This document shows, in pieces, positions 1 to 64,000 of a stretch of DNA of 64,000 nt (the first letter of the stretch is position 1; each line of letters starts with the position of its first letter). A program made the translations under genes and the position numbers. The stretch comes from Sipunculus nudus (Eukaryota > Annelida > Sipuncula > Golfingiida > Sipunculidae), in the NCBI GenBank assembly GCA_026874595.1, contig CM049310.1, positions 36,781,558-36,845,557 on the forward strand. Direction: 5' to 3'. Below the pieces are notes generated by a model, which saw only the letters and a list, made by a program, of their open reading frames with translations, did not search any database and was not told the origin of the DNA.

Positions 1-720
1 TGCGATTAATATTGATCGTACGACAAATCTTAGTGACCGGCGACAAATCGTAGGACTTGTCGTAATGACCTGCGACTAGTCGTTCAACTGGTCGTGCCAT
101 CGATCGTTTGTATATATATTCCTGGGCCCGATATCAGCCCCAGTCATTCGTTCGCTAGATCCAGTACAGAACAGTGATATGATATATACATTGCCTTCCT
201 TTACTTCGCTGGCTTATTGTAGCCGAATTAGCATAAACTCGAGTCTACAGGGTGGCATCAGCTGATTCATACTGTCAATTTGAGGTATATACGGCTGACT
301 GAGCTTATCCAAGCAATTTTACAACGTTTGCCAAGCTGATAGCACGACCAGTCGTATGGTCCTGCCACAAGTATGGAGAGATCTTGGCAAGTCGCAATTC
401 TGATCACAAGGTCATAGGACCAGTGGTGCCACCAATCGCGAGGTGGCACAAGCAGTGGCACGACCAATCGTGCAACAAGTTGTGCGATGACCAAAGACTG
501 GTGGTACAACCTTCTTGCGAGCTCCTACGACCTCAAAATTTACGAATCAGTCACAACTGGATTTTGAACATGTTAAAAAATCACATATGACGATTTTTCA
601 CCCAGTGATCAACCACGACCTCCGCGATCGGTCGCGCGTCCTTGTAACGATTGTCCGGCGATTCCTCAAATTTTCAGTCGTGGAAAGGTCGTAACATAGC
701 TGGTCGTATCTCTAGTGTGA
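1..720. repeat. GTCG/CGAC-rich dispersed repeat
   Basis: This stretch carries many copies of GGTCGT, GACAAATCG and CGACCA-type words on both strands. It ends in a TAGTGTGACCGTGGCTTA motif. The high density of CGAC/GTCG in an otherwise AT-rich region resembles the MITE at 49.4-50.0 kb. It is probably a degenerate non-autonomous DNA transposon cut by the left window edge. The small open frames here are chance. Confidence 0.4.
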
Positions 721-839
721 CCGTGGCTTAAATTTAGGAGTACACAATTACAATTGCAGCAGTTCTTGAAATAGTAACAGTCATCATATTATATTTACAT
801 GCATGCATATAATATCGTCAAATTTTGCAGTCAGTCGCC

Positions 840-1375
840 AAACATGTGACGTACCATTTAATTGGTCAATTTTCAATTAGACCAGTAAGTGTATATTGAC
901 TTAAGGGGGAACTTGACGCTTTACTGGTGCCCTGTACTTATGACAACGCAGAATAAAAATTTCTTGTTGAATAATGTTTTTAGTGTGCGAGCTTTGTTCC
1001 CATGCATGAATACGTCAGCGCATCCATTATGAAACAAATTAATTACGATGAATAATAATTGCAGGATTAGTTTTTTATAAAATCTAAACCAATCACACAT
1101 ATTGACGTATTTAATATTGAATTTAAAAATAAAATATAATAAGAACAGTACTGCTGTAAACAAACAACTGGCGTTCGTTTTACTTGTCACGTGTCATTTT
1201 CGACAGCTGCAAATAGAATAAAAAAGTACATATATATCATCATTATATAATTAGTGACACTGATGGTGTAAATCAAAGAAGATATAATATTAAGTTTTTT
1301 CATCTCTCTCGAAATGTGCACTTACAATTTCATGTATAATACAACTTTAATATCGTATGTTTTGTACAAGTAGCT
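840..1375 (-). mobile_element. LINE 3' fragment, same family as 60.1-62.1 kb
   Basis: Blocks at 860-920 (CAATTTTCAATTAGACCAGT, GTGTATATTGAC, TTGACGCTTTAC) and 1260-1370 (GATGGTGTAAATCAAAGAAG, then a run including GTATAATACAACTTTAAT) match 60130-60170 and 60345-60640 in the same order. At 60 kb these blocks lie 3' of a minus-strand reverse transcriptase, so this is probably a 5'-truncated copy. No coding sequence is retained. Confidence 0.5.
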
Positions 1376-1379
1376 CATT

Positions 1380-3884
1380 GTACGCCGGACGTAGAAATAA
1401 TGTGGGGCCAACAGTGGAGAGGGTTAAGCTACTATGCTTCAGCAAGTAGTAAGAGTGCCGGTGTGATGATACTGATTTGAAATAAATCACAATATGTTTA
1501 CAAACAAAAAATTCAGGATTATTTGAAGATTGATGGAAGGTTTATCATCCTAAATTGTACAATTCAGGGAAAACCTATATTATTGGTGAACAATTATGCA
1601 TCGAACTTCGAAAATAATCATTTGATTTTCTTTGACAAAGCTACTTAATCTATTGATTCTTTGGATATCCCTGATTTAACTATTTTTATTTGAGGAGGTG
1701 ATTTTAACTGTTGTGTTTCAGTTAAAGACATGGATGATCCAAAAGCACCTTTAAAACACAGATCATGTGACCTGTGAAAACGTTATATGGAGGATTATGT
1801 ATTGTGTGATATATGGAGGATAAGATATCCTGAATCTAAAGTTTTACATGGAGATCTGTTAATCCACTTAGACAAAGACGTCTGGGTTATTTTTAATATC
1901 GAATCATGCCCAACCAATGGTTATAGATAATGATATCATACCGACAGTTGCAACTGACCACTCAGCTGTAAAACAAAGTATAGATTTTTTTAAAGATTAT
2001 CAACAAGGTCCTAGTTTCTGGCGTTGTAACTCCTCGCTGTTAGCTGATATTAATTATAAATATTCTTTCAAAAAAAAGAAATCAATAATTGGCGACAAGA
2101 GTGGTATCATGAAAATACAGATGAAGACGTGAGAAAATGATGGGAATATTTGAAATATAAAACGCGACAATTTACAATAGCTTATTCTAAACAAAACGCA
2201 CAAAAAGCATCGGAAAAATAAGATATTTAGAAAATACAATTAAAAATTTAGAATCTAGATTTGACACGGACATAAACAAAAATCTATATGCAGAATTAAA
2301 AATTGAGTTAGAAGAGTATTACAACAAGATTACCGGTGGAATAATTATTCGATCTCGGTGCCAATAATTCGAACATGGCGAAAAGAACTCTAAGTATATT
2401 TTAGGATTAGAAAGGAAAAACAAAAGAAAAAAAGTAGTATACAAAAACTGTTAACACAGGATAGGTAGATAAAGGACCAAATTGGTATTTTAAAAGAAAT
2501 TTTAAAAAATTTTCAGGAACGTTACTCCAGAAGGACTCATTAGCAAGACTGCAATGAATTTTATCATCGGTGCAGGTAAATAATTTAACAGTGGACGGAG
2601 CACAAGTGTTAAAAACTTGGTTTTCTGTAAACGAAGTACATTTAAGAACATGGCACTGAACAAAACACCAGTTAACGACGGCTTGCCACCTGAGTTTTAT
2701 ATTGCTTTCAGTGACTTAATAGGTAAAGATCTCACTAATTGTTTAAATACAAATTTACAAGAAGGTACTCTCACTACCAGCCAGAGTCGCACCGTCATAA
2801 CTTTAATTGAAAAACAAGGACGCGATATCCGAATTATAAAGTCTTGGCGTCTAATAAGCCTGTTAAATACAGATACAAAATTTATTAAAAAAAATACTGC
2901 AATAAATAAATGTAAAGCCATTTCTAATAAAACTCAGGAACAATTTGCCTATATCCAAGGTAGATATATTGGCGAGCCATACGTATTATAGCCGATATTT
3001 TTGAATACACGGCAGCTGAAAATATTCCAGGTTTATTATTTTGTGCAGACTACAAAGCTGCATTTGACTCCATTGATCACATTTTCATACTTGCCGTGTT
3101 AAAAGGATTAGGTTTTAAAGATAATTTCATTAACTGGGTTGTATTATAAATAATGGTTTCTCCTCGAGATATTTTAAGCTCAATAGGGAAACAAGGCAAG
3201 GGGGATCTTCTTGCTGCTTACATATATATATTATAGTCATGCAAGTCCTTTCTGCATTGATCAATTCTGATGAGAATATAAAAGGTATCAAAAATTATAA
3301 TATAGAAATAAAAATAGTCCTTTTTGCAGACAATTCTACGTTTTTTCTTTAGAACTGGGAATAATAAGATCGTCTAGAAATTCATTTAAAACATTATCTC
3401 GTTTCACATCTATCGCAGTGAACCATACTAAATCACAGGCTGCATGGATCGGGGTAAGTAGGAAGAATAAACATGTACCGAGTTGTAAATAATGGGTGGA
3501 TTTAAATAAATCATCATTAAAAATCTTAGGCATACATTTTACATATAATATATTACTTGGATTTAAATTAATTTTGACTCTATAATTGAGAATTTAAAAA
3601 ATAACCTTAATATATGGAAAATTAGATGTTTAACATTATACGGCAAGGCAACGATTATTAAGACGTTAGCATTGTCTCAAACATTGTATGTCTGTAATGT
3701 CTTAATACCTCCTACCTCATTCATTTCCGAGGTGCGGAAAGAGTTCTTAAATTTTTGTGGTCACAAGCACGGCAAAAATTCAGGTATAAAGACGGGGAAT
3801 TCAGTTACCATATGTTAAACTAAAAGTCAAAACCCAGTCAGTAATGTTGGTGTCAAACTGTTATCACCTGATAAATCTATATGG
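1380..3884 (+). mobile_element. L1/Tx1-like LINE ORF2 remnant
   Basis: A plus-strand endonuclease-reverse transcriptase frame is broken by many stops and frameshifts. The endonuclease part near 1690-1720 keeps the GGDFNC motif. The RT starts about 2640 with NKTPVNDGLPPEFY. It continues with ITLIEKQGRD, WRLISLLN, AYIQGRYIGE and, near 3030-3080, ADYKAAFDSIDH (motif A). LFADNSTFF at about 3320 is the catalytic loop with its second Asp lost. LGIHFTYN and GKATIIKTLALSQ follow. These words are characteristic of the Tx1 branch of L1. The 3' end is missing: the Gypsy LTR begins at 3885 within the reading direction. Confidence 0.8.
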
Positions 3885-4127
3885 TGTTACAGATGTCTGT
3901 GTGCGGGGATGTTCCAATAGTCGTTGACATTTGGTTCGTGTAGCACGCATAGTTCGTTGCCATGACAGCATCGCCCGGCCGAGCCGGGCCGGCCCACGTG
4001 TGAACCCTGATATGTAGAAACACAGCGATGTTGTTCTAGAAGTTTCCTGTAACGCGTGTTTACTGTGTGTTATGTATTGTTCTTTTGATTGTTCGGGAAA
4101 TGGAAAGTTCTCGGCTTCTAAGTCAGA
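3885..4127 (+). mobile_element. Truncated 5' LTR of the Gypsy element
   Basis: It begins TGTTACAGATG and matches the first part of the 3' LTR (7310-7545) almost throughout, for example TTCGTGTAGCACGCATAG, CATGACAGCATCGCC and GATTGTTCGGGAAATGGAAA. Identity stops after CTCGGCTT. The downstream half of the LTR (TATA, R, U5), the primer-binding site and all of gag-protease are absent, so a deletion joins U3 directly to sequence just upstream of integrase. Confidence 0.8.
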
Positions 4128-5710
4128 TTTTATTAGGGCATAAGAACTTCTTTACCCTTTAAGGGAATTCAGTAGCTGCTAGGCAATCATGTTGCATGTG
4201 AAAAAGTATAGCCTGTACCAATAGTGACAGAAAATCCTGAAAGAAGCACCGATCCTGAAAGTCCGGAAATTCCATGCTTGTTTCCTTCATGTGCTGTAAA
4301 AAGATCTATGGCCAAGAAAAACACACATGAGGATAATGGTCCAAATAATAACACTCTAGGAGTGACTAGTGACTCATCTAACGACTCGCCCGTACATGAT
4401 ACAGCATTTTCAAGGTCAGAACATCGCATAACAGCATAAGGACCCTGATATTTCATGTTTGTTTCCGAGGGCAGTTTCTAAAGATGAACTGTCGCAGAAC
4501 CCAGTTTGTTTCTATGTTAAAAACGGAGTGCTTATGCGTAAATGGCGACCATCTGATGTATGCGCTGATGATGAGTGGGCCATCAAACATCAAATAGTAA
4601 TACCCAAAAGCTTTCGCAATGAATTTCTAAGCATGGCACATGAGGCTCCTTTGGCTGGCCATTTAGGTATAAATAAAACTTATCAGAAAGTAAGTACACA
4701 CTTCTATTGGACTAACCTGAGGACTGACGTTGTGCAATATTGTAAATCATGCCACACATGCCAGATGGTAGGCAAGCCCAATCAGAATCTCCTAAAGCCC
4801 CGCTTAGGCCTATTACTGCTTTTGAACCATTTAGTAGGATTATTGTTGATTGTGTTGGACCATTGCCTAAAACAAAATCTGGACATGAATACTTGCTGAC
4901 AATTATGTGCGCATCTACCAGGTTCCCTGAGGCATAACCATTGCGCAATATTATTGCCAAAAGTGTTGTCAAAGCTCTGACCAAGTTTTTTACAACTTTT
5001 GGATTACCAAAATCCGTCCAGTCTGACCACGGGTCTAATTTTATGTCTGGCTTATTTCAGCAAGTTTTGCTTGAGCTAGGTATAAAACAGTACAGCTCTT
5101 CGCCATACCATCCTGAAAGTCAGGGCGCCCTCGAGCGTTTTCACCAGACATTAAAAAACATGATTAGGACTTATTGTTATGACACACAGAAAGACTGGGA
5201 TGAAGGAATCCACCTATTGCTGTTTGCTGTCAGAGAATCATTTCAAGAGTCCTGGGTTTCAGTCCCTTTGAACTAGTTTTTGGACACTCAGTTCGCGGTC
5301 CATTAAAACTGCTTAAAGAAAAACTCTTGTGTCGAAATCCTGTCCTCTTAGTTTATTGCAGCATGTCTCAGGCTTTCGCACAAAACTACACAATGCTTGT
5401 GAGATTGCAAAGTCAAAACTAAAAACTGCACAAAGTAAAATGAAAACAAATTATGACAAGCACACTGTAAGTAGGACGTTTGAGCCTGGTAAAAAGGTCC
5501 TTGCCTTACTATCCATCCCTGGCAGACCTCTGCAAACTAGGTATTTTGGTCCTTACATTGTTGACAAAGAAAGTCAGTAATTTATATTACATAATGTTTA
5601 CACCTGATAGGCGTAAGAATAAACAACTGTGCCAGGTTAACATGTTGAAACCATATTATGACAGAAAGAGCACCTCATATTTTGTACATAATGTTACTGC
5701 TGTTGTGTGA
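4128..5710 (+). pseudogene. Gypsy integrase (upstream of RT), decayed
   Basis: After about 330 bases of unassigned polyprotein linker, the zinc-binding HHCC region appears at 4640-4770 (HEAPLAGHLG, then CKSCHTC). The catalytic core follows at 4790-5280 with the DDE acids in VDCVGP, QSDHGSNF and GALERFHQ. The tail at 5580-5670 (TPDRRKNKQLCQVNMLKPYY) is a GPY/F-type C-terminus. The frame is broken by a shift near 4800, an in-frame TAA at 4936-4938, and further stops at about 5273 and 5578. Integrase lies before the reverse transcriptase, opposite to most Ty3/Gypsy elements. It is inactive as it stands. Confidence 0.85.
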
Positions 5711-7190
5711 AAACTGACCCTGACCCAGTAAAAGTAGATACTGATTGTAAGTGTGATGTAGACATTCAGTGTGGAACAGTACAACTAAAAATCTAACTGT
5801 CACACCTTACCGCACAACCACAACAAGACCCAAAGAACCTGTTGCGGAATTATGAACATTTGTTTAGTGACATTCCTACGCGAACTAACGTATTGTGCCC
5901 TGATGTCGATGTTGGCGAGGCAAGTGCAGTCAAGCAGCATCCTTATAGACTGAATCCAGAAAAGCAAAAGTATCTACAGGATGAGATTAATTATTTGGTG
6001 GACAGTAATATTATTGAACCTAGTAACAGTAACTGGAGTTCACCATGTATTCTTGTGCCAAAACCTGATGGAAGTTACCGTATGTGCACAGATTATAGGA
6101 AACTGAACTTTGTCACCAAGACTGACACTTTCCCGATTCCGAGGATCGACGATTGTATTGATAGAGTCGGTTGCTCCAGAATATGTTTCCAAGTTTGACT
6201 TGCTAAAATGATTCTGGCAAGCTCCGCTGACAGCACGAGCGAAAAAACTGTCCGTATTTGTGACGCCGCAAGGACTGTACCAGTATAAAGTTATGCCGTT
6301 TGGCATGAAGAACTCGCCAGCCACGTTCCAGCGCCTCATACATATGGTTGTCAAGGACATTCAGGGCTGCGACGCATATATTGATGACCTTATCGTGTAC
6401 AGCGACATCTGGGAGAAACATCTGCAAATTCTTCGCGACCTTTTCGAAAGACTCAGTGAAGCACGTCTGACCATCAACTTAGTAAAATCTGAGTTCTGTC
6501 ATGCACAAGTAACATTTTTGGGTCATATTGTAGGGCAGGGTCAGTTAAAACCTGTTTATGCTAAAATAAGTTGTATTTCTGCATTTCCTAGACAAAAGAA
6601 CAAAAAGCAAATAATTTGTTTTCTTGGTATGGTTGGATATTACAAAAAATTTTGTCCAAATTTTTCTGCTGTTGCTGAACCTTTGACTAATTAGTTAAAG
6701 AAGAAACAAAAGTTTGTATGGAATGTTCAGTGTGAAAATGCATTTCAGAATTAAAAGCAATTCTGCAAAGCTCACCAGTTTTGGTAGCTCTAGACTTTTC
6801 TGTATCTTTAAGTTAGCTGTAGATGCTAGTGATACTGCTGGTGCTGTGTTGTTACAAGAAGGCAATGATGGCATAGATCATCCATTTTGTTATTTTTTCA
6901 AGAAAGTTTAATGCAAACCAGAAAAACTACTCCACTATTGAATAAGAATGTGTGGCTTTGATTTTGGCATCGCAACATTTTGAAATTTATGTTACTTCAT
7001 CAGTCAAGCCAATCATCGTCTTCAGTGATCACAATCCCCTCACGTTCATGAACAAGTTGAAGTGTAAAAATCAAAGATTGTTGAGATGGAGTTTGATTTT
7101 ACAGGATTACAATCTTGAAATCAGACACATTAAAGGGAAAGACAATGTACTTGCTGTTTGCTTACCGAGATGTTTATGAAATGTTGTAAC
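5711..7190 (+). pseudogene. Gypsy reverse transcriptase-RNase H, decayed
   Basis: The RT runs from about 5842. It shows VKQHPYRLNPEKQ, IEPSNSNWSSPCILV, DGSYRMCTDYRKLN, the motif A region SKFDLLK, VMPFGMKNSPATFQRL and the catalytic YIDDLIVYSD at about 6377-6406. FLGHIVGQG and FLGMVGYYKKFCPNFS follow. RNase H follows at about 6800-7170 with LAVDASDTAGAVLLQ, FSDHNPL and LEIRHIKGKDN. Frames are broken near 6190, 6690, 6910 and 6945. This is the vertebrate/invertebrate Gmr1-type Ty3/Gypsy RT by sequence flavour. It ends shortly before the polypurine tract at 7298-7309. Confidence 0.87.
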
Positions 7191-7309
7191 AAGATGTTTG
7201 TGTAATGTTGTAAGTAAGATTATCTTGAGATATTGTAAAGATTTAGTGATTGTGATCACAAAAAGAAAGTTTTCCCAGAAAACTTTCTTTTTTCTTACAG
7301 GAGGGTGAG

Positions 7310-7848
7310 TGTTTCATATGACTGTGTGCAGGGAAGTTCCATATGTTGTTGACATTTGTTTCGTGTAGCACGCATAGCTCGTTGCCATGACAGCATCGCC
7401 TGGCCGAGCAGGGGCCGGCCCACGTGTGAACCCTGATATTTAGAAACACAGCGATGTTGTTCTAGATGTTTCCTGTACTGTGTGCTTACTGTGTATTATG
7501 TATTGTTCTTTAGATTGTTCGGGAAATGGAAATTGCTCGGCTTGAGATGAGAAGCTATAAATAGGGGCAGTGTTTTAGAGCCGAGAGAGAGAGGAGAGAA
7601 ATATTCCAGCGGACACAGAAGCGTCTCAGTGAGTTGTGGACCTCTTCCGATAAGTGCGGCAATTAGAGATTTTCTTCTTATTTGTGACGGATCTTATATA
7701 GTCTTAAGTTTGTTTTCGGGATTATAACAAGAACTTCACTTTTGGATTAAAACGGATTGATTTTGTGAATGAACTGGACTGTTATTCTCTGAAAAGTGAA
7801 TTGTTCATCTAGGTTGTACGTTATAAAGGACTGGTTGTTGCTGTTACA
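7310..7848 (+). mobile_element. 3' LTR of the Gypsy element
   Basis: It starts TGTTTCATATGACTG right after a purine tract (AGGAGGGTGAG) and ends TGTTACA. It contains a TATA-like GCTATAAATAGGGGC at about 7554-7568, followed by GTTTTAGAGCCGAGAGAG, the likely start of R. The length is 539 bp. It matches the truncated 5' LTR over its first 235 bases and the inverted and solo copies over most of its length. Confidence 0.82.
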
Positions 7849-8333
7849 GTAGTGGTATCCAGGTACTGTATCTCAAAGGCAAACAAATTCGAAGAAGATC
7901 TATAACTGCTGCAGTTATCGGAAAGGCCCACAAACTGACTCGCACTCTTCCGTGTATGCTGGAATATTTCTCTCTCCTCTCTTTCGGCTCTAAACACAGC
8001 CCCCTATTTATAATTTTTTATTCGGAAATTCTAGAAACTTCTATTTTCACGAACAATTTAATGAACCTAACAATACATAATACACACGCCCAAAGAACAT
8101 TACAAGACACGCTCCTACAGCGCGACCAGCCCTGAATATTCCAGATAAGCGCTGTGTCTTTACACGCCAGGGTTCACCCAGCACGGATTAAACCGACCGC
8201 TGGGTAGAGTTCACACGTGGGCCGCAACCGGCCAGGCGAGGTTGCTACAGCAACGAGCCACGCGTGCCACACGAACCAAATGTCAACAACACATGAAACA
8301 GCCCTGCGCACAATAAAACAGGCATCTGTAACA
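7842..8333 (-). mobile_element. Inverted LTR abutting the Gypsy 3' LTR
   Basis: Read on the minus strand from 8333, it begins TGTTACAGATGCCTG, carries the TATA-like TTATAAATAGGGGGC, and ends CTACTGTAACA. It is a diverged copy of the LTR at 7310-7848 in opposite orientation. The two share the palindromic terminal bases at 7842-7848, so they meet tail to tail. Confidence 0.8.
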
Positions 8334-8979
8334 GCGATGTGAAGAAGTTACATCTAGCCTAGCACCAATTTATCAGCATGTATTACATCATGCCACTAGA
8401 CATTTAGATATTAGGTAATCTATATCTGTGGTTAATATTGACAAGAATGTTTCTTAAAAGCTTTTAGAAAATAAGATTTATGATTCATCATAGCAGGCAA
8501 TGTATAATAATACATGTTCAGCTCTCTGTGGCTATATAAAGACGGCTGTACATGGATTATAAATAATAGGTATCCATACTTAACTTAATTCAAGAATTTG
8601 GCATCAGTAAGATGTATCTGTATCAAAATTTTGCATTCAGTATGCATCTGTAATAATTTTCATATATTTCTTATTTCCTTTTTTTATGAAAAGTCAGCTG
8701 AAAAGCATTCTGTATTAAGAAAATTTATTCCAAAGCTAGGGACCACTATTGTGTACAGATGGCAGCACTTGGTTCACCATTGGCAGATTGCCAAGATTTG
8801 CCAGTGCCTGGATGTTCGCCATTAGCAAAAATTATGTTAGCTCTATAAATAACTTTGGCAGTGCCAGGATTGGAAGAGGCCTATGTGCTGCAGTCTGACT
8901 ACTATAACAGCTTGGTGTTGTGTTTTCATGGTAAATTCATTGTATTATTTTAAACAAGTCAATGCAAGTCTGTTCAATT
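8334..8979. other. Non-coding interval
   Basis: This is AT-rich DNA between the inverted LTR and the tandem array. I see no coding signal or recognisable repeat boundary. A short open frame at 8598-8825 has no domain and is probably chance. Confidence 0.4.
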
Positions 8980-10080
8980 CAAAATTATTTCGAGTAGGGA
9001 CCTTGACATTTGTAAATGTTAAAATTTGGCACGTTCATCCATCTTGGAAAGTTTGCTCGTTAATCAGACAGGTGGTGCCACCTACCTTTGTTTTTGTAAA
9101 ATAAATAAATGCCCTTTTCTCCCGAACTAATCTAAGTATTGGCCTGAAATTGTGCATGACCATAGCTCTTGGACTCCTCTGTCATGTATCAAGACTGGGG
9201 GCGCCATCTGCAATCATTTTCCCGTAGCATCCATCCGTACATGTGCTTATGATGAAAATTGCTCATATCTCAGGAGTCGATCAAAGTATTGGTCTGAGAT
9301 TTGGCATGTTCATCGATCTTGGAAAGTGTTCTCGTAAACTAGCTAAAATGCGCCACTCACCTTTCCGTTTTATAGTATACTTAAATGCCAGTTTCTCAGG
9401 AGTGATTTCCAGTATTGGCATGATATTGTGCATATCCCTAGATCTTCGACTCCTCCCTCTTATACTCACGACTAGTGGTACTATCTACAATTGTTTTCCC
9501 GTGGCGTCTATTCGTACATATGTGCTTAGGGTGAAAACTGCTTATATCTCAGGAGTGGGTCAAGGTATTGGTCTGAAATTTGGCATGTTCATCCATCTTA
9601 GAAAGCTTTCTCGTATGACAGACAAGTGGCACCACTCTGGTGAAAATTGCCCCTATCTCTGGAGTGGGTCTAGGTATTTTTCTTAAATTTGGCATTTTCA
9701 TCCATCATGGAATGTTGTCACGTAAACCAGATAAGTGTAGGCCACCTATCTTCTGGTTTTTCGTAGAATAAATTAATGCCCTTTTCTCAGGAGTGATTTT
9801 GCAGTATGAGCTTGAAATTGTGCGAATCCTTCTTATACCTAAGACTGGTGGTGCCATCTGCAATCGTTTTCCCATGGCGTCTATTCGTACATGTGCTTTG
9901 GGTGAAAACTGCTTATATCTTAGGAGTGGGTCAAGGTATTGGTCTGACATGTTCATCCAACGTGGAAAGTTTTCTCACAAACCAGACAGGTGGCACCACT
10001 TACCTTTTTAATTTTTTTGTTGAATAAATTAATGCCCATTTTTCAGGAGTGATTTGCAGTATTGGCCTCAGGTGGTGCAA
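8980..10080. repeat. Tandem array, unit about 280 bp
   Basis: The landmark TTTGGCAYGTTCATCCATCTTGG recurs at about 9015, 9298, 9580, 9686 (one short unit) and 9945. Each copy is followed by AAGTTTTCTCGTAAACCAGACAGGTGG-like sequence, a GCCACC motif, an AATTAATGCCCTTTTCTCAGGAGTG-like block and CCATCTGCAATCRTTTTCCC. About four to five diverged units are present. Confidence 0.7.
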
Positions 10081-10589
10081 TTTACAATCATGGTTACGTG
10101 GCTGACATCCATTTCACTCTATTTCCCCTAACCACTCAATACATGCCCACTTCACCTGTACTACCTTGATTTCGGCGGATATACGTAGTTGCTTTTGACT
10201 ACCTGTATCTAGTTGTTTACTGCATCTGTGCACATAGCCGAAGGGTGGTTTGAAACCTGAAATTGTTTATGTCCATACATCTTTATTGGCTTTTTCCTAA
10301 GTGGTCGTGCCACTTACATTCATGTTTGTGTTCAGTGTACCTATGCCAGTATTTCAGCAGTGATGTTTGTGTAATCGGTGCATGCACACAGGTTCAAAAT
10401 GTGCAGTCACACATACTTGAATAGTAATGGTCCAGTATAGAAGCATTATACCTGATGTTTATCCCATTGCACAGGTTTGCATTAGGCCTGTAGGTCTTGT
10501 TAACTGGCCTTATCATTGCTTTCCCTACTTTTATTTCACTGACGTTTACTTTTGTTGGTTTTGTTTTGTTCCAACAAACAGAATTTAAG

Positions 10590-11930
10590 TTTTGGTGTCG
10601 TTACTTTTTAGTTGAAGGGTCAGTATCCAAGCTCTGACATCTGAAATAAATTTCTCAAGGTTTCTGATGGCATCCATTTCCGTTCTTTTACATCCTGGTT
10701 GGTACGCTAAGTAAAGTTGGTGATCATAACATATCCCGCTATGAGTAGCGAGTGTTTCTCCATCATGTTTTAGAGGGAGCTACGATAGTTCAGAATATCA
10801 CAGAATAACAGTGTGATCTGCATAAAGTTTTACCAGTAGTTTCATCCAAATATTGCTGTTACACCCATATTGAAGTAAGTAATATTCTTTACCATTAACG
10901 AATATTTAAAATAACAGAGGTGACACATTTTCCTCTTGTTTTAAGCCAGTTTTAACGTGTCCTTTTGCATAGATATTTATCTTAATATTTCTATACATGT
11001 TAACTGTTAAATGCAAACTTTGCCTTTGATACAAGTCTTGTTTAAACAGTATCGAATGCTTTGCGGAGGTCAATCAATGCACAGGAAAGAGAATTTCTGT
11101 TGCCTAAAAACAAATCTGGGACATTATTCAAAAATTATATTATATATGTATAATATTATATATATCATATTTTATTATAGTAAAGTATAGTATATTATAG
11201 TACTTTCTAAACCCAGATTGATTTCCTTCTTTAAATCTGTATATCTAGTCCGTGTCTCATTGAGAACACTGGTAAAGCTTACCCATATAGCTGTTTAAAA
11301 TTATGCCCCTGTAATCGTCACAACCATTTAGGTGTTGGCGACAATTAGAGCACCTGGTTTTCAAGTAAGAGGTTAAGTATTGGCACGTTTCTATCGTGAT
11401 GCAAATATTCTATTCTGCACAAAGAGATTATTTCTGACCTTTAGAGAATTTTAATATATACATCCATATATGTAGGCATATTTACTGTCCTTATTGCAAT
11501 CCTCTAAGTAGGCAGGTCTAGACCGCGAGTATTAGACTCATCGGCTGGTCAGATTGACCATGACATTGGGCTTTGCCTATCTTAAAACGGGTGTCGGGCG
11601 CCTGGGGTGTTTTAGGGGGGGGGGGGGGTACACAACGAATATATGGACTTGGTGCATGTCGGCCGTGTCGAAGTATAGAAGTTTCTTGGATGACGTCGGG
11701 TCGTTGTTAGCCCTTCCCTAATACTTGGTGTATCAGGTTGACATCATTCTATCACATCTGTAGATTGTAAGTATCCTACCACACCGAATCTCGCGACCAG
11801 CCAACACGCACACCGGTATAGACACATCGGCACGCCACAGGTTCTTATCTCCACAGGTTTTAATTATATAGCCTGCCATCTCCGCTGCATTAATCACCTG
11901 ACCATCAACGACCAATGTCAGGATGGACCA
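10590..11930 (-). mobile_element. Jockey/CR1-type LINE RT remnant
   Basis: On the minus strand, motif A reads ALIDLRKAFDT near 11080-11045. Motif B reads ENVSPLLF near 10940-10910 followed by FVNGKEYYLLQYGCN. The catalytic loop reads YADHTVIL near 10825-10800 (second Asp changed to His). Stops interrupt the frame. The region matches 60.69-62.1 kb, including GAATGCTTTG, AACAGAGGTGACACATTTTC and GTGCATGTCGGCCGTGT blocks. A poly-G run lies at about 11617. Confidence 0.7.
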
Positions 11931-13180
11931 AGCCTGAAGCCGGAAATCTGTATAGTTATTCGAAAGTCCCCGATCTGGTTAAATTTAACTTTAAGGCTCC
12001 GGATGAAAGTGGCACACGGGAAAACATGCTCCAGTCTCTGTCACAACTGTCAGATTGAAACCCAGACCTCACAGGACTAAGGTCCAGACACAACAGCAGA
12101 TACTAAACCAAGAGTTGTAGCCATGAAAATTAACATTGTAAAATTTATAAACATCTTTAGCCTTTATATTGCCTAAGATGTAATTCCTGAATATTTCTTA
12201 TATGTAATTTCTGTATCAATGTTTTATATATAATATATTCCCATAAATAAATGATTTATATCATCACCATACTGGGCACGGGTTATTATAATTAGTTTGC
12301 CTTTATTACTCATCCTTGATTGAAACCTTCAATTGGTTTCCATTCCAAGGAACCTGTGTGTAGCAATATGGCGACTAAGGTCATGTATGTAACTTAAGCC
12401 CAGTGGCATCTGAACATCACTATAGTTACCAGTATGACGTCACAAATGTAACGATGGAATTTAGGCCCGCTGCTGGGCTTAAGGAATATAATATTATTGC
12501 AACAGCACCCCCCCCCCCCCCCCCCACCTGTGCATTATTCCAAACTCTGAGTAAAACCTGAATCCATTTATTCTCTACATTTCACGCAGTAAAATTATAC
12601 CATTCTTTTTATTTCCCTTTCCTCATCTGTACTGCATTATAGGAATATATTAGTTTTTTTTATCTGGCGATAATTGGTGTTTCATTGCTTTCTCTTTCCT
12701 TGCCCGTTCTACATCCACTTCTGGTGCCACGTCATTTTCAAATGATCTTTTACTATTTTGGTAAAGTTTGTACACTTTTCTCATGTTGCATTTTATGAGA
12801 CCTGACAGCCAGTTCGTAATTGTTTTCCACTACGATATGTAAAACAAAGCTTAAATTTATTATTCAACGCCTCAACAGACGTGAAATCATGTGTGCGGAA
12901 CTTCTCAGCTTGCTCCTACGACGGCCAAAGAACCATACTTTAATAATGTTATTTACCTGCAGGTGGCGGTACCTATTCAAGATGTATAGAAATTCAGCCA
13001 TGTAAACTATATGTTTAATTATTTTCACGATCAGTCCACGTGATTGCTGCATATTGTTGGTTACCTTTTCCTGTTCTTGCCCTATATTCATTTCCCTATG
13101 GTAAACCTTTGTGTGTTTTTATGTGTATGTGGTATTAATAAAACTTGTTCATATAAAGTTAACCGATGTTATATATATTC
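11931..13180. other. Non-coding interval with a poly-C run
   Basis: No gene is seen. A C-homopolymer lies at 12507-12525. Open frames at 12820-13005 and 12864-13091 lie on opposite strands of the same DNA and show no domain. Confidence 0.4.
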
Positions 13181-13181
13181 A

Positions 13182-13183
<2 letters not shown>

Positions 13184-13233
<50 letters not shown>

Positions 13234-13292
13234 CACTCGGAGTGATGGTTGTATCTCCAACTTTCACCTTTGTATCTGATTATATATATATA

Positions 13293-13339
<47 letters not shown>
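13184..13339. repeat. Microsatellites (TTA)n and (TA)n
   Basis: A (TTA)n run of about 50 bp (13184-13233) is followed after 46 bp by a (TA)n run to 13339. They produce poly-Leu and Tyr-Ile frames on both strands that should not be annotated as genes. Confidence 0.95.
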
Positions 13340-13342
<3 letters not shown>

Positions 13343-14121
13343 CAAACAGAGGAATTAAAACTAATATGCGTATTTTCATTGTAAATAACATACGAGTGTG
13401 TATAATCATATTTCCATGTGTATTAGATTTAATGTCAGGGCAGCTGCTACCATTCTCCGTTGACACACTGAAAATTAAACCATTTTGATAGATCTTTTTT
13501 AAAAATTGCTTCTTTTTATAACAGCTTACATAGGACAGAGATGCAATTTAAATGTGTAAAATGTGTTTTTATATCAATTATTTAGATTATATATTACACA
13601 GACGCAGTTAACTGAAATATTTCTGGATGTTTGATTTATTTCTCGAAAATCGAATCGCTGTTGTGTACATTGAGATCTATGAATAATACCATGGGTTCAA
13701 TTCCGATCGGCAGTGAACCGATATGATACGGCTTATGCCATAGACGGATTTGAATCCATAGACAATAAATAGTTAAAATGATGGCATTTATTTTTATTTA
13801 CGAACCAAGGCATTGTATAGATTTGCGTAATAAGTTTTTGTTATATTTGTAAAAACAAGAATAATTAAATGCCAAAATATGGATTTATAGGTATGTCATA
13901 ACCCTATGCAGTTTGTCCTAAATCTGGTATCATCCACATTCTTGAGCCAAGATTTTCCTCATATTGCTTAGTGATGCCAATCGTCATAATCCAAATATGG
14001 ATCAAGCACAGGGATAACTGACTCAGTGGTTTGATTTACACTACCATGGCTTGTTTGCAGTGTGAATTGAGAGTGTATCTTTAAGTTACCTATAAAAATA
14101 CCAGGTATGTTACACATACAT

Positions 14122-14160
<39 letters not shown>

Positions 14161-14440
14161 TTCTATTAACGTAATATAACAAGATATAAACCCAATGTTT
14201 CAATCTAAAGCCATTTTCTCCATCCTGAACAAATAAAGAAATGAGCTTCCATCCGGTACCACAACTTGCGCAAGACATAAACATAAACCACACAGCACCT
14301 TTTTGCCGCATCATACAGCTTCAAAATTATCTTCGACGGTCAGCACTGAGGAAGGATGGCAGCCTTCATTTGCATATTTCGCTGTCACCGTGGTTCATAT
14401 TTTACCACTATAGAATTGTCGGAATCCATCGTTTTCAAGT
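13340..14440. other. Non-coding interval with a (TA)n run
   Basis: AT-rich sequence with a (TA)n microsatellite at 14125-14155. There is a short inverted pair around 13692-13760 (GGTTCAATTCCGAT / GGATTTGAATCC). No coding evidence. Confidence 0.45.
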
Positions 14441-14449
14441 GTCGTTTGC

Positions 14450-15640
14450 TTGATTTAAAGTGTAGCACAATGTCGCTGTCGCAGATGAAAGCCTGCCGTC
14501 CCGGATGGTTTAAGTATTTGAATAAATTAGTGTCGCAAAATATCGCTTGCAAGTCTGTATTGTCGAAGAGCGGTAGTCTACCGTTGGACATTGTCGAACA
14601 TTGTCGTTGTTTCAGAGGTCCATTTAAAACTTGGATACATGTCACAAACCTTCGCTGCGAATGTGTACACTGCGGCAGTAGTATATTTAGTACCGGGACA
14701 TGTGTGGCAAACCGGCGCTGGCACAGTCTGTATTGTCACAGGTTGGAACTGACCGCCATACAGTGCCGCACTTTGTCACTCTCGCAGAGGTAGTTAAGTA
14801 CTGGGATAGGTGTTGTAAACCGTCGCAGCAAAAGTGTGTATTGTGGCAGGGTGGCATTTCAGTGTCGCACATTGTCGCTGTAGCAGATGTAGTTTAATTA
14901 TGGATTAGGTGCAATAAACCGTAACGGCTACAGTGTGTATTTTCGGCACGGTGGCATGTGAGAATCGCACATTATCGCTGTGGCACAGGTAAGTAATAAT
15001 AAGATAAGTGTCGCAAGCCATCAGAGCAAAGTGTGTATTGTCGCAGGGTTGCATATGAGTATCGCACATTGTCGCTGTAGCAGAGGTAGTTTAAAAATAG
15101 GACAGGTGTAATAAACCGTCGGGGCTGCAGTGTGTATCGCAGGGTGGAATATAAAGCAGAGGTAGTTTTATAACGTGATAGGTTTTGCAAACCGTCGCAG
15201 TTGAATTGTGTATTGTCAAAGTGTAAATTATGAGTGTGGCACAATGTCGCTTTAGCAGATGTAGTTTAATAATTGGATAGGTGTCGTAAACACAGTTACA
15301 GTGTGTATTTACGCATGGTGACACGAGTGTTCCACAATGTCGCTGTAGCGGAGGTAGTTTAATAATGGATAGGTGAAGTAAAACGTCACACCTACAGCGT
15401 GTATTGTCGCATGGTAACATGTGAGTGTCTCACACTGTCGCAGTAGCCCAGGTAGTTTAATTATGGAATAAGTGTCGTAAACCGTCAAAGCTACAGTGTG
15501 CATTATCGTATGGTGACATATGAGTGTCGCATATTTCGCTGTAGCACAGGTAGTTTTATAATGGAAAAGGTGTCGTAAACCACCACAGTTATAGTGTGTT
15601 TTGTCGCAGGATAGCTTATTAGTGCACAACAAAAGTGGTT
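14450..15640. repeat. Satellite array, unit about 98 bp
   Basis: Units contain GTCGCACATTGTCGCTGTAG, AGAGGTAGTTTAATAATGG, ATAGGTGTCGTAAACCGTCG and CAGTGTGTATTGTCGCAGG. The TGTGTATTG landmark falls at about 14728, 14836, 14933, 15030, 15130, 15206, 15301, 15398, 15496 and 15594, a period of 97-98 bp in the right half. About eleven units are present, most regular at the right and more diverged at the left. Open frames across it on both strands simply follow the repeat. Confidence 0.85.
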
Positions 15641-15933
15641 ACACTTCTATACTCCATCCCTTTGTATCATATGATAGTGGCGGCGCCTGATGTTAAATAA
15701 TAAACGCATACAGTTAGTAAAGAATAATTTAAAGATGACTGTCATTGTGGGTTTAATTAGAACATGAATACCCAGTGATATTTAAAATGACCTGATATAT
15801 TTTTTTTCCTGACAATATTGGCGTAAATACCATTATAAAAGACCTTATTAACATGTTGTCCATGGTTCATGATTTTTAGCTGAATTTGACATAGAGGTAA
15901 CACATGCAATAATTTATTGCTTGTGATCTGATG

Positions 15934-15982
<49 letters not shown>

Positions 15983-16482
15983 TTTATAATTAACCGTGAA
16001 TAATGGGAACAATGAACACTACAGTGCTCAAAATCATGCTTTGATTCCTTTAGAAAATAATTTACAGTGACCTTATTTAGGGTTTTAAAGAAGATTTTAC
16101 CAGGAACTCCCAAGATGCTATGTTAGAAGTTTCTCCGCCCATCTGCTACAATTTGTGTCCGTCTGCCTAATGGGGTGCTGAAATCATCTTCTTTCTCATA
16201 GCTCTCATATTACAGATCACAGTGACATACGTCATCATGACCGAATTTCAGCTTTCCGAGAGGATTTGCCTAAGACCTCCCTTGATGTATAGTTAGAAGT
16301 TTCTAGGCCTAACGGTTACAGTTTGTGCTTTGTTAAAATCCGCACTGCTTCGTTTGGAGATCTCAAAAATAGAAAAAAAATTAGGTAAAAATAAAAAAAA
16401 GGTGGCGCCACCAGTCCTCATTAACTAATGAAACGCTTCATGATCAATATGCATGGAAATAATCATGAAAGTCAATGCATAG
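15641..16482. repeat. (TA)n and diverged dispersed repeat
   Basis: A (TA)n run lies at 15937-15981. From about 16120 the sequence resembles the units of the 320-bp array (GAAGTTTCTAGGCC, GGTGGCGCCACCAG, GAAACGCTTCATGATCAATATGCATGG). The resemblance is to a diverged, partly inverted copy. It is interrupted by the solo LTR at 16483. Confidence 0.5.
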
Positions 16483-17321
16483 TGTTACGGAACCTAATAT
16501 CAACAGATCACGTATGCGTGATGAACATAAATTTTGTTAAGGGGATAAAAAATCAGATTCTGTAACACAATGCAGCGTGAAATGTCTAGGAGAATGAATA
16601 AAGAAGTGTTTTTTGTTAACAAATAACTATAATTTATTCTTAAAACAACCCTAACATTACAATACACTAAATCAATACAATTACACAGTAAAACAGCGGT
16701 ATAACAACAAATCAATACAATCACACAATGAAATAAACAAAGTGCACAGTACCTGGATACCACCACTGTCACAACGATAAGTCCTTTTAAATGTATATGC
16801 CGGATGAAAAGTCCACACAAACTCTCCCGGAGAATAACAGTCAAATGTAAAGCTCTTGTAACAATTAATCCAGAAAGTTAACCCGAGGCAGGATGCACCA
16901 AATTATATAGAGTTAGTAACAGTAGAATCTCTGAAATTACTGGATAATCGGACAGGTCCCACACGTCTGTGTCCGCTGAAATATTCTCTCACCTCTCTCT
17001 GCTTTAAAACACAGCCCCCTATTTTTAATTTCTTGCCCCAAGCCGAGAATTTTCCACTTCTCGAACAGTCTAAAGGATCTAACATAATACACAGTAAACA
17101 CGCCTTACTGGAATCATCTAGAAAAACGAATGCCATGTCTCAACATATCAGGGTCCACACGTGAGCTCGCCCCGGCTCGAGCAGGCGAGAAAGCCCTAAG
17201 CTAGCATGACAACGAGAGTTCAATCAGTACGGATTAAACTAAGAATGCAATACGCGGCCAGACACAGGCGCTACTACACGAGTTTCGCCCGTGTCACACA
17301 ATAAAAAGGGCACCTGTAATA
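16483..17321 (-). mobile_element. Solo LTR, same Gypsy family
   Basis: On the plus strand it starts TGTTACGGAACCTAATATC and ends CACCTGTAATA. It contains ATATCAACAGATCACGTA, AATATTCTCTCACCTCTCTC, CAGCCCCCTATTTTTAATT and AGGGTCCACACGTGAGC, as in the LTRs at 7842-8333 and 59459-60114. It is longer than the others because of an extra AT-rich segment at about 16600-16760 with direct repeats of AATCAATACAATYACACA. It splits a repeat whose two sides are otherwise continuous (AATGCAT ... TTATTCAGATTCTG, compare 23030-23048). Confidence 0.75.
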
Positions 17322-17841
17322 AAAGTTATTCAGATTCTGGGTTTTTTTTTTTTTATCAAATGTTTTATTGTCTGGTGTGCAATAATAGCTCAGAGAACTC
17401 TCTGACTCTCTGGGTGCTTAAAAAAATGTGGTTTTTTTTTGCCAGTAGCCTACAGTGTAATCACCATGACCTAATTCCAGGTTTCCATGTAGATTTGCCC
17501 AAGACTTCCTTGGATGTTACGTAACAAGATTTTAGGGCAAGCAGATACAATTTTGCCCATCTGACTTTCAGAGTACTTAAAATCATATCTCTGGCCCGTA
17601 ATTCACGAAATATGTTTCGGATTTGAAAGTAGAATTATATAGCACCTCCCTTGATGTACAGGAATAAGTTTCTAGGCCTAATGGTTACGGTTTTTGTCCT
17701 TATAATGGAAAAACTGCTTCATTTGAAGTTTTCCAATACAGAGAAAAAATATAGGTGGCACCACCAGTCTCGTGGAAATGAGAAACGCTTCATGACCAAT
17801 ATGCATGGAAAGAACCAGGGTAATCAATGCATTCGTTTTTT
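17322..17841. repeat. Diverged unit of the 320-bp repeat family
   Basis: It shows TTATTCAGATTCTG, then a TTCTAGGCCTAATGGTTACG block, GGTGGCACCACCAGTC and GAAACGCTTCATGACCAATATGCATGG, parallel to 16120-16480. No coding evidence. Confidence 0.5.
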
Positions 17842-19481
17842 AGCTCAGCTGACTGTAAGTAATCTGAGCTATAGCGATCACTCTTTGTACGCCGTCCGTC
17901 CGGCCGTCCGGCCATCTGGCCGTCTGTCCGTTAACAAGGCACAAATCGTAACCACTGGACCTGGAATCATCTAACTTTACATCCAGAGAGGTTCATGAAA
18001 AATCTTCTTGGAAACCTGGAATTATGTCTCTGTTACCCATATTCTTCAAGCTATGGGGCTCCGAAGTACCCCCCCCAGAATAATGAAAAATTTGATACAA
18101 AGGCTCAAATATCTGAACAATAATTATTAATGCATTGATCACCATGATTCTTTGCATGAATATTGATCATGGAGTGTTTCATCAGTTTATGCATAATCTT
18201 GGCGCCACCTGTATTTTTTTCGATTTTTTAACGATTTTTTTTTCTCTATTTCTGAGACCTCAAAAGATGCCGTCATCTGTTAACAGGGTACAAATCGTAA
18301 CCGCTGTTCCTGGAATCTTCTCACTTTACATCCAGAGAGGTCCATGAAAAGTCTTCTTGGAAACCTGGAATTAGGTCTCTGTTACCCATATTCTTCAAGC
18401 TATGGGGCTCCGAAGTTCACCCAGAATAATGAAAAATTTGATACAAAAGCTCAAATATCTAAACAGCTAATGCATTGATCACTATGATTCTTTGCATGCA
18501 TATGCATCATGGAGTGTTTCATCAGTTCCTGCAAACTGGTGGTGCCACCCGGACTTCTTTGAATTTTTAGGCATTTTTATCTTTATTTTTGAGACCTTCA
18601 AAGATGTGGTCGTCTGGTAATAGGGCACAAATCATAACTATTTGAGCCTGAATCTTCTTTCTTGACATCCTGGGAGGTCCATAAAAAACTCCATGGAAAC
18701 CTGAAAATTGGGTCTCTGTTACCAATATTCCCCGAGCTATGGGTCTTAGAAGTAACTCCAAGAATAACTAAAAATTTGATACAAAAGCTCCAGTATCCGA
18801 ACAACTATTGCATTAATCACCCTGATTCTTTGCATGCATTTTCATCATGGAGTGTTTCATCATTTCTTATTGACTGGTTACACCACCTAAATTTTAAAAA
18901 AAAATTAACACATTTGTTTTCGCTAGGCCTATTTATGAGACCTTCAAAGATGCGGTCGTCCCTTAACAGGGCTCAAATTGTAACCATTAGTCCTAGAATC
19001 TTCAAACTTGACAACCTGGGAGGTCTGTGAAAAGTCTCTTTGGAAACGTGAATTAAGGTCTCTGTTACCTATACTTTCTGAGCTATGGGGCTTATAAGCA
19101 CCCCTCAGAATAATTGAAAATTTGATACCAAAGAAGAGCACAAATCATAACCATGGGGCCCAGAATCTTCTAACTTGACATCCTGAGAGTTTCTCAAAAG
19201 TTCTCCCCAGAAACCTGAAATTGGGTCACAGTGACCTATATTCTCAGAGTTTTGGGGTATGTTTGAGCATCCCAGAAATAATGCAAAATACACACAAATT
19301 GCCAGATTCCTCATGAAAGGCTGGTTGGATTGTCATCAAATTTGTTTTTATGGGTTGGATCTTGATGAACTTAAGCTAATATGCATGAACAATGATGCCA
19401 CCTATCTAAATTAGTTGTCTGTGCAAGGACATATTATCAACATGTCAGTCGGCTGAGCGTCATGACCCATGGGTCACTTGT
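17842..19481 (+). mobile_element. TIR element carrying a 320-340-bp tandem array (copy A)
   Basis: The left end is AGCTCAGCTGACTG at 17842-17855, followed by GATCACTCTTTG and GCCGTCCGTCCGG. The right end is CAGTCGGCTGAGC at 19446-19458, followed by GTCATGACCCATGGGTCAC. The two ends are inverted copies (one mismatch over 13). The interior holds about four units with GGGCACAAATCGTAACC, TCTTCTAACTTGACATCC, GAGCTATGGGGCT, CATGATTCTTTGCATG and GGAGTGTTTCATCAGTT. It is non-coding and presumably non-autonomous. Confidence 0.65.
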
Positions 19482-20110
19482 TATATTCTTGAGATTGGTA
19501 TCAATTTTTTAATTGTTCTGGAGTGCAATTAAAAGCCATTTAATTCAGACAATATTGGTCACAGTGACCTAATTTCAGATGTCTTGAGAATTTTTTTTTA
19601 ACCGGGCGGACGACGGACAAAGAGTGATCATTATAAAAGTGTTTTTTAAGCCCTTTGAATTGTATTTTCGGCCATTCTGGGATTCATGTTAAATATTTTA
19701 GTATACCTGAATACGCAATGATTATATTTAGCATATTAAACCGGAGCAAATCTTTGGATGATATTAAATGAAACTATTTCAGAGAGACCTTTATCTTCAA
19801 TACTCGTTAGAATGAGATTATTCCCATTGTTCCGTTGTTTTATCCGACAGTACAATAGGCATAAATTGTAAACCTCAAGTTGTATGGTGCTTGCTGCAAT
19901 TTATTCTGATCAATATATTCAAAGCAGTTGAAATATATGTTTCTCTTTTTTTTTTGTTTAAAAAAAAAGTCTAATTATTTTATGTTCTTTATGGTAACTG
20001 ACCAGTGTTCTTACAGGGAGGTTAACTTATAAGGAGTCACTGTTTTGAAACTTGGACAAAGTAAACAACGTGCACCCCTTTTAATTCCCAAGAATATAGG
20101 TTTATAGAAA
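19482..20110. repeat. Repeat shared with 23041-23500
   Basis: The two segments share GATTGGTATCAA, CCGGGCGGACGACGGACAAA, TGTATTTTCGGC, GGTAACTGACCAGT and AAGGAGTCACTGTTTTGAAA in the same order. The GGACGACGGACAAAGAGTGATC block is also the inverse of GATCACTCTTTG...CGTCCGTCC at 17877-17905. This copy is therefore related to the right half of the TIR-element family. Confidence 0.7.
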
Positions 20111-20495
20111 ATATAAGAGCTCTAACACTGACACTGCAAAATTTGATATTTTCTTCGAAATATATATACTTCATGCAACTTTTTATTCTTTTAGGGATAC
20201 GGATTTATTTCGCCTAAATTCCTGTGCAATGTATTGTGTCAGGCACGTGTCATATTTAAACTACAACATATATTTGATATTAAACAGGTTGTAATAATAT
20301 CTCTTATGTAAAAGGTGTACCTTTACCCAGCAAAATTAATGCGAAAATAAAAAAAATGAAAATGGTTGATATTTGTCCCAATTCATGGTTACAATCTTTG
20401 TCATGAACAAAATTGTCGCAGTCAACTTACATTTTTAAATTCTTCTTCCAAATAACACAAGATTTCCCATTGTTTATGTTTAATATTCACATCTA
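20111..20495. other. Non-coding interval
   Basis: AT-rich DNA without recognisable genes. If exon 9 is terminal, this lies just downstream of the gene. Confidence 0.35.
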
Positions 20496-20501
20496 TTTAT
20501 T
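20496..20501 (-). terminator. Candidate polyadenylation signal (AATAAA)
   Basis: TTTATT on the plus strand is AATAAA on the minus strand, about 205 bases after the TGA at 20705. It is where a 3' end would be expected if exon 9 is terminal. AATAAA is common by chance in this base composition, so support is weak. Confidence 0.25.
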
Positions 20502-20704
20502 TGATCTTTCTTTTTCTTCTTCTACAACTCTACCATTAAAAATATAACAAGAAACATTTGATTAAATGTTTTAGCCAACTTTCATTTCAATGCAGGGGTT
20601 TGGATCTATAAGAAAGACAACGATCATCAACGCTTTTGAAATGCTTGAACAAAAATTAATGCGGTGTGTTAATAGCACTGTTAAAATATTAACCCGGGAT
20701 AGCT

Positions 20705-20877
20705 TCAGGGCACGAGTCTATCCGCGATGAGAGAGTTTTGCGATCTTATATCACTATTTCTTGGAACTTTAAAACATAATGCTAGCGCTATTGTGTTGTT
20801 AGATTTGTACCACGTGCAATATGTGATGTCTATTTGTATTATGTGATGATTCTTGGTCCTAGAAGGCTTAGTGACAC
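20705..20877 (-). other. Possible terminal coding extension of exon 9
   Basis: After the Eph-like module the frame remains open for about 56 more codons to a TGA at 20707-20705. A stop-free run of this length is mildly unlikely by chance in such AT-rich DNA. The residues (TKPSRTKNHHIIQIDITYC and onward) match no domain I know and look like read-through intron. Either the gene ends here at 721 residues or it continues to exons not recognised further left. Confidence 0.3.
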
Positions 20878-21024
20878 ATGCCGTGGCCCCGGTGGCGGGG
20901 GCTGTAAACCCCAAGGGGCAAGGTAGGCAGTGAATCATCCCCATTTCCGGGGCATATGTGCCACTTGGGCAGATCTGACATATCTTTGTCCTGGCGTTCC
21001 ACATTGACCCTCGATCACATGGCA
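20878..21024 (-). CDS. Exon 9: Eph-receptor-like cysteine-rich module
   Basis: This exon encodes about residues 616-664. It reads LPCDRGSMWNARTKIC, QICPSGTYAPEMGM, then LPCPLGFTAPATGATAC. The pattern CxxCPxGTYxxxxGxxxCxxCPxGFTxxxTGA is a textbook GCC2/GCC3 module, and it continues directly from QNGFC at the end of exon 8. The acceptor CTCCAG|TG is strong (pyrimidine-rich, phase 1). The donor is uncertain. GCAT|GTGTCA at 20877 keeps the usual phase 1 but is a weak site. The frame also stays open to a TGA at 20707-20705, so this may be the last exon. Confidence 0.8.
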
Positions 21025-21886
21025 CTGGAGGAAAAAAAGTTCAATGAAAAGCTCGGTGAGAGAGAGAATTCATTTCCAGTTCATTTCAATGGTTTAGTTT
21101 TTATATGTGTAGACCACACAAACAAAATTCAACGATTTAGTGCAAACGGGCGATTCGTTGTTCTTACCAGTCGAGACATAATACGCTGACTTTTGCCAGA
21201 TGGCTTAGAAAAGTATAATATTGAATTCTGTCAATTCTTGAACTGATGTATATAATCAACACTAAACAAGCAACAAAATGAAGATTAAGTAAACCTATTC
21301 CATGTGCGTTTGTTGTGTAATGGAGGATTTGAGCCAGATCATAGACTTTGCCCTGATTTGATTGGCTGGTACACATGTGACATCATGGACTGAATATTCC
21401 CAACAACTCAGATCTAGTAATGCATGTTGTTTTATTTTTTTTTCTGGTGAAAATTTGGGACTGACAGTGGCAGAAATACTGTTCTTTTAATGAGATCTAG
21501 AATTTTTAGTCACAGGATATTTCCCAGTGTGTGACGTCACTGCCGAGTTGACAGTGCTCATAGATTTGCCAACAGTTTTGAACAAATCACGCAACCTCAT
21601 GTTTTTAGTGGACAAATAGATAGAAAACATGTTTTCCTCCTGGAATTGGGCTCATTTTATGTAAAATCTATATTATTATTTTTTTATATAGGGAATTATG
21701 TTATATGATAATATAATGAGATTTGGAATACTTTTGCTTGACCATAATGAAGGACTTCAACCTAGTAGAGTTAGTGTTTAGAACCTTAGAAATCTTCGAA
21801 GAACACAAAACAGCTTTCACTCCGTTCATATGCTATCCATAGTAAAAAAGGTGTTAAATATAAAGAACGGGAGGTTATATACTTAC
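21025..21886 (-). other. Intron between exons 8 and 9
   Basis: It runs from GTAAGT after exon 8 to the pyrimidine-rich CTCCAG before exon 9, about 860 bp. It contains no repeat boundary or other gene that I can recognise. Confidence 0.7.
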
Positions 21887-22555
21887 GACAGAATCCATTT
21901 TGATAGGCCATGCCAGCCCTGCAATATTGTTTAGCTTCACGGATTCTGATGTGGGGCGAGGGGAAGAAGGTACGTCCACCGACTGAGAGGGTTAATGTGC
22001 TAGTTACCTCTTCCCCAGACCCTGAACCCTCAGTATCGACATTCCCAGAACCCTCCGAAAGTGGATCTGGAGCAGGTGAGACCTGTTGTGACCTGGCAAG
22101 CACATTGGACTGGAACAAATTCTTCAACTTTTGTCCGGCCTGGTTTACAATGAAGGTCATGGCACTAATATATTTGTTTCTACATATGTTCCTGCAGGCG
22201 TCAGTATCAACAGGCGTCTTCCCACAATAGCGACTACAGCGGACATTGCGTAGCGTCACCGGCGGCACTTCAATTGTGAAGGAAATCTTTATGACTCTTT
22301 TCACCTGTACGTTGAGTGTACTTCTCTTCTTTCTCATGCTTTCCCAGTCATCAATGTCCTCCTCTCCCCCACACTCGATGCTGACCTGGTCAATATTACA
22401 GACTTGTCGACCGTTGAAGTTACAAAGTTTTCTTACCTGGAGCATTTCAACGAACTGTCGCCGTAACTCCTGACGCTGTGCGGTTGACAGGGTGACGCAC
22501 AAATCGTCGAAGTAAAACACCGCAGCCTCCATACTGACATCCTTTAAGTACTGTT
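21887..22555 (-). CDS. Exon 8: long exon, no recognised domain
   Basis: This 669-nt open exon covers about residues 393-615. The N-terminal half (about 75 residues) has four cysteines (DDLC, RKLC, RQVC, IEC) and a charged helix-like stretch. It ends at RKKR|S (residues 467-470), a furin-type site. The second half starts with an alternating hydrophobic segment (IKISFTIEVPP), then a tight four-cysteine cluster (VRCSRYC...DACRNIC). An acidic Ser-Gly linker follows (EGSGNVDTEGSGSGEE, residues 560-575), which could accept glycosaminoglycan chains. It finishes QYCRAGMAYQNGFC. The strand-then-cleavage layout faintly recalls SEA-type domains, but I see no GSVVV motif and make no assignment. The acceptor TTTCCAG|AA and the donor TGTC|GTAAGT are phase 1 and strong. 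Confidence 0.85.
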
Positions 22556-22654
22556 CTGGAAAATAAGTTCCACAATGAGATTTACCTGATATAACAATCA
22601 ACAAAACTATTTATTTGTACTAATTATAATATTAGGATCATCAAACGATGTGTT

Positions 22655-23870
22655 TTTTTCCTTGCACTTCAATATGAGTTAGAAAGGTAAAGTTTTTACA
22701 ATAAGGTTTTTTTTGTCATGACAAACATTACATTACATGGAATTAAAATAATACCTATTTAAGTCAAACCCAGTAAATATTTTTATCTTTGAGTCTGGTA
22801 CGCTTCATTCCAGGTGCTACAAAGACATTAAAACAGAACATTCTTATGAGCAGAATGACACGAAAACATAGACTGAAAGATGAAACAATTAGCAAAGAAG
22901 AAAAATCGTGCTTAATAGCAAATATTAACCTTACCAATACAAGTCGTTATTTCACGTTTTACCACCTCAGAGGACGACTTCCAACCTGTGGGACAAAACA
23001 TGTCAAACATCAGGAATCATGTCAACCAATGCATTAGTTATTCAGATTCTGCAGCTTTGGTATCAAATTTTTAATTGTTCTTGGTTACAATAACAAGCCA
23101 TGTTACTCAAATTAGTAGTGACTAATTTCAAGTGTCCAGATATAATTTTTTATGAATCTCAATGGAAGTTCAATTAGAAATTTCTAGGCCCAGCAGTTCC
23201 CATTTGTGCCCGTTAACGGACAACCGGGCGGACGACGGACAAAGAGTGATCTCTAAAAAAGTGTTATTCAGCCCTTTGGACTGTATTTTCGGCAATTGTG
23301 GATGTCATGTTTGATATTTTATGTTTCTCATTTTTTTCTTGTATCAGAGTCCGATTATTTTATGTGCTTGGTGGTAACTGACCAGTTTTCGGAAAGGGAG
23401 GTTAACTTACAAGGAGTCACTGTTTTGAAACTTGGACAAGGTAATCAACGTACACCCCTTTTAATTCCCAAGATTATATGTTTATAGAACAAGAATGAAA
23501 GCTCAAACGATACGGGTTTTATTCTTATTTGCACTTAAATATGAGTTACGAAGGATTTTTTTCTATGATAAAGTTATTGGAATTGCAGACATTACATTAC
23601 ATGGAATTAAATTGATACCTATTTAAGTCAAAACCAGTATAATGTTTAATAATATGGGCCTGGTACGCTTCATTCGAGCTGTTACAGAGACATTAAAAAA
23701 AACATTCATATGAGCAAAATGACGCGAAAACCTGGACTGAAAGATGCAACAATTAGCAAAGTAGAAAATATCGTGCTAAATGGCGAATATTAACCTTACC
23801 AATACAAGTCTTTAGTTCACGTTTTGCCACCTCAAGGGACCACTTCCAGCCTGTGTTAGGACCACACACC
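22655..23870. repeat. Intragenic duplication: 22655-23000 and 23525-23870
   Basis: Two direct copies of about 345 bp share intron sequence and the exon 7 donor. Shared landmarks are a 'CATTACATTACATGG' stretch, a GGTACGCTTCATTC stretch, a GACTGAAAGATG stretch and the ATATTAACCTTACC donor context. They differ by scattered substitutions and small indels, so the event is not recent. Between them lies repeat DNA (23041-23500) that itself matches 19480-20110. This suggests the copies were moved with, or recombined through, flanking repeats. Confidence 0.85.
22935..22985 (-). pseudogene. Partial duplicate of the exon 7 end (possible microexon)
   Basis: These 51 nt encode GWKSSSEVVKREITTC plus a split codon. 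They parallel the last 17 codons of exon 7 (GWKWSLEVAKRELKTC). The rest of the exon copy is missing and is replaced by dispersed-repeat sequence. By chance or selection the remnant is bounded by CCCACAG and ATTG|GTAAGG, both usable splice signals. Its phase is 1-1, so including it would insert 17 residues between exons 7 and 8 without a frameshift. Whether it is ever spliced in cannot be told from sequence. The simpler reading is a dead duplication product. Confidence 0.6.
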
Positions 23871-24009
23871 TCAACCACCTCGGGTGTCTCCATGTGATCG
23901 TAACCATAGTTACACTTAACTTGGCAACGCCGAGTATTTACAGCGGGAACATGAGTACACACAGCACCCCCATTGGCGGGAGTCGGAAAGTCAGGACACT
24001 TGATGTATT
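23800..24009 (-). CDS. Exon 7: divergent sushi-like module
   Basis: This 210-nt exon encodes about residues 323-392. It reads IKCPDFPTPANGGAVC, then TRRCQVKCNYGYDHM, PEVVEVCGPNTGWKW and a basic tail ending KTC. The KCPxxPxPxNG opening, CQVKCNYGY and the G-W-KW segment are sushi features. The spacing is stretched and six cysteines are present, as in the two-disulfide-plus-one variant. The acceptor CTCAG|AA and the donor ATTG|GTAAGG are phase 1. The 3' part of this exon and its following intron are duplicated at 22.65-23.0 kb. Confidence 0.87.
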
Positions 24010-24050
24010 CTGAGAATGGTTCAATATAGCAATCATTCACTCGGTCACTC

Positions 24051-24052
<2 letters not shown>

Positions 24053-24098
<46 letters not shown>
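24053..24098. repeat. (AT)n microsatellite in intron 6
   Basis: About 46 bp of pure AT dinucleotide, only 44 bp upstream of the exon 7 acceptor on the minus strand. Length changes here would alter the spacing near the branch point region. Confidence 0.95.
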
Positions 24099-24100
<2 letters not shown>

Positions 24101-24407
24101 AAATTATAAATGTGCTGGCTTAATAGAATTCTTCAAATGTCATTTACTTTATTACTTGGTAAGATCGGTTTGTCGGCTGCTCGCTGATTTACGATGCATA
24201 TCGCTCATGATCAGTTTCTATACGACAAGAATTTGATCAGTCTAGTGTGTCCCGGATTCCGTAAATTGTAATACTACTATACATATGTACACATAGATAA
24301 GTGAAGGAAATGATAGATAAAATATGTGCAACAAATGCAAATACTGTACAAGACATTCACAGTAAGACGCATGCTTACTCCAATGTGTGCACGGTAAGTC
24401 TTCATAC

Positions 24408-24536
24408 CTTCGCACCTCTTGTTGTTTTTGTTGTCTATTTTGAAGCCAGGAATGTTACACACACATCGATAGGAGCCGACAGTGTTCTCACACTTCTGTT
24501 CACAACCACCGTTTCCGCTTCCGCATTCGTTTACAT
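24408..24536 (-). CDS. Exon 6: calcium-binding EGF domain
   Basis: This 129-nt exon encodes about residues 280-322. It begins DVNECGSGNGGCEQKC, then ENTVGSYRCVC and NIPGFKIDN, and closes KRCE. The D-x-N-E-C start and the N-x-x-G-S-Y/F-x-C core are the calcium-binding and hydroxylation motifs of EGF_CA, with six cysteines in the usual order. It is flanked by ACTTCAG|AT and GAAG|GTATGA, both phase 1. This is the most clearly conserved module of the gene. Confidence 0.95.
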
Positions 24537-25632
24537 CTGAAGTGCACAAAACAGGTTTACAGCTGTCATTCCTTGTTCGCAACATTGCAATTTGCCAATT
24601 ACAAAGCGTGTTAAAGTAGGTAAGTCCAAAACTCGGTCATGACTAAGCTCATCTGCGCAGCTTATCTATTCCTTAGACATGTGGCCCTTGACCAGTGTTC
24701 TCTGGACCAGTATTTCCAACAGGAGCGTACATTAAGAAAGTGCTAAGCGATAAGACCCGATGTAATTACGACCACAGGCCCTTGAAATCAATATTATAAC
24801 ATGTCTAAACGACCCCTATATAGCCTTATGCTACACATAGCAATATAAAGACACAGGGTATGTAACGACTGACGGAGGACCCCGAGTGACCTGCTGAATG
24901 GACTATTAATTTCCAACCTACCGACGGCGTGGCACAAACTAATCTCTTGCATGAACATAAAATTGAACCAAATGGATCCGTCTGACACTAAACTAACGCG
25001 CGTTACGGTTCCTGATCGCGTTTGATTAGCTGTTTAATCATGCTGAGCGGACAGTGTTTGGCGGTGTTCTTCTACATGCAAGTCCTCGAGGCCCGAGCGC
25101 CTTCCGAGCATCATCGTGGAATTGTTTGTCATATCCGACCAATGAGACCACCGCCGATTTGTCGACTGATATTTTCATTTTATATTTTAAAAAATCACTT
25201 TCATGCTATAATTTGCTTAGCAATTACTTAGTGTCTGGTATTACAAGCAAAATAGGAAGTGGTGTCTGTTGGGGGTTGGGGTGGGGATGAGGGTGGGATG
25301 GCTCCCCTGCGTCACTTCCCTGGATACGCTCACGCACAAGACCAATTTTACAAAACCAATGTTCCTAATCCTTTCGCTCTAGGGTCAAGACATGGGTTGT
25401 TTAGTTGAGTGTAAGACAAGCGTGAAGAAGAGCATCTTAAGGCTGCATAATATATTCGTCGTACGTATTGTGACTTTTCCCAATATCAAATATGTACAGA
25501 GTTGTTCACCTAACACTGCACGTTCCACCACGAGAATCCTCTGTTCCATGATATGATACTTCATTTTTATATGTACATACATTGGCCTATATATAATTAA
25601 TTAATCCATGACGACAGGAAATATTTTCACAC
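24537..25632 (-). other. Intron between exons 5 and 6
   Basis: About 1.1 kb, from GTGTGA after exon 5 to ACTTCAG before exon 6. No internal gene or clear mobile element is visible. Confidence 0.6.
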
Positions 25633-25809
25633 CTGCACAGACCGGGTTTGAGCCTGACCATGTACCGTCCAGGTTGCACTTTCTGACCCCGTCTCCACTA
25701 GACCGGATGTACCCTTCATTGCATAAAATACTACAAGCGCTATCTACCGTCGTGTTGCACGTGCTCAAGTGACCATGTACGGGAGGCTTCAAAGACTTGC
25801 ATCTTATCT
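25633..25809 (-). CDS. Exon 5: sushi/CCP domain
   Basis: This 177-nt exon encodes about residues 221-279. It opens IRCKSLKPPVHGHLSTC, continues through SACSILCNEGYIRSSGDG and ends KCNLDGTWSGSNPVC. It has two extra cysteines (TC and SAC) beyond the canonical four, the variant with an additional disulfide seen in selectin and SVEP1-type sushi modules. The acceptor TTTAAAG|AG and the donor GCAG|GTGTGA are phase 1. The first codon is completed by C from exon 4 (CAG, Gln). Confidence 0.92.
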
Positions 25810-26471
25810 CTTTAAAATAAAACAGTATATATATAAGATGAAAAGCAAATTTGTAGTGACAAAGAAAAATATATCTGTAAGAAATATCACGAAAAATTAG
25901 GTGGACCATTGTGTTGAACCAGAATATGTAATATGCCTATATAGATGCCTCATCTAAACAAAAACTGGATTGTATAAATTTTATAGACTACATAAACCTC
26001 ATCCCATGTCGAGTTGCGATTACACTCGTATATCTTTACTTATACAGAGGCGGATCCAGGATTTAGGAAATGGGAAGGTCCTATCCATGGGGACTAATAA
26101 CAAAACCTAAAAAAAAAAATCCAATTATCCAGAAAGGAAGTGCTCGAGATCATAAAACTGATATAATACCCCGAAAAAGTTTGCTGCGGCTCAAATGGAG
26201 GATCCGGATCCGCAATTGTAATAACCCGTATAACTAAAAAAAAGTTAATATGGGTATAGAGCTGAGACCAAAATCAGAATCTTATTTCTTTTACTACATT
26301 TGCGTTACTGACGTTGTGGATGATATCAGCTTTTGTATTGTTCACATTTTAACATGGCGGCATACAAATACCATACTGATTTTTAAATTGTAATTATTCT
26401 GTGTTGTAATGTTATTCAATTTAACCGAACGTCTGGAGAAAATAAATGAAACGCTGCCCAAGCGTACGCAC

Positions 26472-26627
26472 GTATACACTTTCCGCCGAGGTTCCCTCGG
26501 AAACCTCTGTCACACACACATTGTTTGACAGTGGTACTTCCTGGTCCGGCCGTGTGTGAGTGAGCCTGGCATCGTGTACACGAGATGGCGCCACTGCTTC
26601 CACTCTTGTAATGGTTCACGGCACAAA
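26472..26627 (-). CDS. Exon 4: Eph-receptor-like cysteine-rich module (GCC2/GCC3)
   Basis: This 156-nt exon covers about residues 169-220. It reads CAVNHYKSGSSGAISCTRC, then a HSHTAGPGSTTVKQC segment and VCDRGFRGN. The spacing CxxC...HT..GSTxxxxCxCxxGF matches the cysteine-rich module first described in Eph receptors and found in many secreted mosaic proteins. The acceptor TTACAG|TT and the donor ATAC|GTGCGT are both phase 1. The donor is less canonical than the others, and a second GT five bases further along would break the phase. No kinase or transmembrane segment is linked to it, so it is not an Eph receptor. Confidence 0.82.
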
Positions 26628-28266
26628 CTGTAATGGATCAGTATATGAAATGTTTAAAATTGTAAAGTAAGATCCTAATAGTTGCTCCAAGTCACCTCTG
26701 TCACAACTTTATGTACAAAGTAGTAAGAAAATGTAAAGAGAATGTGGCTTTGTCAGTTGGACAGTGATGAGGAAAACTACATAATAAAAACGATTTATTA
26801 TTATACAGGCTCTTTGACTTCAGAAATAAAAAAAAAATATCATAACATGCCATTAATATGTATCCACCATGCCAGATCACTGCTCGGACCTTTCAGATGC
26901 AAAATTGTCTCATAATAATGCTTATACTAACCGAGTTCCGAATCATACCAGAACTGTTTAGGCCGAGTCCAGCAGATAAGACAACTCTGTCACACACTAT
27001 ATAATGATTGTATACATGGGTGAAATACCAATATTTCAGAATATAATAAGACAAAAAAAAACGAATAAGACTGTATATCAAGTAATATAAAAAAATACCA
27101 TATATACCAAGATCTAGCTCTGCATTTGGAGCGATATGTTAGTAAACATTTAAGTAAAAAGCCCTTGTAAACTAACATAAATTTTAATCCCTTTTTCCTA
27201 ATCCCTTTTTAAATTTCTTTAAATAAGAAGATTTGTACTGGACTTAGACATGGATGGTGTAGACACGACTAGCCATGAGAACCCGACTCAGCAGGCAATA
27301 ATAATTGAGCTGGTAATTAATGATGCATTCAAATGATTAGATTTTTTTCTGGTTTGGATAACGAAAATGTTACAAGAATCGAGAAGTTCTAGGCTGATTC
27401 TCATAAGAATTAAAATTTTTCATCGAAAGTCTTAGAGAGAAAAAAATGGTAAAATGTGGTGTAGATTTCCAAAGATCAGGATAATCAAGCGGTTTTTCAC
27501 ATTAAAAAAAAATGTACGAATTTCGAAAATCACTTGTCAAAATCTGGATATGTTTTGAGGATTGTCCTGATGCCTTATGAACAAAACCCTTAATTGTAAG
27601 AGTATCTAACACTTGTCACGATAACCATGTCTGCATAAATAATCTTAATTATCTTTACTTTATCGAAATAATCTTCTGAACAAGCAGAGTGTCTTGACGT
27701 ACTATCAGAAAAAAAATATCTGTATAGTATATCCCACCCTCCGAACGGGGGCATGATGATCCAATATATGAACACTTCTATGTAAAGGTGCCCATTCGCC
27801 TACCTTTTGAAAAGAATGTATGTGATTTCTGGCTTCCTCTGTGTATATATTAATGTTCTAAGGATAACTTTGATTGTGAAAAAAAATCTTAGAAGGCCTT
27901 CGTGAAGGATGTGACAACATGTTTATCAACAATGTGTTTGTAAACACAGCAAATGTTGACAAACGGGAAAAACATAACCTATGGTGGTAGGTTGCATAAA
28001 TGCGGAGGCAGAAAGGTCACTTGTTGCAAAACGCCATTTGCAAAGCTCTGGGTTATCTGACACTCTGCCAGATGGCCTTGATCTATTTATTTGGATTATT
28101 TTGGTGAGCCCCAAATAATAAAAACACGTTGATAAAAAACAAAATAAGCAGACTCTGTGCGGTGATACCCACGTTTTCTTACCTATTTTTTAAAGCTCCA
28201 AGGGATTACCTTTTGTTTATAAAGGTCAGATAGGTGATTTGGCCCCTTTAAGTAAATTTCACTGAC
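26628..28266 (-). other. Intron between exons 3 and 4
   Basis: About 1.6 kb of AT-rich DNA. Small open frames inside have no domain. No mobile element is recognised. Confidence 0.55.
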
Positions 28267-28440
28267 CATGACATGTAGGATTACTATCTGACCATCGCCC
28301 AGTAGATGAACAGGTAACCTTGGAGGTACCACGCATGAAGTGACCCGGGTGGCACAAGAATGTTACAGTACTGAGATATGTAAAAAAGCTGCCGACACGA
28401 CTTCCACCAGTCGGCCTCCCAGGGTCGCCGCATGAGACAG
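28267..28440 (-). CDS. Exon 3: sushi/CCP domain
   Basis: A single 174-nt exon encodes a complete complement-control module (about residues 111-168). It starts AVSCGDPGRPTGG and runs through the third cysteine in FLCHPGHFMRG and a VTCSSTGRWS segment to the closing NPTC. The four cysteines and the buried tryptophan sit where the family expects them. The acceptor is TTCCAG|CT and the donor CATG|GTCAGT, both phase 1. One exon per sushi module with 1-1 phases is the normal arrangement for this domain and allows modules to be shuffled or skipped in frame. Confidence 0.92.
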
Positions 28441-30027
28441 CTGGAACACAGAGAGAACGTAAGGGATTACACACAAATACAATAAAATAATTACAAATAT
28501 CGTTACAGGAAAACAGTTTTAAAGCACATAATTCTTATGGACGAAATATTATAGCATTTTTCAATTTTATTGTTCCTTATTCAAAGGGTCCACTGAGGCT
28601 GCATTATTGAATTCAAAACTTATATATTAACACTAGTGTTAATAGGCTGCATAGACGAGCCCTCGGCTAACACTGCACGTTGTCACATTTGCAATGTGAT
28701 GTGGATTACAGGCCAATAATATATAATATTTGTACAGAAGTTTGCACGAATACTTTTTTTAAGTACATACACATTTGCAATAATATGTGAATAATATGTA
28801 AAAAATATGTCAATTTAAACACTCCACGAGTCTCTAGCTAGTCTGATTACAGCAAGACACCATGTCGCGGTGGACTTATCCTTGCAATGTGCCAGAAACG
28901 TTGTTATCATGCAGCCCAACGAAAGCGGGTGTCGCATGTTTAAAAATGTGGGCTGAATGCACAATGCGATACCACGCTCTCATTGGTCTGATTACAATTC
29001 TTTGCTCTGTGCGCACCCTGGTGTTCTTACCCACAAAATCTTGCGATACAAAGCAGCGTTTACATGAAAAGAACATTTCATTATATTTCTGTTGAGTTAA
29101 TGAAATCAAATCAAATATTTACAAACATTTAACAGTTTAAGCTAGTATTCTATATGTGCGTATGTGGTATGTATATGCAGTATGTGTGCGCATTCAGCCA
29201 GTAAACGGACGACTGTGATTCCATTCATACGTATGCATATGCAACACGTACGTATGCAGCGAAAGCGGGCCCAAAGTAAAAAGCTGCATGCACGGGTAGA
29301 GAATACCCTATCAGCCAGAGTAATACCCTATGTAACCCATTATCAAGACAGATGGGGTTTCACAGTTTATTTCAGAGAACTGAACTTGTGAGAACGGTTA
29401 AAAATAAATTAGAATGACACTTTGCAAAAGACAGCATTCCAGCCTCCATATCTTGTTTTTAAACTAGCTTGGTGTTTCTCAGGGAAACAAGGAATTTGTG
29501 AAGCAATGTTTAAAATCCAACTGTCCACAAAACCTTTGAAGAACTGAATGATCAGCCAGTTTTTTTAAATTTCATATGGAGTGGTATATTATTTTTTTTA
29601 ATTTATTAACTATCCGGGCACCTATTCCTTGGAAACTTAATAGGGCTCATACGGCATGGAATTTTGTCAACTAATGTTTTGGACTCACAAAGGTAAAGGA
29701 CAGTCAATGAACCCACTACTGACAATCTGAAACAGTTGCAGTGAATAATACATCAACCAGTCAGCGTAGCAGAATTTAAGCAAATCAGTTTATAATTAAT
29801 AAACGAACTACCTTTTATGTGTAGCTGACGACAAAAGCTTTTTAATCTTTTTACAATTTTAATTTTTTTTCCAACGAAGTGAAATGAGTTATTTTCAATA
29901 TTCGTTCATTCTAGGCAAAGGAAACAAAGCCTAGATATTTCATATATATCTATATGAAAAAGATAAGGCAGACACTGACTGTACTGACAACATGATTCGT
30001 GAAAGCCAGGCATTCAGGTACATTCAC
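28441..30027 (-). other. Intron between exons 2 and 3
   Basis: About 1.6 kb. It contains a run of ATACGTATGCATATGC-like alternating words around 29160-29260 and nothing recognisable as coding. Confidence 0.55.
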
Positions 30028-30236
30028 CTCCAAAAGGAGTCCCGATATTTTCACAGGATCCTGTACAGCTGCGACTTTTCGAATTTCCTCCGGGACAAAC
30101 GTTCCTTTTCGCCCAGATATAGCATTCTCCTATGGGCTGTTTGCTGCGTCTGGCTGTCTTATAGCCGTTGTGGCCACATTGACCTGAACAGGAGCTCCAA
30201 CTTGACCATCGTCCCCAGCAGTGGTCAGGGCAAAAC
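30028..30236 (-). CDS. Exon 2: thrombospondin type 1 domain
   Basis: This exon encodes about residues 41-110 of the model. It begins FCPDHCWGRWSSWSSCSG, with the tryptophan ladder WxxWSSWSxC and then CGxxGYKTARR, the signature of a TSP1 repeat. Further cysteines follow (GEC, NVCPGG, RSC, GSC), giving nine in all across this exon. TSP1 domains bind glycosaminoglycans and matrix proteins and are often C-mannosylated on WxxW. The acceptor is CAG at 30237-30239 and the donor is GGAG|GTGAAT. A TGA lies in frame a few codons before the acceptor, so the frame does not extend upstream. The polypyrimidine tract is weak; an alternative AG three bases upstream would add one codon without changing the frame. 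Confidence 0.88.
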
Positions 30237-30239
30237 CTG

Positions 30240-32215
30240 CTAAGTCATCCAAATAGTAATTGCCACTGCACATTACGGTGTTAGAATACTACTATATCTG
30301 TGTTAGTTTAACAATACTGATTTAAATGATAGAAATAAAATAGACAACAAAAAGTGAACATTAACAGACTGTGTTATTACGATGTCTAGCGACATAAATG
30401 ATCGGTCCTGGTAAATGGGAAAATGACTGCGTAATTTGTGCACAAGAGATGGGTATGGCGTGAGAAAAGACATACCGAAACATCCAAGGTTTTCACGTTA
30501 GAGATCAAACGGTTTAAGACGCCTGCGTGGTATGATGTAAGGTCACTAATCATGATAGAGAACTACGGTGAATAGTGGTATATATTAGGGTCTCCCACCC
30601 AAATATCGATATATAAGTTCTGAAGACGTTGAACTATTCACTTCTATGCACATCTAAAGAAAAAGCATATTTTCACGACTCAGTAATTGATAACGAAGAC
30701 TTTTGTCATCACAAAATTGCCAAAATATCACTTCGGTAAACAAAATTACTCGGAAACGGTGTTGACTCACAATAAGCGTAGAGAAAGCCACAGTATGACC
30801 GAAGAAGATTATAAAAAGTGGAAGGTAACACGAAGTGTTGCTTCTCTCTGGCACCTCGGCAGCTGTGCTAGTATACACACCAGTATCCGTTAAAGGTTTA
30901 ATCCTAAAACTTACTCATATCCCTGCCATTCATCTTTATATTTGTCTATTATCTAATTATGCGTATGAAAAGTAAAACACTCCAGCCCATTACTGTTGCT
31001 ATAATTATTACTACAAGTAACTAAGCTTATGTTACACATTATTTTATAATTAAAATTACGAAAAATGGTCACCCTTCTTTGTTCAAACTGGGGACCCATT
31101 GATCTCTACGCTCAGCTGAGCCAGAACATCCATATTTTTCATGTTCATGAGCCTTTGAAGCGTCGATATCAATTTATATGGTGTGTTTTAATGAATAAAA
31201 GGTCAACCAGAAGAAACGGCAGAGGTATCATACAAGGTTGAGTGGAAGAAAAAAAAAACACTTTTATAACAAAGGAGTTATATCAGAGACATCTCAAAAC
31301 TAGAGTTCTTCATCACCGGGCTATCGCAAGGGAAGCCTCTCCATCGAGACTTCGAAAATTAGATCAACGGTAAACCACCTGTGAATATCAATCTGACCTA
31401 AAAGTGGTTTGAAAGATCATCCGATCTGGTGGTTGATTGTGCTTGAACTCTTGTTGGTGATAATATATGTGGTAAAATGACATCTTGTCTTTGCTGACGT
31501 GTTTGGATTTTGATCGGTGGCCATTTTGGCCTGCCTCTACATGTTATAAATACATTGATATAAAGAAAATAAATGAAAGACTTAAGATATTTTCTAAATT
31601 TAATACACGTTGGGTATGGCAATTGGTCCCTTTTAAATGCACACTCATATATAGGCCCCTATCGACTTTACAGGACCATCAAAAACATATCATTGTGAGC
31701 TGAAACTCTAGGTAACCAATTATTTCCCCATCACCAAACTACCAAAAACTCCACACGATTGGTAGTACATCAGTTTGTTTATTTGATATACGACGACTTC
31801 TAACCGTTTTAGATTGCAGTAAATGAACAACAGGGAACAAACCGTTCGAGGTATAATCTGTGCTTAGCCTCTCTTCTCCTCTGTTCATCTCTCCATCTCT
31901 CAGTTTTCCTTTCTTCAGCGCCGAGAATTCCCAAGCCTACGCCTAGGCCTGTGCTCAAAGGTAGCAGGAACAAAAATCGCTTCTCCCGATGCTCGATGAG
32001 CGCTGTAGCTGTCGAAGCCTCGATGAACACTTGCCGTGACCGTGAACTTGTAACTGCACCTGTATTTCTTCTTAAAAAAAACAAAACACAATATCCCTTC
32101 CTGTATTTTACAGGTTTCCATAAAGTACACCTATTAAATGGCCGCCATGTGTTACCCACTTTTAATTATATCTGTTCGTGTGAGCACATCAGAAGAATAC
32201 AAATGGTAGCAACAT
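30240..32215. other. Intronic interval, nothing recognised
   Basis: No domain-bearing frame is seen. A minus-strand open frame at 31809-32159 is long for the region but rich in Arg/Glu/Leu from repetitive TCTCTTCTCCTCTG-type sequence. I do not call it a gene. Confidence 0.35.
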
Positions 32216-32420
32216 GAAAGTTTGTGATACCAAAATATAAACCAAAAAAATTGCAGCATTTGTTAAAAATATGGCTTGGTCGCCATATTGAATTTAAAAA
32301 AGACCGCCAGTTTTAATCCGCATTTGCTTATATCGGGATTTGTGAGCATGGGATTCGATTTTGAATTGGTAGCAACATCTATGTTGTGATACCAGCGAAT
32401 AAATTAAAGCCATGCATGGC
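32216..32420. repeat. Dispersed repeat, 'GGCTTGGTCGCCATA' family
   Basis: It contains ATGGCTTGGTCGCCATATTG, AATCCGCATTTGCTTATATC, GATTTGTGAGCATGGGAT and TACCAGCGAATA-type words. These recur in the same order at 37600-37760 and in inverse at 35000-35330 and 36840-37220. Confidence 0.7.
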
Positions 32421-32520
32421 CAAAGCCAAAACCATGCAAATGATTAACCATATGAAATTAAATGTAAATAATTTCAACCAAACATTTCCTGTGAGGAGAC
32501 ATTGTGTAAATCCTTGAAAG

Positions 32521-33290
32521 GTCTTGATCACGTGTAACATGGAACTATGCTCTGAACAATTACTACTTCAAAGACTTCTGTCACGCCAGCCTACCTTGTA
32601 TTTCGTTTATTGTGGAGTGACAATTCAGGATAATTTTCTTTTCAAGATTTCATACTGCAAAGATGCTTCAAAGATGTTTATCAGGCCACGTTGCTGGTTA
32701 TGTATTATTGGGGTATTGGCGGATTGTAGCTAGGGCAACTACTCATTCCTAATAATGCAGTAGCAACAGCAACAGATGCAATTACTGCAACGTTGTTAAG
32801 GAGACCATAAACTAACTGACTACTCACTATACACTGTATGCAAAAGGCATATCAGCTTTTGTCCCTAGTCCTCTTCACAAAACCGTAATGACTCTTGGTC
32901 CTGCCATGTACGATAGGGCATTGAAGCTGCAGTCTACAGCAAGGAAAGGCTACCTAATGACAGTTGGTGAGCTTTTGCTACACTGCACTCTGTCGCAAAG
33001 TATATAGATGACAGCTCTCTTGGATCCAACAACATTGGAGCTGGTTATTTTTTCCCAGCGAGCGACACTTCGCCAAATCAGCACTGGAAAATGGTACTAT
33101 CATGGTACAAAGAAAAATGTGACCAACACAATGGCCTGTTATGGCCTCATCTTTCAGAATCATTGCAGTAATAAAACTTGGAAACAATTATCGAAAATGC
33201 CATCCCCAAAAGGTCTCGAGATGAGCTTATGTGACAAGTGTACTCAAAGGAGTAACAACATTCTTCGGAGGTGAGTTCCCCGTTATATGT
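32521..33290 (+). pseudogene. Possible decayed coding fragment, unknown
   Basis: Adjacent plus-strand frames give protein-like stretches (VMTLGPAMYDRALKLQS, ARKGYLMTVGELLL, then from 33008 DPTTLELVIFSQRATLRQ to KGLEMSLCDKCTQRS), separated by stops. The composition is more protein-like than its surroundings, but no domain is recognisable. It may be a transposase or other mobile-element remnant. I do not assign a function. Confidence 0.2.
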
Positions 33291-34999
33291 TTCTAAGACC
33301 TTGGGCACGGCATGATGTCGTTTCAGTATTATGGAGCATTAGGAGAGTTCACTTGATTTGCTTCACTTGAGCAAGCAGGCAGCAATAAGGTAGAATAGAA
33401 TAGTAGCATCTACAGCAGATACATGGAAAAGATAAGGTAAGGACATTCAGTATGTGCAAAAAGAAGACGCATAGCAAAGTTGGTTAAGAAAAGATCGACA
33501 ATTTTTGGCAGGATTGCGTGTAGTCCATGGTCTGTTCCAGTCTTTGAGTGAGACAATAGGTAGAAACTGTTTTTCTGTTGTCCTAAAGGTACCTCTTCTC
33601 CTGCAATGGTCTTCTTATTCCAAGTGACAAGAATGCCTTTGTCAAAGTTACTAAAGAGTACAGCACAGACTCTTCAGGTAAATCAGATTCAAGTGCATCA
33701 CCAAAGAACAGAAACGATAAACTATGTGCATTACGGAAGCCACAGAAATTGTCAAAGCTATCAAGAAAGTTTAAATAATAAATGACTACTGCCCTGCTTT
33801 TATGACCCCCTTTGTTCGAACGTCCATAAAACCATAACTTGGTATGGTGAAGGACGAGTGATCTTTGATAGAAATACTGAGAATTTTTAAAGTTTTTAAA
33901 GTTTTCTCACATGGTAAAAGGACATGGAATCGACCATGTTAGGTTTGGTATTAACGACTCGCGTAACATCTAACTGGATCCTAAAAATCTCACAATAATG
34001 CAAATGTTGATCTTGCAGAATATTTTGGAAAAACTCTATACTTCAGGAGTATGCTGCGTAGTTTTCGTGTATGGAAACTACTTGTATTGAATAAAACATG
34101 GTTTTTGATTGTAAAATATTCAGGAGCCCTCGCAACAGGAGACAGACCATGATGCCTAATGCGTTGAAACTTACAGAGATGTCACACATATAGATATTTA
34201 TTTACCAACTGTAGATATATATTTTAAGCTTGTTTTTAAAACATTTAATTGAAGGCAAATTCCTTTTCATCATCAGATAAGAAATGCGCGAAGTGCACAT
34301 TTGATATACTAATAGAATGCACAACCATTAAACGTAGGAGAATTTAGGTTCTGCTAGATTACCTTGCTTTAATTTGCATTTAATGGGGTGGCCAATCTTC
34401 CGTTATGTCCAAGAATGGGTGATTAAAGCATTATATAAGCTTTGAAACAAGTAATCACTTAGTTAATATTAAAAAAAAAGGAGTGAGCGAAGATGAAGCC
34501 TTGGTGCATCAAACCCACACATTCGGAGGGCATGTTTGTCCCTTATCACTAACTGGCAAATGGTAAAAGGAGACAGGACCGAAAATTCCTCATCTTATTG
34601 ACAATGGATGGGAGGAAATCAATTGATACGATGGATCAATTTCTCGCCAGACATTTCTTAAACTACCTGCACCACATGCAGGCAGTTGCTAAACTGTATC
34701 AGTTTGGAGGCTTGATGAATGTAATTGTAATTGCTCCTCTCATAGGGATAATTTGCAATACATAGCGCGTGTTTCGATGAATCACTTTTGTTGAAATTAT
34801 TAAAATTCATTTGAATTTTAATAATTTATTTTTAAAGTGACAAAAACAGGGAACAAATACATGTATACATGATATTAAACCTCATCAGGAACATTGCACG
34901 ATTCAAAGACTTCTATACTACCATTCTCATACGCCTCTTTGGGACTTAAGTGCAGAGATATCAGCAAAGAACATTAAATATGGCACCATTCGTAAAATA
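33291..34999. other. Intronic interval, nothing recognised
   Basis: No gene, RNA or clear repeat structure was found across 1.7 kb. One short inverted repeat (AAAATTCATTTGAATTTT) lies at 34801-34818. Confidence 0.35.
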
Positions 35000-35333
35000 A
35001 ACATGATGCAAAGCCAAAATTAAAAATAAGCACGGTATAGGGTTAAACGAAATCATAAACATGGTATCACAAACACGAGTATTAACAATGTATTTATTCT
35101 TCTACATAGTTCATAGATATAAGCCAAAGTGTGTTAAACATCGCGGCCATTTTGAAATTCAATATGGGGACCAAGCCAAACTTGTAACAAGTACTGCAAT
35201 GGCTTTGATTTTTATCTTGGTGTCACAAACATTCATGTTGCTACAATCTGTATTCTTCTACATTGCACACAAAAACAGATATATAAGTAAAAGTGTGGTA
35301 AAAATAGCGGCCATTTTGAAATTCAATATGGCG
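35000..35333. repeat. Dispersed repeat (inverse orientation), left part
   Basis: It contains two successive GCGGCCATTTTGAAATTCAATATGG words (35140-35166 and 35308-35331) with ATGGTATCACAAACACGAG-like spacers. This is the inverse of the family at 32216 and 37600. The second copy is interrupted at ATATGGCG by the hAT-like insertion. Confidence 0.7.
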
Positions 35334-36105
35334 CAGAGTTGGGTCCGACTACAATGATTGTACTCGAGTATGAAAACTGAGTACTTATAACGTACTCGAG
35401 TACAAGTACAAGTATTTTAGCAATTTTTTTATGACAGTACTCCAGTACGAGTACCGAGCACTCCAAATGTACTCACGAGTAATGTAATGAGTACTTTTAG
35501 CGGCTAAGCCTAAGATGTGGAGTGAAAATAAATCAGTGTCTTCTGTTTGATGTATAATAATATTATAATTATTGAAGCTTATGAAATGTCTACTCGTTTT
35601 GTTTATTTTACATGTAACTAATAAAAAAAATAAGAGCCACAAGAGCTGCTTCAGTTTAAAATAAGAATATTTATTTTGAAAAATCTGATAATTATTGTGA
35701 GGTTTTATTATCAATCCAAAATTACTGAGAAAAAAATATAAATACTTGTGTGGAATATCATTGTTATAATTAAAAATTACACACCCACGCTTATATTTTA
35801 ATAAATAAAAGCTTAAATATAGATTCCCCTGTGAATATTCGACTGACATTCTAAACACACATACATTGATTAGTTGTCAATGTTCAGTTCTGCAATTATA
35901 GTCTTATTGAATTTATGATAAGTAAAAATATTATCACATCAATAACAGATATTAAAAAAGACTTCATTTAAAAATTACATAACGCAAGCCCCTTATGATT
36001 CCCTTATCCTAATACATCCCTTTTAGTTTAGTTATGCCAATTTTAATTAGACGTTTCTATGTGTTAATTTAAAGTTATATATACATACATCTTCTTGGTA
36101 TTCCT

Positions 36106-36110
<5 letters not shown>

Positions 36111-36176
<66 letters not shown>
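36111..36176. repeat. (TA)n-(GA)n compound microsatellite
   Basis: A TA run (36111-36142) passes directly into a GA run (36142-36176). Confidence 0.95.
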
Positions 36177-36661
36177 TGTTGTGATAGAGTACTTGACAGC
36201 TAGAGCCACTGACTATGAGTGTGACTGTGTGTACCAGGAGCAAGTCTCACGCATTATGTAACAAGTAACAACCCTGAGTGGTGCAGAGGGCATAGAACAC
36301 AAGCAGGAATACAGAAGGTCTTGTGATTGGCATTAGCCTGATAAAGTCTATTATAACTGGTCAGCCAGCAGTGATTAGGGGTTTCATCTTTATCTTAGTA
36401 ATCTCTCTGCCACCAACAACCCAACAACCATACTTTAAACCTATAACTGAGTGTGCAACCCTTATTGGGATGCAGGTTTCATCTTACACAGCAGGCCAGG
36501 GCTCTAATACAAACATGTTTGTCTTTGGTTTCAACTTCTCAGCTTTTGAATGGGTGAGCAGCTTGGTTATCTGCTACTGGTTACCAATCTTGTGTCAATG
36601 CAATGTGCATGAAATTAGTGTTTGATTCCCCCCCCCCCCATCCAACAATGTTAACAATAAA

Positions 36662-36689
36662 TATGTATGTATGTATGTATGTATGTATC
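36662..36689. repeat. (ATGT)n microsatellite
   Basis: About seven units of ATGT, just after a C-homopolymer at about 36629. Confidence 0.9.
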
Positions 36690-36831
36690 ATTTGTGTATA
36701 TTTGTGTGCAAATTCTGAAGTACTCAATAGTACTCATGAAAGTACTCGTTTTTTTATGAGTACTTACATAGTACTTGAGTACTAGTATGAGTACTTAGAT
36801 CATTTTGAAGAAAGTACTCGAATACGATATG

Positions 36832-37790
36832 ATATGGCAGCCTAACCCTAATTGTAGCAATTATGGCAATGGCATAAATGGAATCAGTGGTATCGCAAAC
36901 TTGGATGGTGCTAATATTTGTATTCATCTACGGTGCTCACAAGAACAGACAAAAGCATAAGTGTGTTAAAAATGAAATTCAATAAGGCGGCCTAACCCAA
37001 TATGTAGCAATTAAGGCAATGGCTAACTTGAATACCTTGTATCGTAAACACGGATATTGCTACCATTTGTATTACTCTACAGTGCTCATACATTAAGATA
37101 AAAGGCAAAATATAAGGGAAATGGCGGCCATTTTGAAATATAAAATGGTGGCTGAAGACGCGGATGAAAAAAAATACACCTGATATTTTTGGGATCAGGA
37201 CACCCATATTGACAAAGTTAGGCAATAAAATCCATTTTGGTGTGACTATCCAGCTGGATCAAAATATCTGACACAGCATACTATACCAATAAAAGAAACT
37301 GATGTTGCCTCTCAAACGTCCATGCAAGGTCATTAACGTTCGAGAGGGTAAACATGCCGAAAAGGTTAATTTTTCTTCTAACCTTGTTTCAGGGTCTCAA
37401 GTTTTTTTCTTTGTGGATTTTCTTTGCCCACAAATCAGGGGTGATAAATGTTTAGGTTCACCCTTGGGCAATTTTAGCTAATTAGCATAAAACAAAATGA
37501 CCGCCAAAATAATAAGAAAATAGCTAAATTATCATAATTACCTTAACATTTGACATAGAGGGTCAACCTATACATGGATTCTTGGGTCATTTGTTACAAG
37601 TATGGCTTGGTCGCCATACTGAATTTCAAAATGGCCGCCATTTTTAATCCGCATTTGCTTATATCTGGATTTGTGAGCATGGGATACGATTTTAAATTGA
37701 TAACAACATCTATGATCTGATTCCAGCGAATACATTAAAGGCATGACCATACTAGTTTTCAAATCATTCTTTACCTACTAAAATATAGCT
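36832..37790. repeat. Dispersed repeat copies, right part
   Basis: From 36839 the GCAGCCTAACCC sequence continues the repeat interrupted at 35333. Another copy follows at 36960-37220 (GGCGGCCTAACCCA, GTAGCAATTAAGGCAATGG). A plus-oriented copy lies at 37600-37760. Non-coding. Confidence 0.6.
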
Positions 37791-38179
37791 GTCCGGCTCA
37801 GATAAGAAATGTGTAGGATCCTCCGGCTTGACCTGTATGGTATTTCTACCTGTGACTAGCTGAAGTATGCACCACTTGAATATTATGGTTGGCATAGATA
37901 GCGCTAACGTGTACTCTAGTGAGTGTTTACTCTAATGTTCGGCATAGCGTATTTACATGTAATTCTAGCGCTTGTTGTAGGAACGAAATTCATGCCATTG
38001 CTAATGTATCAAGCTGCATCAATGTATCGCGTAAAAGGAAAAGTGTTTATATTCGTTATGCTCTCTGACTCGTATTGTTGTCACAACAGGAAGACACCAG
38101 AAGCCCAGTTGAATATATCTAATATGTTGTTTTCTTCACATTAAGGGCTCATACTTTCAGACATAATTATCATTCAGCA

Positions 38180-39180
38180 GTAATTATGTCCCAGTGGAGT
38201 CTAACATGAATGCTGTGGAGTGCATGTCCATCCTGGAGGAGCTTGTCAGCGAACCAACCCTCAAAGAGTTCAAGGAAGCACCGAAGTCACTTGCTCCCGG
38301 AAAGGCGCCAGGGGCAGACAGCATCCCCGCCGAGGTCCACAAGTGCTGTACCAACGCTGCAATCCAAGAGCTGCACGACATCCTCTGTCTTTGCTTGAGG
38401 GAAGATGAAGTACCACACGACTTGAAGGATTCCAGCATAGTCATACTGTATAAAAACAAAGGTGACAAGAGCGATTGTAACAACTATCGCGGCATTCTCC
38501 TCCGCAGCATCACTGGGAAGCTGTTCGCCCGGGTCGCATTGAAAAGGTTTCAGATTTTAGCAGAAGAGTCTACCCAGAATCCCAGTGTGACGTCCGCTCG
38601 AAAAGGTCTTCTGTCGACATGGTCTTTTCTGTCAGGTAACTATAGGAGAAATGCAAAGACATCCACTGTTCATGGCCTTCATAGACCTGTTAAAAGCGTT
38701 CGACTTGATGAGTAGGGGCGGTCTCTTCAAGATCGTTCCTAAGATCGGATGTCCTCCCAAGCTTCTCAGCATTATAAAGTCCTTCCATGACGACATGAAA
38801 GGTACCGTGGTCTGCGACAGCGCGACATAAGAAGCCTTTGCATCCAAAGTGATATAAACAAGGCTGCGTCCTTGCACCGACCCTGTTCGGCATCTTCTTT
38901 GCTGTCCTGCTGAAGGTAGGTATCTACCACTGCACCAGTTCAGACGGGAAACTCTTCAACCCCTCCAGGTGAAGTGTGTGCGGGAACTCCTCTTTGCAGG
39001 CGATGCAGCAGTCCACTAAAGACCTGCAGAAGCTCATGTCCCAATTCAGTGCAGCCTCTCAGGCCTTTGGACTCACGATCAGCCGGAAGATAACGCAAGT
39101 AATTGGGCAGGACGTGGACACTCCACTGGACAGCTCGGAGTCGTGCATGAATCCATACTCTTTATGTATTCCGTGATCTG
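38180..39180 (+). mobile_element. LINE reverse transcriptase remnant
   Basis: The longest frame (38194-38715) gives PGKAPGADSIPAEV, LHDILCLCLREDEVP, VILYKNKGDKSDCNNYRGI and GKLFARVALKRFQ, typical of the RT of I/Jockey-superfamily LINEs. After a frameshift near 38580 it continues with AFIDLLKAFDLM (motif A), QGCVLAPTLFGIFF after another shift (motif B), ELLFAGDAA near 38980-39010 (degenerate catalytic loop) and LTISRKITQVIGQDV. Its GC content is higher than its surroundings. It lies in intron 1 antisense to the host gene. Confidence 0.8.
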
Positions 39181-39748
39181 ATCGTTCAGGTCAGACAATT
39201 TTATAATCTATACATTTTCTATATCCATATATAGTTCAGGATAAATATAAAGTTTAGGATATTGAATGTATAGTGCCTCTACTTTAATGCTGTTAAAGAT
39301 TATAGCTTTTAGGGTGACAATGGTATGTATTGTTGGCTGGGAGAAAAGTCAAAACAAAACGCCATCCTTGTGCATATATTTCCCTTTAACAATTTAAAAC
39401 GCAAGCTGATGAAAAAGTATTATTTTGTGGTGCAAAAAATTATAAAAAGCGTAATACGTTCAATGTAAGGTGTCAAATCAAAGGCGATACCAATCGTCGG
39501 TGCACAGGCACAGAAAAAGCTCTATAGGATTTGCAGTCCATAAATATCACAACAACACATGCGATCCTCCTTTGAACAAAACATAACTACATTCACAAGA
39601 TTTAAAAGCATAATTCCTGCTAATTTTTTTTAGAAACTATCATAGTTTTCATGAATATGCAAGTAAAATAAACATTCTTAAATTGAAGATCTTACACAAA
39701 GGACTATATGGTGTAAAAGTATTCTGTTGAATGGAATCTTTATATATA

Positions 39749-39809
<61 letters not shown>

Positions 39810-41040
39810 TAAAACGCATTAAATCACATATGTATACCCGCATATCCATTGCTGTGTTTGTGCGATGAGTAAAGCCACACAGAAAATTGCTTCATTCTGT
39901 GAGGTAATCTGTTCGCTGCATGCACCTCTACAGTATATACACATGTGGGCTTGCACATATGCAGCAGACTCTTGAACATATATGTGCTACAATCAATCCC
40001 TTATTCGTGCATGGCTGTTAACATGTATCAGTTCAAGTTGCACACCTGCAGATTCATAAAGCCGAACCTTTAATCTCAGCAGTAATGGCTGCATGTCCTG
40101 TTTTGATTGTTATCATCGCCCTTGCAGTTGCGAAAAGGCAAATGCGTTGTGATGCCTCATATCTGTTATTATTACACTAATACTAGTACATTAGTGTTGC
40201 CTTTGAGTGTACAATGTACTATAATATACTTTGTTCACACACTCACACACACACACATACAAACACACTCACATATATATATGTTTTTTTATATCCTGTT
40301 CATATTTCAAATTTTAAAAGAATAAACATGTTAGAAATGGACCTGTTTTTCTGTTTCATAAGAGAGAAGAGCCATTTAAATTATTTATATTAAACTCTTT
40401 GCATAGGGTTTCATATCCAAGAAACCCCCTGTAAAAGGGTTAATTAAGATCACCCGGAAGGGTTTTTTATATGCAAAAGGTTTTTTTTACAAAAAGGTTG
40501 TTTTTAAAAAAAACCTAAAAGGGTTTCTGTATAGGGACACTCAGAAAACCCTGTTTAAACCCTTAATAAACTCTTCCCTTTTAACAGTTAAGATGCACGA
40601 ATGGACGCCACGCGAGCTTTTATAAGTGCCGACTACGACCTTTTGCTATCCAAGATGTGTTGAAATGCAATAGACCTATACATCAAACCAGTCATGACAT
40701 GCGAGCATGGATGTATGTCTTCCTTTCCACTTGAGTTTCAGTATAACAGACGGTAAAGTATCTAGGTCAGAGAACCATAAATCAGTTAAATTATCTGCTT
40801 CTGTATATCAGTATCCTAAATGTTGCCATATCACGAGTGCGACCCAGGAATGACCATGGTGACTTTAGGAAAGGGTAAAACCTTTAAATAAAGGTAGCTC
40901 ACTTGGTATGAAGCACTCAGGGGATACAGATAACTGCTGAAAGGTAATATTCATTTGTTATAAGCAAACACCTCTACTATTATGACTAGCTATATAATGC
41001 CAAACAAATTTATTAGGAAAACTATATTACAAATGTTAAC
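39181..41040. other. Intronic interval with microsatellites
   Basis: A (TA)n run lies at 39751-39804 and a short (CA)n stretch at about 40235-40262. At 40400-40580 there is a knot of AAAGGGTTT / AAACCCTTT words in both orientations, able to form imperfect hairpins. No coding evidence. Confidence 0.45.
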
Positions 41041-41044
41041 TTAC

Positions 41045-41166
41045 TGGGTAATGGCAGAATCCTTCATTTGACTATCAGCAGCAAATACATCAACAGCGGC
41101 AAGGCTCAGTAACAGCAACATGCTGTATAAAACTTTGCCGTAGCAGGGTAGTCTCTGCACAGCCAT
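41045..41166 (-). CDS. Exon 1: signal peptide
   Basis: This exon begins at the ATG (41166-41164) and encodes 40 codons plus two bases. A basic N-terminus (MAVQRLPCYGK) is followed by a hydrophobic core (SMLLLLSLAAV) and a small-residue cleavage region (DVFAADS). Cleavage probably falls near residue 29 or 30. The exon ends CCCA|GTAAGT, a consensus donor, in phase 2. The next coding exon found on this strand, the TSP1 exon, accepts phase 2 (CA + G = Gln), which links them although the intron is 10.8 kb. The frame is too short to stand out as an ORF; it is recognised from the signal peptide, donor and TATA box together. Confidence 0.78.
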
Positions 41167-41240
41167 AATACCAGTCTAGTCAGAGCTGAAATGCGTTTCC
41201 AAATCAGTGCGCTCGGAACAAGTGGTACATTTTGGATTCC

Positions 41241-41250
41241 TTATATAGAT
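41241..41250 (-). promoter_or_regulatory. TATA box of the mosaic-protein gene
   Basis: On the minus strand the sequence reads CTATATAAGG about 75 bases upstream of the ATG at 41166. This is a good TATA consensus. Transcription would then start near 41215, leaving a 5' leader of about 45-50 nt without an earlier ATG. Its placement directly before a signal-peptide exon with a consensus donor makes it credible. The start site itself is inferred. Confidence 0.6.
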
Positions 41251-41253
41251 GCT

Positions 41254-41659
41254 TGTCAACATCTTGTGAAAATAGATTTATGATCGTTTTTTTATGACGG
41301 GACCGCAAGTGGCGGCCTCAGTCTATTGGCCAAACCTGGTGTCGATTTGGTGTCGATTACCAAACAGCGGGGCTAAACGCCAAAGACATACATGTACGTA
41401 TGTAATTGTTCACTGTCGATACGAGTGTTGAAGCAATAAATGCCACAAGCTTACTTTATCGGGCTGCTCTGAACAAGGCAATTAAACCAATGAGACGAAT
41501 CGTGTATATTTTCTCAACGCGAAGCCGAGACACATCCCGTGTAGGTCATACCAAAAACATCAAGAGTGTCTCTAACATATAAGGACATCGAACATCTAAC
41601 CAATCAAATAAAGGCTATATATATATATATATATATATCTATATATATATATATATATA

Positions 41660-41708
<49 letters not shown>

Positions 41709-42990
41709 CGATTATTATAATAGCAATACAGTTGTGCAAGGGCATGATTATACATATATGACTTAAGTTTACATTGGCATTAATAGTATATTACATAATA
41801 TATTAAATAGTAAGCATGAACAAGTTGACGATGTTTGTAGTTTACTTGATGTTATTGTTTGTAAGTTTAAGAGGTTGTCTCACAACACGGTAGTATCTGT
41901 GGAGGGAATGTGCACGTACGTGCGCGTGGAATGACGTCAGGTAGTTATGGATATGGTGGGGTCATTCGGTGCTATTAATTTTATATCAGGCCTCAATGTC
42001 TGTAGTGCGTCATATAGCCAGCATCACAATTTAGTCGTTTTTTCTTATAGAGTCAAATTTATCAATTAACTTTGGTTCCCTTATTTGTCTTTGTCGTGTG
42101 TGGGGTATGTATGACTTTTCAGGGCGCAAATTTGCATTCATTCTGACGTGTTTTTGCTGCGAAAATGCCCCCCCCCCCCCTTAAACGTATGAAAACAAAC
42201 ATTAAGCTCCTCATTATGATTTTTAAACCTAGCAGTAATAACAGCTGTAAGTAAAATGGTATCGTTATAATAGTTATAATCAAACAAAGACAAATATCTG
42301 TCGCTTAAATTCATGAAAAATCGGTCACTTGAAAACATAAAAATTACAAGCAAATATACAATTGTTGTGGCACTCCCAGTGTCTGCATGTCTGCCTGATC
42401 ATGCAGGAGATATGATGAAGAATTGACCAAAAGACCATGACAAACCATAAAATATTCAGATTTCGTGTTAACCAATAGTTATATATCATTTGTATCCGGT
42501 GCATTCAGAAGGAAGTGGTAAAACTGGGGGGGGGGGGGGGTTAATACTTTAAGATACAACCAATTTGACTGATTGAGTTCTGCTGATATTATCTGATATT
42601 CATTAATTCCAATTATCAAATCTTCATTAAGTACATATATGGTATATTCCTGTGGTTTAAAAATCATATTTGGTTCAAAAGAAAACATGTGTCTGTAGGT
42701 AGTGGATCAATGAAAGCGGTGATCAAGAATAACAGCTTATGGAAATTCTAAACCTAAGACTTTTACTTTAAATTTGGACCAGTATGATATAATATTTTTA
42801 GTGCTTGGCACATACCTCTATTAATGAAAGTGGGATCCAGGGTTCCTCCCCCTCTTCCTTTCGTTTATGATAAAATTATTTTAAATAATTACAAATTTTA
42901 AAGATATAAACAACTTAAGTATACATGTTTAATGAAAGATCAGAATCAATGGCTTTTTATTTTACCAAATTTTGGTGCATGGATGATGGT
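41254..42990. other. Upstream region of the mosaic gene, no gene seen
   Basis: A long (TA)n run lies at 41614-41706, about 370-460 bp upstream of the TATA box. Homopolymers are at 42172-42181 (C) and about 42527-42540 (G). No exon or repeat boundary is recognised. Confidence 0.45.
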
Positions 42991-43182
42991 ATTTTGGTCA
43001 TTTTAGTAGTAGATATTTTTTATACATTCCAGCTTAACTGACCTAGAATGCTTTATAGTGAAATATGGGGGCTCGTCCATGTTGGTATTTTGGTCATTTA
43101 AGTAGTAGATATTTTTTATACATTCCAGCTTAACTGACCTAGAATGCTTTATAGTGAAATATGGGGGCTCGTCCATGTTCTT
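42991..43182. repeat. 96-bp direct duplication
   Basis: Two adjacent copies start at 42991 and 43087. They share TATTTTGGTCATTT, AGTAGTAGATATTTTTTATA, TAACTGACCTAGAATGC and ATGGGGGCTCGTCCATG almost without change. This indicates a recent local duplication. Confidence 0.9.
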
Positions 43183-43620
43183 GCGTAAACTTTTGCGATG
43201 GGGAAAATATTTCCCCGTTCCGAGTTTCGAACTCATATCGGTGGCGCACAGGTCCCGGCGTTCCAACCACTCCGCTAGTAAAGAACGTTTCGGTTACATT
43301 TATATGCACCCCGTAACCCACCCCCTATTCAGAGCGTTCTGTTATCAGAACAAGATTAATCATCCAAGGAGTCACAATTTTGGTGAACTTGGTGGCAGTA
43401 ATTTATCCATTACTTCAAACCACTATTCCCCGGGCCCCAAAGTTGGGTGTCATCCCAGATGAGTCCCCATTAGTTGCGAAAACATTTTGCCCAGGGGGAA
43501 ATATTGGGCCTATCCGGGCTTCGAACACGTCAGTGACGCACATTTCTAGCGTTCCTATTGCTTTGCCAGAAAACCAAGCTTCACAAGCGAGACAGTTCAG
43601 TTGGCTTATTTATGCAACCA
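43183..43620 (-). mobile_element. Two tRNA-derived SINE-like copies
   Basis: On the minus strand, 43277-43267 reads TAGCGGAGTGG (box A) and 43234-43222 reads GAGTTCGAAACTC (box B), at pol III spacing. A second box B (GTGTTCGAAGCCC) lies at 43528-43516 with a weak box A further upstream. Both copies share a GGAAATATT segment next to box B. No intact tRNA fold is evident, so these are retroposed copies, not tRNA genes. Confidence 0.6.
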
Positions 43621-44470
43621 GTAACTATATTTATATATATATATATATATTCACGAATTTACAGTGTTGTTTTTCTTCAGTTATACCGCTCTGGCCTAGT
43701 CTGTAGGCCATAGAGCACTTTACAGCGGAGGGTAACACTACCTTCTATATATATACATATATACATATATACGTTTAAAACGTTTGCATTATATGACTTT
43801 TTTCTATATATGCTCACCAAAAGCATATATAATTGTCCATCGAAGAGTGCAAGACATTGACAAACATACTTCTTGTAATTTGTAGTAGAATACACATAAT
43901 CCTTATCCTTCAATGTGAAGATAGTTCCTGCTGATGAGAGCGAAATTTATGTAAAACATTTGCATTTGTCATGTTATGGCTGTTGGGATTATCAATATTA
44001 TTATATCAGTAATAAGTATAATTTTACTGCCACAATAACATAAAGGCATTATCTCCTCACCTAAAATAAATTTATGTTATAATTATATCTTATAATACTG
44101 GCCTTCAACTTATAAGTAATATTAACAGATTGTAAGAGATGACATTTGAGATAGTGTATTTTTTCTAAATATTCATGATAAATAAACGCTTACTAGCCTT
44201 CAGACTAAAGTTTTAATCAAAGATCTCTGTACATATAACTAAGATCTATGTGGATATAAAGAGAAACAAAAGCACCGCAACAGTGCATAAAACGCCCGTC
44301 GTATATCTGGTGACCTCTGACCTCCTTAAATATGCATGCATTTTGATGAGAAGGTAATTCAGGTGAGAAACTCTATTTCTAAATATGTATAATGAGATTC
44401 ATGAAAATCCATAGGATTTTTGGTAAGTCACCAAGGTGCCTCCAAATTTGCGGTGACCCCTGAACTCATT
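43621..44470. other. Non-coding interval
   Basis: A short (TA)n run lies at about 43631-43650. From 44250 the sequence resembles a dispersed repeat (GGTGACCYCTGA, TTCATGAAAATCC, TAAATATGMATG) that forms the target of the LINE insertion at 44486. Confidence 0.4.
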
Positions 44471-44485
44471 AAATATGAATGGATT

Positions 44486-45194
44486 AAATCCATTTCTGGT
44501 AAAAGCTGGTATGAAAGAGCACGAGTACTGTTCCTTTTGTAAAAAAAGAGAAGGAGACACTATTACACATTTTTCATGAACGTAGTTTTGTGAAACATTT
44601 ATGGCATGATGTATGTAAGTGGTTAAAGAATTTGAATCTTCCAAACACGTACCCTTTCACATACAGTGATACTTCTTAATGTAAGTACAGATCAGTTGCT
44701 GGATAAAGTTATATTGCTTGTAAAGTATTATATGTATGTTACAAAATGCAAAGATCAATCGTTGTCAATTAACAGTGCAGTTAAACTGATTAAGAATTAT
44801 TACTCTGTCGAAAAAGAGGCGGCAATATCTCAAGGAAAACTTTTAAAACATGAAACCTTCTGGACCAGACTAAAAATGATTGTGGGTTCAGAAAATTAAA
44901 TTAAAAATTAAAAATACTTTGAATTTTGCATGTGAACTGGCCATTGTGGTCACATTTAGTTTATTTTACTGATGTCTGCCATATGTTACATCCCTAATGA
45001 CACATTCTTTATGCAATATACTTAATATCATGCATTTTTCATTATATTATAAGTATGTTAAAAATTATTTGCATGGTGATGAAAGATTTTCTTCATGTTT
45101 ATAAATGTTCATGTCACCTTGTTATATATTGTCTGTTTTTATATGTTATTGTGTATATATGTATGTATGTTTTCCTTGTGATAAAAATAAAAAA
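44486..45194 (+). mobile_element. 5'-truncated Tx1/L1-like LINE 3' end
   Basis: The coding tail reads LWHDVCKWLKNLNLP, then LLDKVILLVKYYMYVTKC, SAVKLIKNYYSVEKEAAIS and WTRLKMIVGSEN before TAA at about 44897. This is the C-terminal region of L1/Tx1-type ORF2 downstream of the RT. A 3' untranslated part follows, ending in AATAAAAATAAAAAAA. It is bordered by a perfect 15-bp repeat AAATATGAATGGATT at 44471-44485 and 45195-45209, a target-site duplication. The insertion is 5'-truncated. Confidence 0.85.
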
Positions 45195-45209
45195 AAATAT
45201 GAATGGATT

Positions 45210-48200
45210 TTGCTGGAAATCAAATTTAGGCGAGATATTTCATTGATTAATATTTCCGATTAATTTTATCAAAATCCTTCATATTCTTCATTAATTATCG
45301 CGGCGACACCACAAAGTAGCCTAGTGACCAGTGACCTTATCAAATATGCGAGGATATTGCCCATGGAACTGGGGTGAGATAATCTGTTTGTTAGCAGTTG
45401 TGGTGAGTTTCGTGAAAATCCTTCAAAGCCCTGGTTAGTTATCGCGGCGACACTAAAGGACGGACAGTGGGTATACAGTAATACTCCCGTCATACTACGG
45501 ACGTACAATGAACACTGTCGGTTGTCCACTTGAATGTTTTACCAGTGTGCTGTGAGCCACGGTGATCGAGTGAGTGGACTGCAAGAGTACCCGTAACGTT
45601 AATTGTTTTATTTTGATTAAAAAAACAGGCCGGTCATAGAGCTCCAAACTGCTTAGGAGCAATTTGAAAACACTTATTACGGGTGTCATTGTCTATCGGA
45701 AGGCATACCCTGAAAATATCAATATAAATATATAGGGAGCTTTGGAACGTCATGTTACGCCATTTCTGCCTCCTCACAATAACTCCACACAACATACTAT
45801 TGTTTAATTCCTACTGAAAAAAAAATCAGTTGAACAAGATGAATAAATTATAAACTAGAAGACCGCAGGTCACATAGGGAACATGTGAAAAGAATCCATT
45901 GAATGGACAATGTTCTGGGAGAGCAGACATAAATAGCACTTTTTGTACTTATGCTGATATTGAAAAGCCGCGGACGAACGGAGAGACAGAATATATTTCC
46001 TGGTTTTATTTTAACTGTATGCCTTTCAGAAGCATTGCTAAAACAATAAGGACTGCAGAATGATACATGCACACTAAAAACAAGCAGGCAGAAGAAACAA
46101 ACTGACAGACTGACACAATCTGGATGAAAGATGACCACACCCAATAACGGGGAATGCATCGACAAATGAAATTAGCAATAGTTTGTGTATATATAATAAA
46201 ATTTGAAGTTATGAGCAAAATAATATTTTGGGGGTTTTCGGTGACCTTGACCTTACACTGATCACGACCAAAACCGATAGACTTGTAGGAGTATTGCTTT
46301 TCTATGAACTTAATAACTTGATTTCTCAATAATTGTAAAATTTCGCAAAATCTCGTTTGACGAAAAAAGGTACGAGATCTTGCGGGATTTGCTGTAAAAT
46401 CTCATAAAACTGCTCCAATGATGCCTGATGACAAAACCTAGACCTCTTTAACTTTTAAACTGACATAGTTAGAAAAATGAGACCGAATGTTTTCTAACAT
46501 TATGAAATTTCTCGAAAAATATGTAACCATGGTAATAGCAGATTGAGTCAGCTACACATGAGTACATCGGCCATGAAATGACGAATAAAATGAGCTACAC
46601 TTTATGTGGCTACGATGATTCTTCACGAAGATATGGAGAGAAAAAAAGATTTTGTAGTTTTTGGGTGACCTTGACCTTCGACCTAATTTAAATCTATATT
46701 GATCTTGATCTTTGACCTATTTCGACCAAAAACAATAGGCTCCTAGGACTTTTGGTTTCCTATCAATTTTATAAGTTTCAGAGCCAATGATAGGGCCTGT
46801 AAATCGGGGACTGACAAACCGACAGACATACGGAACTATCAAACATGCTTGCCGAAATTTAGGCTTTCCGGCAAGCATAAATTTCATATTTGCATGATAA
46901 AACCGGATTAAATGTAAAAAAAGAGACCCGAATCTGCGGATACCAGTAACAGCAATTTCATGATTTTTTTTCAATGTAATCATTATCAGACTATATATAA
47001 GTGAAATTCAGGGAGGACGTGCAGGAACTGGATGCGACTGCATGGCCCAATGCACCCCCGCCCCTCAACGCTTTGCAATTGCCACGAGAAGAAACTCAAT
47101 GTCAAATTTTTTGAAGAAATCACCTTTTATTTATACTGATTTGTTTTATTGTACTTTATACAAAATTTATCCGAGGGAAAAGAGTCCAGTCTCGTTTGTT
47201 TGTCCATCAACCTAGGGATAACAAGCCAGCCATAGCATCTGGCCTCCGCAAATGAAGTAACACAAATACTGGCTGCAACAGGTCCCAATCCGCAGTATTA
47301 AATTGATGAATAAAATCCATCTGCGGTCATTCTGTGAACATTTTATTATTCTAACAGATTTTGTAAAATTGAAATTTCGTGATTCTGACCAAATTTATGC
47401 TGTGCGCCCTTAATTCATCCTTTCGGCGAACGATATTTATTTGTAACTGACCTTGATATGAAACATGATAAAATATGATAAATCATTAGCAGAATACTGA
47501 ATGTCAGTAATCGGATACAGGTTATAATAACATTTTTAAATTTTGTATCATCAAAGTGGAAATCCTAATTGAAATAAAGCAAGTAACGGGTATAATGTTT
47601 CACCAGTAACTAAATGTGAGCACAACTTTTAATGGATCCAGGGATGCACCGGAAAAAATCACAGTGGCCAGAACCCGTATCTAAACACGAACTAGTTTTA
47701 ACAAACGCTCTCTGTGATTACCACCTGGATTTTTAAGAGTTCAATGCAAGGTGCCCACTTTACGTGTTATTTCTGAATAAACATGTCACATCTGCAGTAG
47801 TACTTTCATCGCCTTAAAACAAAACTGAACAAAGTGTCTTGCACTTGCATACCACTCAAGGCCACTCATCTCTCAGGGTACACCATAACTGATGTAACCC
47901 TGCAGAAAACTATCTCAGATGACTGAACTGGCTGACCCTGGGAAAGACTAAAAGGTTACTTTTTATTGTATTCAGTCTTCAAATGTTTACCTGCCTGGTT
48001 TTCCCAGAATGCGTAGTCCGTATGAGAAGTCCGTCAACATTGCACAAAATTTGAATGCGCCGTTTGCGTAGTCCGTATACCTTGTCCGTATGCGTAGTCC
48101 ATATACCCACGCCGCCATCACCTGGTCAGTTTTAGCATGGAGTTCGCCTATTCAGGACGTGGTGTTAGAACCTTCTCTATTATTAACTATTTATAATGAC

Positions 48201-49421
48201 ATCTTTAACATCACTTTTTCAGAATCAAAACATATTGGAATTTAGCTGAGTATAGTTGAACTTTTTTCATATGTCAGTACCACGTAAACAAATTCTAAGA
48301 TTATTTTTGAAACTATACATATTATTATAATCGATTTAACTCAACTTTTGTTTATATATAAACATTACAACAACTATGTGGTGAAAAGACTTGCAGAGTT
48401 ACGAATACTGACTACGTATTACCAAAAACCACCTCAGGCTAAGGGCAACTTATTTAAAACATTCAAATCAACTGGGTCACGGTAAGGGTACAAGACAAGT
48501 TTTAGTCCGTCTGTACGTCTGTATACAGGGTTAATTAGAGGGAGACAGGCGTAGCACCGCTTTTCGACCCTAAACAAATTTGTGAAGTAGAACAATACAC
48601 GCCTAATACAGAAATTAATATGACTATATTATGTGTCTCGAGCCGTTTTCACTACCCATTATTGCGCCATTACAGTCTAAAATTTTAAGGATTGTACACT
48701 ATAGCAGGGGAATAACTCCCATTCGATCCCCCCCCCCCCCCCTGCACTTCACAGCCTCGCAGTAAGAAAATCCCTATCTCAAAACCCTCTATTCGTCCCC
48801 CTTTATCTCTCTGATAAACTTTATATAAACCATGATAATGCAGGATCTAAAGATCCGAATTATAATCCGGCGTGGTATTGCAGCATATGGTTGAGGATAT
48901 GTTACAAGTTTTATTTCTGAGAGAACTTTAAAGCAAGGATGGCTGGTCAAGAACAAAGGATACACTCAGAAAGTTGAGCTAAGTCAATTAGAGTCATTTA
49001 CAAAACAGGGTATGCCTAGAAAAAGGCGTATATATGTAAGGTTATTACTGCAAAAAGCATTAAAGTACTTGGGCATTTGACAATTGATTAGTAATACTCG
49101 ACTGGCATAATCCGGCGTGGTTGATATAATACCGTGTGGGGATACATTAATTAACAAATTGAAATTACATTTTTTCTCTTCCTTATGTTCTATACGATAA
49201 GTCATTATTCTGGGTTTGTTTCCACGTACAACATATACATTACTGTTGCATATACCCTGTTCCACTCACTGTCAAATTGTATATTGCAGCTGAGTTGTAT
49301 ACAAGTGATCCAGAAAAACACTGATTCTATATGAATCTTCCCTACAGTACGACGCCGTGCATGGGCTTCTGGTGATCGTTTTAGGAAACAGTCGCCAGTT
49401 TTACAGCGAGCAGACTAAAAA
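45210..49421. other. Intergenic interval with dispersed repeats
   Basis: Two GTTATCGCGGCGACAC words occur at about 45296 and 45432 with GAAAATCCTTCA nearby. Two GTGACCTTGACCTT blocks lie at about 46240 and 46667 with CGACCAAAAMCRATAG beside them. A C-homopolymer is at about 48728-48742. A CGTAGTCCGTATRC word is repeated near 48010-48110. No gene is recognised. Confidence 0.45.
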
Positions 49422-49424
49422 TAA

Positions 49425-50015
49425 AGCCGGCCATACACGAGGCGACATGTTGCGCGACAAGTCGCAGAAAACGCTTGTTCCGCGACAAATCGCACCATGT
49501 ATGGGGTTAAAATCACACATTTTCATGAGTTGCGCGACATGTCGCAGAAGAAGGAACATGTTTCTTTTTCCTGCGACTTGTCGCGCGACATCAGGATCAG
49601 TGTCGGGGAAAAGCCAACGAATATATAACGATTGATCATATTATCGTGTGATAATGTGACCGTCCATAGTTTCACCGTGTCTGATGAGGGTGCCATGTGT
49701 TTTGCGCCGTTAACAGGAACTCAGAAGAAGTTGGGTAGCTATCCCAAAATACCTATGCCTATTTTTCTTATATATCTATATTATTAAAGAGAAACAAGAC
49801 AGAATATATCCTAGACAGAATACATTATTCGTCACACGCATATATATTGATAAATATAATGTTACCATACAAAATAATGCTTGAATCCTGGAAGTCATGT
49901 TTGATGCATGTAGTTTTTATCATAGTTTTGCAGGACATGTTGCAGAACATGTCACTGTGTGTATGGACTTATCATGTTGAGCGACATGTCGCAGAACATT
50001 CGTGTATGGCCGGCT
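49425..50015. mobile_element. PIF/Harbinger-like MITE
   Basis: The terminal inverted repeats are AGCCGGCCATACACGA (49425-49440) and TCGTGTATGGCCGGCT (50000-50015), 16 bases and perfect. They are flanked on both sides by TAA (49422-49424 and 50016-50018), the 3-bp TWA-type target duplication of the PIF/Harbinger superfamily. The interior carries many GCGACATGTCGC palindromes near both ends. There is no transposase, so at 591 bp it is non-autonomous. Confidence 0.85.
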
Positions 50016-50379
50016 TAAGAGGTATTTCCTGCCCATGGGAATGTATGAATCACTCTCTACAACCGACCTTACATCTGACTGTAAAGACCTTTTTATAACT
50101 CTATGCGGGGGGTCGTCGGAGTACTTTTACCGTTTCAGTTAACCGGCGCCAAGTCTCAACTATCGTAAACAAAACGGTTGTCTATGGTTGCGCTGACGCG
50201 AGTTGACTGTCAGCTTGAGTGGTTGTACGAAAGGTCGTATATTGTGTATTTTTTTTTGCATGAACGCTTGCTTACCCAATAGACTTATCCAAACATTGTC
50301 ATATTTAAAAAAAAGATATCATCAGAAACGCTGATGAAATTAACTGTAAGATCGACAAGAAATCCAAATATAGCTCATT

Positions 50380-50960
50380 AAGCTACAGTTCCATAAGCGA
50401 GAACGCGAGAGCTAGCCGTTCGCGGGGTGTTTCCACATACGCGTCGCGACACGCGATTTCTAGTCTTTTCTGCACAGTTATATTACAGATATTTAGGTAT
50501 TATAAGGTGAATTGTGTATAACTTACCAAAGTGAGTATTCTATAATGAAAGGCACGTGTGAATCAGTATTTTTCTGAAAATAAAGAATATATATGCCGCT
50601 CGACGTATTTGAAGTTTCTCTCCACGTCCCGCATTACTTTTCATTTAAACGTCATTGTGATAAAGAGAAGTGGCATCGAATTAACAGTATAGTGCCTTTC
50701 ATTTATTGATTCTACCAATCTATCTACATCACCATCAATGAACATCGTCTCTTTCTTCAACATGCTGGTTTTGCTTTAGGTGTGTGCTGTGAACACGGGA
50801 TGCTCTCTTTTCGTTACGTCATTTTAAGGAATTTCCACGCGAATGCCGCGCAACAGGTTTCTTAAACGCTACCGGCGCGATTCAGAACATCGCGCTCGCG
50901 TTCGCTCTCGCGCTCGCTGACGCGCATATTGAAACGCTCTATTGATGTTATCATAGAAGC
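50380..50960. mobile_element. Possible CGCG-rich MITE
   Basis: CpG-rich arms face each other: AAGCGAGAACGCGAGAGC (50395-50412) is partly complementary to TTCGCTCTCGCGCTCGC around 50900-50920. The intervening DNA is ordinary AT-rich sequence. The ends and any target duplication are not clear. Confidence 0.35.
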
Positions 50961-52396
50961 GATTTTTATCGTTTTTATAGGGGAACGCAGCTTTAGGCAC
51001 GTGTTTTTGTTTATATTTTTTTATATCAACATGTCATCTGCGATAAAAAGGATTCATCACACGGTTTAACAATAATTTTACATATACAAGTAAATTGTGG
51101 CTAAATTGTGCAGGAATCACAAACAGACATAACAGGCTTCTTAAGTTTCGGGTTAGAAAACAGGATTTAAAAAATGGAGATCGGGAGTTTGATATGTCCT
51201 TTATTCATCTGCCTTCTAAATAAGAGCATGAATGGAAGTGATCAAACAGGAAGATTGAAAAGTTCTTTTAAGCCTCACTATGAGGTGATTATAGTATAAT
51301 GTAGGTTGATAAGCAGTCAAAGCAAGGGAACCAAGCTCAGTTAGTGGGAAGGTTGTTCAGTTCCGGTGAATACATTGTTTCAAGCGCCTGTGATCTATAT
51401 AGTCATTGAGTTCTATATCTAAAAGTTACGTTTCCAATTTTTTTTTTTTTTTTAAATTTTATTTTGTGGTGGTAACCGTCTCTACATTTTTAATGCTAAC
51501 TTATCTAATTTCTGAGCTATGTATTTACATATGCAGAGTTCAATTTCGGTTTGGGGCTATGTGACAGAGCTATCTGGCATTTTATTTTATATCATTGTTT
51601 CACCCAGCCCCGGTGTCTACCGCACCTGCAGATCCTGGATGAGCAATCATAACACCGTGGAACCTCCCAAAGATGCACTCGTCTGTGAGTGATACATGGC
51701 TGTGGGGCACAGTCTTCCCATTAAGCCTACAGAGTAGCCAGGTGGCTTAGACCCAGATTTGGGCAGGGTGCGGACATGCACAAAAAGCACCAAATTTTTT
51801 TATGTATAATTCATGGCCTTAGCTTTCAATTTTTTATAGAAAACACTTCCGCAAAATGCATTATGGCAGTCATCTTGGATTCCAAGGTGACCGCCTTGTA
51901 GAAACACATATATGCTAATATCTCGGCTTTTAGGTAACTTAAGAAAACAATCTTAGTGTCTAAACATATATTTTTATGAATGAGGAATACAATTTTGCTA
52001 TCCAATTTATCAAAATAATGATTATTTATTAAAATGTAACCACTTACTAGAAACAAAAGCCATAATTTGCTCTTTCCTTTTTCTTCTGGGTCTTAAGCCA
52101 ATATTTGTAAATGAGACAGTCTTAACGAAAACAGCAAATTTTTTCTATGTGTAATTCGTGGCCTTAATTTTTAATAGGAACCACTTCCTCAAAATGTATT
52201 ATGGCAGTCATCTTTGATTCAAAGAAGGCCGCCATGTAGAGATATTATTTTTCCCCTTAAAATTATAGCATTTTCTAGAAATACACGTCATAATTGTCTT
52301 TCTATTGAGGGGGGGGGGGTTTAGACCCAGATTGCAAAAGAATTTTAGGAAAATTATTTTTGTTACCTAAATTGGAATTAAAGCTTCAGTAAATAA
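50961..52396. other. Intergenic interval
   Basis: Two diverged copies of a block (ATTCATGGCCTTA / ATTCGTGGCCTTA, ATGCATTATGGCAGTCATCTT) lie at about 51800-51910 and 52140-52240. There is a G-run at about 52309. No gene is recognised. Confidence 0.4.
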
Positions 52397-52735
52397 CTAT
52401 TTGCACTGTACCAAAATTATCAAAACCCAATGGAATAGTTTGCAGTTTATAAGGAAGTTCTAAATTAGTGCTTTCTATTTTCTCTCTATTATTTTTTAAG
52501 AAAAAAAGGTGTGCAAATACCAAAATTATCAAAGCTCAATGCAATAGTTTGCAGTTTATAAGGAAGTTCTAAATTAGTGCTTTCTATTTTCTCTCTATTA
52601 TTTTTTAAGAAAAAAAGGTGTGCAAATACCAAATTTATCAAAGCTCAATGCAATAGTTTGCAGTTTATAAGGAAGTTCCAAATCAGTGCTTTCCATTTAT
52701 TCTCTATTATTTTTTAAGATAAAAAGGTAAGGGGA
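52397..52735. repeat. 109-bp tandem repeat, three units
   Basis: GTGTGCAAATACCAAA begins the second and third units at 52509 and 52618. The first unit, from about 52400, is slightly diverged. Shared words include ATAGTTTGCAGTTTATAAGG, AAGTTCTAAATTAGTGC and TCTATTATTTTTTAAG. Confidence 0.92.
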
Positions 52736-52784
52736 TTATAGTCTGATATTACTAACGATGCCAGTCTGTCTCATCCGACTTAAC

Positions 52785-53124
52785 TTACTCTTTGACTTCC
52801 TGTTTTTTCCGGCCTGTTCGGCTCCCTGGGGAGCACATAGTCAGCAGTCAAAGCTCCAGTTATTTTTTTTTTTGTCGAGCAGACGATCAATTTGAAATTT
52901 CTCGCCAAAACTATATCAACTATATAGCTTACGTTCTCGCTCTCCAGTCGAAAGTAAACTAATTCTTTCAACTAGCCAACATCGATTGAATATTCCAAAC
53001 CCACGGATCGAATTTCGGCAGGGCTGCTGAATCAGACAAACTGGTCTTAGCAACGATACTACTGAAGTAGTTTTCGGGTTCTTGGTCCTGTACTGGAGAT
53101 GAGAGCTCGGACTTCGCTGGATCC
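52785..53124 (-). other. Possible decayed coding fragment, unknown
   Basis: On the minus strand an ATG at 53124 opens a 52-codon frame (MDPAKSELSSPVQDQEP ... PKFDPWVWNIQ) of protein-like composition, ending at a stop near 52966. A different frame then runs to GTAAGT at about 52785. It could be a gag-like start, a first exon or chance. No domain is recognisable. Confidence 0.2.
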
Positions 53125-53618
53125 ATGGGGTTTCAATCGAAGTGTATCACCGTATTTCATCAATTCTTATGTCCAAAAGTACAGACAGCTTAGAGCCATG
53201 TGTTATTTCTAGCTACAGCCTCGAGATCAAAATAAAAAAAAATACTTTCAAGAACGCGTGTTCTTATTTCGAACGCCAAATATGATTAAATAAAATAACG
53301 ACCCAATATTTGTTCATTTTGATAAACCTGTTTACCGTTAAAGACAAGCAATGTACACATATAAATATACTCGCAATAACATATCCGTCATCTACAAGGT
53401 AAAGCATCTTAAACATCACAGAGGTAAATAAAATAAAAGTAACTGAAAATGATGAGAAAAATTGGAAAAATAAACAAAGAATAATTTGCTTAATCAGATG
53501 CAATACAAAAGTAGACTACATTGCTCTACTGGAACAAGTATATCAAGAATACCAACGACCAACGACGATAACAGGGAATTCATAGAATGTTGGATTGGAA
53601 TGAATTAGACATATTTTT

Positions 53619-56125
53619 AGCTCAGCTGACTGAAAAACCGTCTGTCCGTCTGTCCGTCTGTCTGCCTGTCCGTCCATCGGTTAACGAGCACAAATCGTAA
53701 CCGCTGGACCTGGAATCTTCTAAATTGACATAGAGGGAGGTCCATGAAAAATGTCCTTGGCAACCTGTAATTAGTTCTCTGTTACCTATGTTTTTTGAGC
53801 TATGGGGCTCTGAATTACCCCTCTAATAATGGAAAATTTGAATCAAAAGCTCAAGTATCTGAACAACTAATGCATTGATCACCATGATTCTTTGCATGGA
53901 TATTGATCGTGGAGTGTTTCATCCGTTTTTTTGCAGACTGGTGGCGCCACCTGTATTTTTCGATTTTTTTTATTTTTCTGTCTATTTTTGGGACCTTAAA
54001 AGATGCGGTCATCTGTTAACAGGGCACAAATCATAAGGACTGGACCTAGAATCTTCTATCTTGACATGCAGGGAGGGTCATGAAAAGTCTCCTTGGTCTC
54101 TGTTACCTAAAAACTCTGAGCTATGGGGCTTCGAAGTACCCCCAGAATAATGGAAAATTTGATACAAAAGCTGAAGTATCTGAACAACTAATGCATTGAT
54201 CACCATGATTCTTTGCATGGATATAGGTCATGGAATGTTTCAACAGTTTTTGCGGGCTGGTGGCGCCACCTATTTTTCGAGACCTTTAAAGATGTGGTCA
54301 TCTGTTAACAGGGCACAGAATATAATGACCGGACCTAGAATTGTATCTTGACATGCAGGGAGGCCCATGAAAAGTCTCGTTGGAAACCTGACATTAGATC
54401 TCTGTCAACCTTATTGTCCGAGCTATGGGGCTCAAATGTACCCCCCCCCTAGAATAACTAAAAAAATTGATACAAAAGCTCTAGTATCTGAACAACAACT
54501 GCATTAATCGCCATGATTCTTTGCATGCATATTTATCATGGAGTGTTTCATCAGTTTTGCAGACTGGTGGCGCCACCTGGATTTTTTATGCATTTTCACT
54601 CTATTTTTGAGACCTTCAAAGATGTTGTCTGTTTACAGTGCACGAACTGTAACCATTGGGCCTAGAATCTTCTAATTTGACATCCAGGGAGGTCCATGAA
54701 TAATCTCCCTGGAAACTTTTAATTAGGTCTCTGTTACATATATTCTTTGAGCTATGGGGCTTAGAAGTATCCCCCAGAATAATGAAAAATCGCATACAAA
54801 AGCTCCAGTATCTCTACAACTAATGCATCGATCACCATGATACTTTGTTTGCATATTTATCATTGAGTGTTTCATCAGTTCCCCTGGACTGGTGGCGCCA
54901 CCTAGATTTTTTAAAATTTTAAGTATTTTTTCTCTATTTTTGATACCTTTAAAGATGCAGTCATCCATCATGAACAGGGCACAAGTCATAACCACTGAAC
55001 CCCGAATCTTCTAACTTGACATCCAGGGAGGTCCATGAAAAATCTCCCTGGAAACCTTTCATTAGGTCTCTGTTACCCATATTCATTGAGCTATGGGGCT
55101 CAGAAGTACCCCCCCCCCCCCCCAGAATAATGGAAAATTTCATACAAACGCTCAAGTATCTGAACAACTAATGCATTGATTACCATGATTCTTTGCATGA
55201 ATATTCATCATGGAGTGTTTCATCAGTTTTTGCAGACTGGTGGCGCCACCTGGATTTTTTTCGAATTTTTATGCATTTTCTGTCTATTTAGGAGACCTTC
55301 ACAAATGCTGTCTGTTAAGAGTGCACAAACTGTAACCATTGGACCTGGAATCTTCTTTCTTGACATCCAGGGAGGTCCATGAATAATCTCCCTGGAAACT
55401 TTTAATTAGGTCTCTGTTACCCATATTCTTTGAGCTATGGGGCTCAGAATAACCCCCCAGAATAATGGAAAATTTCATACAAAAGCTCCAGTAACTGAAC
55501 AAATGATGCATTGACCACCATGATTGTTTGTATGCATATTCATCATCGAGTGTTTCATCAATTCCTGCAGACTAGTGGCGCCACTTGGAATTGCAGCCAT
55601 CCATTAACAGGGCACAAGTCGCAACCACTGGACCCAGAATCTTCAAACGTAACGTGAAAACCGTAAAAAAATATTCTTGGAAACCTGAAATTAGGTCTCT
55701 GTTACCCATAATATCTGAGCTATGGGGCTTATAAGCACACTCCCCCCCCCCCCCAGAATAATTGAAAATTTGATACCAAAGTAGGGCACAAATCATAACC
55801 ATTGGACCCAGGACTTGACATCCTGAGAGTTCCTCAAAAGTTCTCCCCCAGAACCCTGAAATTGGGTCCCTGTGACCTATATTCTCAGTTTTGTGGTAAT
55901 GTTTGAGCACCCCAGAAATAATGCAAAATACACACAAATTACCAAATTCCTCAGGAATGCTGGTTGGATTGTCATTAAATTTTGTGTGCTTATGGGTCTT
56001 GATGAACTTAGGCTAATATGCATGAACGATGATGCCACCTAAATTATCTTATTTAGTTGCCTGTGCAAGGACATATATTGTCAACATGTCAGTCAGCTAA
56101 GCGTCATGACTCATGGGTCACTTGT
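53619..56125 (+). mobile_element. TIR element carrying a 320-340-bp tandem array (copy B)
   Basis: The left end is AGCTCAGCTGACTG at 53619-53632 followed by repeated CCGTCTGTCCGTCTGTC. The right end is CAGTCAGCTAAGC at 56090-56102 followed by GTCATGACTCATGGGTCAC. Between them the GGTGGCGCCACC landmark falls at about 53940, 54260, 54567, 54890, 55239 and 55574, so about seven units of 307-350 bp. The final unit is of the same distinct type as the final unit of copy A (GATGAACTTAGGCTAATATGC). Non-coding. Confidence 0.75.
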
Positions 56126-56976
56126 CTTTCTTTCTCACAGCAGAAGCATCCTTTTCTGGCAATACACGGTGCTGGTGGTCGTCATCTTCATGTTTATTTG
56201 TATGTTTTCATTTTTGACTTTCGTGATCATAAAAGATTACATATAAATATTCGGCTCTAGCTTCTGTCTTCTATACTTTTTGTATGTCCGCATTTTGCAA
56301 ACTTACATGTACGTGGCCTTTACAATAAAAATGGCAAATTAATTACTGATCTGTTTACCGTGTTATGAAACTTCAAGGTTTCAGCTGATCACTATTCCGT
56401 GGCATCACGAAATGCCATATGTGTCATTAGATGTAGGCCAAGCAGACATTTGGAAACAGTTTGTATATCACATTAGAAAATTCTTTATTTCTTAAATGTG
56501 TTTTATAAATCTTTTGCAGCTGGCAGTAGATGTTTTTATCTTGGAGAAACCATTTTCAAAGGACCATGACAGCGCCTCAAAACGGATAAACAAAAAAGGG
56601 TGCTTTACCAGCGGCAGTCTCAAAAGGGCACGTCACGAAACCGGGGAACCTAACTTCCGGTTCTGCAACAGCCTTCCGTTACATCACTCACGAAAACGAA
56701 AAAGTAGTTACTGGAGGCAACGGTCTCCATGGAGAAGGGAAGCTGGAAACAGACATTGAATCTGAGTACTAATGCTTTAAAAATATTCATGGCAATGCCT
56801 ACTTGAGATCTTGACTCAGATATAATTCATTAAATAAACAAGCTCCTGAGGGACGTAGGGGTATTCGGAACTGTGGGAAATGGAGCGTTGCCCCTGCACA
56901 TGCGCAAACCATTGCATATACTAATCAGAACCTTTGCCATAACGGACCTTTCTGTGTCAGTGATCTACATACCGTC

Positions 56977-56977
<1 letters not shown>
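56126..56977. other. Intergenic interval
   Basis: No domain is found in the open frame at 56496-56759, which is Arg/Lys-rich and unassigned. Otherwise nothing recognisable. Confidence 0.35.
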
Positions 56978-57052
<75 letters not shown>

Positions 57053-57140
57053 TATTATCACGAGTTAGCAAAGTATATTTTGCATTTGCTAACATTTATC
57101 AAAATTCAGCTGAGCGACGTGACCCATGGGTCCCTTCTTA
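56978..57140. repeat. (TA)n microsatellite and isolated right end of the TIR element
   Basis: About 70 bp of TA (56978-57047) is followed at 57107-57134 by CAGCTGAGCGACGTGACCCATGGGTC-like sequence. That matches the right terminus of the elements at 19446-19481 and 56090-56125. Confidence 0.6.
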
Positions 57141-58573
57141 CTTGAAAACCTTGAAAACCTCGGCTGATATGATCCGTTTTCAGACCTCAAGGAATTTTAC
57201 TGCGGCGCCACTACAAAGTCTTAGTTATCCTCATGCAAACTGATTTGTGTCATATATCTAAGCGTGTTATGATAATCTAGAAGAAACATGGAGTTAAAAT
57301 GTTGTACATTGTGTGATTAAAAGAACATGATGTCATGAACAGTAATAATTTGTAACCTGCATATGTGTGCCAAGAAGCACAGTTGGTTATAATCTCATGG
57401 CAGTGGGTTCTATTATAAAGATAATCCTTGGAGCTACTCCCTTGTTATAGAAAACATACAGTTCGTATCCTTTGCTATAGTTCTCTGAAGTGTTGATTAA
57501 ATTTAACAAAAGTATTCAGTAACGATCCATGTAACTGGTAGAAATTTATTTATAGAAATGGAAACATATTTATATTTGTCATAATTCTCTCTTGATGCAA
57601 AACGGATGGTGGCGACATCTGGTAAAGCGGTCTCTCACTACGTTGTGATTCGCGAACGCTCGTCTGAGCCTCAGGTTTTCGAAAACAAAAAGTTTTAGTT
57701 TTTAGGCCACCCGTAATTTGCACGAGGCAACCCGTAACTTTCACCCGTACGTGATGAACTTTTGTTTGGTCTCAAACTGTGACGTTTCGGATCATTTAAT
57801 GTCAACCACAAAATACGGGACGACGACTGGCAGTGGTGTTTGCTTGTTTGTGTCATGTTATTATCTTCTATTAATTCTAAGTAATTATTTTCTATATATT
57901 TGTGCCATAATAAAACTGTTTCTACGCCTGCAGCTTTTTCTTAGTACTAAAGCTTCCACGATACCACTACTACTACTACTATTACTACTGCTACTACTAC
58001 TATTACCACTAATACTACTTCTACTAAAAAAATTGGTTTTGAGATATTGTCATGTAGTTAAATAAAAAGTGGCTTACTATTACTGGATTTTTAAAATAGT
58101 GTTTCCATTAAAAAAAACAAGTTTTGGATGAAAAAAAATAGAAAATATGTATATCATCAGAAAGAACACAGGACCAAGGTTAAAACAAAGTATATATACC
58201 CTGTTGGGCCTAATATGAATTTAAAAAAAAAACTTTTTGGTTGATTTTAGATAAAGTGGTATGCTACCTTAAACTAGAAATTTCCAGGTCTGAGGGTTAC
58301 GATTCGTGCCCTGTTAAATGGCGGCCATGCAGACGACCAGACGGGCGGACGACAAACAGAGAACCATTGCTATAGCTCCATTCACCTGACGTCACGGCTC
58401 TTCCAGGGCCGTAAGGTCAAAGGTTGATTGTACAGAGTGCTACAGCTCAGATTCCTTTCATTAAGCCGATAATAAAAGTGTAAAAGCAAAGCATGAGAAT
58501 ATATAGGAATGTTAAATTTCTTAATATTGAGTATTTACAATTCTGATCTGTTGTATATGTTTGGTCTTTAAAG

Positions 58574-58576
<3 letters not shown>
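57141..58576. other. Intergenic interval with (TAC)n
   Basis: A (TAC)n microsatellite lies at about 57964-58024. At 58265-58360 a fragment with AAATTTCCAGGTCTGAGGG and CGGGCGGACGACAAACAGAG resembles the ends of the TIR-element family in inverse orientation. No gene. Confidence 0.45.

Positions 58577-58636
<60 letters not shown>
58577..58636. repeat. (TA)n microsatellite
   Basis: About 60 bp of pure TA. Confidence 0.95.
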
Positions 58637-58638
<2 letters not shown>

Positions 58639-58676
58639 CCTGGCTTTCTAACAGCGCTTATTTGTCAAATTTTGTA

Positions 58677-58850
58677 GGGCGTGGTGGCAAAATGGTTAGT
58701 GCGCTGGACTTGTGACCGCACGGCTGTGGGTTCTCGTCCCGTTCCCACCGAGGTCTGCGCTAAGACTCCAAGCCATAGTCTTTAACCAGGGTGTTTCAGA
58801 CTATAATCCTTTACCTTTACATTTGTGTAAATGTACAGACAAGAAAGCGC
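58677..58850 (+). mobile_element. tRNA-derived SINE
   Basis: It begins GGGCGTGGTGGCAAAATGG, with box A-like TGGCAAAATGGTTAG and, about 30 bases later, box B-like GGTTCTCGTCCCG. A tRNA-unrelated body follows (AAGACTCCAAGCCATAG, TTTCAGACTATAATCC). This is the pol III-type SINE layout common in molluscs and other animals. The tail ends in a TTTACATTTGTGTAAATG palindrome. Confidence 0.75.
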
Positions 58851-59458
58851 AAAGCATTGTCATAAATTTTGTAACAATTACAAACTAAATATTCTGCAAT
58901 CTAAGGAATGCAAGCCTCCTTCGTGTGTGTGTGTGGGGGGGTACTTTGGGATGTTCCCTAAACCGTGTTTGCATTCACTTATTACAAGGTTTATTCATGC
59001 AAAGTGACCATATATTTGTCAATATACCTTGATGACGTTCCTGAATCCGGATCATGTGCCGGTTCCACACCAAATTCTAATCGATATTTTCATTGGCCCT
59101 TTCCCGAAAAGCCCTGAATCTTTCATAAGATTCCGTTCATGATTGTGTACATATGCATGTTGTGAATTAACACACAAACATACACACGAACGGGGAGAGG
59201 GATTCAGTGCATATTTAATTCTGCATAGAAGCTGACGGAGATATGATAACAGAAATCAGGAGATATGATAACAGACGGCCACCCTGGTAGTTTGGAGTAT
59301 TGCGCATCTCTCAAACAACAAAGTACCTGGTTTTGCATCACTAACACAAGAGGACACACAAACACACAGACATACACACACAATCATATTTTTACACTTA
59401 TGTCCACATGCGGCTTACTCATTTCAATGGCCACCACCAGTTATATGACGTATTATTT
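58851..59458. other. Intergenic interval
   Basis: A short (GT)n-G run lies at 58924-58940 and CA-rich tracts at about 59350-59385. A 19-base near-repeat AGATATGATAACAGA occurs twice at 59240-59275. No gene. Confidence 0.4.
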
Positions 59459-60114
59459 GTTACGGATCCTAATATCAACAGATCACGTAGTCGTGACGAG
59501 CCTAAATTTTGTTACGGAGATAAAAAAAACAGATTCCGCAACACATGGCAGCGTGAAATGTCTAGGGAATTTATAACGTACAACCCAGAAGAACAGTTCA
59601 CATAAATCTTCTCAGAGAATAACAGTCTAGTTCACTCACAAAATCAATCCGTTGTAATCCCATATGCAAACTGAAGACTATATAAAATCCGTCATAAATT
59701 CCGAATAAGATCTATAACTGCTGCATGTATCGGAAAAGGTCCCACAAACTGACACACACTCTTCCATGCCCGCTGGAATATTTCTCTCCTGTCCCTTCTT
59801 GGCTCTAAAACACAGCCCCTTATTTATAACTTTCACCTCAAGCCGAGAACTTTCCATTTCTCGAACAATCCAAAGAACCTAACATGATACACAGTACACA
59901 CGCGTTACAGGAAACATCTAGAACAACATCGCTGTGTTTCTACATATCAGGGTTCACACGTGGGCCGGCCCGGCTCGACCAGGCGAGAAAGCCCCAGACT
60001 AGCATGACCGCTGTTTACACGTGAGACCCCACGCATGGGCCGGGCTATACCGTCATAGCAACGGCCAATACCAGCGCCGCACATACACATACCATAAAAG
60101 AGACATCTGTAACA
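59459..60114 (-). mobile_element. Solo LTR, same Gypsy family, full length
   Basis: On the minus strand it begins TGTTACAGATGTCTC and ends GGATCCGTAACA, 656 bp. It has a TATA-like TTATAAATAAGGGGC, the GAGAGAAATATTCCAGCGG block and the conserved GAACCCTGATATGTAGAAAC and CACAGCGATGTTGTTCTAG segments seen in the LTRs at 3885 and 7310. No internal domain adjoins it, so it arose by LTR-LTR recombination or lost its internal part. Confidence 0.85.
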
Positions 60115-62110
60115 CATTTACATATTTTCAATTTTCAATCAGACCAATGAGTGTATATTGACGCTTTACGGGGGGGGGGGGGGCTGCTACCGATGAAAAA
60201 TAATTGTAGGATTAGCTTTACTTATTACATTTATATTCACCAACACATACTTATTTAAATTTGAATGAGGGGTGGTCCTATTTGTGGGGTTGTGGCACAG
60301 CGGGGCTCCACTGTATATATTATCATGTTACGTCTAGTGATACATATGGTGTAAATCAAAAAGATATGATATTGAATGTTTTGATTTTGTAGGATTAGCT
60401 TTACTTCTTACATTTATATTCACCAACACATACTTATTTAAATTTGAATTAGGGGTGGTCCTATTTGTGGGGTTGTGGCACAGCGGGGCTCCACTGTATA
60501 TATTTTCATGTTACGTCTAGTGATACATATGGTGTAAATCAAAAAGATATGATATATAATGTTTTGGTTTTGTATCTCTTTCGACCTGAGCACTTTAGAA
60601 GCCAATTACGTGTATAATACAATTTTATTTGCGCTTGGCAATAGCAAGGTGTTTTGTTTAGACTTTTTGCAGGCCCTCCGGCGAATCTGCATGTATTACA
60701 GTGTTACCAGTAGTTTCATCCATATATTGTTGGTGTTTCTTCGAATATAATGAGATTACACCCATTTTGAAGTAAGTATTCTTCTATATCGTTAATGAAT
60801 ATTGAAAATAACAGAGGTGACACATTTTCCCCATGACTTAAGCTAGTCGTACTGCTATATTATTCTGACATGTGCCCTCTTGCATAGATACATGACTTAA
60901 TATTACTCTACTAGTTAACTAATACTTTGCCTTTTAAACTAGTCTTGCTTAATTTCAACAAGAGCGTAGCTCACCAGACATTATCGAATGCTTTGTGCTG
61001 ATGTTAAACACATAGCTTTCTGCTGCCTATTAACAACTGCGTGACCTTCTCAACAGGTACATTTGGTTTGTAACATAGAACATTCTAGACCCACGTTGAT
61101 TTTCTTTTATAATGTGTGTTAAATCGTTTATTTATTCAGTCTAACATTGAGAACCCTAGTAAAGTAATGGTAGTCCACTGTTACAGTAATTGTCTCAATC
61201 AACAGTTGACGCCACAAGCATTCATGTGGAGACTGGCTCCATGCCTAACAGATGCGGCGCCATCTAGGAAAATTCTAGTAAATTACTAACTCTCCAAAAT
61301 TTTCATTTATATTTACTCTATTTGTCCTTAAATTAAATAAATGTATAATATTCTACTTTCAAATCCCGGTTTTATTTTCCTAATGAAAATCGAATACTAT
61401 TCACCTTATTAAAGCTATTTACTAGATATACATTTCTAAAGAAAGCTTCGTTCATGAACAAAAATATATAGTACACTTTAATAAACCAGTGTATTAAGTA
61501 TTATTTTTGGAGAATACAATAAAATAAAGAAACCAAAAATCTCACCACCAATTTCGCAAAGTCAAAACAATCTGTGTTTACAAAATTTCTTGTTTATAAA
61601 ATTTCTTGGTTGACCTTGGTATTATATGGAGAAGTTTTAAAAAATGATCAAGAAATGACAACAATTAATAGCGCCATCCGTTGGTCATACTATAATCAAG
61701 CATTACTGACTGATCGAACCGACTTCAGGCCCTGGCTTTCAATAAGATGTTTAGTAATGGCACGTTCTGATTGTGATGCAATTTTCTATTTTGCATAGAG
61801 AGATTGTTTGCCAGGCTTTATATGTAGACATATTTTCTGTCTTAAAAAGGGTGAGGGAGGGGAAGAGGGCTTGGGTTACACAACGAATATCGGTGCATGT
61901 CGGCCGTGTTGATGTATAAGTTTTCTGGATTCTGGCACGTATCATATCCAATTACCACTACAGGGTGATCAGCTTCGTATCATTCTATCAGATCTACATA
62001 TGACAAGTATTCCAGGTTCTCCGAATTTCACGCCCAGCCAACACACTGGTTTAGCCACACCAGCACGCCACCACTTGACAAAATGTGTTCACCGATTGAG
62101 CGATATTACA
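60115..62110 (-). mobile_element. Jockey/CR1-type LINE copy with internal duplication
   Basis: On the minus strand the RT motif B is intact as GENVSPLLFSIFINDIEEYL near 60835-60775. Motif A is reduced to HKAFDNVW near 60995-60970. Further upstream blocks match 11.4-11.9 kb (GTGCATGTCGGCCGTGT at about 61892). The 3' side contains a 184-bp direct duplication (60205-60388 and 60389-60572). The frame is broken, so the element is inactive. Confidence 0.7.
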
Positions 62111-62483
62111 AGCACCACTGAATCCATCCTCTTGTCACCTATCGAACCAGCCTTCCCACTGATTGAACATGGTTCCTTTACTTTGACCGCCCATCAACCT
62201 AAATTATGCTGTTATCCCCTCTAAATAAAGCTTAAAACAACTTTTCAATCTCCCTACTTGGCCGCTCCCACTAATGGATGCTCTTATTTACCACAAGGTA
62301 TGAAAGCTGACATTAACACACGAGAGGTCATGCGAAGAGATGGTCATAAAATTCTTGAATATTCGGACATTAGGAACAACAGGCCACATTATGCTGGTGT
62401 ATTCAGAAACAAGAGGATATGGAGTCTTATTAGCATACGGGGGTCAAGGTATAAACCTAACCCATTAAACAAAACCTTTTTTT

Positions 62484-62523
<40 letters not shown>

Positions 62524-62790
62524 CTTAAGGCTTCTGATTACAAAAACAATAGTGCATGACTATAATTTTTTTGCGAACTTCTTTTATTAATAAAAGCTTG
62601 TTCATCCTATAAAATTTAACACATTTCATTTAGAACATTTAACAAAAACAAGCTTAAACACCTTTTGGTAGAAAAAGGCAACCTTTTGGCAAACATTCTA
62701 CCCTAGGTCTCCAGCATGTTAACCAAATATAACGTTGAAAATGAAGTTATAACAACGGCATTAACATCTTCTGACAATACAGGTGTTTAC
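62111..62790. other. Non-coding interval with (GT)n
   Basis: A (GT)n microsatellite lies at 62486-62522. No gene is recognised. This would be intron or 3' flank of the second gene. Confidence 0.4.
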
Positions 62791-62848
62791 CTGTTGTGAG
62801 AGCTGGTTGAGATCAGCGGGGCTTCCACACTTCGGAGATCTGGTCTTA
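62791..62848 (-). CDS. Second gene: possible small exon
   Basis: A 58-nt stretch would read KTRSPKCGSPADLNQLSQQ. It is bounded by GTTCTCTAG|T and ACAACAG|GTAAAC, both reasonable splice sites. Its phase-2 start fits the proposed phase-2 end of the EGF exon (AA+T = Asn). No domain is recognisable in so short a piece. Support comes only from splice sites and phase, and it could be chance. Confidence 0.3.
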
Positions 62849-63265
62849 CTAGAGAACGACTCGGCTTCAAAATCTGCTGCCCATAATGCACCGGGGCTTC
62901 TCAATACAGCGTAGGTATAAATGTAGTGCAGAGGGTGATGTAGTCCGTTCAAATGGAGGAATTGTTTCAAAGCAAAATAACATGAAGATGGGTGTGTGTT
63001 AGAGACTTTATGGAATAAGTAGTATTTTGTAAGCAAGCACATGTGAATGCAAACAGGTGTTTGCTTGAAATGTAACGTATTTTTATTTTAAAGTTCGACA
63101 GGTACGTACAATAAAGGCCATAGTACTTTCATGTTCTGATATTAATCAAATAGCAGTCTGTTGAATATTTATCTAAACCTGGATCATAAGTAATCTGGCA
63201 CACAATGTTTATATGACCTCAGTCCTCAAAAATGCATAGCAAGCTTGAAGAGCAGTTATGACGAC

Positions 63266-63389
63266 TTCCGGCAGACCATCCCGTCTCCATGGAAACCTCG
63301 AGGACACGGCCCACATTTGTAACCAAGGCCTGGGGCGCCGATGTCAATACAGTTCACACCAGGGAAGCAGGCGGCGTCCTTGCACCCAT
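63266..63389 (-). CDS. Second gene: thrombospondin-type EGF exon
   Basis: The exon reads DGCKDAACFPGVNC, then GLGYKCGPCPRGFHGDGMVC. CFPGVxC...YxCGPCPxGFxGDGxxC is the EGF variant of thrombospondins and related matrix proteins. The acceptor GATATAG|AT is phase 1 and joins the edge exon as G+AT = Asp. The right boundary is firm. The left end is not: the frame meets TAA soon after CRKSS. The only nearby donor after the last cysteine is CGGAA|GTCGTC (phase 2), a poor site, and I placed the end there. Confidence 0.75.
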
Positions 63390-63964
63390 CTATATCTATA
63401 TGGTATATAACATGTTACAATGATAATTATCATCATCATTTGAAAATAGTAGCATGCAGCAGTACTTATAATAATTACTAGTAAACGAACTCCACACTCT
63501 GAATGCCCCAAGAGATATCTTAGATTTAAATCTAACAGCAGAAAAAATGAAGAAAATCTATCATATAGAAATGACATTTAAACAAGTTAAGATGTCATGT
63601 AAGGTAACTGCAAATGGTATGCAAGTAAAATAGTTGAACCAGTCAGCATATAAGGAAAATACAGCCACTTCAACTCCTATCTTTACTGGCAGTTGTAAAA
63701 AGTAATTAGCACTTGTAACTGAGTTTGAGTTTATAATGATGGGTGGATTTATATGCGGACCCAGGCAATACGGAGTTATACTTCCCCCATTGTCTTCTAT
63801 CTCGCTATAATTTCAAGCTCATTTGCCTGAAGCCGACCCCTTTTTTCGGCACACGCTGCCCTCGCAGGCAATTCAAATTCGGACAATCTAATTAGGAATA
63901 TTGAAGTTTAATATGTTTATTTAATATTTAGGCTGCCAAGGTATACAGATAATGGAATCCTTAC
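63390..63964 (-). other. Intron of the second gene
   Basis: It runs from GTAAGG after the edge exon to the GATATAG acceptor before the thrombospondin-type EGF exon, about 575 bp. No internal feature is seen. Confidence 0.65.
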
Positions 63965-64000
63965 CTTTTTCACAGAACCGTCCTTCCCAGCCTGTTGAGC
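63965..64000 (-). CDS. Edge exon of a second gene: end of an EGF module
   Basis: The minus strand enters the window inside an exon reading STGWEGRFCEK, the typical end of an EGF domain (GWxGxxC). It then meets the donor AAAAAG|GTAAGG. The last base is phase 1 and completes Asp with the next exon. The gene continues beyond the right edge. It cannot be the same transcript as the 41-20 kb gene, because that gene has its own promoter and signal exon downstream. Confidence 0.75.

Follow-up and report, generated by a model that had tools for sequence, protein, structure and literature searches.

Nine exons lie on the minus strand of the window, by which we mean the whole 64,000-nucleotide stretch of Sipunculus nudus DNA analysed here (36.78–36.85 Mb of contig C5, in a genome of 1.43 Gb). 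They run from position 41166 down to 20705 with splice signals present and have a spliced length of 2199 nt. The spliced coding sequence is one open frame of 732 amino acids plus a stop, with no internal stops, and the preliminary description was right that the exons join in this order with agreeing phases. Exon 1 (41045..41166) holds the start codon and, judged by eye, a signal peptide, and ends in phase 2. It is followed by a TSP1-type module in exon 2 (30028..30239), sushi 1 in exon 3 (28267..28440), Eph-like 1 in exon 4 (26472..26627), sushi 2 in exon 5 (25633..25809), a calcium-binding EGF in exon 6 (24408..24536) and sushi 3 in exon 7 (23800..24009), the last being of the kind that precedes Eph-like exons in polydom-like genes of the same genome. 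Exon 8 (21887..22585) encodes a new region carrying a furin-type site, RKKR|S, at protein residues 478–481. Exon 9 (20705..21024) encodes Eph-like 2, a tail and the stop; its frame extends 56 residues beyond the last module cysteine, and copies of this exon in subfamily A stop 3–12 residues past that cysteine in all seven cases in hand. Exons 3–8 (174, 156, 177, 129, 210 and 699 nt) are each a multiple of three in length, in phase 1 at both ends and bordered by AG/GT. Together the nine exons appear to form a single gene for a secreted mosaic protein.

The weakest join of the gene is that between the signal peptide exon and the TSP1 exon, across an intron of 10.8 kb. Four genome matches to exon 1 were detected, with E-values of 3e-18 (itself), 2.7e-8, 1.38 and 1.43, the last two being weak, and all four lie 6–22 kb upstream of a TSP1 exon of the same family on the same strand. 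The link between these two exons, also part of the preliminary description, is supported by this placement so far as DNA evidence goes.

The domain content was assessed with Pfam. Two Sushi domains (exon 3, 2.4e-9; exon 5, 3.2e-9), two Ephrin_rec_like domains (exon 4, 8.8e-6; exon 9, 4.6e-10) and one EGF_CA (exon 6, 1.2e-7) scored above the cut-off in the 732-residue protein, matching five of the modules assigned from the preliminary reading; TSP_1 in exon 2 stayed below it (E 0.24), and the sushi 3 and new-region exons had no match in the scan. Exon 2 is nevertheless called TSP1, because the corresponding exons of paralogs g2 and g3, which match it at E 2e-10 and 1e-7, do pass the TSP_1 cut-off. 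These are two of the four paralog TSP1 exons scanned; those of g4 (partial) and of a sister copy fell below. The Pfam scan found no vWFA, HYR or pentraxin domain and no enzyme domain in the protein; the modules it did find are all of extracellular binding type, and it agrees with the earlier statement that VWA, pentraxin, CUB and kinase parts are absent.

The new region of exon 8 had no significant relative in Pfam, PDB sequence or Foldseek searches. Its alignments include 15 of the 17 genome matches, two (L014 and L017) being omitted for their stop codons, and contain 10 invariant columns among the 15 copies, six of which are cysteines. The dibasic site is as constant, with K-R-[S/G] in 18 of 18 aligned domains and R-x-K-R in 15 of them; the two stop-bearing copies left out of the alignment read KKS in one and KRS in the other. 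A dN/dS ratio of the region could be computed for 37 of 66 pairs, where it was 0.10–0.48; the remaining 29 were saturated. Among the 16 pairs whose dS was below 1 it was 0.25–0.48. Comparisons of the window gene with subfamily-A paralogs gave 0.10–0.34. Purifying selection acts on the new region.

A structure model of the window gene's own domain reached a pLDDT of 71.6, its dibasic site falling in a loop of low confidence. For paralog g3, whose domain is shorter, the model reached a pLDDT of 88.8 and a pTM of 0.82, with strands at 8–19, 55–72, 75–90 and 154–158 and helices at 27–43 and 111–142, giving the order beta-alpha-beta-beta-alpha-beta. In this model the sequence RRKKR|G (69–74) lies at the turn between strands two (55–72) and three (75–90). 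Neither model had a Foldseek match at E ≤ 0.001, and the TM-scores of the matches shown were low. These matches include CutA1, GlnK and two chains of the small ribosomal subunit (probability 0.97 and 0.95), which we take to be bS6. CutA1, GlnK and bS6 have ferredoxin-like folds. SEA domains are described as ferredoxin-like sandwiches that are cut in the beta2–beta3 loop and whose pieces stay associated, and the same source ascribes the cut to furin in Notch-2 and also, on the basis of mapping, in human GPR126 (PMC6954182). No SEA structure was among the 50 Foldseek matches listed for each model, and Pfam SEA had no match in scans of 15 family members or of the full 732-residue protein. The predicted ferredoxin-like strand order, together with a dibasic site at the beta2–beta3 hairpin as in SEA domains, is why we call the region SEA-like, and a SEA-like domain is the best reading of the models, although neither Pfam nor Foldseek names SEA.

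The module order is shared by other loci in the genome. Counting the window gene's own exons, the new-region exon had 17 genome matches, the TSP1 exon 19 and the sushi 3 exon 21. Matches sharing a strand were grouped into loci when less than 26 kb separated them, a threshold we set ourselves, with every TSP1 match opening a new group. This yielded 32 groups, of which 15 contained both TSP1 and the SEA-like exon. Eph-like matches entered this count from C5 (all 22), C7 (one) and C16 (three), that is 26 of 84; the other 58, on C2, C4, C8, C11, C12 and C14, were excluded. A TSP1-type exon, a sushi 3 exon and a new-region exon follow each other on the same strand and in the same order at all 15 loci, and at 14 of them an Eph-like exon comes after the new-region exon. 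The loci are found on C5 at about 27 Mb (five), 36.8–36.9 Mb (four), 50.3–50.5 Mb (four) and 52.6 Mb (one), and on C16 (one); thirteen belong to three arrays on C5. The C16 copy, counted here, is interrupted in two exons by one in-frame stop each, and stop-bearing family copies occur on C7 as well as C16. Also counted was a copy at 50.26 Mb whose new-region match opens with a stop codon; this stop was taken to precede the exon and trimmed. Repetition of the same strand and order at 15 loci is more than chance. The gene is not a one-off, and its odd module order is a stable, expanded family architecture and no chance mosaic. Titles and abstracts listed in searches of open-licence literature contained no description of it.

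Around the window gene, the interval 36.78–37.045 Mb contains more genes of the same order, on both strands and with extra sushi modules, in which a second Eph-like module often stands ahead of the EGF. Paralogs g2, g3, g4, g6 and g7 have two additional EGF-type exons beyond the last Eph-like module. Two minus-strand exons of g2, the next paralog, reach into the window outside the nine-exon gene: an EGF exon at 63924..64000 that continues beyond the window end (63.9–64.2 kb) and, after it, an EGF-like exon at 63259..63414. Thirteen paralog module ends were listed and 12 of these checked for a splice donor; a phase-1 GT was present at most five bases downstream in all 12, with GTs in other phases near some. 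The sister copy at 36.743–36.747 Mb has the TSP1, sushi, Eph-like and last Eph-like modules, and the remaining modules were not seen within the 4 kb read. A tree of the SEA-like domains showed three groups, comprising the copies at 36.8–37.04 Mb (support 1.0), those at 27 Mb (0.99), and the window gene with the 50–52 Mb copies (0.81), where the position of the window gene within the group had a support of 0.01.

Polydom/SVEP1-like genes are present elsewhere in the same genome. One on C4 (about 5.92–5.94 Mb) combines two HYR repeats, a sushi, three Eph-like exons and EGF on one strand, its sushi not being recognised by Pfam. A second polydom-like stretch on C4 (about 92.1 Mb) has a sushi bearing a CGPNT motif, an RRKRS-containing exon and an Eph-like exon. 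HYR was found in at least four places in the genome, none of these on C5. A sushi 3 profile was searched against 5685 open frames from a 264-kb stretch and 12 other loci, and its best matches outside the C5 family were the two C4 polydom-like genes (L048, 2.4e-9; L047, 1.1e-5), against a best of 1.1e-3 for ordinary sushi exons of the same set. Sushi 3 is therefore of the kind carried by these polydom-like genes, and sushi 3, the new region and the Eph-like exon together would make up a polydom-type cassette. The SEA-like region gave no significant sequence match to its polydom counterpart, nor did a stretch of human SVEP1, used as an approximate query, align. As the sequence is too diverged, this part of the link is drawn from position, cysteines and the dibasic site in one of the two genes. 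Judged from its exons, the family is a predicted polydom-type variant headed by TSP1, with no vWFA, HYR or pentraxin.

We propose that the product of the nine-exon gene is a secreted mosaic protein related to polydom and belonging to an expanded family, and that it would act as a convertase-nicked two-chain matrix or recognition protein, and we give this reading, in which nicking and function are the predicted elements, a probability of about 0.62. The earlier suggestion that the protein is secreted and serves in matrix, adhesion or recognition fits the Pfam content; the gene does not stand alone, however, since the genome has at least 15 co-linear copies including this one. The encoded order is signal peptide, TSP1, sushi, Eph-like, sushi, EGF_CA, sushi, SEA-like and Eph-like. 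During exit from the cell a proprotein convertase would cut after RKKR, in the beta2–beta3 hairpin of the SEA-like domain, to leave a chain of about 450 residues (TSP1, three sushi, Eph and EGF) and one of about 250 residues with the second Eph-like module. The shared beta-sheet could clamp the two chains together until force or a ligand separates them. The N-terminal arm may engage partners in the matrix or on cell surfaces, and the Eph part at the C-terminus, joined in some paralogs by the EGFs, may anchor the protein.

Two other functions were weighed against this reading. The gene could encode a shell or extracellular matrix protein like the SVEP1-like proteins reported from mollusc shells, for which speak the extracellular binding-type modules, with no enzyme found, and the statement in a land-snail shell paper that SVEP commonly occurs as a shell matrix protein in molluscs (PMC6368272). 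The two snail proteins described in the available text of that paper, however, have sushi without VWA or EGF, and we consider the shell reading rather doubtful. A lineage-specific immune recognition family, in which expanded sushi/TSP1/Eph proteins bind microbes and diversify via tandem duplication, is unlikely in our judgement: tandem arrays, the use of both strands, variable sushi number, the sister copy in which modules were not seen and the stop-bearing copies on C7 and C16 are all in its favour, but purifying selection on the SEA-like exon argues against it.

Doubts about the gene model itself carry less weight. That the exons derive from two or more genes, or from a larger gene reaching outside 20705–41166, is suggested by the length of intron 1 and by the two extra EGF exons past Eph-like 2 in g2, g3, g4, g6 and g7. 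Minus-strand frames in 1–20700 with at least six cysteines per 60 residues were inspected by eye, however, and none was module-like, nor were further exons seen there by eye. The exon 9 frame also ends shortly past the last cysteine in all seven subfamily-A copies in hand, and the signal-peptide exon is correctly placed in all four of its matches. As the order is kept at 15 loci, separate genes were ruled against, and we hold a split or larger gene to be very unlikely. Decay to a pseudogene is suggested by the long tail, which runs on from the point where the frames of relatives end, but all nine exons are open with splice signals and the ratios against subfamily-A paralogs are low; open frame and purifying selection ruled against this reading, which we regard as very improbable.

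More tentatively, and with confidence well short of even, the undefined region between sushi and Eph-like modules in polydom-type proteins might generally be a furin-nicked SEA-like clamp. Polydom and the TSP1-headed family would then both be two-chain matrix proteins separable by force or ligand, with clamp and TSP1 combined here and amplified in arrays into a diversified set for adhesion or recognition. The family offers many natural variants of a polydom-like cassette in which the dibasic site is conserved and the hairpin bearing it can be predicted, and cleavage and chain association are therefore directly testable.

Among known systems, the mollusc SVEP1-like shell matrix proteins are likewise secreted, sushi-containing matrix components, and the available text on the two snail proteins makes no mention of a TSP1-Eph-SEA order (PMC6368272). 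The short Polydom-like proteins of Nematostella are described as EGF-Sushi-HYR-TKE with TSR or Ig. They resemble the present family in having no vWFA or pentraxin, in forming an expanded group and in carrying extra end domains such as TSR, and are set apart, by their description, in keeping the HYR core (Sushi-HYR-TKE) that is absent here (PMC12549020). With the furin-site SEA domains of Notch-2 and human GPR126 the new region shares the strand-helix order of a ferredoxin-like fold, predicted here, and the dibasic site in the beta2–beta3 hairpin (PMC6954182). Notch-2 and GPR126 are membrane proteins, whereas the protein described here is predicted to be secreted, has extra conserved cysteines and finds no SEA match in Pfam or among the listed Foldseek matches.

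Polydom/SVEP1 itself is also secreted and has the cassette of sushi, undefined region and Eph-like module seen here in exons 7–9. Polydom is cleaved on secretion into parts of 115 kD and 270 kD, the available text giving the cleavage as fragment sizes only, and binds Tie1 and integrin alpha9beta1 (PMC10281526); it is also reported as a PEAR1 ligand (PMC9932102). In the present family the site is conserved and its cleavage is predicted. Unlike Polydom/SVEP1, the nine-exon protein shows in Pfam no N-terminal vWFA, HYR repeats or central pentraxin; it places a TSP1 at the N-terminus and an EGF ahead of the cassette, which closes with one Eph-like module here as opposed to three Eph-like exons in the polydom-like gene on C4.

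Further matches to the gene's third sushi module were found elsewhere in the window. The last 18 residues of this module, which is encoded by exon 7, recur on the minus strand at ~22936–22989 (72% identity, E = 2e-4), inside the intron that separates exon 7 from exon 8, and this match is perhaps a partial duplicate of exon 7. Two weak matches to the same module on the plus strand, at ~9197–9325 (E = 8e-4) and ~9838–9918 (E = 0.036), may be remnants of another copy. Copies of the SEA-like exon (exon 8) which contain stops were detected on other chromosomes of the genome, on C7 at 27166421–27166952 and on C16 at 11909247 and 16309690, and these are probably pseudogenes.

Interrupted open frames at 38167–39176 on the plus strand, within intron 1, resembled a LINE reverse transcriptase by eye; the two pieces of these frames that were scanned gave no Pfam match at an E-value of 0.01. 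Two tandem arrays with a unit of ~340 bp, at 17926–19133 and 54270–55589, were similar to one another. Long tandem repeats in which several reading frames, plus and minus strand alike, stay open were also observed between family genes at 94.8–104 kb of the joined cluster, mostly at locus L029.

At the 3′ end of the gene, exon 9 extends 56 residues beyond the final cysteine of its Eph-like module, a point at which other copies in subfamily A reach the end of their frames. This tail (20705–20870) may reflect either the loss of a stop codon or an overlooked intron. Upstream, the neighbouring paralog g2 has two EGF modules downstream of its last Eph-like module, with EGF-type exons on the minus strand at 63259–63414 and from 63924 through the window edge (64000) to ~64181.
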